A stretch of 34,240 nucleotides of DNA from an uncultured Clostridia bacterium. GTDB taxonomy: Bacteria > Bacillota > Clostridia > RUG12999. This document shows, piece by piece, positions 1 to 34,240 of this stretch. Position numbers and translations under genes: made by a program. Location of the stretch: NCBI GenBank assembly GCA_946555455.1, contig CAMNSU010000017.1, positions 1 through 34,240 on the forward strand, in the 5' to 3' direction. Position 1 is the first letter of the stretch. The number at the start of each line of letters is the position of its first letter. The notes under the pieces are model-generated. The model searched no databases and was not told the DNA's origin. It saw only the letters and a list, made by a program, of their open reading frames with translations.

Positions 1-363
1 TCTATGACCATGGACGGAGATTTAACAACACGTTTTGCAACGGAAGGCGAACAATGGATTCAGTATGATTTAGAAGAAATGAAGGAAATGGACAGCATTT
101 CGCTTGCCTTCTATCTGGGCGCCTCCAGACGCTACAATATGGGAATTCATCTCTCGGAGGACGGAGAAAACTACACGACCGTATTCGAGGGTAAAACCTC
201 GGGTACCACAGAAAATCTGGAACGCTATACCTTCGACAGACAGCGGGCGCGTTATATCAAAATTACCCTAAACGGAAACAATGAAAATGAGTGGGGGAAC
301 TTGTCGGAAATTGCCTTTGAGTTCATTGAGGATTCTCTGGCACTGGCAGATGAGGCAGAATAG
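1..363 (+). CDS. C-terminal end of a protein with an F5/8 type C (discoidin-like) domain; 5' truncated by window edge
   Basis: The reading frame is open from the first base and ends at TAG 361-363, giving the last 120 residues of a protein that starts outside the window. The sequence has the pattern of an F5/8 type C (CBM32-like) beta-sandwich: a D-G-D-L-T-T-R-F-A opening, then W-I-Q-Y-D-L, a middle strand with Y-N-M-G-I-H-L-S-E-D-G-E-N-Y, and the closing R-A-R-Y-I-K-I-T-L-N-G. Such domains usually sit at the end of secreted carbohydrate-active enzymes and bind sugar chains. The next gene starts about 17 bases downstream and encodes a polysaccharide lyase, so this is probably the tail of another surface or secreted glycan-acting protein in the same operon. 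The catalytic part, if any, cannot be seen. Confidence 0.75.
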   Translation, partial: SMTMDGDLTTRFATEGEQWIQYDLEEMKEMDSISLAFYLGASRRYNMGIHLSEDGENYTTVFEGKTSGTTENLERYTFDRQRARYIKITLNGNNENEWGNLSEIAFEFIEDSLALADEAE

Positions 364-379
364 AGGAATGATTGCAGCA

Positions 380-2248
380 ATGAAAGGAAAAAACTATATC
401 ACAGCAGAGATAAAAGCGCGGGCAAAAGAACTTGCGGAAACGGTATCCATTGGCGTTTATGCTTTGGGTGCTCCGAAGGAGGACAGAGAAATTTGGGAGA
501 CGGCGGCGCGCCATACCGGCGCGCCGGCGCTCTTTCAAAAAGCGGAAACTGTTTTGCAGGAAGATATCGCGGTCATTGACGATGCACTATACTATAGCGC
601 AGAACGATTGGGACACAGTGGAAAAATAAATCGGGTGCAGTCTGCGCTGGTGCGGAATCTGGAGGACATGCTTTTGGCAGAATGCATGGAAAATAAGGGA
701 AGATTTCTGCCTAAAATAGAGGCGTATATTGAGACGATATGTACCATGAAATCTTGGGTCAATGCAGGGCATGACAGGGCATTTGGCTATGCACAGTATC
801 GGAACAGATGCGGCTTGGTTGATTTATATACAGCGGGAATCGTATGGGCGTTTATCGCTTGCGACAGCTGTCTGGGAGAGCAGCTTTCAGGAAATATCCG
901 ACAAATGATGCGGGACAGCGTGCAAATGCGGGCACTGGATATTTATGAAAGAAAGTTGCGGGGCGAAACAGACAAGCCGCTAACAGGAGAATTGGTGCCG
1001 CTCTACTGGCTGGACGTCTTTGGGAACTGGATTGCTGTATGTAGTGGCGCAATGACGGCGGGGATGTTATATTTTGGTGAAGAGGATAAAAAAGCCCTGT
1101 ATATTGCCGTTTATGAACATTGTATGGCGCAGTATGCGAAAAGTCTGAAAAACGGATATTGTGCGGAGGGTTTGTCCTATTGGAATTATGGCTTTGCCCA
1201 TTTTATTGCCGGTGCGGATGCGGTTGCCCGCGCAACCGGCGGCGCGGTGGATTTATATGTGCAGGGGGATTTGTGCCGCGCGGCGAAATTCGGACTTGAT
1301 TTTGCCATGACAAAGGACGATTATCCTGCCATTGCGGATTGCATGTTCGGCGAACAGCCATCTTCTTTCAATTTGTGCTATTATCACATGCGTCGCGCAG
1401 AGCATACAGAACTGCCGGCAGATTTGCTGACAGGTTACCATGTGAATTTTGCGCTGTGCCTGTTGGCGTGGGAATCTAAATTAAGCGGCACAATGCAGGA
1501 GCGGACGGGCAGAGACCCGCTGCGCAGCATGTATGACGGATATGATGTTTTGGTGTGCCGCAATCAGGATATGACGCTTGGTGCATGTATCAAAGGCGGT
1601 ACGAATCAGGAGCCGCATAACCACAACGATTTGGGCACTTTCGTGATTTCTGTGAAGGGAGAAAGCGTGATTGCTGATGTTGGTTATACGCGCTATACCA
1701 ATACGACATTTGAAAAAGAACGGTATCGGGAAGCGGCGCTGAGTTCTTTTGGGCATAGTGTGCCTGTGGTGGGTGGTTGTTTGCAAGGACCGGCAGAATT
1801 CAAATGCGACGTTTTTGACGAGGTACCGCCGTTTTATGCCACTGTTTTAGAAAAGCATTTCACAGAGATGCAGGATGAACTGCTGCTTGACCTGACGCCT
1901 GCATATGCATGTCCTCATCTAAAGCAGCTTACCAGAACGTTCACATTTTGCAGGAAAGAAAAGAAAGTAGAAATTTTGGACTGCTATGCATTTGACAGCC
2001 CTGACACGGTGGAATCAGCATTTCTGACCTTTGGTTCAGTAGAGATAGAAGGGAATAAAATTGTTGTGAGAGGAAAAAATGCAGCAATAAAAGTATGCGT
2101 TCCGCCGTCTGTTATGATTAAAGTAACGCCGATTTCAGGAGTGGTGGTAAATGACCATCGGGACGCGGTATATCCGGTGCGGATTGGAATTCGCAAAAAA
2201 GAAAAGGAGTCAGAAGGACAGTTAAAACTGATTTTTCGTGCGGAATAA
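380..2248 (+). CDS. Heparinase II/III-family polysaccharide lyase
   Basis: 622 residues from ATG 380, preceded by AGAGGA at 362-367. The frame is open further upstream (to 281), but that part overlaps the previous gene and does not resemble the family; ATG 368 is an alternative start. The N-terminal two thirds look like the alpha/alpha-toroid of alginate-lyase-type enzymes, with the landmark C-A-E-G-L-S-Y-W-N-Y-G-F near residues 262-272 (Tyr267/Tyr270 are candidate catalytic tyrosines). The C-terminal part has the heparinase II/III beta-sandwich signature E-P-H-N-H-N-D-L-G (His413, His415, Asp417), then A-D-V-G-Y-T-R-Y and F-G-H-S-V-P-V-V-G-G. The family cleaves uronic-acid polysaccharides by beta-elimination. 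No signal peptide is visible, so it may act on imported oligosaccharides in the cytoplasm, as oligo-lyases do. Exact substrate unknown. Confidence 0.85.
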   Translation: MKGKNYITAEIKARAKELAETVSIGVYALGAPKEDREIWETAARHTGAPALFQKAETVLQEDIAVIDDALYYSAERLGHSGKINRVQSALVRNLEDMLLAECMENKGRFLPKIEAYIETICTMKSWVNAGHDRAFGYAQYRNRCGLVDLYTAGIVWAFIACDSCLGEQLSGNIRQMMRDSVQMRALDIYERKLRGETDKPLTGELVPLYWLDVFGNWIAVCSGAMTAGMLYFGEEDKKALYIAVYEHCMAQYAKSLKNGYCAEGLSYWNYGFAHFIAGADAVARATGGAVDLYVQGDLCRAAKFGLDFAMTKDDYPAIADCMFGEQPSSFNLCYYHMRRAEHTELPADLLTGYHVNFALCLLAWESKLSGTMQERTGRDPLRSMYDGYDVLVCRNQDMTLGACIKGGTNQEPHNHNDLGTFVISVKGESVIADVGYTRYTNTTFEKERYREAALSSFGHSVPVVGGCLQGPAEFKCDVFDEVPPFYATVLEKHFTEMQDELLLDLTPAYACPHLKQLTRTFTFCRKEKKVEILDCYAFDSPDTVESAFLTFGSVEIEGNKIVVRGKNAAIKVCVPPSVMIKVTPISGVVVNDHRDAVYPVRIGIRKKEKESEGQLKLIFRAE

Positions 2249-2306
2249 TTTTCTCTTGGGGCGCGGTATGCCTTTGATGAGAGAACGGCATATCATAAAA
2301 GACAAG

Positions 2307-2332
2307 CGGCTGGATTTTATAAAATCCAGCCG
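2307..2332. terminator. Perfect 26-bp palindrome after the lyase gene, probable terminator
   Basis: CGGCTGGATTTTA (2307-2319) is followed directly by its exact reverse complement (2320-2332), about 60 bases after the lyase stop codon. The T tract that follows is weak (TTCGTCTTGTT), so it may also serve as an RNA-stabilising hairpin. It marks the likely end of the upstream transcript. Confidence 0.6.
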
Positions 2333-2460
2333 TTCGTCTTGTTATCAGATATTTTAAATAGTGTCCGGCAGGAAAGAGCGCTTTATTCCGTAATGGTTTG
2401 TAATATTGCCTAAAAAAGAACCTGGTATATCGGCATTTATACCAAGAATCAATAAAAAAC

Positions 2461-2489
2461 TTGACAAATTTTATGCGGGCTGCTATAAT
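2461..2489 (+). promoter_or_regulatory. Perfect-consensus sigma-A promoter with extended -10
   Basis: TTGACA (2461-2466), a 17-base spacer, then TATAAT (2484-2489), with TG two bases before the -10 box (2481-2482). All twelve hexamer positions match consensus, the strongest promoter in the window. Start is expected near 2496. There is no good ORF directly after it; the next gene (tetR) starts 260 bases away behind a terminator-like hairpin, so it probably drives a small RNA or a long leader. Confidence 0.8.
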
Positions 2490-2495
2490 TAGGAA

Positions 2496-2606
2496 CAAGA
2501 GATGGACTCAAATAGGATAGTGTAAAAAAACATAGGCAGACATGTTCAGAGCAGTGGGTGGTATCCAGCAAAATGATGTTGCAGAAGGAGAACCACTTAT
2601 TTTTTT
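2496..2606 (+). ncRNA. Candidate ~110-nt structured non-coding RNA
   Basis: The stretch runs from the expected start of the perfect promoter to a seven-T tract at 2600-2606. It contains a hairpin AACAT (2529-2533)/ATGTT (2542-2546), and a longer terminator-like fold in which GTGGT (2558-2562) pairs with ACCAC (2592-2596), enclosing an inner GCAA/TTGC stem. No convincing coding frame is present. I do not recognise it as 6S, SRP, tmRNA, a T-box or a known riboswitch. It could be a trans-acting small RNA or an attenuated leader of tetR. Folding and conservation were judged by eye only. Confidence 0.4.
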
Positions 2607-2617
2607 CACTACAATAT

Positions 2618-2633
2618 AACTAAACGGTTAGTT
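2618..2633. promoter_or_regulatory. Palindromic operator, copy 1 (upstream of tetR)
   Basis: AACTAA-ACGG-TTAGTT, 16 bp. A second copy, AACTAA-ATAG-TTAGTT, lies at 3601-3616 before the next operon, and both are followed by TGTGA. Length and symmetry fit a TetR-family dimer site, and its place directly before the tetR gene suggests autoregulation. Confidence 0.7.
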
Positions 2634-2636
2634 TGT

Positions 2637-2678
2637 GATTTCTAAATAAATTTTTAGAAATCGTAGATTGTTTTTTTT
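2637..2678 (+). other. Hairpin with downstream T8 tract in the tetR leader
   Basis: GATTTCTAA (2637-2645) pairs perfectly with TTAGAAATC (2654-2662). Eight bases later comes a run of eight T (2671-2678). The gap makes it a poor classical terminator. The T run overlaps the possible -35 box of the tetR promoter. It may be a weak attenuator, or simply AT-rich promoter DNA. Confidence 0.35.
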
Positions 2679-2695
2679 AATAAGTGTGATAAAAT
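2668..2695 (+). promoter_or_regulatory. Possible tetR promoter
   Basis: TTGTTT (2668-2673), a 16-base spacer and TAAAAT (2690-2695) preceded by TG (extended -10). It is the nearest promoter-like pair to the tetR start at 2749 and lies about 35 bases downstream of the operator palindrome. Confidence 0.4.
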
Positions 2696-2748
2696 GGTGT
2701 AGAAAAAGAGAATTAAAAATTGTAAAAAAGGATAGGAAGTGATGTTTT

Positions 2749-3411
2749 ATGGAAGGAAATGCAATCAGGACAGAAGCCGGCAGTCAAACGCGCAGACGAG
2801 TGCGCAACAGTGCGGTTGCAAAAGCAAAAATTCTGAAAGCGGCGGAGGACGAATTTGCAAACAATGGTCTTTCCGGTGCAAGAATAGACACGATTGCACT
2901 CGCATCAGGGTATAACAAAAGCCTTATTTATCAATATTTTGGAAACAAAGAAAAGTTATATGAAGTGGTGATTTATAATACCTATTCTAAATTGTCGGAA
3001 GTGGAGCAAGTCATTATTTCAAAAGAGCTGGGGTATGAAGAAAGCGTTGCAATGATTGTGCAGTGCTATTTTGAATTTCTAAAGGACAATCCCAACTTTG
3101 TGAAATTGATTATGCACGAGAACTTGAATCAAGGGAAATATATTGCCGCAAGCGGTTCGCTGCGCGTCAAAGACCCCATGCTCCGAGCGCTGAAAAAAGT
3201 TGTAGAAGCGGGAAAAAGCGAGGGCGTGTTCAACGAGAGCGTTGATGAAACACAGGTCTTGATTTCCTTGATAACCGGTTCGTTTTCCTATTTTTCTAAT
3301 ATCTATACGTTGTCTCAGGTATTACATATTGATTTGTCAGAAGAAGAGAATAGAAAGAAGCGAATGAAGTTTGTAACGGAATCTATTTTAAACTATCTGC
3401 GTAATGGGTGA
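2749..3411 (+). CDS. TetR/AcrR-family transcriptional regulator
   Basis: 220 residues, with AGGAAG nine bases before ATG 2749. Residues ~22-72 form the TetR DNA-binding domain: an A-K-I-L-K-A-A-E-D-E-F-A-N-N-G helix, then D-T-I-A-L-A-S-G-Y-N-K-S-L-I-Y-Q-Y-F-G-N-K-E-K-L-Y, with the classic Y-x-Y-F-x-N-K-E-x-L-Y ending of the recognition helix. The remaining ~145 residues are the helical ligand-binding and dimerisation part; the ligand cannot be read from sequence. The 16-bp palindrome before this gene and again before the dehydrogenase/transporter operon makes it the likely local repressor of both. An inducer derived from the transported glycan is a reasonable guess. Codon use resembles its neighbours. 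Confidence 0.9.
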   Translation: MEGNAIRTEAGSQTRRRVRNSAVAKAKILKAAEDEFANNGLSGARIDTIALASGYNKSLIYQYFGNKEKLYEVVIYNTYSKLSEVEQVIISKELGYEESVAMIVQCYFEFLKDNPNFVKLIMHENLNQGKYIAASGSLRVKDPMLRALKKVVEAGKSEGVFNESVDETQVLISLITGSFSYFSNIYTLSQVLHIDLSEEENRKKRMKFVTESILNYLRNG

Positions 3412-3479
3412 GGAAAAACCGTATTTACCTTTGTCAAGTGATGGTAATAAAACGGATATATACACGAAAGGAAAGGGAT

Positions 3480-3527
3480 ATGCTGGGAAAACAGGAGGAT
3501 TTGTTCATGAAAACAACATCAGGATGA
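3480..3527 (+). CDS. Possible 15-residue leader ORF
   Basis: ATG 3480 preceded by AAAGGAAAGG, reading M-L-G-K-Q-E-D-L-F-M-K-T-T-S-G before TGA. An internal ATG (3507) has its own AGGAGG eight bases upstream. Two good ribosome binding sites on such a short frame are unusual, but no family is recognised and it may be the remnant of a deleted gene. Confidence 0.2.
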   Translation: MLGKQEDLFMKTTSG

Positions 3528-3545
3528 AATATGTGATATCATGAA

Positions 3546-3567
3546 GAAAACATGTTTTCCTAGGAAA
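3546..3567. repeat. Two overlapping perfect palindromes
   Basis: GAAAACATGTTTTC (3546-3559) and TTTCCTAGGAAA (3556-3567) share four bases. They could form alternative hairpins after tetR or be a protein-binding site upstream of the operator. No U tract follows directly. Confidence 0.5.
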
Positions 3568-3600
3568 TAAAGAGACGAAAAAATTTTTTTGGCATAAATT

Positions 3601-3616
3601 AACTAAATAGTTAGTT
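3601..3616. promoter_or_regulatory. Palindromic operator, copy 2 (upstream of the transporter operon)
   Basis: AACTAA-ATAG-TTAGTT. Over 21 bases (3601-3621) it differs from the copy at 2618-2638 at only two central positions, so symmetric arms and the TGTGA flank are kept. A TTGGCA (3589-3594) just upstream could be the -35 box of a promoter that this site would cover. Confidence 0.7.
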
Positions 3617-3660
3617 TGTGAATGATGAGTAAATTAAGGGAAATATATGGAAAATTTTTG

Positions 3661-3689
3661 TTGAAAGTATAAAATTAGAACGGTACATT
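3661..3689 (+). promoter_or_regulatory. Candidate promoter of the dehydrogenase/transporter operon
   Basis: TTGAAA (3661-3666), a 17-base spacer and TACATT (3684-3689), placing the start about 30 bases before ATG 3726. The -10 box matches only four of six positions, so a promoter overlapping the operator at 3601 is an alternative. Confidence 0.4.
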
Positions 3690-3725
3690 GGAGAGAGGGT
3701 CAAACCTGTAGTGAGGGGTGAAGTT

Positions 3726-4724
3726 ATGCTGAAATTATTGGTTACAATACCAAATGGTTCTATTAAAGACAGCTTTGTTCCATATGAGGTGCGTGAACGT
3801 CTGGAAAAGCTGTTTGACGTGACCTATAACGAAGGAACAGAGCATTATTCCGAAACGGAATTAAAAACGCTGTTAATGGGAAAAGACGTTGTCCTCACAG
3901 GCTGGGGAACGCCAAAACTAACAGAACACGTGCTTGCAGGAAACGATACGTTGAAAATCATTGCCCATGTCGGCGGTTCAGTGGCAGCTATTGTAGATGA
4001 CTATGTCTATGAAAAAGGGATTCGGGTGCTGAGCGGCAATGAAATATATGCGGAGTCAGTGGCGGAGGCTTGCATAGCCTATGCACTGACCGCGCTGCGG
4101 CGGATACCGGATTATCTTGCGGTCACAAGAGCCGGCGGCTGGCGGGCGGAAGATTCTTTGTGGGAGGGGTTGCTTGGTCAAACGGTCGGACTGGTCAGCT
4201 ATGGAATGATTACCAAACATTTTGTGAGAATGCTGCAACCGTTTTCACCCAAGATAAAAGTCTATTCTTCCCATCTGGACGAAGCAGAGTTAAAGAAGAA
4301 CCACATGGAAAAAGCGTCTCTTGCAGAAATTTTTGCAACCTGCAAAGTCATATCCATTCATTCCGCGCTGACGGAAAAAACCTATCACATGATTGATGAA
4401 CCGCTGCTGCAAAGCATTCAGGACGGCGCAGTGCTGATAAACACGGCACGGGGCGGCGTGATTGACGAAGCGGCGCTTGTGAAAGAATTGAAAAAAGGCC
4501 GGTTTCGGGCAGTTTTGGATGTTTATGAACAGGAACCTTTGCCGCCGGAACATCCTTTGCGCAGTATGCAAAATGTATATCCCATTCCGCACATGGGCGG
4601 TCCAACCTATGACAGAAGAAAAGTGGTAACGCAGCGGCTTGCGGACGACATTTTGCGTATTCAAGGCGGAGAATCCCCCGAACTGGAAATCAGCCGAAGT
4701 TATGCTGTGCACATGACAAAATAA
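3726..4724 (+). CDS. D-isomer-specific 2-hydroxyacid dehydrogenase family protein
   Basis: 332 residues from ATG 3726, with AGGGGTG six bases upstream; GTG 3711 is in frame but would swallow this site. The family reduces 2-keto acids to D-2-hydroxy acids with NAD(P)H in the cytoplasm. The catalytic triad is present and correctly spaced: Arg242 in N-T-A-R-G-G, Glu270 in Y-E-Q-E-P-L-P, His289 in P-H-M-G-G. The nucleotide-binding loop is odd: the usual G-x-G-x-x-G is replaced by S-Y-G-M-I-T in V-G-L-V-S-Y-G-M-I-T-K. It leads the operon, 61 bases before the first permease, and probably handles an acid released from the imported sugar. Whether it still binds NAD in the standard way is uncertain. 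Confidence 0.85.
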   Translation: MLKLLVTIPNGSIKDSFVPYEVRERLEKLFDVTYNEGTEHYSETELKTLLMGKDVVLTGWGTPKLTEHVLAGNDTLKIIAHVGGSVAAIVDDYVYEKGIRVLSGNEIYAESVAEACIAYALTALRRIPDYLAVTRAGGWRAEDSLWEGLLGQTVGLVSYGMITKHFVRMLQPFSPKIKVYSSHLDEAELKKNHMEKASLAEIFATCKVISIHSALTEKTYHMIDEPLLQSIQDGAVLINTARGGVIDEAALVKELKKGRFRAVLDVYEQEPLPPEHPLRSMQNVYPIPHMGGPTYDRRKVVTQRLADDILRIQGGESPELEISRSYAVHMTK

Positions 4725-4785
4725 GAAAATCAGGGACAGAAAACGATAAATAAGCTGCAAGAGCGGAAAGGATAGGAAAAAAACA

Positions 4786-5700
4786 ATGACAAAATGCAGA
4801 GAATTTTTTCACGGACTGCGGCGTGATTGGCAGTTGGTGCTGCTGGTACTGCCGGGCGTGATATTTTATTTGATTTACAGATATTTGCCAATGTATGGTT
4901 TGATTATTGCGTTTAAGGATTATGGTATTTATACAGGAATTCACGGAAGCCCATGGGCAGGGCTGAAATATTTTCAGGAATTTTTCTCCTCCGGAGACTT
5001 TTTTCTGCTCTTTAAAAACACCTTGCTAATAGGGGTCTACAGTTTGCTTTGGTCGTTTCCGTTTCCGATTATTTTAGCGATTTTGCTAAATGAAATGCGG
5101 CTGAAATCATTTAAAAAACTGGTGCAGACGGTCACGTTTCTCCCCTCGTTTTTATCAACAGTCGTTGTCTGTTCCATGGTGATTGATTTTCTTTCGCCCA
5201 GCACCGGCATCATCAACACCATCATAAAAGCCTGCGGCGGGGAACCGATTTATTTTATGACAAAACCGGAATGGTTCAGAACCATCTACATATCGTCCGG
5301 CATTTGGCAGCAAACAGGATATAACGCCGTGATTTATCTGGCGGCGCTGACCAGTCTTGACGCCAGTCTGCTGGAGGCGGCGGAAATAGACGGCTGCGGG
5401 AGACTGAAAAAAATCTGGTATATTGTGCTGCCAAGTTTAATGCCCATCATTACCATTATGTTTATTCTGAATTCAGGAAATATCTTTAAAGCGGCGCAGG
5501 ATAAAATGCTGTTGTTATACAATCCGGCGACCTATTCCGTATCCGACATTTTCTCAACGTTTACCTATCGGAAAGGTATCGTGGAGAACAACTATAGTTA
5601 TTCCACCGCGGTCGGATTCTTTGAAGCCATGGTTTCGTTGATTGTTGTCACAGTCACGAATTATGTGAGTAAGAAAATGAATGATACGAGTTTGTGGTAA
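4786..5700 (+). CDS. CUT1-type ABC sugar transporter permease, LplB-like
   Basis: 304 residues. AAAGGAT/AGGA lies eight bases before ATG 4786. About six hydrophobic membrane segments start with L-V-L-L-V-L-P-G-V-I-F-Y-L-I-Y. The cytoplasmic EAA loop that contacts the ATPase is clear: L-E-A-A-E-I-D-G-C-G-R-L-K-K-I-W-Y-I-V-L-P. The R-Y-L-P-M-Y-G-L-I-I-A-F-K-D-Y near the N-terminus is typical of LplB-type permeases, which pair with a YtcP-type permease and import complex oligosaccharides. The partner permease follows at once. No ATPase gene is nearby, as expected where a shared MsmX-like ATPase serves several importers. Confidence 0.93.
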   Translation: MTKCREFFHGLRRDWQLVLLVLPGVIFYLIYRYLPMYGLIIAFKDYGIYTGIHGSPWAGLKYFQEFFSSGDFFLLFKNTLLIGVYSLLWSFPFPIILAILLNEMRLKSFKKLVQTVTFLPSFLSTVVVCSMVIDFLSPSTGIINTIIKACGGEPIYFMTKPEWFRTIYISSGIWQQTGYNAVIYLAALTSLDASLLEAAEIDGCGRLKKIWYIVLPSLMPIITIMFILNSGNIFKAAQDKMLLLYNPATYSVSDIFSTFTYRKGIVENNYSYSTAVGFFEAMVSLIVVTVTNYVSKKMNDTSLW

Positions 5701-5713
5701 GGAGATGAGAAGA

Positions 5714-6571
5714 ATGAAACGAAAAATAACGGTTTTTGATTGTGTCAATTTTTTGATTTTGTCAGCGGTTCTTTTCATCACCATTTACCCGCTGTGGTAT
5801 GTGCTGTGTATTTCGCTCAGTTCCACAGAGATGATTAACAGCGGAACCGTAACGCTATATCCGAAAGGATTTAATTTTGCCGCGTATAAACAGATTTTCG
5901 GGACGTCTAAAATCCTGCGTGCCTATTCCAATTCGGTGGTATATACTGCGATTGGTACGATGTGCTGTATGGCAATGACGATTGTGTTTGTCTATCCGCT
6001 TTCCCGAAAAAACTTTGTGCTGCGCAAACCCATTACCGTCCTGATTACCATCACATTATATTTTACCGGCGGATTGATTCCGACTTTTTTGGTGGTGCAG
6101 GGAACCGGACTGCTGGACTCCATGTGGAGCCTTATCATTCCAAACATCATATGGACGTTTGACGCCATTTTGCTGCGCAACTTTTTTGAAGGTGTTCCGG
6201 CAGAACTGCATGAGGCGGCAATTATAGACGGCGCGAATGAACTGAAAATTTTAATGAAGATATACATTCCGCTTTCCACATCAGCGCTTGCAACCATTGC
6301 TTTGTTCTATGCAATGGGGCAATGGAACAGCTATTTGCTGCCGTCCATCTATATCACATCTTATGAAAAATTACCGCTGCCGGTTATTTTGCGCGACATG
6401 TTGATGGAGGACACCAATTCCAATCCCAATTCCATTGCAAGCGGTCAAATCACGCCGGAAGCGCTGAAAAATGCAACAATGTTTGTCTCTATTTTACCGT
6501 TTTTGATATTTTATCCCTACTTACAGAAATATTTTGTAAAAGGACTGACCATGGGAGCAGTCAAAGGCTAA
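5714..6571 (+). CDS. CUT1-type ABC sugar transporter permease, YtcP-like
   Basis: 285 residues from ATG 5714. The AAGGAG site (5699-5704) overlaps the stop codon of the previous permease, so translation is probably coupled; ATG 5705 lies inside this site's spacing and is less likely. About six membrane segments, beginning with F-L-I-L-S-A-V-L-F-I-T-I-Y-P-L-W-Y. The EAA loop reads E-L-H-E-A-A-I-I-D-G-A-N-E-L-K-I-L. The C-terminal P-Y-L-Q-K-Y-F-V-K-G-L-T-M-G-A-V-K-G is the standard ending of this family. It forms the membrane channel as a heterodimer with the upstream protein. Confidence 0.94.
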   Translation: MKRKITVFDCVNFLILSAVLFITIYPLWYVLCISLSSTEMINSGTVTLYPKGFNFAAYKQIFGTSKILRAYSNSVVYTAIGTMCCMAMTIVFVYPLSRKNFVLRKPITVLITITLYFTGGLIPTFLVVQGTGLLDSMWSLIIPNIIWTFDAILLRNFFEGVPAELHEAAIIDGANELKILMKIYIPLSTSALATIALFYAMGQWNSYLLPSIYITSYEKLPLPVILRDMLMEDTNSNPNSIASGQITPEALKNATMFVSILPFLIFYPYLQKYFVKGLTMGAVKG

Positions 6572-6584
6572 TATTACGGTGGTA

Positions 6585-6606
6585 CGCAGGCAGTGATAGC
6601 CTTGCG
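6585..6606 (+). other. Stem-loop between permease and solute-binding protein genes
   Basis: CGCAGGC (6585-6591) pairs with GCC-T-TGCG (6599-6606) with one bulged T. No T run follows, so it is not a terminator. In many sugar-importer operons such hairpins stabilise the mRNA segment for the abundant binding protein; that role is inferred here. Confidence 0.35.
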
Positions 6607-6651
6607 AAAAAATAAATGATATCGGAAAGAAAGATTAAAGGAGGAATTTTT

Positions 6652-8226
6652 GTGAAAAAGTTTTGGGTTGTAACATTGGCGGTAGCAATTTTTGCTTCCA
6701 TACTGACAGGCTGCGGACAGAAACCGGCGGGAGAACAAATAAGCGATATTGACGTTGCGGCGCTCGGTGATTTGGGCGGTTTGGAAATGCCGCTGGACAA
6801 CAAAAACACTAAAATTACCTGGATAGTTGCTTCCGGTGTGGAAGGATTGAACGACAAATATGCTATGCAGGCACTGCGCAGCATCACAGGCGTGAACGTG
6901 CAGCTCGAAGTATATCCGTTGTCCACAGTGAACGACAAAGTGAAGGTTTTGTTTGCATCCAAAAACCTGCCGGATATTATCGGTTCAGGCATTGCAACCA
7001 TGACGGAAATCAACGACTATGGCGTGCAGGGAGCGTTGGCATCTGTAAATGACAATTTAGACGTTATGCCAAACTTCAAGAAAATTTTCAAGGATAATCC
7101 GGAAAACGATTGGGTATTCAAATCCTATCAGGCAGGGGACGGCAAATTATATGCAATGCATGGCTATGACATAAACCGCGACGTCAACCATGGCGTGCTC
7201 TACCGGAAAGACATTTTTGACAAACATGGAATCGAAATGTGGAACAGCCCCGAGGAGTTTTATCAGGCGCTGAAAAAGCTGAAAGAAATTTATCCGGATT
7301 CCCACCCGTTTACGTCCAAAAACGGCGACGGTATCTTTGACAAACTTGCAACAAGCTGGGGCATTGATGTTTCCAAGGCGGCTTACTATAACGAGGACGA
7401 AAAAATTTGGAAAAGCAGCATCACCAGTCCGGAATATAAAGATGAACTGGACTATCTCAAAAAACTCTATGACGAAGGTTTGATTGACTCTGAATTTTTA
7501 ACGCTCACACAAGCGCAGTGGACGACCAGAATGACACAGGAAAACGTCAGCTTTGTCACATGGGACTGGATTGGCAGACTGGATATGTTCAAAGCGCAGA
7601 CGGCGGAAAGCGTTCCGACCTATGATTTGCGCTACGGCAATCCCATTGGGCCGAAACAGACTGTTGCAACACTGCCGAAAGTGTTCTTCCCCATCACCGT
7701 TTCAAATGGCAAAAACACCAAACTCGCCTGCAAACTGGTAGATTTCTTCTATTCTGACGCAGGGCGTGCGTTTGTTTCCATGGGCGTCCCGGGAGAAACT
7801 TATAACATCAACGACAAAGGCATTGCAGACTATGTGGGTTATGAGAGCGGACAAAAAATTGAAATCACGGAACTCGAAGAAAAATATGGTCTGTATATTG
7901 AAGGCATGTACAGAGGATTTGACCGCCGCTCCAGCTATTTCCAGTTCTCCGAACGGGAGCAGGAGGCACAGGACTATTTTACACAGGAAGGCAGAATGGA
8001 ACCGGAAGACCCGATTCCACTGTTTACAGAAGAAGAACAAAATGAAATCACGAAATATCAGACCAATTTAATGACTGCCTGCAAGGAATTTTCAACAAAC
8101 TACATTCTTTCCGGTAAGACCGGCGACGCGGCTTGGAGCGAATGGGTAGCGAAAGCGGACGGACTTGGCTGCGGCAAAATTGTAGAAATCTATAATGCGG
8201 CGCAGAAGCGGTATGACGCGCAGTAA
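6652..8226 (+). CDS. Extracellular solute-binding lipoprotein of a CUT1 sugar ABC transporter
   Basis: 524 residues from GTG 6652, fixed by AAAGGAGG seven bases upstream (6637-6644); the open frame further upstream has no ribosome binding site. Residues 1-20 are a lipoprotein signal peptide: M-K-K-F, a hydrophobic core, then L-T-G-C, so Cys20 is the predicted lipid anchor. The body is a family 1 solute-binding protein of LplA type, with K-V-K-V-L-F-A-S-K-N-L-P-D-I-I and V-L-Y-R-K-D-I-F-D-K-H-G-I. It captures oligosaccharide at the outer face of the membrane for the two permeases encoded just before it. The ligand is unknown; the neighbouring lyases suggest unsaturated uronic-acid oligosaccharides. 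Confidence 0.93.
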   Translation: MKKFWVVTLAVAIFASILTGCGQKPAGEQISDIDVAALGDLGGLEMPLDNKNTKITWIVASGVEGLNDKYAMQALRSITGVNVQLEVYPLSTVNDKVKVLFASKNLPDIIGSGIATMTEINDYGVQGALASVNDNLDVMPNFKKIFKDNPENDWVFKSYQAGDGKLYAMHGYDINRDVNHGVLYRKDIFDKHGIEMWNSPEEFYQALKKLKEIYPDSHPFTSKNGDGIFDKLATSWGIDVSKAAYYNEDEKIWKSSITSPEYKDELDYLKKLYDEGLIDSEFLTLTQAQWTTRMTQENVSFVTWDWIGRLDMFKAQTAESVPTYDLRYGNPIGPKQTVATLPKVFFPITVSNGKNTKLACKLVDFFYSDAGRAFVSMGVPGETYNINDKGIADYVGYESGQKIEITELEEKYGLYIEGMYRGFDRRSSYFQFSEREQEAQDYFTQEGRMEPEDPIPLFTEEEQNEITKYQTNLMTACKEFSTNYILSGKTGDAAWSEWVAKADGLGCGKIVEIYNAAQKRYDAQ

Positions 8227-8280
8227 GTAAAAGGCAGTTTTAACAGAAACAGTGACGAAAAAGAAAGGAAACGGTGAGTG

Positions 8281-10806
8281 ATGATGAAAAAACGAATCGC
8301 CCTCTTGTGTACAGTATTCGTTCTTCTTGCCGCGATAACACCGGCGGCGTTTGCCGCGGACAATTTCTCCATGGACGACATTCGTTTTGGCAGTGAACAA
8401 AAATTTGACCCCATTTTATATAGTACCAATGTTGTGCGCTGTGCGACTACCGTTCAGGACGGACATCCAATTGCGCTGTCCGTAGTTGGAGGTTCGCCTT
8501 GCAGCGTACTTAGCGTGGTGGATTTAGTGACGGGAAAACGGATTGCGGAATTTGACCTGAAAGGGCAAACCGCAACCTCATGGCAGATGGAAACGGACAG
8601 CAAAGGGAATGTGTGGATAGGCACCTATTATAAATGCCATGTCTATAAATATTCGCCCCAGACCAAAACACTGACCGATTTGGGAAGTCCGTTTGGTGAA
8701 AGTGCGGTAATCGCCATGACGATTGACGATAACGATAATGTGTGGATAGGCACTTTTACCAATGCAAAGATTATTAAAATTGACGGTGAAACGGGCGCGA
8801 TGACGGACTATGGCAATGTGAAATCGGGCGAACAGTATGTTTATAATCTTGCAGCGTATAAAAATAAATTATATTATGCCTGTTCCAATGATACACAGCT
8901 TTATGAGTTTGACCCTGCTACGCGGCAGTCGACGCTCATTCCGTTTCCGGAAAATGGTATTACAACCAACAACAAAACGTCGCTCTATATCAGAGATAAA
9001 TATGCAATCTGTGTCGGAGACGGCGGAGATATTCAGTGCTATGATTTGGAAAACAAAACATGGACGGAAAAGATAAAAGCAAAGTGGTACGGGAATGTGA
9101 CGTCGCCGCTGATGGACGGTAAAGTCTATTTTGCCAATGGAAAATGTATTGCGGCGTTGCAGCTCAGCGACATGACCATCACGGAACTGACCGGCTTAAG
9201 CTGGGGATCTTACCTGCGGGGAACGGCAACGGCTTATGGACTGATTGAACTGGACGATCCGGATTTTCCGGGACTGTCCTATGTCACCTCGCAGTATTCG
9301 GGCGGACTTTATGTCATGAATTTCCAGACGCAGAAAATGAAAGAATATCAGGACACACTCAAAGGCGTTGCGACAGAAACGCGAATGGGGATTTTTGGTC
9401 CGGACGGCAGATACTATGTGGGTGAATATATGGGAACGAAAGCGGCTGCCATGGACATTAACACGGGCGCAGTAGAACTTTTCCATATGGCGCAGCCGGA
9501 GGGCGCCACGGTGCTGGGCGACAAAATGTATTTTGGAAATTATACCGGCTCTACTTTGTATATTCTGGATACAAAAAAGAAATATTACCGAACCAGCGCA
9601 CCCAACGACCCAAATAACAATCCGCGCATTTGGGGTTCCACCGGCGCACATATGGATAGACCCTTTGCGATGGAGCCCTGCGGAGACAAAGTGGCAATGG
9701 GCGGTATTCCTGACTATGGATATCTTGGCGGCGCGCTGACAATTTACGACCCGGAAACGGATAAATGCGACGTTTATGAAGGACTGGTGAAAGACCAAGC
9801 GTTTATCGACATAGCGTATCACGACGATAAGTTATATTTAACCACCACTGTGTCGGGCGGACTTGGTAGTTTCCCGACCCAATCACAGGCGAAGGTTTTG
9901 ATTTTTGACATGAAAACCCGCAAAGTCATTCAGGAAAAAGATTTGAAAATTCCGGGCGTGAACTCTATTTTAGCAGTAGAAAGTATTTCTGTCGCGCCGG
10001 ACAACACATTGGTCGGTTACAGTAGTGGCGGCGGATTTATCTACAAACTGAATATGGAAACGCTGGAACTGCTGGACTATAAAGTCTTTAATAAAAGCGC
10101 GTCCTATGGCGATGGTTCACATGTATGGTCGCCAGGCAATATCAATTATGACGCGAAAACCGGCTATGCATATGTCTGTTTGAATGGGAATCTGACGATT
10201 TTAGACCCTGTTACGCTGGACTACAAGAAAACCGATTTGAGTTTTTCGGAGGGCGGCACGCTCGGACCGGACGGGAACCTGTGGTATCTTAGCCATGATT
10301 ATCCTACAAAGATTCCGGTAGTGCGCGGCGATGACCAATCCTATCTGTTGGACGGCTGCACATTTATGAAGGTGGACGGCGCTGTAGCATTTATTAACGG
10401 CAATCCGACCACAGTGGACGCACCCTATAAAACAGCGGCGGGAACCGTGATGGTTTCGGCAAAACTAGCCGCACAGCTTTGCGGCTATAAGGTCAGCGAG
10501 AACAATCCGGCAGGACAGATTATTTTGTATAATGGCGAAACAAAAATTAAGATTCGTGCAAATGAACGCGACATTTATGACAACAATCAGATACTGCGCG
10601 CGGTTTCACCTTTTGAAGCGAAGAACGGAAAAATCTATATCAGCACAGGGCTTGTGAGAGAACTGCTGCATACGGATATTTATCTGACAGAGGACGGTCT
10701 GATTGTGATGGGAAGCAAGGCTTCCACGGCAATACAAAGTGCGGAAACACTGAAGTATGCGATGCAGATGTTGAACGCGCAAAACAACGTGTCGCAGGAG
10801 CAGTAG
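8281..10806 (+). CDS. Secreted beta-propeller protein with a C-terminal copper-amine-oxidase-N-like domain
   Basis: 841 residues. GTG 8278, ATG 8281 and ATG 8284 are all possible starts; ATG 8281 is chosen with AAAGGA eleven bases upstream. A signal peptide ends near A-A-F-A. The body (residues ~45-690) has recurring propeller-blade motifs such as G-N-V-W-I-G-T-Y-Y-K and D-N-V-W-I-G-T-F-T-N, each followed by a strand of the K-I-D-G-E-T-G-A type, resembling SMP-30/virginiamycin-lyase-like and YncE-like propellers. The last ~120 residues (from about 695) match the copper amine oxidase N-terminal stalk domain (V-D-G-A-V-A-F-I-N-G-N-P), common in secreted Clostridia proteins and thought to be a surface attachment or interaction module. 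It probably binds or processes a glycan at the cell surface; enzymatic activity is not proven. Confidence 0.75.
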   Translation: MMKKRIALLCTVFVLLAAITPAAFAADNFSMDDIRFGSEQKFDPILYSTNVVRCATTVQDGHPIALSVVGGSPCSVLSVVDLVTGKRIAEFDLKGQTATSWQMETDSKGNVWIGTYYKCHVYKYSPQTKTLTDLGSPFGESAVIAMTIDDNDNVWIGTFTNAKIIKIDGETGAMTDYGNVKSGEQYVYNLAAYKNKLYYACSNDTQLYEFDPATRQSTLIPFPENGITTNNKTSLYIRDKYAICVGDGGDIQCYDLENKTWTEKIKAKWYGNVTSPLMDGKVYFANGKCIAALQLSDMTITELTGLSWGSYLRGTATAYGLIELDDPDFPGLSYVTSQYSGGLYVMNFQTQKMKEYQDTLKGVATETRMGIFGPDGRYYVGEYMGTKAAAMDINTGAVELFHMAQPEGATVLGDKMYFGNYTGSTLYILDTKKKYYRTSAPNDPNNNPRIWGSTGAHMDRPFAMEPCGDKVAMGGIPDYGYLGGALTIYDPETDKCDVYEGLVKDQAFIDIAYHDDKLYLTTTVSGGLGSFPTQSQAKVLIFDMKTRKVIQEKDLKIPGVNSILAVESISVAPDNTLVGYSSGGGFIYKLNMETLELLDYKVFNKSASYGDGSHVWSPGNINYDAKTGYAYVCLNGNLTILDPVTLDYKKTDLSFSEGGTLGPDGNLWYLSHDYPTKIPVVRGDDQSYLLDGCTFMKVDGAVAFINGNPTTVDAPYKTAAGTVMVSAKLAAQLCGYKVSENNPAGQIILYNGETKIKIRANERDIYDNNQILRAVSPFEAKNGKIYISTGLVRELLHTDIYLTEDGLIVMGSKASTAIQSAETLKYAMQMLNAQNNVSQEQ

Positions 10807-10827
10807 AAATTCAGGAGGTGAAAAGAA

Positions 10828-13491
10828 ATGAACCGGAAAAAATTTATGGCGTTGCTGACAGCGGCTGCCCTTGTGATTGGTATGATGATGGTTCCTGTTT
10901 CAGCAGCGAAAGACGGCGGCAGTTTCTATATTGATGCAGTTTGGTCGCTTGGCATTATGGAAAGCGACAATACAGACAGCTTTTTGCCGGAGGAATCGGT
11001 GGAGCGAATTGACGCGGTGAAATACATATTGAATTTCATGAACATCAAACAATACAGCGGCGACGGGCAGCGGCATTTTACGGATGTTTCAATCTATAGT
11101 GACTATTATGCGCTCACCACGGCGGCAATGCAGGCAGGTATTATTATCGGCAATACGAACGGCGAGTTCCGTCCGAATGATGAAACAAGCGTGGACGAGG
11201 CGCTGGTGATGATGCTGCGCGCAATGGGCTATGATAAATTGGCGAACGCCAGAGGCGGTTCAGTGGCGGCATATTGGGACGTGGCGCGGCAATATGGATT
11301 TTTGAAAGGGATATCGGTAAGCGGCGCCTCCATCACGCGCGGAGACATGGCACGCCTGTTTTATAATGCGTTTGACATTGGCATGATGGAATATACCACG
11401 ATTGGCACACAAAATACAATCGGCGTGAACGACGACCGGAAAGGTCTCAGCAGACTGGGGCTGAAGATGGGAGAAGGCACACTCACAGCAAACCCGATAT
11501 CATCTGTTTATTACACGGCAAAGCGTGCGGCAAGCGGATATGTGGAGATTGACGGCAATGAATACCGCATCGGCGCTTCCGGCGCAGACAAGTATTTGGG
11601 ATACCATGTGGAGTTTTATTATGCATGGGACGAAGATGATGAAAACACGGGAGAGATTGTGCTTATCTATCCCAAACGCAATGAAACGCTGATTTGTTCT
11701 TTGGAGGAAGGCAGTTTTTTGGTGGACGGCAGCGCGTTATACTATACGGCGGATAACAATGGAAAGAAAACCAGAATCGATATCAGTCCGGAAAGCGTTA
11801 TCATCAAAAACGGCGTGAGCGTACCCTATGATTTAAGCTTTTTTGAAAATGCACCTGCCGAAGGCAGCGTCACGTTTGTGAAAACCGGTAATAGCAGCTT
11901 TTATAATGTGGTGGAGATTTACGCAGTGTTAAATGATGTGGTACGTGGACTTGACACAGAAGCAGGTAAGCTGGAACTAAAATTCGGCGGTACTGTCAAT
12001 CTGCCGGAAAAACATCTCGGCGGCACCATTTTTGTGACGAAAAACGGCGAACCGGCGGAACTCGGCGACGTGAAAAGCGGCGACGTCATTTCCTATTCCA
12101 TAGATGAAAACAGCAGGTCAATGACCATGGCGCTTTGTGACACGCAGATATCGGGCGCGATATCCGAAATCAATTTTGAGGGCGGACGCTTGCAGGTAAG
12201 CATTGGCGGAAAACGTTATTTGATTGACAACGTATACTTTGGCGCGGATGCAAAAAATCTGACGCAGGAAGTTTGTGAACGATATAATATTAAGCTGGGA
12301 AACAACGTGGTTGGATTTGTAAGCGGGAGCGGCAGTATCGTAGATTTGGAACTGAAAAGTGTCCGAAATTATGGATTCGTGCTGGAGGCAGGCATACATT
12401 CCTCTCTTTCGGAAAAAGTGGAAGTGAAACTGTTCACTACGGCGGGCGACGCCGCTATTTATGAACTTTCGGATAAGCTGAAAATAGACGGCAGCACCAC
12501 AAAGAACTTAACATCTTTGGAAATTTGTGCAAGACTCAAAGGGCAGACGGAAATCATTGCCTATGAACTGGACAGCAGCGGCAAAATTTCTGAATTGCTG
12601 TTCCCGCAGGAACCTTCCGGGAATTTATATGCGGATCAGGGGAGATTTGTCCGTGTCCATACCGTTACAACGTTGTCGGTATGCTCAGGCATTACATTAG
12701 ACGGTATCGGTATGGAAAACACGCAGTTGTTTACGATACCAAATGCGGCAGCGGGAACCGCTATTGACGAGGACGACTGTGAATGCGGCAAATTGGAAAG
12801 ACAGACGAATTATAAAGACATTGTTTTTTATGACGTCGGTCTTAACGGCATGGCAGCCGTTGCACTGCGCCGCGCGGCAGCGAACAGCGGTTACCAAAAT
12901 ATACCGGTGAAATGTTATGTTGTCCGCAACGTAACGCCTGCTGTACAGCCGGACGGCGAGAGCGGCTATAAACTAAACTATATGTCGGGCGGCGCGGAAG
13001 GAAGTGTGTTCCTTGCAGACAATATCACCAATCTTTCCACCAACGCAAATAACAGTATCCACGCAAGGGATTTGCAATTTGGCGACATCATTGTTTTTGA
13101 AGCGGATAAGCACGGCAAAATGAAACGGTTTTCCGTATTATACCGCGAGGAAAATCAGAAAAACGAAACAGGTATCATCAATCTCACAGGCGACGGTGTA
13201 GGCAACAACCGTGCATGTTTGGTGCTAAAAGGAACCGCGCAGTATATCAGCGGCGATAACCTGACTGTGAAATATCTGTCGAGCGGCGGCAGAGCCAATT
13301 ATGAACTATTCACCGGATTGAATGCACAAACAGTCACGGTTGTGAACATGAAAGAGAAAAAGTTTGAGACGCGGGAAATCAGCAGTATTCTCCCAACAAC
13401 CTTCAGCCTGACAGGAGAAACGCCGGGCGATACGATTATTGTGAACGCAAACCGAAATGCACTGAATGAGGTGATTGTATATGAAGATTAA
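10828..13491 (+). CDS. Cell-surface protein with N-terminal S-layer homology (SLH) repeats
   Basis: 887 residues; AGGAGGTG precedes ATG 10828. A signal peptide ends near V-S-A-A. Residues ~28-185 contain three SLH-type units, the clearest being H-F-T-D-V-S-I-Y-S-D-Y-Y (about 83-131) ending in G-E-F-R-P-N-D-E-T-S-V-D-E-A. SLH units bind secondary cell-wall polymer and hold the protein on the wall. The remaining ~700 residues look beta-rich with many G/D/N turns and contain short repeated strand patterns. No catalytic domain is recognised. It sits between the propeller protein and the large repeat protein, and its end overlaps the next gene by 11 bases, so the three are probably made together as a surface complex. 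Confidence 0.7.
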   Translation: MNRKKFMALLTAAALVIGMMMVPVSAAKDGGSFYIDAVWSLGIMESDNTDSFLPEESVERIDAVKYILNFMNIKQYSGDGQRHFTDVSIYSDYYALTTAAMQAGIIIGNTNGEFRPNDETSVDEALVMMLRAMGYDKLANARGGSVAAYWDVARQYGFLKGISVSGASITRGDMARLFYNAFDIGMMEYTTIGTQNTIGVNDDRKGLSRLGLKMGEGTLTANPISSVYYTAKRAASGYVEIDGNEYRIGASGADKYLGYHVEFYYAWDEDDENTGEIVLIYPKRNETLICSLEEGSFLVDGSALYYTADNNGKKTRIDISPESVIIKNGVSVPYDLSFFENAPAEGSVTFVKTGNSSFYNVVEIYAVLNDVVRGLDTEAGKLELKFGGTVNLPEKHLGGTIFVTKNGEPAELGDVKSGDVISYSIDENSRSMTMALCDTQISGAISEINFEGGRLQVSIGGKRYLIDNVYFGADAKNLTQEVCERYNIKLGNNVVGFVSGSGSIVDLELKSVRNYGFVLEAGIHSSLSEKVEVKLFTTAGDAAIYELSDKLKIDGSTTKNLTSLEICARLKGQTEIIAYELDSSGKISELLFPQEPSGNLYADQGRFVRVHTVTTLSVCSGITLDGIGMENTQLFTIPNAAAGTAIDEDDCECGKLERQTNYKDIVFYDVGLNGMAAVALRRAAANSGYQNIPVKCYVVRNVTPAVQPDGESGYKLNYMSGGAEGSVFLADNITNLSTNANNSIHARDLQFGDIIVFEADKHGKMKRFSVLYREENQKNETGIINLTGDGVGNNRACLVLKGTAQYISGDNLTVKYLSSGGRANYELFTGLNAQTVTVVNMKEKKFETREISSILPTTFSLTGETPGDTIIVNANRNALNEVIVYED

Positions 13492-16400
13492 AAGAACCAT
13501 TTCCAGAGGCGCTTTTGCGATATTGGCGGCAATGCTGCTCATGCTTGTGCCGGCACCTCCCAGCAGTACCATAGCGGCAGAGGACGACGTGATTTTTACG
13601 ATTGACAACATTCGGTTAAACAAAGGCGGCACAGAAATTGCACAGCTACAGGACGGCGCTGTCGCTGTGAGCGCGGACGTGACAAATCATTCGGAAGAAA
13701 GCTATACGCCGCTGCTGATGGCGTTTGCCTGCATTGGACAAAGCGGCGCGGAGGACATCGACCGGTTTATTATCCACGATACGGACGATAACGCTGCGAC
13801 CACCTTTGCGGCGGGTGAAAGCAAACGAATCACCTTCAACGTGACTGTGAAAGACGCGGCAAACTCTTTTATCAAAATTGTGGCGGCGGAAAGTTTAAGC
13901 AGCGGCAAGCTGTTGTCGGAGCAGACGTATTATGACCCCACATGGGCGGTGAAACTGCAATCTTTGACAGTTGCAGGCGCGGCAGTGGAGGACTTTGACC
14001 CTGATGAAATGCAGCGCACCATAAAGCTTGCTGCCGGTGTTACATTTCCGCTGGAGATAGAGGCGACAGCAGCATTTGACGGCGCGGCGGTGAAAGTTTC
14101 CAGTCCAGCGTCCATTGAAGATACGCTGACGGTGGAGGTGTCCTGCGGGACGCTGCCCGTGAGTACCTATGTGTTTGATTTGATGTGGCAGCCACGCGTG
14201 GAATTTACAAACTACCGGACAGAAGGGACTATTCCGACAGCAAGCGAAATTACGGTTGTAGATGATTTTCAGGGCGGACAACGCTGGAATAACAACAATA
14301 TAGCGTGGGAAGCAGATTCTATTCCGGATTATTTGAAGGGTACGACCTATATTCGTACGAATTATCTTGACAATCCGACTGATGCAAAGGATTTGAATGC
14401 GAATATAGACAACAAGCTGTTTACCATGACTCTTACGCAAAGCGCAACGGTTTATCTTGCAACGTGGTCTACCTATGTGAGCGGTTCTTGTCAGAGATTC
14501 GTAGCCGGCTGGGAAAGCGCCGGAGCGCAGTGGATGAATAATAAACAGCCGGTGAGCCTTACAACAAGTGATCCCAGAGGACAATGGAAAACAGTTTATT
14601 TGGTGAAACGGGAATTTAAAGTGCCGGAAGGCGGCAGTGTCAATATTGATTTCACGGTACCCGGCAGCAGTTATAATATCTCCATGTATTCCATGTTTAT
14701 CGACTGGGCAGATGAAACGGAACCAACGCCAACTGTAACGCCGACCTCCACGCCGGATTCAGGAAAGGGAACCGTGACCTTTACAAACTATCGGACAGAG
14801 GGAACTGTTCCGGCAGAAAATGAAATGACGGTAGTGGAAAATTTCAGCGGCGGACTGCGCTGGAACAACAGAAGTGACGTCAGTTGGAAAGAAGATACCA
14901 TACCGGAGTATCTAAAGGGTAAAACCTATATCCGCACAAACTATCTTGACAATCCCTCCGATTCACCGGATTTGAATGCAGACGGCAGCAAACGGTTGTT
15001 TACCATGACGCTTGACAAAAGTGCAACTGTGTATTATGTAACATGGTCTACCTATGCGGCTAACAGTTGTCAGAGAATGGTAAACGAATGGGTAAGCAAG
15101 GGCGCGGAGTGGTTAAACAATAAAGAGCCGGTAAGTTTTACGACAAACGGCTCCGGTGATCAAAAAACGAAAGTCTATCTGTTAAAACGGACGTTTGAAG
15201 TGCCGGAGGGAGAGACGTTGGACATTGATTTTCTGGTGCCTGCTAGCGGCTACAGTGTTTCTATGTATTCCATGTTTATTGACTGGGCGGATGAGACAGA
15301 ACCGACGCCGACACCAACTGTAACGCCGACCCCAACACCGGATTCGGGGAAAGGAATCGTGACATTCAAAAATTATGCGCAGGAAGCAACCTATCCGGCA
15401 GCGGACAATATCACGGTAGTGGAAAACTTCAGCGGCGGAAAACGTTGGAACAACAGCGATATAGAGTGGGTGACAACTTCCATACCGGATTATTTAAAAG
15501 GCACAACCTATATCCGCACAAACTATCTTGATAATCCCAGCAATTCACCGGATTTGAATGCGAATATAGATAACAAGCTGTTTACAATGACCATCAATAA
15601 AAGCGCAACGGTTTATCTTGCAACATGGTCAACTTATGTGAGTGGTTCCTGCCAGAGATTTGTAGCCGGATGGGAGAGCGCCGGAGCAGAGTGGATGAAT
15701 GGCAAACAGCCGGTAAGTCTGACCACAAATGATTCGCGAGACCAGCTAGGTAGAGTTTATCTGGTGAAACGGACGTTTGAAGTGCCGGAGGGCGAAACGC
15801 TGGACATTGATTTCACAGTACCTGGCAGCAGTTATAGTATCGGTATGTATTCCATGTTTATTGATTGGGCAGATGAAGAGGAACCGACGCCGACGCCAAC
15901 TGTAACGCCGACCCCAACACCGGATTCCGGAAAGGGAACCGTGACCTTTACAAACTATCGGACAGCGGGAACCATTCCGACAGAGAGTCAAATGACGGTT
16001 GTGGAGAACTTCAGCGGCGGACTGCGCTGGAACAATATGGATGTACAGTGGGACGCAGCTACGATTCCGGACTATTTGAAGGGCACAACTTATATCCGCA
16101 CAAACTATGCGGATAGTCCACAGAGTGGGGACACTACAGCGGCAGAGCTAAATGCAGTGGGAACCAACCGGTTGTTTACCATGAGACTGAACAAGAGTGC
16201 AACGGTATATTATGCCACATGGTCTCCCAATACATGGGGTACCTGTCAGACCATGGTGAGCAGCTGGCAAAGTGCAGGAGCAGAGTGGGTCAATAATAAG
16301 CAGCCGATTAGTCTGACGATAAGCGGCGGCGATACCAGAGGACAGCGGAAAGACGTTTATCTGTTAAAGCGGACGTTTGAAGTGCCGGAGGGCGAAACGC

Positions 16401-18331
16401 TGGACATTGATTTCACAGTGCCCGGCAGCAGTTATAATATTTCTATGTATTCCATGTTTATCGACTGGAATGTGGAGACGGAACCGACTCCCGCACCGGT
16501 GATTCCAACTGTGACAATTAAAGATTATGCACAGGAGACAACCTATCCGGCGGCGGACAATATTACGGTAGTGGAAAACTTCAGCGGCGGACTGCGCTGG
16601 AACAACCGCGACATTATCTGGAACGAAGATACCATACCGGAGTATCTAAAGGGCACGACCTATATCCGCACAAACTATGCGGACAATAAAGATAATGCGC
16701 CGGAGTTAAACGCAAATGGCGGCAATAAACTGTTTACAATGACCATCAACAAAAGTGCAACGATATACTATGCGACATGGTCAACTTATGTGAGCGGAAA
16801 TTGTCAGAAGATGGTAGGTGATTGGAAAGCGGCAGGCGCAACATGGATAAACAATGGTGAGGTATTGGAGTTTACTTCAAATGGGGCGGACGGCATGAGA
16901 AAAAATTGTATCCTTTTGAAACGAGAGTTTGAAGTGCCGGAAGGCGAGACGTTGGATATTGAATTTTTGGTACCGGGAAAAGATTATGGTGCATCTATGT
17001 ATTCCATGTTTATTGACTGGGCAGACGAAGCGGCTGCAAATGAACCGGAGACACAAAGTTTGTTCCGCGTTTCGCTTGGTATGCCGGTCTATGCAGCGGA
17101 AACGGGAAACGCAGATTATGCTATTAAAAACGGCACGGCATATGTCACAGGACAGGGGGCAGGCGGAAGAAAAATATTGGTTGAAGTATTCAAACCGGGC
17201 ACAAATGCGGCTGAAAGAACGCCTGACGATTTGCTATACTACCATGTGGTACCGGCGGACGAAACGGGTGGTTTTGAAGCAGCAGTGCCGCTCAGCATGG
17301 CGGATACAACAGGGAAATTTCCATATACTATCTATACGCAAAATGAAACAATCTTCACAAAAACGGAAACGATTGACTATGACCCAAGCGGCGACTCCAG
17401 CATAACGGTATTTTCACTCGGTGGAAAGACCGGCACGATTAACGGAAACAACATTTCTGTCACCGTTGACGCAAATACCAATGTCACAGGGCTGATTGCC
17501 ACGTTCACAGCAGGCAGAAATGCTGAAGTAACGGTGAACGGCGCAGTGCAAATCAGCGGACAGACCAGAAACAATTTCACGAATCCGGTTGTCTATACCG
17601 TGACGGCAGACGACGGAACACAGACGCAGTATACCGTAACCGTGACAAAGAGCGGCGGCGTATCGGGCGGCGGTATGTCCGGCGGCGGTGGCGGCGCTTC
17701 GGGCGGCAGAGGAACCGGCGGCGCTTCCTATACGGAGGTTCCAAACTTTAGCGCGAATCAGACAATACCGAACCGGAACGGCGTGCAGCTTTTTGCTGAC
17801 GTCGATGGCAGCCACTGGGCATATGACTATATTGATTGCCTGCTTGCAAAGAAAATTGTTTCGGGATATGAGGACGGCGCGTTCAGACCGGACAGCAATA
17901 TCACAAGAGAAGAATTTGTGAAAATTGCAGTAGAAGCGTTTGCCATTGTATCGGACAGCAGCGGGGCAGCGTTTGAAGATGTACAAAACGGTGCATGGTA
18001 TGAATATTATGTGCAGACGGCAGCGGGTGCAGGGATTGTCAATGGAATAGATGAAACGCACTTTGGTACCGGTGAGATGGTGACGCGTCAAGACCTTGCT
18101 GTGATGATAGCAAGAGTGATAGAAGCGGAGAATATTTCCATTAAAGCGATAGAAAACGCACCCACATTCACCGATGAAGCGGACATTTCCGGCTATGCGC
18201 AGGAAGCGGTGAAAAAGCTTGCAGCGGCAGGAATATTGGGCGGTTATGCAGACGGCAGTTTCAACCCGAACGGTATTGCAACGCGAGCGGAAGTATGCGC
18301 GATTCTTTACAGAATGATAAACGGAAGATAG
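13481..18331 (+). CDS. Giant SLH-anchored surface protein with five ~190-residue repeats
   Basis: 1616 residues from ATG 13481, with GAGGTGA six bases upstream; it overlaps the previous gene by 11 bases. Order: signal peptide (to about residue 34); a beta-rich N-terminal region (to ~239); five homologous modules starting near residues 240, 432, 627, 821 and 1011, mostly joined by Pro/Thr linkers (E-P-T-P-T-P-T-V-T-P-T type); an Ig-like segment (~1195-1305); a beta-sandwich with S-S-I-T-V-F-S-L-G-G-K-T-G-T (~1306-1390); a Gly-rich hinge; and three C-terminal SLH units from ~1438, 1498 and 1563 (each with the G-F/Y-x-D-G-x-F-x-P pattern or a variant). SLH units anchor it to the wall. The modules resemble, distantly, the Y-I-R-T-(N/A)/T-V-Y-x-A-(T/Y) jelly-roll units appended to lyases and glycosidases, so multivalent glycan binding is a plausible role. 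No catalytic domain is seen. Confidence 0.8.
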   Translation: MKIKRTISRGAFAILAAMLLMLVPAPPSSTIAAEDDVIFTIDNIRLNKGGTEIAQLQDGAVAVSADVTNHSEESYTPLLMAFACIGQSGAEDIDRFIIHDTDDNAATTFAAGESKRITFNVTVKDAANSFIKIVAAESLSSGKLLSEQTYYDPTWAVKLQSLTVAGAAVEDFDPDEMQRTIKLAAGVTFPLEIEATAAFDGAAVKVSSPASIEDTLTVEVSCGTLPVSTYVFDLMWQPRVEFTNYRTEGTIPTASEITVVDDFQGGQRWNNNNIAWEADSIPDYLKGTTYIRTNYLDNPTDAKDLNANIDNKLFTMTLTQSATVYLATWSTYVSGSCQRFVAGWESAGAQWMNNKQPVSLTTSDPRGQWKTVYLVKREFKVPEGGSVNIDFTVPGSSYNISMYSMFIDWADETEPTPTVTPTSTPDSGKGTVTFTNYRTEGTVPAENEMTVVENFSGGLRWNNRSDVSWKEDTIPEYLKGKTYIRTNYLDNPSDSPDLNADGSKRLFTMTLDKSATVYYVTWSTYAANSCQRMVNEWVSKGAEWLNNKEPVSFTTNGSGDQKTKVYLLKRTFEVPEGETLDIDFLVPASGYSVSMYSMFIDWADETEPTPTPTVTPTPTPDSGKGIVTFKNYAQEATYPAADNITVVENFSGGKRWNNSDIEWVTTSIPDYLKGTTYIRTNYLDNPSNSPDLNANIDNKLFTMTINKSATVYLATWSTYVSGSCQRFVAGWESAGAEWMNGKQPVSLTTNDSRDQLGRVYLVKRTFEVPEGETLDIDFTVPGSSYSIGMYSMFIDWADEEEPTPTPTVTPTPTPDSGKGTVTFTNYRTAGTIPTESQMTVVENFSGGLRWNNMDVQWDAATIPDYLKGTTYIRTNYADSPQSGDTTAAELNAVGTNRLFTMRLNKSATVYYATWSPNTWGTCQTMVSSWQSAGAEWVNNKQPISLTISGGDTRGQRKDVYLLKRTFEVPEGETLDIDFTVPGSSYNISMYSMFIDWNVETEPTPAPVIPTVTIKDYAQETTYPAADNITVVENFSGGLRWNNRDIIWNEDTIPEYLKGTTYIRTNYADNKDNAPELNANGGNKLFTMTINKSATIYYATWSTYVSGNCQKMVGDWKAAGATWINNGEVLEFTSNGADGMRKNCILLKREFEVPEGETLDIEFLVPGKDYGASMYSMFIDWADEAAANEPETQSLFRVSLGMPVYAAETGNADYAIKNGTAYVTGQGAGGRKILVEVFKPGTNAAERTPDDLLYYHVVPADETGGFEAAVPLSMADTTGKFPYTIYTQNETIFTKTETIDYDPSGDSSITVFSLGGKTGTINGNNISVTVDANTNVTGLIATFTAGRNAEVTVNGAVQISGQTRNNFTNPVVYTVTADDGTQTQYTVTVTKSGGVSGGGMSGGGGGASGGRGTGGASYTEVPNFSANQTIPNRNGVQLFADVDGSHWAYDYIDCLLAKKIVSGYEDGAFRPDSNITREEFVKIAVEAFAIVSDSSGAAFEDVQNGAWYEYYVQTAAGAGIVNGIDETHFGTGEMVTRQDLAVMIARVIEAENISIKAIENAPTFTDEADISGYAQEAVKKLAAAGILGGYADGSFNPNGIATRAEVCAILYRMINGR
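14198..17030 (+). repeat. Five tandem ~570-585-bp coding repeats
   Basis: Units begin at about 14198, 14774, 15359, 15941 and 16511; the last ends near 17030. Every unit keeps V-V-(E/D)-(N/D)-F-x-G-G-x-R-W-N-N, then Y-L-K-G-x-T-Y-I-R-T-N-Y, a single Cys-Gln, and ends S-M-Y-S-M-F-I-D-W. Units 1 and 3 share their middle part (L-A-T-W-S-T-Y-V-S-G-S-C-Q-R-F), while units 3 and 5 share a different start (Y-A-Q-E-x-T-Y-P-A-A-D-N), so the copies look shuffled by recombination. Confidence 0.9.
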
Positions 18332-18429
18332 ATGACAATAGTTGAAAAAGACAACCTATATCAATTGTCCGGCGGTGGTATGAAAACAAGGCAGCGTAGA
18401 TTTCTTTGTTTCATGATGCGAAATGAATT

Positions 18430-18468
18430 CACTCCATTCAAAGGCGGTGTATGCCTTTGAATGGAGTG
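18430..18468. terminator. Perfect 16-bp stem-loop after the surface-protein gene
   Basis: CACTCCATTCAAAGGC (18430-18445), a 7-base loop, and its exact reverse complement (18453-18468). It lies about 100 bases after the stop codon and 40 before the next gene. There is no T tract on either side, so termination may be partial, or it may protect the mRNA end. No clear promoter is visible for the downstream gene. Confidence 0.5.
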
Positions 18469-18508
18469 GATATAGAAAAAAACAGTGAAAGGAAGCAACA
18501 GGAAGAAT

Positions 18509-19732
18509 ATGAAACATCAAAACAGCGGAATGCATTCTATGAAAGAAATCTATCGCATTGGCAGAGGACCGTCCAGTTCCCACACCATGGGACCCGAGCG
18601 TGCATGTGAGAAAGTCAGGGAGGCATATCCACAGGCGGACAAATTTCAAGTGACACTCTATGGGTCGCTTGCCAAAACGGGCGGCGGTCATCGCACAGAC
18701 TATGCCATAGCGCAGACGTTTGGAGACGTTCCGGTAGAAATTTTGTTTGACTATGAGAAAACCGATTTGCCCCACCCGAACACCATGGAAATTGCGGCAT
18801 ATGCGGACGGAAAAGAACTTTGCCGCAAAACGGTATGCAGTGTGGGCGGCGGCGCAATTGAGATTGTGGGCGAACCGAAAAAAGAAAGTGCCTGTGTCTA
18901 TCCCGAAACCTATTTCCGTGAAATAGAACAACGTTGTCAGGCGGAGCAGCTTACCTTGCCGGACTATGCGTATGCATGTGAAGGAACGGAACTCCGTGAT
19001 TACCTGGCGGAGGTTTGGGCACAGATGAAAAAGACGGTGCGCACCGGACTGGAACAAGAGGGAGAAATGCCGGGCGGACTTGGTATTAAGCGCAAGGCGG
19101 GAATGCTGCTGGAAATGGGCAAAGGCAAGTCGTTCGGGCATGAAAAGGAAATCTATATGATTTCCGCCTATGCTTATGCGGCAAGCGAGGAAAACGCCTG
19201 CGGCGGAAAAATGGTAACAGCGCCCACCTGCGGTGCGTCGGGCGTAGTTCCGGCAGTGTTGTATTTCAAACAATTGGAATTTGGCTATGCGGACGAGGCT
19301 ATTTTGGACGCGCTTGCTGTGGCGGGACTGGTGGGAAACTTGATTAAGACCAATGCATCTATCAGCGGTGCGGAATGCGGTTGCCAGGCGGAAATCGGGA
19401 GCGCCTGCGCGATGGCGGCAGCGGCATTTGCCCAGCTGCGGGGACTGACGATAAAACAAATTGAATGTGCGGCTGAAATTGCGCTGGAACATCACTTGGG
19501 ACTTACCTGCGACCCGGTGGGCGGCTTGGTGCAGATACCTTGCATTGAACGCAATGCAGTGGCGGCAATGCGCGCTGTGGATGCGGTCAGTTTGGCGGAA
19601 ATGCTGTATGCACAAAGAAAAATTTCACTGGACTTGGTGATTCAAACCATGTATGAAACCGGAAAGGATTTGTCCTGCCGTTACCGCGAGACTGCGGAGG
19701 GCGGATTGGCGAAACTATACCAACAGGAATAA
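18509..19732 (+). CDS. sdaA: L-serine ammonia-lyase (L-serine dehydratase), single-chain iron-sulfur type
   Basis: 407 residues from ATG 18509 (AGGAAG nearby); GTG 18485 and ATG 18530 are alternatives. It converts L-serine to pyruvate and ammonia in the cytoplasm using a [4Fe-4S] cluster. The N-terminal beta part has the signature G-R-G-P-S-S-S-H-T-M-G-P-E-R-A; the alpha part has T-A-P-T-C-G-A-S-G and D-P-V-G-G-L-V-Q-I-P-C. Cys292, Cys334 and Cys345 are spaced 42 and 11 apart, the spacing of the cluster ligands known in this enzyme family. Beta and alpha parts are fused, as in the single-chain form. It heads a tight cluster in which each gene follows within about 20 bases. A long antisense frame over this gene is only its shadow. 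Confidence 0.93.
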   Translation: MKHQNSGMHSMKEIYRIGRGPSSSHTMGPERACEKVREAYPQADKFQVTLYGSLAKTGGGHRTDYAIAQTFGDVPVEILFDYEKTDLPHPNTMEIAAYADGKELCRKTVCSVGGGAIEIVGEPKKESACVYPETYFREIEQRCQAEQLTLPDYAYACEGTELRDYLAEVWAQMKKTVRTGLEQEGEMPGGLGIKRKAGMLLEMGKGKSFGHEKEIYMISAYAYAASEENACGGKMVTAPTCGASGVVPAVLYFKQLEFGYADEAILDALAVAGLVGNLIKTNASISGAECGCQAEIGSACAMAAAAFAQLRGLTIKQIECAAEIALEHHLGLTCDPVGGLVQIPCIERNAVAAMRAVDAVSLAEMLYAQRKISLDLVIQTMYETGKDLSCRYRETAEGGLAKLYQQE

Positions 19733-19748
19733 AGGAGCGTAGGTAAGC

Positions 19749-21047
19749 GTGACGCTGGCGGAAATAAAGCGAAAACTCATAGATACCATCGAAACGCATC
19801 AAGACGAAATCTGTCGCATTGGCGATGAAATCCTCCAAAATCCCGAACGCGGCTACTGTGAGGAAAAAACCTCGGCGTTGGTGCGGCGGGAACTGGAAAA
19901 ACGGGGCATTGCCTATGACTATCCCTGCGCGCTTACCGGCGTAAAAGGAAAACTCCGCGGCAGGGAATCAAACGCAAATGTTTGTATCATAGGAGAAATG
20001 GACGCGCTGTGGTGTGCAGGCAGTCCCATTGCGAATGAAACAGGGATTGCCCACGCCTGTGGACACAATGCCCAAGTGGCGGCAATGCTGGGCGCGGCAA
20101 TCGCATTTGCGGACAGCGGCGTGATGGCATATTTGGACGGAGACGTCACTTTTTTGGCGGTGCCTGCCGAGGAATTTATTGATATGGAATACCGTAAGTC
20201 CTTGAAGGAAAGCGGCAAAATAGCTTATTATGGCGGCAAGCAGCAGCTCATTGCCGAGGGGGCATTTGATGATGTGGATATGGCAATGATGGTGCACGCC
20301 CAGCCAAACGAACCGAAGGCGAAATTGTTTGTGCAGGGGGAGAATCTGGGGTTTTTGGCAAAGACAATCACCTTTCACGGAAGAGCCGTGCACGGAAGTA
20401 CGCCGTTTGACGGCGTGAATGCGCTGAATGCGGCGGCGCTTGCCATTTTGGGTATACACGCCAACCGCGAAACATTTCGGGAAGAAGAAAAAATTCGCAT
20501 TCATCCCATCATCACCAAAGGCGGCGACGTGGTAAATTCGGTGCCGTCAGAGGTGTGTATGGATACATATGTACGAGGCGCAAGCTATGAGGCGATTCAA
20601 AAAGGCAACCGCGCGGTGGAAAACGCGGCAAAAGGCGCGGCAGAGATGGTAGGCGCGGCTGTTACGTTTGAAGATATTCCGGGCTATTTGCCGCTAAAAT
20701 AGAGTAAATCGTTGTCCGAGGTGTTTTAGAGAAAAGCCGCGCAGCTTTTGGGACAGGAAAATTTGGTCTATGGTGCGGACATAACAGGTTCTTCCGATAT
20801 TGGAGATTTGAGCAGTATTCTTCCGGTGATTCAACCGTCTGTCGGCGGATTTGCCGGAGCGCTGCACGAACAGCAGTTCCATGTAACAGAGAAACAAACG
20901 GCATATGTATTGCCGGCAAAAATAGTAGCAATGACTGTAGCTGAGCTGTTATATCATCATGCAGAAACAGCGAAACAAATTAAAAAAAGTTTTGAAGCAA
21001 AATTGACAAAAGAGGAATACAGGAACTACTTGGAAGGGAAGGTATAA
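19749..21047 (+). pseudogene. M20-family amidohydrolase broken by two in-frame TAG codons
   Basis: Start GTG 19749, with AAAGGAG overlapping the previous stop codon. Homology runs in one unbroken frame for 433 codons, but TAG occurs at codon 318 (20700-20702) and codon 327 (20727-20729). Before the stops: M20 metal-binding H-A-C-G-H-N-A-Q, P-A-E-E-F-I-D with the catalytic Glu, and H-G-R-A-V-H-G-S-T-P-F for the dimerisation domain. After them, the family continues with T/S-G-S-S-D-I-G-D-L-S and the conserved C-terminal tail. Each TAG is one C-to-T change from CAG (Gln). The family hydrolyses N-acyl or amide bonds (aminobenzoyl-glutamate hydrolase-like). TAG is a normal stop in neighbouring genes, so a recent pseudogene is the simplest view. 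Confidence 0.85.
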
Positions 21048-21050
21048 ACC

Positions 21051-22079
21051 ATGAAAAGAGAAAAATGGACAGAGGAGCGGTTGAATCACCTGCTGACCAC
21101 GCCAAGCAGGGCGTTGGTGGAGGATATGAAAAAAATCCAGGGGGATATTATGATTCTGGGCGCAGGCGGTAAGATGGGCCCCACGCTTTGTGTGTTGGCA
21201 AAAAACGCTGCAAAAGCGGCGGGTGTGGACAAACGGATTATCGCTGTATCCCGCGGCTCTGACATGGTTGCAACGCAGCTTATGCTGGATAACGGCATTG
21301 AGGTCATTGCGGCGAATTTGCTTGAAAAAGAAAAGCTATATGCGCTTCCTGAAGTGGAAAATGTGATTTATATGGCAGGCAAGAAGTTTGGTACCTGCGG
21401 CAATGAGTGGCAGACATGGGCAATGAACTCCACGCTTCCGGCATTTGTGGCGGATAAGTTCAAAAAATCGAATATTGTGGTATTCTCCTCCGGCAATATT
21501 TATCCGATTGTGAAACTCGCGGAAGGCGGTTGTCGGGAAACAGATCCGGTGGAACCGGTGGGAGAATATACCATGAGTTGTCTGGCGCGGGAGCGCGCAT
21601 TTGAATATGCGGCAAATGCTTTCGGCACGAAAATTTTTATTTATCGTTTGAATTTTGCTGTGGATTTGCGCTATGGCGTGCTCTATGATGTGGCGGAGAA
21701 AATTCTAAAGGGAGAAAAGATTAGTCTTTCCACGCCGTGTTTTAACTTCATCTGGCAGGGCACGGCAAATGAAATTGCAATTCGGGGACTGCTTCATGCA
21801 GATTCGCCCATGAAAGTGATGAATGTGACAGGGCCGGAAACCATGTCCATTCGCAAAGTGGCGTTGGAACTGGGGGAATATCTCGGGAAAGAGCCGTTGT
21901 TTGAAGAAAACGAGGGAAACGACGCGTATTTGAACGACGCTTCTCTGGCAATGGAGACGTTCGGATATCCGAGTATCAGCGCGAAATCGTTGATTCGTTG
22001 GCAGGCGGAATGGCTGCTGGACGGCTGCCGGACGCTGAACAAACCCACGCACTTTGAGGAAAGAAGGGGGAGTTATTGA
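21051..22079 (+). CDS. NAD-dependent epimerase/dehydratase family protein
   Basis: 342 residues from ATG 21051; GGAAGGGAAGG lies upstream, and the previous gene's stop codon is three bases away. The Rossmann loop is I-L-G-A-G-G-K-M-G near residue 35, typical of extended short-chain dehydrogenases acting on (nucleotide) sugars or sugar acids. The active-site Ser is likely in V-V-F-S-S-G-N-I-Y. The position of the usual Y-x-x-x-K shows Y173-T-M-S-C177, so the catalytic Lys is replaced by Cys. It may be a non-standard member that acts on a cluster-specific sugar derivative. Its stop overlaps the next start as TGATG, so the two are translationally coupled. Confidence 0.8.
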   Translation: MKREKWTEERLNHLLTTPSRALVEDMKKIQGDIMILGAGGKMGPTLCVLAKNAAKAAGVDKRIIAVSRGSDMVATQLMLDNGIEVIAANLLEKEKLYALPEVENVIYMAGKKFGTCGNEWQTWAMNSTLPAFVADKFKKSNIVVFSSGNIYPIVKLAEGGCRETDPVEPVGEYTMSCLARERAFEYAANAFGTKIFIYRLNFAVDLRYGVLYDVAEKILKGEKISLSTPCFNFIWQGTANEIAIRGLLHADSPMKVMNVTGPETMSIRKVALELGEYLGKEPLFEENEGNDAYLNDASLAMETFGYPSISAKSLIRWQAEWLLDGCRTLNKPTHFEERRGSY

Positions 22080-23155
22080 TGAACCGGCACGAAAAAGCGC
22101 TGGACATTTTGCGGCAGGGAACGGTAATACCCGCAACGCCGCTGGCGCTGAACAGCGACAGAACGCTGGACGAAAAAGGATTGCGCCTTTTGATGAACTA
22201 TTATTTGCATTGCGGCGTAGGCGGCATTGCAACGGCAGTACATACCACGCAGTTTGAAATCCGCGAACCGGAAATCGGGTTGTTTGAACCGGTACTGCAA
22301 TTTGTGGCAGATGAAGTGGAAAAGTTTGAACAAAAACAAAATAAAGTGATTGTGAAGGTTGCGGGCGTTTGCGGCGAAACGAAGCAGGCAGTGAAAGAAG
22401 CGGAACTTGCCAAAAAATATGGCTATGACGCTGTGCTGCTCAGTCCCGGCGGGCTGAATGACAGACCGGAAAGCGAACTGATAGAGCGCACACGGGCGGT
22501 TGCTAAGATGATGCCGGTGATTGGGTTCTACCTGCAAACGGCAGTGGGCGGACGCGTGTTTTCCTATGACTATTGGCAGCAGATTTGCGCGATAGATAAT
22601 GTCGTTGCAATCAAATGCGCTTCGTTCAACCGTTATCAGACGTTGGAGGTGGTGCGCGCAGCTGCAATGTCGGCGCGCAGCAGTGATATTACGCTATATA
22701 CCGGAAATGACGACAATATTGTGATAGACCTGCTGACAAAATACCGTTTTCAAAAGAATGGCAAAGAGATTGTGAAAGCCTTTGAAGGCGGATTGCTGGG
22801 ACATTGGTCGGTATGGACGAAAAAAGCAGTTGAAATTTTTGAAACGGTTCAGAAAGAGAAAAACAATGCGGCGGTTTCGACGAAGCTGCTGACGCTGGCG
22901 GCAGAAGTGACGGACGCCAACAGCGCGTTTTTTGATACGGCAAACGGTTTTAAAGGCTGCATTGCAGGACTGCATGAGGTGCTGCGGCAGCAGGGACTGA
23001 TGGAAAACACGCTTTGCCTGAATCCGGCGGAGACCATGTCACAAGGACAGCTTGAAGAAATTGAACGGGTGCATGACATGTATCCGCATTTGCATGACGA
23101 TGCATTTATTACCGAACATCTTGAGGAATGGAAAGCAAACGTGGGGCTGAAATAG
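22079..23155 (+). CDS. Dihydrodipicolinate synthase/N-acetylneuraminate lyase-family aldolase
   Basis: 358 residues from ATG 22079, with AAGGGGGAG just upstream and a one-base overlap with the previous stop. A class I aldolase barrel: Lys179 in V-V-A-I-K-C-A forms the Schiff base and Tyr151 in I-G-F-Y-L-Q is its partner; the spacing of 28 equals that of DapA. The substrate loop that normally reads G-T-T-G-E is here T-A-V-H-T-T-Q-F-E, so it is not a true DapA for lysine synthesis. It is longer than DapA (~290 residues) by about 65, mostly at the C-terminus. The family usually splits a 2-keto-3-deoxy acid, often to pyruvate plus an aldehyde, or runs the reverse. Context suggests sugar-acid catabolism. 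Confidence 0.87.
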   Translation: MNRHEKALDILRQGTVIPATPLALNSDRTLDEKGLRLLMNYYLHCGVGGIATAVHTTQFEIREPEIGLFEPVLQFVADEVEKFEQKQNKVIVKVAGVCGETKQAVKEAELAKKYGYDAVLLSPGGLNDRPESELIERTRAVAKMMPVIGFYLQTAVGGRVFSYDYWQQICAIDNVVAIKCASFNRYQTLEVVRAAAMSARSSDITLYTGNDDNIVIDLLTKYRFQKNGKEIVKAFEGGLLGHWSVWTKKAVEIFETVQKEKNNAAVSTKLLTLAAEVTDANSAFFDTANGFKGCIAGLHEVLRQQGLMENTLCLNPAETMSQGQLEEIERVHDMYPHLHDDAFITEHLEEWKANVGLK

Positions 23156-23171
23156 AAAGAAGGAAAACAGC

Positions 23172-24056
23172 ATGATAAACATTGGAATCATTGGGTCGCA
23201 GAGCATTCATGCAAGAGAATTTGCGAAGGTCTGTAATCTGCCGGATGAACATGGTTCGTTTTTGATTCCGGATTGCAGAGTGACGGCGGTATGCGGCATG
23301 GACGACGTGCCGGAGCATACTGCGGATATAGCGCGGCAGGGGTGCATTCCACGCATTCTCCAGCAGCCGGAAGCGTTGTTTGATTTTTGCGACGCTGTTA
23401 TGGTGGCGACGCGAAACGGTGATAACCATGTTGCGCTTGCTTTGCCGTTTCTGCGGAAAGGATATCCGGTGTTTTTGGATAAACCGGTTTGCATCTCCAA
23501 AGAAGATATTGCGGTTTTGCAAAACGAAGTGCGGCAGCGGGACTGCATCATTGCCGGCGGGTCGGGTATGCAGCACAACCGAAGTCTGAAAGAATTAAAA
23601 CAGTTGATGGACAGCGGCGCGGTTGGCGGAGTCAAAGGTATTTCTCTGAACCACAACGGCGATATCGACAGTCCCTACGGCGGCATATTCTTTTATGCGT
23701 GCCACGGTGTGGAAATGATGCTACAGCTTTTGGGGAAAGAACCGAAGTCGGTGCAGACAAACGTGCTGACACATGACCAATTTTCCATTTTCGTGAAATA
23801 TCAAGACAGATTTGCCAATTTAATCATGACCAGTGGATATCAGGACTATTTTGTCAATGTATATGGGGAAAAGAGAAACATTGCATATAGAATTGACGCG
23901 GACGATATTTTCCGCGAAACCATGGTACACTTTGCAAATCGGATACGGGAACATAGAATCACTAAATCGGTGGACGATTTAGTGCGCCATGTCCGCGTTT
24001 TGCAGGCAACCAAAACTTCCATTGAGAAAAAGACAGAAGTTCCGGTTGAAAAATAG
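23172..24056 (+). CDS. Gfo/Idh/MocA-family oxidoreductase
   Basis: 294 residues, with AAGGAAA before ATG 23172. The N-terminal Rossmann domain opens with I-N-I-G-I-I-G-S and carries F-L-D-K-P-V, the family's E-K-P site with Asp in place of Glu. The C-terminal part is shorter than usual (family ~330-380). A H-N-G-D-I-D-S-P-Y-G-G-I-F-F-Y-A-C-H-G-V-E-M-M segment supplies the expected His near the substrate. These enzymes oxidise or reduce sugar or inositol hydroxyls with NAD(P). It is the last gene of the serine dehydratase-to-oxidoreductase cluster; a terminator follows. Confidence 0.88.
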   Translation: MINIGIIGSQSIHAREFAKVCNLPDEHGSFLIPDCRVTAVCGMDDVPEHTADIARQGCIPRILQQPEALFDFCDAVMVATRNGDNHVALALPFLRKGYPVFLDKPVCISKEDIAVLQNEVRQRDCIIAGGSGMQHNRSLKELKQLMDSGAVGGVKGISLNHNGDIDSPYGGIFFYACHGVEMMLQLLGKEPKSVQTNVLTHDQFSIFVKYQDRFANLIMTSGYQDYFVNVYGEKRNIAYRIDADDIFRETMVHFANRIREHRITKSVDDLVRHVRVLQATKTSIEKKTEVPVEK

Positions 24057-24202
24057 GGGAGCAAAGAAGAAAAATATGTTGGTGCAGGCGGAAACGGCAA
24101 AAAGATACAATGCCAGCAATTGGAAAAAATGGGTGTTTCAAATTTGTTTGCGCCACAGAAAAGTACGGCAATGTAAAAATGAGGAACCGTTTATAAGCAT
24201 AG

Positions 24203-24245
24203 AAGCGGACTGATGTGCAGACAGAAATCAGTTCGCTTTTCTTTT
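24203..24245 (+). terminator. Rho-independent terminator of the catabolic cluster
   Basis: AGCGGACTGAT (24204-24214) pairs with ATCAGTTCGCT (24227-24237) with one G-U pair, followed by TTTTCTTTTC. It lies about 150 bases after the oxidoreductase stop and just before the LysR gene, so LysR needs readthrough or its own promoter. Confidence 0.75.
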
Positions 24246-24274
24246 CAAAACGAAGATAGAAACGAGGGAAATGC

Positions 24275-25141
24275 ATGGACACCAATCTTCAAAAATATAT
24301 GGCGTTTATGAAAACCGTTGAATATGGCAGTTTTACAAAAGCGGCAGAACTACTAAACTATTCCCAGTCCGGTATCAGCCGCATGATTCATGATTTAGAA
24401 AAAATATGGAATGTATCGCTTTTGGAGCGCGGGCGGACGGGGGTGAAACTTACATCGGAAGGGCTGAAACTGCTTCCATCTGTGAAAAAGGTCTGTCATG
24501 AATATATGCATCTTCAAGAAAAGGTTGATGAATTAAATGATTTGCAGTCAGGACTGATTCGTATCGGCGCTTTTTCCGGCGTGGCGGCACATTGGTTTAC
24601 GAACATGATTAAGGCATTTCAAATGGACTATCCGAACGTTGATTATGAACTGCTCATTGGAGATTATACTGAGATAGAAGAATGGATTTCGACGGGAAGA
24701 GTGGACGGAGGATTTTTGCGAATGCCGACGTGCTCTGCGTTTGAAACTGTTTTTGTGGAAAAAGACCCGCTGGTGGTAGTGCTGCCCGAAACCCATCCGC
24801 TTGTCGAACGCGGTTCATTTCCGTTGCAAGCGTTATGTGAAAACACTTTCATTTTAATGGAAACCAGTATAAAATCAGAGATGTTAGAACTGTTTGAAAA
24901 AAACAATCTATCTCCCAGAATCCGGCTTGCCACATGGGACGATAATGCTATTATGTCAATGGTGGAGAACGGACTGGGTATTGGCATTTTGCCGCAGCTC
25001 GTCTTGCGGCGCATTCCCTACCGTGTTGTTGCGAAAGAACTGGAGATTCCAGCATATCGAGAAATTGGGTTGGCGGTTCGGGATAAAAAAAGAATTTCTC
25101 TTGCCATGAAAAAATTTATGGCGTATGCAGACTACCGTTAA
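24275..25141 (+). CDS. LysR-family transcriptional regulator
   Basis: 288 residues; GAGGGA is five bases before ATG 24275. Residues ~1-62 are the winged helix-turn-helix: F-M-K-T-V-E-Y-G-S-F-T-K-A-A-E-L-L-N-Y-S, then Q-S-G-I-S-R-M-I-H-D-L-E and L-L-E-R-G-R-T-G-V-K-L-T. Residues ~90-285 are the periplasmic-binding-protein-like effector domain, including M-V-E-N-G-L-G-I-G-I-L-P. It follows the five-gene catabolic cluster in the same direction, so it may sense one of that pathway's small molecules. LysR regulators often lie divergent to their targets, which is not the case here; the target is therefore uncertain. Classic T-N11-A sites were not identified by eye. Confidence 0.9.
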   Translation: MDTNLQKYMAFMKTVEYGSFTKAAELLNYSQSGISRMIHDLEKIWNVSLLERGRTGVKLTSEGLKLLPSVKKVCHEYMHLQEKVDELNDLQSGLIRIGAFSGVAAHWFTNMIKAFQMDYPNVDYELLIGDYTEIEEWISTGRVDGGFLRMPTCSAFETVFVEKDPLVVVLPETHPLVERGSFPLQALCENTFILMETSIKSEMLELFEKNNLSPRIRLATWDDNAIMSMVENGLGIGILPQLVLRRIPYRVVAKELEIPAYREIGLAVRDKKRISLAMKKFMAYADYR

Positions 25142-25182
25142 GGGTTGAAGTTGTTTTGTAAAAGAGCATGGAATCACTAATA

Positions 25183-25620
25183 TCAGTCGCAGTGTGATAA
25201 AAAGAGTCTATAATGCGGATAATCCTCTCCAAACATCAGGTGCCGCAGAAAATCGTCAAATAGTACTGCTGCGATTGCTACAAATATCCAAGCAATGGAA
25301 AATGGCAGACAGATTTGCCCCAGAAAATTCAGCGGCATATGGGAATAGTCCCACACATTCAATTTCAGCCAGACATTGAGCAGCAAGCCGACGGCAAGTT
25401 CCGAAACGGTGATGATGAAAGAGCCTATCAGTCCTTGGAGCAAAAGACTCATGTTGCAGCGGCAAAGTTCATTTAAACCGCCGATTTCGATAAAGACCAC
25501 GCCGCCCAGCAAAAACATGCTCGGATGGCTGTGCCCGCGAAATAAATATTCAATGAGGATGTATGCTGTGCCGCCGCACAGAAACAGAATCAGTAGTTTT
25601 CCTAATTTTTTTTTGGTCAT
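25183..25620 (-). CDS. Small membrane protein, CmpB/ABC-type IV permease-like
   Basis: 145 residues on the minus strand; the site AGGAAGG lies 12 bases before the ATG at 25620. Four hydrophobic segments. The sequence matches the putative ABC-transporter type IV (CmpB-like) family of Firmicutes: G-G-T-A-Y-I-L-I-E-Y-L-F-R-G-H-S-H-P-S-M-type start, then L-L-G-G-V-V-F-I-E-I-G-G-L-N-E, V-W-D-Y-S-H-M-P-L-N-F-L-G-Q-I-C-L. The family has no firmly established function. It stands alone, opposed to its neighbours on both sides. Confidence 0.8.
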   Translation of the reverse strand: MTKKKLGKLLILFLCGGTAYILIEYLFRGHSHPSMFLLGGVVFIEIGGLNELCRCNMSLLLQGLIGSFIITVSELAVGLLLNVWLKLNVWDYSHMPLNFLGQICLPFSIAWIFVAIAAVLFDDFLRHLMFGEDYPHYRLFLSHCD

Positions 25621-25911
25621 TTATTTATCAAACCTTCCTATTCATTTTTTTGTCATAAGAGAATCGTCCTGTATAAAGCATATTACACAATGCAGTGTGA
25701 TATAACCATGGTATGATAGTATCCGGCTCTTTTATGCCTAGCCTGGCGCGTCCAATTTGAACACCGATTTTGAAAGGCAAATTTTCCGCAATACTACTGA
25801 TGAAAACTATAATAATGCAGAAAAACGGTACTTTTATCAGGAAAATATATCTGTTCACGCAAAAAGGGTATTTTCGGTTGATAAAACGCAAAAAGTATCG
25901 ACGCTGTTTTC

Positions 25912-25941
25912 TCGACAGAAGGGCAAGCGGTGTGATAGAAT
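25912..25941 (+). promoter_or_regulatory. Candidate promoter of the glycosidase gene
   Basis: TCGACA (25912-25917), an 18-base spacer and TAGAAT (25936-25941) with TG one base before it (extended -10). Start near 25948 gives a leader of about 87 bases containing the hairpin at 25969-25998. Confidence 0.45.
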
Positions 25942-25968
25942 AAAGTCCATAACAGGATTCTGTTTGCC

Positions 25969-25998
25969 TAGGCATAAGATTCGGCTCTCTTATGCCTA
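25969..25998 (+). promoter_or_regulatory. Leader hairpin before the glycosidase gene
   Basis: TAGGCATAAGA (25969-25979) and TCTTATGCCTA (25988-25998) form a perfect 11-bp stem with an 8-base loop. The 3' arm is the second copy of the 17-base repeat. No T run follows. It could be a protein-binding site in DNA or an mRNA element. Confidence 0.5.
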
Positions 25999-26034
25999 CT
26001 TGAACGAAAGTGACAAATGAAAGGGGAGAACAAC

Positions 26035-28476
26035 ATGAAACAATGGTTCAAACGGATTGCACAGTTCCTTTGTATGGTATTGCTTGTGGCAGGAAACGCC
26101 GGAACGTGTGCGGCGGTAAACCCATCTGCACAAATTGTGGTGAATGCAAACACAAATCTCGGTACATTCAACAGAGCGGAGCAAAATATTAATTTAACAG
26201 GGCGGTCTAACAGTTATAAAAATACGCTGGTGGAAGATGTGGATTTTCTAGCGGAACACGGATTGGGAACAGGAAAGGTGCGGGTATGGCTGAATTTAAA
26301 CGATGTACGCAACAGCAACGGCACATTCCATTATGAAACCTATACCGACTATTTCAATGCGGCATCCCGCAATGCGTCGGAACTTCTTTTGTGCATTCAA
26401 TATCCTTATGTGATAGGACTTGACCCAGATGACCCTGGACAGAAAACAACATTCACCTATAATGGGCAAGTGCGTACAAAAAATTGGCGGCTGGCAGATG
26501 TTCAAGAAAGTGTGAAACAGGTTGTAACAGATTTGAAAAAGCAATATCCGAAACTAAAATATATAGAATGCCTGAATGAGCCTGATATGAAAGCGGGCGA
26601 AGGGGGCGAAGGCGGCAGCTATGAAATGTCTGCGGAAAACTATTATAAAGTCTATCAATGTTTTAACGCGGCAATAAATGCTGTTAATAGTGACACATCT
26701 ATTGCCGGAATTGCCAAAGACCCGATATTGCTGGGCGGACCGGTGACCTGCAAACTGAATACCAGCTATATTCCGGCGTTTTTGGAACAATATCAAAAAG
26801 ATGGCAGCGCCGGAAAACGACTGGATTTTATTTCCTATCATCAATATCATAATATTGATGAAGAATTGTCTCCGCCGTCTGCTATTCGGAATAAACCTGC
26901 CCGTCTGAATTTGGATATTACCAGAATCCGGACGTATTTAAAAGAGAATAACCTGAATGTGGACACGCCGGTATTTGTTACGGAAACAGGTATCTTTCCG
27001 GGCGGACTGCGCAGTGGGCTGGACGAGGGAAACAGCGATATCTATGATTCTCTTATCCAGGCGGCTGCCGCAGCAAACCTTTCCTATTATTACGCACATA
27101 CCGCGCCAAATCAGGTTGTTCCGTTTACATGGCTGCCGCGGCATAACAGCGAACTGATTAAAAGCCAGTTGGTGTCAGACCATGCTGCCGCAGGAGAAAC
27201 AGATAATACTTATGTGCATCCGACAGGAAAATTCACACCATTTGGAAATGCGACTGTAATGCTCGGTAAACTGAAATCAACATTGCTGCAAAGCACAGAA
27301 ACGCCCAGAACACAAAACGGAATCGGACTTTATTCCATTGCAACCAAGGACGACAGTGGTATGAGCATTCTGGCGTGGAATTATCAATGGACGGGTTCTG
27401 CACAATATGATACCACCATCACAGTGAACCATCTGCCGGAATTCTACAAAGGGCGTGATGTGACTGCAAATATTTATCTGGTTGATGATACGCATTCCAA
27501 TTTCAGAAATACACCGGAAAGTCCCAATTTGGAACTGCTTCGCCAAAGTAAAATGACGCCTGACGGCGATAGTGTCAGCATAGATGTTACATTGCAGCGC
27601 AATGCATTGGTATTGGTAGAATTGGTGCCATCGCAAAACATTGATTCCATTGGAAACAATAGATACCCGCTGATTTCTGGGAACAAGCCGGTGACGGCGA
27701 GCAAAAGTGCGGCAGGGTTTGAAGCAAGTAAAATCACAGATGGAAATTTTACGAACCGATGGGGTCCCAATGCAAATGCAGCGGAATTTCCGCACTGGGT
27801 GCAGATTGACTTGGGTAAAGTGCAGGAGGTTAACAGCGCCGACATCTATTGGTATAATCCCGCCGGTTCAGAGCGGAGTTATAGCTACTATATCGAGGTG
27901 AGCAAGGACGGGAAAAGCTACCGCCGCGTTGTAGACCGAACGAACAATAAGGAAACGGGGACGCTGCACGATATCATTGGTACGCGGGCACGATATGTAC
28001 GTCTTACTGTGACAGGGTGCTCGACAGGCGGTTACGCATGGTTACATGAAATAAATCTTTACGGCGCTCCGATTTTGCTCAGTCAGGGAAAGAATGTAAC
28101 AGTGAGTAAAAGTGGGACTGGTTTTAGCCCGTCCAAACTTACCAACGGAAATTTTTCTGACCGTTGGGGTCCTAATACGTCAGGATTGAATCATTGGGTG
28201 TGCGTAGACTTGGGAAGCAAACAATATGTTAACTATTTTGATGTTTTTTGGTATAATGACCCGGCGAATCTACGTTACTACACCTATACGGTGGATATTA
28301 GCGATGATAATGAACATTTCACACGAGTCGCGGAGCGTGGCGATAATACTGTGATGGATATGACACGCGATATTATCAATAGGGAAGCGCGCTATATTAA
28401 AGTGACCGTAACAGGTGCGTTGGGACAACCCTATGTTTGGATACGAGAAATACAGGCATGGGGTGTTAGCGGCTAA
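26035..28476 (+). CDS. Secreted clan GH-A-like glycoside hydrolase with two C-terminal CBM32-like domains
   Basis: 813 residues from ATG 26035; AAAGGGGAG ends six bases upstream, whereas the in-frame ATG 26017 lacks a site. Signal peptide: K-Q-W-F-K-R, a hydrophobic core, cleavage near A-A. Residues ~30-500 resemble a (beta/alpha)8 glycosidase: E-C-L-N-E-P-D with Glu182 as probable acid/base and F-V-T-E-T-G with Glu317 as probable nucleophile, 135 residues apart, as in clan GH-A (GH39-like enzymes among others). Two F5/8 type C domains follow, from ~543 and ~682. Both contain N-G-N-F-x-x-R-W-G-P-N, H-W-V-x-(I/V)-D-L-G and R-Y-(V/I)-(R/K)-(L/V)-T-V-T-G. No SLH domain, so it is probably released or held by its binding domains. 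Substrate unknown. Confidence 0.82.
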   Translation: MKQWFKRIAQFLCMVLLVAGNAGTCAAVNPSAQIVVNANTNLGTFNRAEQNINLTGRSNSYKNTLVEDVDFLAEHGLGTGKVRVWLNLNDVRNSNGTFHYETYTDYFNAASRNASELLLCIQYPYVIGLDPDDPGQKTTFTYNGQVRTKNWRLADVQESVKQVVTDLKKQYPKLKYIECLNEPDMKAGEGGEGGSYEMSAENYYKVYQCFNAAINAVNSDTSIAGIAKDPILLGGPVTCKLNTSYIPAFLEQYQKDGSAGKRLDFISYHQYHNIDEELSPPSAIRNKPARLNLDITRIRTYLKENNLNVDTPVFVTETGIFPGGLRSGLDEGNSDIYDSLIQAAAAANLSYYYAHTAPNQVVPFTWLPRHNSELIKSQLVSDHAAAGETDNTYVHPTGKFTPFGNATVMLGKLKSTLLQSTETPRTQNGIGLYSIATKDDSGMSILAWNYQWTGSAQYDTTITVNHLPEFYKGRDVTANIYLVDDTHSNFRNTPESPNLELLRQSKMTPDGDSVSIDVTLQRNALVLVELVPSQNIDSIGNNRYPLISGNKPVTASKSAAGFEASKITDGNFTNRWGPNANAAEFPHWVQIDLGKVQEVNSADIYWYNPAGSERSYSYYIEVSKDGKSYRRVVDRTNNKETGTLHDIIGTRARYVRLTVTGCSTGGYAWLHEINLYGAPILLSQGKNVTVSKSGTGFSPSKLTNGNFSDRWGPNTSGLNHWVCVDLGSKQYVNYFDVFWYNDPANLRYYTYTVDISDDNEHFTRVAERGDNTVMDMTRDIINREARYIKVTVTGALGQPYVWIREIQAWGVSG

Positions 28477-28496
28477 ATAAAATGTGTGGCAGATTC

Positions 28497-28540
28497 ATAA
28501 CAAAAGAGCCGGAAGCTCAGGCTTCCGGCTCTTTTGTTAT
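28497..28540. terminator. Strong bidirectional terminator after the glycosidase gene
   Basis: A perfect 20-bp stem (28497-28516 with 28521-28540) and a TCAG loop, with AAAA at the foot of the left arm and TTTT on the right. It works on both strands by design and separates the plus-strand glycosidase from the minus-strand aminotransferase. A second hairpin, CAAATGCC/GGCATTTG (28542-28549 and 28556-28563), follows at once without a T run. Confidence 0.9.
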
Positions 28541-28641
28541 CCAAATGCCGGTAGTGGCATTTGAAAAAAATACCAACCATACTGTTGAAAGCTTGTGTTC
28601 AAAGACGGATAGTATTTTGTATATAAGAAGAGGACAAACAA

Positions 28642-28716
28642 ATGAAAAAGAATAACGCTGCCAATGCGGATAGAAATAGACGACAAGAAATTAAGCAAAG
28701 GCGCGTGGCGCGTTAA
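28642..28716 (+). CDS. Possible small protein of 24 residues, highly basic
   Basis: ATG 28642 preceded by AAGAGGA at suitable distance; it reads M-K-K-N-N-A-A-N-A-D-R-N-R-R-Q-E-I-K-Q-R-R-V-A-R before TAA. Nearly half the residues are charged, mostly Lys/Arg. The stretch between the terminator and the aminotransferase gene holds nothing else. No family is recognised, and such a short frame can occur by chance; the ribosome binding site is the only positive evidence. Confidence 0.35.
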   Translation: MKKNNAANADRNRRQEIKQRRVAR

Positions 28717-28747
28717 AATTTGTGAATGATACGAGTGTTAATACGCT

Positions 28748-29953
28748 TTAGCTTTCAGCATTCAAAAACTGCTCCAGCCGATCCAGACCTTTTTGAATGG
28801 ACTCCATGGAGGTGGCATAAGACCAGCGGACATATCCTTCCGCGCCAAAGCCACTGCCCGGTACCACGGCGACTTTGTTTTGTTCCAAGAGAAGCTGCGC
28901 AAAATCGTCGCTGCCGGAAATGGTGTGTCCGTAGAAACTGCGCCCGATAAGCTGCTGCATGTTCATCATTACATAAAATGCACCGCCGGGGGTGGTGCAG
29001 GAAACCAGCGGCATTGCGTTTATGCGCTGCACCATATAATCGCGCCGCTGCCGGAATGCTTCGCGCATGTCAAACACTGCGTCCAGCGGACCTTCCAGTG
29101 CGGCAATTGCCGCCGCCTGCGCAATGGAATTGGGATTGGAAGTTGCATGGCTCTGAATGTTGCCCATGGCTTTGGCAAGTTCATTACCGCAGGCGGTGAA
29201 CCCAATCCGCCAGCCTGTCATGGCATAGGTTTTACTAACGGCGTTGACCACAATGGTGTGCTCCTGAATGTTGCCGCCAAACGATGCAACACTGACATGA
29301 CGGTTACCGTCATAGACCAGATGTTCATATACTTCATCGGAAACGATATAGATATCGTGACTGACAGCGGTTTGCGCCAGAGCACGCAGTTCATCTTCTG
29401 TATAAACCATTCCTGTGGGATTGCTGGGACTGTTTAATACCACAGCACGCGTCCGGCTTGTAATAGCTGCCGCCAGCGCCTCCGGCGTCATTTTAAAACC
29501 GGTTTTTTCATCTGTGGTTACAAACACCGGTACACCGTCCGCCAACGCCACCATTTCAGGATAACTCACCCAATAGGGCGTGGGAATAATTACTTCGTCA
29601 CCAGGGTTACAAATTGCTGTGAAAACATTCATCAAAGAATGTTTTGCGCCGTTGGAAATGACAATTTGCTCCGGCGTATAGTCTAGTCCGTTGTCCCGTT
29701 TCAGTTTCGTGCAGACCGCTTTTTTCAGCGCGAGCATACCGGAAGCCGGCGTATATTTAGTGAAGCCCTCTTCAATCGCACGGATTGCGGCATGTTTGAT
29801 ATGCGCCGGTGTATCAAAATCAGGCTCTCCTGTACCGAAGCCGACTACATCAATACCTTCCGCTTTCATTGCTTTAAATTTTGCATCAATTGCCAATGTG
29901 GAAGAAGGGTGAACCGCCTTCGCTTTTGTGGAAACAAACATAGTAATATCCAT
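28748..29953 (-). CDS. aspC: Pyridoxal-phosphate aspartate aminotransferase, class I
   Basis: 401 residues on the minus strand from ATG 29953. It moves the amino group between aspartate (or related amino acids) and 2-oxoglutarate. Landmarks: V-G-F-G-T-G-E-P-D-F-D-T-P near residue 40, N-S-P-S-N-P-T-G, V-S-D-E-V-Y-E, and Lys241 in N-A-V-S-K-T-Y-A-M-T-G-W-R-I-G-F, which holds the cofactor. Length is typical. The ribosome binding site AGGAGG (29977-29982) lies 23 bases from the ATG, too far by linear distance, but an 8-bp hairpin fills the gap exactly. A promoter sits at 30007-30035. Nothing ties it to the neighbouring glycan genes; it belongs with the minus-strand housekeeping group. Confidence 0.93.
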   Translation of the reverse strand: MDITMFVSTKAKAVHPSSTLAIDAKFKAMKAEGIDVVGFGTGEPDFDTPAHIKHAAIRAIEEGFTKYTPASGMLALKKAVCTKLKRDNGLDYTPEQIVISNGAKHSLMNVFTAICNPGDEVIIPTPYWVSYPEMVALADGVPVFVTTDEKTGFKMTPEALAAAITSRTRAVVLNSPSNPTGMVYTEDELRALAQTAVSHDIYIVSDEVYEHLVYDGNRHVSVASFGGNIQEHTIVVNAVSKTYAMTGWRIGFTACGNELAKAMGNIQSHATSNPNSIAQAAAIAALEGPLDAVFDMREAFRQRRDYMVQRINAMPLVSCTTPGGAFYVMMNMQQLIGRSFYGHTISGSDDFAQLLLEQNKVAVVPGSGFGAEGYVRWSYATSMESIQKGLDRLEQFLNAES

Positions 29954-29982
29954 TAACGTGATTTTTCACGTTATTTCCTCCT
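29954..29982 (-). promoter_or_regulatory. Shine-Dalgarno site separated from ATG by a perfect 8-bp hairpin
   Basis: Read on the minus strand: AGGAGG, AAA, then TAACGTGA-AAAA-TCACGTTA, then ATG at once. If folded, the hairpin brings the site to about three bases from the start codon instead of 23. Known precedent: phage T4 gene 38 uses an intervening hairpin this way. Here it could act as a switch on translation. Confidence 0.7.
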
Positions 29983-30006
29983 GTATTTTTCAAATCTTTC
30001 CATACC

Positions 30007-30035
30007 ATTGTAATACAAAAATTTAAAAAATGCAA
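30007..30035 (-). promoter_or_regulatory. Promoter of the aminotransferase gene
   Basis: On the minus strand: TTGCAT (30035-30030), a 17-base spacer and TACAAT (30012-30007). Start would fall near 30000, giving a leader of about 47 bases that contains the hairpin ribosome binding site. It allows expression independent of the dipeptidase gene upstream. Confidence 0.6.
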
Positions 30036-30053
30036 GAAGAAACGACAAAAAAT

Positions 30054-30956
30054 TCATTTTTTCAGAATTGTGCGCAAGATTTTGGAGAAGTTGCGGTAGG
30101 AAATTTGTTCAATATCATGAGGGGTATAGCCGTGAACGGAAAGCGCTGTGAAAAGTTTGTGATAGCAAGAAGAATCGTATAAATCTGCGTTTGCAGTAGG
30201 TGTTCCGTCAAAATCGCTGCCCAGTCCGACGCCCGCGCCGCTACCCAATTGACAAAAATGGTCAATGTGAAGGATAACATCATCTAAACTTGCATTTTTG
30301 CTGTTGTTCAAAAACAGAGGATAAAAACAGACGCCAACGCCGCCGCCGGACTGTAGCAATAAACGAAACTGTTCGTCCGTCAAATTACGCGGGTGCGGAC
30401 AGATTGCGCGGCTGCAAGAATGGCTGGCAATCAGCGGCGCAGCGGCATAGCTTGCCACATCAAAAAAACTCTTGTCATTCAAATGGGATACGTCAATATA
30501 CATGCCAAGCTGCTCCATTTCGCGTATCAGTCTGCGTCCAAAGGGCTTGAGTCCTGCGTCGGAGTTGCAGCCGCCTGCCACGTTGTTTTCGCCGTTCCAA
30601 GTAAGCGTGACGCCGCGCACGCCTTTGTGATAAAGGGTGTGCAGTTTTTCCAGACTACCCTCCAATGACGCGGCGTTTTCCAAAGAAAGCAGCACCGGAA
30701 GATGATTTTGTGTGGTGGCAGGAGAAAGGTTCTCGGGTGAAAGAACAGGCGTTAGCATGGGCGCGTGGCGCAGCCGGTCTAATAGGCGGCATACGGTGTC
30801 ATAAGGATGCTTGTCGCCGTCCTCCACCCACAGGGCAAGCCCCTGCAAATATCCGTCATAGCAGAGCGCCTGCGCCGGCTGGAATTGTGTTTTTGCGAAG
30901 TCACAGGGAGAATCAATGTGCAGCAGCGTGTCTGCGTGCAAATCCAAAACAGTCAA
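30054..30956 (-). CDS. Membrane dipeptidase (peptidase family M19)
   Basis: 300 residues from TTG 30956, chosen because AGGAGG (30965-30970) lies eight bases upstream and overlaps the yraN stop region. The M19 zinc-site pattern is complete: D-L-H-A-D-T near the N-terminus, L-S-L-E-N-A, D-V-S-H-L-N-D, A-S-H-S-C-S-R-A-I-C-P-H-P-R-N-L and G-S-D-F-D-G. The family hydrolyses dipeptides, including some with D-residues. No signal peptide, so the bacterial enzyme is probably cytoplasmic. It follows yraN and precedes aspC on the same strand. Confidence 0.92.
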   Translation of the reverse strand: MTVLDLHADTLLHIDSPCDFAKTQFQPAQALCYDGYLQGLALWVEDGDKHPYDTVCRLLDRLRHAPMLTPVLSPENLSPATTQNHLPVLLSLENAASLEGSLEKLHTLYHKGVRGVTLTWNGENNVAGGCNSDAGLKPFGRRLIREMEQLGMYIDVSHLNDKSFFDVASYAAAPLIASHSCSRAICPHPRNLTDEQFRLLLQSGGGVGVCFYPLFLNNSKNASLDDVILHIDHFCQLGSGAGVGLGSDFDGTPTANADLYDSSCYHKLFTALSVHGYTPHDIEQISYRNFSKILRTILKK

Positions 30957-30969
30957 AAGAGCCGCCTCC

Positions 30970-31374
30970 TCAAAATGCGTTTGGAATATGATTCAGTTCT
31001 GGCAGTGTGCCGTCTGTGAAAGCGCCAATCACTTCAATCACATCAAACCGAAACAGATATTCCCGATATTCTATGTTATGCGATTGAATGTATTGCTGTG
31101 CGGCGCGGCGGATTTTTTGCTGTTTGGCGGGTGTGACGAATTCTCCGGGACGCCCGTAGCGCAGGCTGCTGCGGTGTTTGACTTCCACAAATACCAATGT
31201 GTTTTGCCGCTGCGCGATGATGTCAATTTCCGCATAGGGCAAATAGTAGTTTTGTTCCAGCAAGGTATAGCCCTGCTGCCGGAGATACCATGCAGCATAT
31301 TTTTCGCCGTCGTTACGTCCTGCCATGCGAGCAATTTGCTGCCGCTGCCGTGTGACTTTCCATGCGTCCATCAT
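30970..31374 (-). CDS. yraN: YraN-family (UPF0102) endonuclease-like protein
   Basis: 134 residues from ATG 31374 (or 31371). Pattern: G-R-N-D-G-E-K-Y-A-A-W-Y-L, then the restriction-endonuclease-like core E-I-D-I-I-A-x(6)-L-V-F-V-E-V-K, with the E/D...E-x-K residues that bind metal in this fold. The cellular role is not firmly established. Its start overlaps the rnhB stop by a few bases, and rnhB-yraN pairing is common across Firmicutes. Confidence 0.92.
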   Translation of the reverse strand: MMDAWKVTRQRQQIARMAGRNDGEKYAAWYLRQQGYTLLEQNYYLPYAEIDIIAQRQNTLVFVEVKHRSSLRYGRPGEFVTPAKQQKIRRAAQQYIQSHNIEYREYLFRFDVIEVIGAFTDGTLPELNHIPNAF

Positions 31375-32126
31375 AGCGGCTTGTCCCCCAAAATTTTGGT
31401 TAAAAAAGAACGGCGGTGCAGCGGACAGGGACCGTATTTGCGAATAGCGTCAATGTGTTCGCTGGTGCCATAGCCCTTGTGTTTGGCGAACCCATATTCC
31501 GGATATTGCTTGTCCAATTCCAGCATATAACGGTCACGGCTGACCTTTGCCAAAATGGAAGCGGCGGCAATGGAAAGACTGGTGGCGTCGCCTTTTATTA
31601 CGCATTCATGCGGCAGGGTGAGATTGCGTATCGCGTCGCCGTCTACCAGCACATATTCCGGCGCGGGACGCAGTCCGCGCACGCTGGCGCACATGGATTC
31701 ATAGGTGGCGTTGCGGATATTGATTTCATCAATGCGCGCCACGCTGGCGGTGGTGATGTGGTAGGCAAGTGCACGCTCGCAGATAACGTCATAGAGCGCT
31801 TCCCGCTTGGCGGGAGACAGTTTTTTGGAATCGTTCAAACCTTCAATGGTAACGCCTTTGTCAAAGACGACCGCAGCAGTATAGACATCGCCCGCAAGCG
31901 GTCCGCGCCCCGCTTCATCTACCCCTGCCAAATAGAGATAGCCAAAAGAGTTGTCAAACTCCCGCATACGCAGCACGTTTCCATATTGCTCCAAGCGGCG
32001 GACAGCGGACGGCGGCACCTCCTGTTCCGCTTCTTGAAGCGTGCGGACAGCGGCGAACAAGGCGGGTACGTCCATGGCGCGCAGTGCGGCTGCGCGTTTG
32101 GTTTTGGGGATATGTAAAATGTCCAT
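31371..32126 (-). CDS. rnhB: Ribonuclease HII
   Basis: 251 residues from ATG 32126, with AAAAAAGGAG about 11 bases upstream. It cuts RNA of RNA-DNA hybrids and single ribonucleotides in DNA. The active-site motif is A-G-V-D-E-A-G-R-G-P-L-A-G; N-D-S-K-K-L-S and A-A-A-S-I-L-A-K-V-S-R-D follow as in the family. An N-terminal extension of ~65 residues before the catalytic domain is as in Bacillus RnhB. First gene of the minus-strand group rnhB-yraN-M19. Confidence 0.96.
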   Translation of the reverse strand: MDILHIPKTKRAAALRAMDVPALFAAVRTLQEAEQEVPPSAVRRLEQYGNVLRMREFDNSFGYLYLAGVDEAGRGPLAGDVYTAAVVFDKGVTIEGLNDSKKLSPAKREALYDVICERALAYHITTASVARIDEINIRNATYESMCASVRGLRPAPEYVLVDGDAIRNLTLPHECVIKGDATSLSIAAASILAKVSRDRYMLELDKQYPEYGFAKHKGYGTSEHIDAIRKYGPCPLHRRSFLTKILGDKPL

Positions 32127-32160
32127 GCTATGATTCTCCTTTTTTCATGCTGTTTCTTCT

Positions 32161-32189
32161 ATTGTACAGGAAAATGGAAAAAAAAGCAA
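32161..32189 (-). promoter_or_regulatory. Promoter of rnhB
   Basis: On the minus strand: TTGCTT (32189-32184), a 17-base spacer and TACAAT (32166-32161), about 35 bases before the rnhB start. It diverges from the lyase promoter at 32206-32234. Confidence 0.5.
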
Positions 32190-32205
32190 ATAAAAAAGAA
32201 AAGAC

Positions 32206-32234
32206 TTGCACTCTGCATGTCGGTGTAGTAAAAT
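32206..32234 (+). promoter_or_regulatory. Promoter of the PL8-type lyase gene
   Basis: TTGCAC (32206-32211), a 17-base spacer and TAAAAT (32229-32234), placing the start near 32241. AGGAGGA (32254-32260) follows. No copy of the TetR palindrome is present here. Confidence 0.6.
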
Positions 32235-32270
32235 AAGGAAAAACAAAGGTAACAGGAGGAGCGGAAAAAC

Positions 32271-34240
32271 ATGGAGCGTGATTTTTTGAAACAACTCATT
32301 TCGCCGGAACTTATCACCTCGGCGCAGATATGCGGCGAATGTGAATATAAGCTCAAAGAAAATATACCGGAGGTATATGCCGCAAAACAAAGTGAATTGC
32401 AGGAGATGTTGCTGGAAGCGGCAAAGAAGCCGCTGGACGTGGAGGGAATGCTGGGAACGCCGCTGGAAAAGCTGTTTCTTGAAAATGTGAAGACAGGAAT
32501 CCATTTGATTGAGACAGACGGACGGTTTGACGATTTGGAGGATACGCCGCAGGGCGCGTTCATTGCTGTGCAGCGGCTTGCGTGGCTGTCGCAGGACTAT
32601 CACCCGCAGTATGGTCAAAAACCTTTGTCGCCACAAGAAAAAATAGTTTTTTTGCGTACAGTGGCGCATTATTGCAAAATAGAAGCGGACAGAGAAGATT
32701 TAGGACGCAGCCGGTTTCATGCCTCTATCTTTTGTTTCCCCAAATGCGCTGTGCAGTTGTTCCATGTGTTTTTGCCGGACATGCTGGCAGTGGAGCGCGG
32801 AGAAAATGGGGACGCGGTGACAGCGGAAGCCTACAGGCAATTGCTGCGTATTTGTATGCAGGCATGGACGCTGCCGCAGCGCGGCGACCACACGGACGCA
32901 CACCCCATCAGTCCGGAGCGGTTTCGCAAACATGTCTGGTGGGTGGGGGCGAACGCCATTTGTTACCGCCCATTGTTTCAGATTGCGCTGGTACTGCGCA
33001 GCGTGGAAATGATGGATACGCTGATGTTTGTGGCAACGCATATTCTCACGCCGGTTTGTGCCGCCACAGTGGACACGGCGTTTTGGAGCGAAGGCATATG
33101 TGCGGACGGTTTTGGCTGGGGACATGGTCGGCAGACTTATAACACAGGATATCCGACACAGGGTATTATCAGCGGACTGGAAATCATGAAAGAGTTGACC
33201 CGCACGCCGTGGGAACAGGAACTGCAAGGAATGGATTTTTCTTGGGCTTTGCACTATATGAACGGCATTACATGGGGTGACTACAACGGCTGGAACGCGC
33301 CCATGCAGTCGCGGCACATTTTCAAACAAGGCGAAAATATCCATGCACCGTGCAGCGGCACAGAGTATGCACTGCAAATTGCCACGTTGCTGAAAGAACA
33401 TTTTTTTCATCTGTTACAGCCGGCACAGCAGCAGGAGGTAGACGCATTTTTACGGGTGGGAGCATCTCCCGTGCCAAATTATCCGGCGGGACAATATGAG
33501 GGTGTGCGTTATTTTTGGAACAACGACGATTTGATTTGCAAAACGCCGGATTATTATTGGTTTGTGAACATGGCGTCCGCACGGTGCGACGGCGTGGAAT
33601 GTGCGCATGAAATGGCGGATATGCGCAATTCCTTTTTATCTGACGGTTCCTATGTTGTTTTGCGCCGTGGAGATGAATATGCTGATGCTATGGGGACATG
33701 GCAGATGGGAATGCTGCCCGGTATCACGTCGCGGGAGCTGACCAATGAAGAACTTGTGCCGGAAACCAACTGGCGTGGGTATCACAGCAAATTTAATTTC
33801 GCGGGCGGCGCTGCGCACGGACTCTTCGGCGCTGCCGGATTCATCTTTGAAAAAGAGCGGACAAAGGAGCCGGAGGCGGAAGAAGAATATACCAAAGAAA
33901 TGATGGGTGTACAGGCATATAAAAGCTATTTTGCACTCGGCGATACTTTTGTGTGTCTTGGCGCAGGCGTGCGCGACGTCATACCGGAATATGGGCGCGG
34001 TATCCGCACCACCATCAATCATACAGGGCGGTATACGGACGTGCTGCTGATGGACGAAACCGGAATCGTATTGGAACATGTAGAGGGTAGAAAAGTGTTG
34101 CCGCAGGACAAAAATTACGCCGTGTGGCAGGATGGGATTCTATATGGGGTTTTGCCGACAGACGGAGCGGGAGCGCAGCTTGAAATTTGCGCAGAGGTGC
34201 GAAAAACAAATTGGGCGGCGCTGAATGCAGGAAATACAGC
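32271..34240 (+). CDS. PL8-type polysaccharide lyase (hyaluronate/chondroitin/xanthan lyase superfamily); 3' truncated by window edge
   Basis: 656 residues from ATG 32271, still open at the window edge; AGGAGGA is 10 bases upstream. No signal peptide, so probably cytoplasmic. The N-terminal half is a helical toroid. The C-terminal half fits the PL8 beta-sandwich: L-P-G-I-T-S-R-E for the usual L-P-G-T-T, A-G-G-A-A-H-G-L-F-G-A-A-G, and K-S-Y-F-A-L-G-D-T-F-V-C-L-G-A-G-V. The catalytic pair His285 and Tyr294 lies in G-H-G-R-Q-T-Y-N-T-G-Y, with the same spacing of nine as in PL8 hyaluronate lyase. The Asn and G-R-x-x-S-R sites are less clear: the region reads N-G-W-N-A-P-M-Q-S-R. PL8 enzymes cut acidic polysaccharides by beta-elimination. 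This frame is easily missed because it has no stop in the window. Confidence 0.85.
   Translation, partial: MERDFLKQLISPELITSAQICGECEYKLKENIPEVYAAKQSELQEMLLEAAKKPLDVEGMLGTPLEKLFLENVKTGIHLIETDGRFDDLEDTPQGAFIAVQRLAWLSQDYHPQYGQKPLSPQEKIVFLRTVAHYCKIEADREDLGRSRFHASIFCFPKCAVQLFHVFLPDMLAVERGENGDAVTAEAYRQLLRICMQAWTLPQRGDHTDAHPISPERFRKHVWWVGANAICYRPLFQIALVLRSVEMMDTLMFVATHILTPVCAATVDTAFWSEGICADGFGWGHGRQTYNTGYPTQGIISGLEIMKELTRTPWEQELQGMDFSWALHYMNGITWGDYNGWNAPMQSRHIFKQGENIHAPCSGTEYALQIATLLKEHFFHLLQPAQQQEVDAFLRVGASPVPNYPAGQYEGVRYFWNNDDLICKTPDYYWFVNMASARCDGVECAHEMADMRNSFLSDGSYVVLRRGDEYADAMGTWQMGMLPGITSRELTNEELVPETNWRGYHSKFNFAGGAAHGLFGAAGFIFEKERTKEPEAEEEYTKEMMGVQAYKSYFALGDTFVCLGAGVRDVIPEYGRGIRTTINHTGRYTDVLLMDETGIVLEHVEGRKVLPQDKNYAVWQDGILYGVLPTDGAGAQLEICAEVRKTNWAALNAGNT

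Follow-up and report, generated by a model that had tools for sequence, protein, structure and literature searches.

The stretch of DNA analysed here (hereafter the window; 34,240 nt) is contig 17 of a 3.1-Mb genome (181 contigs; G000) of an uncultured Clostridia bacterium. In the part considered, a heparinase-like gene is followed by a consensus promoter (P1), a leader region, a lone tetR gene and an operon that the TetR protein likely controls, with the following features:

281-2248: heparinase II/III-like gene, upstream of P1
2461-2489, forward strand: P1, a perfect sigma-A-type promoter (TTGACA-17-TATAAT with TG, extended -10)
2490-2515, forward strand: start region and conserved 5' segment (3/26 mismatches versus G001)
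2516-2552, forward strand: drifting middle of the RNA (16/37 mismatches and 8 inserted bases in G001)
2556-2598, forward strand: interrupted hairpin of 7+3+4 bp, with 1x2 and 1x4 internal loops and a 7-nt loop
2600-2606, forward strand: T7 tract, a possible terminator tail
2610-2615, forward strand: relic -10 (TACAAT) of an older operator-adjacent promoter, judged by distant homologues
2618-2633, no strand assigned: predicted TetR operator, AACTAAACGGTTAGTT, by sequence comparison
2668-2695, forward strand: P3, a candidate for a weak promoter (TTGTTT-16-TAAAAT) that is poorer in G002 and deleted from G001
2749-3411, forward strand: tetR (TetR_N, TetR_C_29; 220 aa), lone, downstream of the leader
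3601-3616, no strand assigned: second predicted TetR operator, AACTAAATAGTTAGTT, ahead of the dehydrogenase/ABC operon
3711-8226, forward strand: likely target operon (2-hydroxyacid dehydrogenase, two ABC permeases, solute-binding protein)

We compared the locus with two further genomes of the same genus, G001 and G002, giving three genomes in total; G002 is 98% identical to G000 across the leader locus, and G001 is the most divergent. Among 99 genomes, long DNA matches to the locus came from G001 (85%) and G002 (98%) only, the rest being short and weak, and we found homologues of the stretch in these three gut bacteria only.

P1 is exactly as an earlier note on this DNA had described it, matching the consensus at 12 of 12 positions with a 17-nt spacer and TG, and it is the sole exact 12/12 site on either strand of the window. 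As a sequence, P1 is far beyond chance. Exact 12/12 promoters number 117 in G000, 86 in G001 and 120 in G002, as against 1, 3 and 2 sites, respectively, when the pattern is read backwards as a control; most of them are therefore real promoters, and they are common in G000. At a density of ~1 per 27 kb, one such site in a 34-kb window is about average, so the step from an exceptional promoter to an independent RNA does not hold: a perfect promoter in G000 is an everyday promoter and no sign of an unusual RNA. Of the 117 sites we examined 48, drawn from those listed by the scan after a few in repeats or close to the ends of contigs had been set aside. A plausible ORF start lies 32–627 nt downstream (median 88) in 23 of the 48, counted outside other ORFs and the tRNA cases, and the 259 nt that separate P1 from tetR rank 19th of these 23. 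A tRNA lies within 250 nt of five of the 48, TG precedes the -10 in 16, and nine (six loci) are part of units, or of tandem copies of units, that set an RNA opposite a small hydrophobic ORF.

The further argument that a perfect promoter would not normally serve a lone TetR gene fails on the homologues of tetR, which occur in 34 of the 391 genomes of the class (E ≤ 1e-12). We read the upstream DNA of 22 distant loci (L076-L097). Ten of them have a near-consensus promoter and, 2–7 nt beyond it, an AACTAAnnnnTTACTT-like operator, with tetR coming next (L076, L077, L078, L079, L081, L089, L090, L091 and L097 flagged by script, L092 by eye), the promoter being a 12/12 match at two (L079, L097). The remaining 12 loci include several in which tetR lies close behind another gene, operon-like, and two (L086, L087) that have a promoter without an operator. 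Judged by these upstream sequences, a strong promoter ahead of tetR is a habit of this TetR family.

Between G000 and G001, four-fold degenerate sites differ at 39%, 36% and 35% in three neighbouring genes. Against this background, the promoter block (2456-2489) has 1 mismatch in 34 positions and the hairpin block (2553-2605) has 2 in 53. The corresponding binomial p values at a neutral divergence of 36% are 4e-6 and 2e-8; they assume independence between sites, and we set the limits of the blocks with the alignment already in view. By this alignment, the conservation of promoter and hairpin exceeds chance. Between the heparinase-like gene and P1 lies a strong terminator-like inverted repeat (2305-2334). 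Used as an internal control, this hairpin has 4 of 10 compared pairs changed in G001, with all 10 still paired. Because a plain terminator thus tolerated change while pairing, selection on the 2553-2605 block seems to act on its sequence, beyond pairing alone. The covariance analysis that the earlier note had proposed found the upper-stem pairs invariant among the three homologues, one lower pair lost in G001 and no compensatory change; as the pairs do not vary, it lends no covariation support to an RNA structure. The frozen loop and internal loops suggest a role beyond termination, and an RNA with its own function fits them at least equally well.

The RNA that P1 would produce has a predicted start at ~2495-2497, from the position of the -10, and the T7 tract is present at 2600-2606 as the earlier note had it. 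Of its two stem-loops, the second stands (2556-2598, followed by TTATTTTTTT or a close variant), whereas the first amounts to a 3-bp stem, GAG/CTC. The 5' half of the RNA folds like shuffled sequence (z 0.27), the whole 113-nt RNA gives z -0.50 in the window and z -0.47 in G001, and the hairpin taken alone is marginal (z -2.3, p 0.023 in the window; z -1.3, p 0.11 in G001). Nor was it among the terminators listed by a scan of the window. The proposed ~110-nt structured RNA is accordingly supported in one part, since a short transcript ending near 2606 is plausible and its ends are conserved, while its whole fold is no better than that of shuffles. That the RNA is unrecognised agrees with Rfam, which gave 0 matches in the window at curated thresholds; a relaxed search of 2380-2780 returned implausible sub-threshold matches only. 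A T-box leader was considered and rejected, given that GGGTGGTA bears only a resemblance to the T-box motif and that Rfam gave no T-box match even at E up to 10. We also discarded the reading of 2490-2616 as a short insert between copies of a CTATAAT repeat, since two -10 boxes account for the repeat.

The stretch also lacks a gene, as previously stated, in that no long ORF lies between P1 and the tetR start (2749). Among the short ORFs in 2461-2748, those whose start is common to the three genomes are frames without a Shine-Dalgarno sequence, and the changes in them are few and not at silent positions. That the locus encodes a conserved short peptide, or a small toxin on the opposite strand, is therefore largely refuted and, to our minds, very improbable: a few short frames are present, and G000 is rich in small hydrophobic ORFs that face short RNAs, but across the three genomes these frames are interrupted or their starts disappear, a ribosome site is absent and silent changes are not in excess. 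The window RNA was likewise rejected as a type I antitoxin, no opposite-strand small hydrophobic ORF being kept across the three genomes.

In a serious rival account, which we consider possible though somewhat unlikely, the locus makes an independent small regulatory RNA of ~110 nt that is read from P1, ended by the hairpin and T-tract, and acts in trans or on a protein, with tetR served by its own promoter downstream. The conservation of both ends, loop included, against a neutral divergence of 35–39% speaks for such an RNA, as do the other short non-coding RNAs of G000 that are driven by perfect promoters, and in G000 P3 could supply the tetR promoter; between the hairpin and tetR, however, neither G001 nor G002 has a proper promoter for the gene. 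The fold statistics above count against it, and we found no second copy of the RNA in G000 and none outside the genus in our searches. The RNA always lies directly ahead of tetR, which also tells against independence but says little with three related genomes. If this account were true, it would add one more lineage-restricted small RNA.

The DNA past the T-tract preserves traces of the arrangement seen in the distant homologues. The relic TACAAT (TATAAT in G001, CACAAT in G002) lies two bases before the operator, as in L076, with which the window shares TACAATATAACTAAAC letter for letter, and an independent search returned a 40-nt match at the place of the relic -10 and operator. At the position of the corresponding -35 (2587-2592) the sequence reads GGAGAA, i.e., the -35 has been lost. 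Ahead of tetR, no candidate but P1 scores ≥ 9 in each of the three genomes, and since P1 alone is both strong and common to the three, tetR is probably transcribed from P1, through the hairpin. We also considered, and dropped, the idea that TetR activates transcription at P3 and the dehydrogenase from around -70, P3 being missing in G001. The exact operator TAACTAAnnnnTTAGTT occurs at two sites only in each of G000, G001 and G002, one at tetR and one at the dehydrogenase, and TetR likely governs, by these predicted sites, a two-site regulon of tetR and the dehydrogenase/ABC operon. Both operators are preceded by a run of T6–7 and then 10–11 nt.

At the second operator, the T7 tract stands 10 nt before the operator without a hairpin in all three genomes; the T-tract may therefore be an operator or promoter feature and not a terminator. 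This bears on an account that we regard as unlikely, in which hairpin and T-tract matter as DNA or are relics, the conserved block consists mainly of promoter and operator sequence (T-tract, relic -10, operator and perhaps another protein's site), and P1 reads into tetR without meaningful termination. Besides the similar spacing at the second operator, the marginal hairpin energy, its absence from the terminator scan and the lack of compensatory changes all agree with this account. It would nevertheless make a coincidence, and an unlikely one, of a hairpin that ends right at a T-tract, and the DNA upstream of the second operator has no block of such length and conservation.

The reading that we favour, while holding it at a little short of even, is that the stretch is a genus-specific, partly terminated 5' leader of tetR, possibly coupled to roadblocking by TetR past the T-tract. 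Transcription from P1 would start at ~2495; a fraction of the transcripts would end at ~2606, yielding the ~110-nt RNA, and the rest would continue into tetR. The distance from T-tract to operator is 11 nt, equal in the three genomes, and RNA polymerase covers ~15–20 nt ahead of its active centre, so that a TetR protein bound at 2618-2633 would halt the polymerase with its active centre at about the T-tract. We speculate that a polymerase so halted would allow the weak, interrupted hairpin to terminate efficiently, and that in the presence of the TetR ligand the polymerase would read through and TetR would be made. In this way tetR would regulate itself negatively through roadblock-assisted attenuation; the ~110-nt RNA itself may be no more than a by-product. 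We give a rather low probability to a hybrid switch in which the TetR repressor completes a weak intrinsic terminator via the operator 11 nt past the T-tract and the released ~110-nt RNA may have a second job. If the leader reading is true, tetR has shifted, within one lineage, from autorepression by an operator over the promoter to a hairpin leader with a downstream operator, and the locus offers a testable case of attenuation and roadblocking combined. Overall, this is a modest find. The conserved stretch is probably transcribed, either as a leader or as a small RNA, and most likely forms the beginning of the tetR transcript.

Autoregulation by a transcriptional roadblock has been described for LacI at O3 (PMC3711431) and for C.Kpn2I (PMC6237814), and Mfd largely clears away polymerase that has stalled at LacI (PMC4132739). 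As in the LacI and C.Kpn2I cases, the operator in the window lies inside the predicted transcribed region of the regulator's own gene, downstream of the promoter, and a bound regulator would stop the polymerase and leave a short transcript. Unlike them, the roadblock predicted here would act directly downstream of a conserved hairpin and T-tract, and its regulator belongs to the TetR family. With the classical TetR autorepression of its own distant homologues it shares the operator type and a remnant of the spacing between -10 and operator, whereas its active-looking promoter lies ~130 nt upstream of the operator and does not abut it. With terminated leaders such as attenuators and riboswitches the locus shares a strong promoter and, between it and a gene, a conserved hairpin and a T-tract, although it has no alternative structure, known ligand or Rfam match. 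A further likeness is to the BsrG-like type I antitoxin RNAs of G000 (perfect promoter, ~120 nt, terminator-like end, strand without an ORF); the window RNA differs in having no opposite-strand hydrophobic ORF kept in three genomes.

Beyond the genus, a covariance model built from the three sequences gave a match at E ≤ 0.1 in 7 of the 391 genomes of the class, three of them being the genus itself. In the other four genomes (five places, E 0.02–0.08), none of the places shows the hairpin on inspection, nor a near-perfect promoter directly upstream, except for one L036 site with one mismatch per hexamer. Run over 27 tetR-homologue loci and L012, the model gave three weak matches (E 0.77–5.6), the best of which precedes the promoter of the respective tetR and resembles the terminator of a different gene. 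A pattern scan of a contig collection returned five stretches; two are records of the genus, and those from an alphaproteobacterium, a Bacteroidales member and Paludibacter were taken as chance. Searches of viral contigs, phages and plasmids gave no match, and a limited search of literature titles found none on an arrangement of tetR leader, hairpin and operator.

Elsewhere in these genomes we observed a multi-copy, often tandem, type I toxin-antitoxin-like family (L133, L134, L136, L139, L059 and L074 in G000; L148 in G001). In each unit, a perfect promoter drives a ~120-nt RNA convergent with a 20–26-aa hydrophobic ORF that has a strong ribosome site (e.g., MKYILKIIVFVMIILLVFSIKAQ), and the 5' segments of both RNAs are alike. 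One copy scored 43 bits against Rfam BsrG (E 6e-8), i.e., below the gathering threshold of 55, and nothing in Pfam rose above the cut-off. A DNA search with one stretch returned 15 matches in G000, 23 in G002 and 5 in G001, of which many are partial; the remaining 6 of the 9 genomes of the taxonomic family gave none.

A gene run at 18485-24056 of the window comprises serine dehydratase-like, M20 peptidase-like, epimerase-like, DapA/NanA-like and Gfo/Idh-like genes, names that, DapA/NanA-like excepted, are presumptive, judged from the sequences. The run resembles the DNA immediately 5' of the tetR homologue at several loci (serine dehydratase-like at L080 and L085, DapA-like at L093-L096). As similar genes precede the tetR homologue in several relatives, the TetR of the window may belong to the pathway of this run. 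Close to the tetR homologue at L088 (G290), we noted by eye a tRNA-like sequence after an exact TTGACA-18-TATAAT promoter.

Follow-up and report, generated by a model that had tools for sequence, protein, structure and literature searches.

A TetR-family regulator (2749-3411) in a Clostridia bacterium in all likelihood binds two copies of one palindrome, represses both its own gene and the operon that starts at 3711, and would be released by a small molecule of the pathway that it controls. We use "the window" for the whole stretch of DNA that was analysed (34,240 nucleotides). Sequence comparison establishes the two sites, their uniqueness in the whole genome, their conservation, their tie to a TetR subfamily and the fact that the same families of targets recur beside them; the predicted role of the palindromes as operators is very well supported. 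This is a genuine control circuit, ordinary in kind, in a gut-type Clostridia bacterium, and the regulon is conserved and apparently undescribed.

The palindrome pair and the regulator

The palindrome AACTAA-N4-TTAGTT occurs at 2618-2633 and 3601-3616, where the sequence-only reading had correctly placed it, with exact arms. The features concerned are:

2618..2633, no strand assigned: operator 1, AACTAAACGGTTAGTT, 5' of tetR, with exact palindromic arms
2749..3411, + strand: TetR-family regulator of 220 aa, with TetR_N and TetR_C_29 above the Pfam cut-offs
3601..3616, no strand assigned: operator 2, AACTAAATAGTTAGTT, 5' of the 2-hydroxyacid dehydrogenase/transporter operon

Operator 1 ends 115 bases before the ATG of tetR (2749); the corresponding distance for operator 2 is 94 bases, to the GTG (3711) that starts the downstream operon's first gene. 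As had been claimed, the surrounding 21-base blocks, AACTAAACGGTTAGTTTGTGA and AACTAAATAGTTAGTTTGTGA, are identical at 19/21 positions and differ only in the centre, where the dinucleotide is CG in one and TA in the other, each self-complementary. This identity runs one further T leftward.

The palindrome pair is confirmed as real and far beyond chance. Markov simulations of the window (200 sequences at order 1 and 200 at order 3) yielded a pair of 6-4-6 inverted repeats with common arms and at least 19/21 identity in 1/200 and 0/200 sequences, respectively. Since the arms are A+T-rich and 6-4-6 inverted repeats number 15 in the window, a fortuitous duplication in A+T-rich intergenic DNA could be suspected; however, such an origin is barely credible given a single match in 400 simulations, and it is already refuted by conservation, since the sites are kept in three species and related sites are found in other genera.

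In the whole genome (3,125,272 bases), AACTAA-N4-TTAGTT has two exact copies, both at the tetR locus. No copy with exactly one mismatch was found in these 3.125 Mb, and 49 copies have two mismatches. With up to two mismatches allowed, the motif gives 51 matches and the reversed pattern, a control that is poor for composition, gives 311; weaker genome sites cannot be separated from background. A regulon dispersed over the genome is ruled out as far as exact and one-mismatch copies are concerned, the exact motif being confined to one locus. Hence, the prediction that the motif would also precede other glycan genes was not borne out, exact copies being present at these two places only.

In each of the three congeneric genomes (G000, G001 and G002), the pattern TAACYAANNRGTTAST is matched exactly twice, each time at the tetR locus, and its reversed control is matched in none of them. 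When the two intergenic regions of the window genome, G001 and G002 are aligned, the arms of both sites are invariant and the centre of site 1 varies (ACGG, ATAG and ATGG). The TGTGA flank also varies among congeners, reading TTTGA and TATGA in G001, and was therefore rejected as a part of the operator.

The regulator itself has the features of its family: an N-terminal helix-turn-helix, an all-helical C-terminal domain and a palindromic putative operator near its own gene. It scores 43.4 bits with the TetR_N helix-turn-helix (PF00440, cut-off 24) and 91.5 bits with the C-terminal ligand-domain family TetR_C_29 (PF17938, cut-off 26.2). Its AlphaFold2 model is all-helical (mean pLDDT 91.5), with helices at residues 46-53 and 57-64, the latter (KSLIYQYF) being the recognition helix. 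It resembles the autoregulators of the TetR, QacR and AcrR type in its TetR_N helix-turn-helix and in having a short palindromic putative operator upstream of both its own gene and an adjacent transporter operon. It differs from them by its TetR_C_29 ligand domain and by its predicted targets, which are catabolic enzymes and a binding-protein importer instead of an efflux pump. The nearest solved or curated relatives are RutR of E. coli and FadR of Bacillus, which share the overall fold (TM-scores of about 0.75 and 0.70) with 18-19% identity. However, their targets differ from those of the window system, and their operators differ from the one described here. The protein also falls below the NCBIfam cut-offs of both equivalogs (38 versus 368 for RutR, 47.5 versus 200 for FadR).

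A shared operator family and its half-site variant

Relatives of this TetR with 31-50% identity are found in Clostridia, spirochaetes, Alphaproteobacteria and Pseudomonas, and the orthologous genes of other genera have related palindromes just 5' of their own start. Acetivibrio sp. MSJd-27 (L096) is among the relatives with the operator. A matrix was built from 24 sites located upstream of tetR, with a consensus close to AGTAACYAANNRGTTACTTA. It detects 105 sites in the 1.27 Mb that surround 79 relatives versus 14 positions for the reversed matrix, the training set overlapping in part the scanned loci and the sites distant from tetR, as well as all Pseudomonas sites, lying outside it. Strong sites are present at 48/59 Clostridia/spirochaete loci and 15/20 proteobacterial loci; they lie within 400 bases before tetR at 38 of the 77 loci that have upstream sequence. 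The window sites score 24.7 and 18.9 bits on the matrix, and the window has the marks of the AGTAACYAANNRGTTACTTA family, i.e. TAAC and GTTA cores at a fixed spacing beside a tetR of the TetR_C_29 type. What the window carries is one lineage's variant of an operator family that is older and widely conserved. The sequence-only reading had announced a new TetR regulon: the regulon does appear to be undescribed, a search of a literature library on the operator strings or TetR_C_29 having returned no paper, but its motif is a variant of this widely conserved family.

The tie between TetR and the sites comes from sequence, which leaves some room for the palindromes to be sites of another regulator that flank tetR by accident, or RNA hairpin elements. 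We consider this very improbable. Related sites track the TetR subfamily over Clostridia, spirochaetes, Alphaproteobacteria and Pseudomonas, no exact copies exist elsewhere in the genome, and the half-site variant described below coincides with a change in the recognition helix. Moreover, A+T-rich arms of just 6 bases make poor hairpins.

The recognition helix reads NKSLIY in the genus of the window and at one spirochaete locus (L078), NKR[ML]IY in nearly all relatives and NKQL in a few. GTTAC is found at neither end of the five matrix sites of the NKSLIY group nor of the two window sites, and it forms an end of 50/51 sites at the other (NKR-type) Clostridia/spirochaete loci. The spirochaete locus L078 even holds, on the reverse strand, a 16-mer identical to operator 1 of the window. 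These data are suggestive of a link between the TTAGTT variant and the change from NKRM to NKSL in the recognition helix, and they go no further than that since the change is seen in two lineages and six proteobacterial sites also do without GTTAC, most of them with an NKRM helix.

A broader scenario, which we put forward tentatively and as somewhat less probable than not, is that this TetR subfamily is undescribed and shares a single ancestral operator, AGTAACYAANNRGTTACTTA. In Clostridia and spirochaetes it would control a likewise undescribed catabolic module (serine dehydratase, M20 amidohydrolase, epimerase-like, DHDPS-like and 2-hydroxyacid dehydrogenase); in Pseudomonas its targets would be acyl-CoA genes unrelated to that module. 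In the genus of the window and in one spirochaete, two substitutions in the recognition helix (R58 to S and M59 to L) would have accompanied a shift of the operator arm from GTTACT to GTTAGT, and DNA specificity would thereby have changed in nature.

Other arrangements of sites were observed among the relatives. For instance, locus L080 carries three sites (9496, 9633 and 9772) between tetR and a divergent Gfo/Idh gene, two of them identical and 139 bases apart and the third weaker.

Promoters and direction of control

Upstream of tetR, the following elements were found:

2461..2489, + strand: consensus promoter TTGACA-17-TATAAT, 12/12 matches with TG, conserved in both congeners
2553..2606, + strand: stem-loop then T run, possible terminator or attenuator, between the 2461 promoter and operator 1, conserved in congeners
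2610..2615, + strand: TACAAT (TATAAT in G001), a possible -10 box that adjoins operator 1 with the spacing of the relatives' consensus promoters

In many clostridial relatives, no more than a few bases separate the start of the operator from the -10 box of a promoter resembling TTGACA-17-TATAAT, a layout seen before tetR and also before target genes. This adjacency is the geometry of a repressor and argues for repression. It also lends support to the earlier proposal of an autoregulated TetR operator, since the tetR genes of orthologues are preceded by related palindromes, often right after a consensus -10. In the window, the box at 2610..2615 has no -35 match, and no clear promoter was found for operator 2 at the spacing seen in relatives. 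Since the window operators come without a clear consensus promoter at that spacing, we infer their mode of action from the relatives.

TetR could also bind both sites and activate, or both activate and repress, the 3711 operon. In favour of this, operator 2 is not overlapped by any consensus promoter, and a conserved -10-like TATAAAAT follows about 50 bases 3' of it (near 3668-3676). However, many clostridial relatives have the operator right after a strong -10, target genes included, which makes this alternative unlikely, although activation or a roadblock at the window operators is still conceivable.

With repression as the favoured reading, TetR would bind both palindromes as a dimer or paired dimers. 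At operator 1 it would repress its own gene and at operator 2 the operon from 3711, until a small molecule of the pathway releases it. The operon would probably extend to about 24056, with genes for a transporter of the binding-protein type, for surface proteins and for a catabolic module made up of the 2-hydroxyacid dehydrogenase, serine dehydratase, M20 amidohydrolase, DHDPS-like aldolase, epimerase-like and Gfo/Idh proteins.

The promoter at 2461, about 130 bases 5' of operator 1, and the stem-loop that follows it (fold of -15.5 kcal/mol, z -1.74) could together (2461-2606) be an attenuator upstream of tetR or specify a small RNA. No Rfam family reaches its gathering score in this region. 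The upstream genes (heparinase II/III-like, 281-2248) close with a strong terminator-like hairpin at 2305-2334.

The target genes in the window and in relatives

All main genes from 3711 lie on the + strand, up to the end of a Gfo/Idh oxidoreductase gene at 24056:

3711..4724, + strand: D-isomer-specific 2-hydroxyacid dehydrogenase (PF02826, PF00389), first gene past operator 2
4786..8226, + strand: two ABC permeases and a solute-binding protein (PF00528 in the first permease; PF13416 and PF01547 in the binding protein)
8278..18331, + strand: three large exported proteins, two with SLH domains, in identical order in G002
18485..24056, + strand: serine dehydratase, M20 amidohydrolase, NAD epimerase-like, DHDPS-like and Gfo/Idh genes, in an order kept in G002

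In the second permease, PF00528 is below the cut-off, and NCBIfam classes this protein as GlcU/UgpE-like. Gene order matches that of the congener G002 up to the point where the G002 locus stops, inside the Gfo/Idh gene. The proposal that the transporter operon is a target gains support from both sites being kept in three congeneric genomes.

The genes at 18485..24056 probably belong to the same + strand transcription unit. The 153-base gap 5' of the serine dehydratase gene (18332-18484) contains an inverted repeat of 16 bp, at which the operon might be divided, but this repeat has no + strand T run, so read-through is possible. The M20 frame (19749-21047) is broken by two in-frame TAG codons (window 20700-20729); since G002 has the same gap between two matching M20 pieces, the break may predate the species.

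Among the exported proteins, the SLH-anchored one encoded at 13475-18331 (1618 aa) contains about five repeats that resemble one another (WNN..YLKGTTYIRTNY..MYSMFIDWADE), with TPTPTVTPTPT linkers between them.

Clustering of the neighbouring genes indicates that the families of this + strand run recur at TetR/operator loci: DHDPS-like at 24 loci, epimerase-like at 23 (one of them proteobacterial), 2-hydroxyacid dehydrogenase at 11, M20 at 7, serine dehydratase at 6 and permeases at 6-7. Epimerase-like and DHDPS-like genes are adjacent in 21/59 Clostridia/spirochaete loci. The families of the 18485..24056 genes recur beside TetR and operator in L053, L065, L070, L078, L080 and L098. For instance, L053 and L065 have an operator followed by M20, epimerase, DHDPS, serine dehydratase subunits and TetR, and L070 has the same arrangement minus M20. 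In L098, one operator is followed by genes for a surface protein, a Gfo/Idh-like protein, a 2-hydroxyacid dehydrogenase, a binding protein, two permeases and TetR, then by epimerase-like, DHDPS-like and GH20 genes. Related sites also lie 5' of a 2-hydroxyacid dehydrogenase cluster in L079 and L094, and other loci carry Gfo/Idh, a PreA/GltD-like fusion or creatininase. Since the same families recur beside TetR and operator elsewhere, the 3601 site probably controls the run of about 20 kb.

The targets of the relatives are thus amidohydrolases, creatininase, serine dehydratase, DHDPS-like aldolase, Gfo/Idh and 2-hydroxyacid dehydrogenases, and glycan enzymes are only some of the neighbours. Our guess is a route for amino-sugar acids or other N-acyl compounds, prompted by the presence of an amidohydrolase, of deaminase-type and aldolase-type enzymes and of a neighbouring GH20 gene. 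Comparison of the DHDPS-like and epimerase-like proteins with solved structures gave weak matches only and did not provide the identity of the pathway. The ong oxidative chitin pathway of Pseudoalteromonas, which includes a D-aminoacylase-like deacetylase, a PLP-dependent deaminase and a MurR/RpiR regulator (PMC9537276), offers at most a possible metabolic analogy, in that an amino sugar acid is deacetylated, deaminated and split by aldol cleavage under the control of a repressor. It is ruled out as a homologue by its different enzyme families (PMC9537276), the window having M20, serine-dehydratase and TetR families.

Pseudomonas loci carry another set of neighbours: CoA-transferase, acyl-CoA dehydrogenase, aldehyde dehydrogenase and periplasmic binding protein. 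In L109 (6431, 9846 and 12307), as well as in L112, L114-L116 and L119, three operator-like sites surround tetR and precede the periplasmic binding protein gene, the aldehyde dehydrogenase gene and a divergent CoA-transferase/acyl-CoA dehydrogenase pair. This three-site regulon is apparently undescribed.

Hence, an anonymous TetR and about 20 kb of poorly annotated genes become a testable regulon with a defined operator. The paired change in helix and half-site would offer a natural test of how TetR regulators shift their DNA specificity. Furthermore, the motif predicts the targets of TetR proteins of the same subfamily in dozens of uncultured Clostridia and in Proteobacteria, and the enzymes that recur together suggest a catabolic pathway that is as yet uncharacterised.
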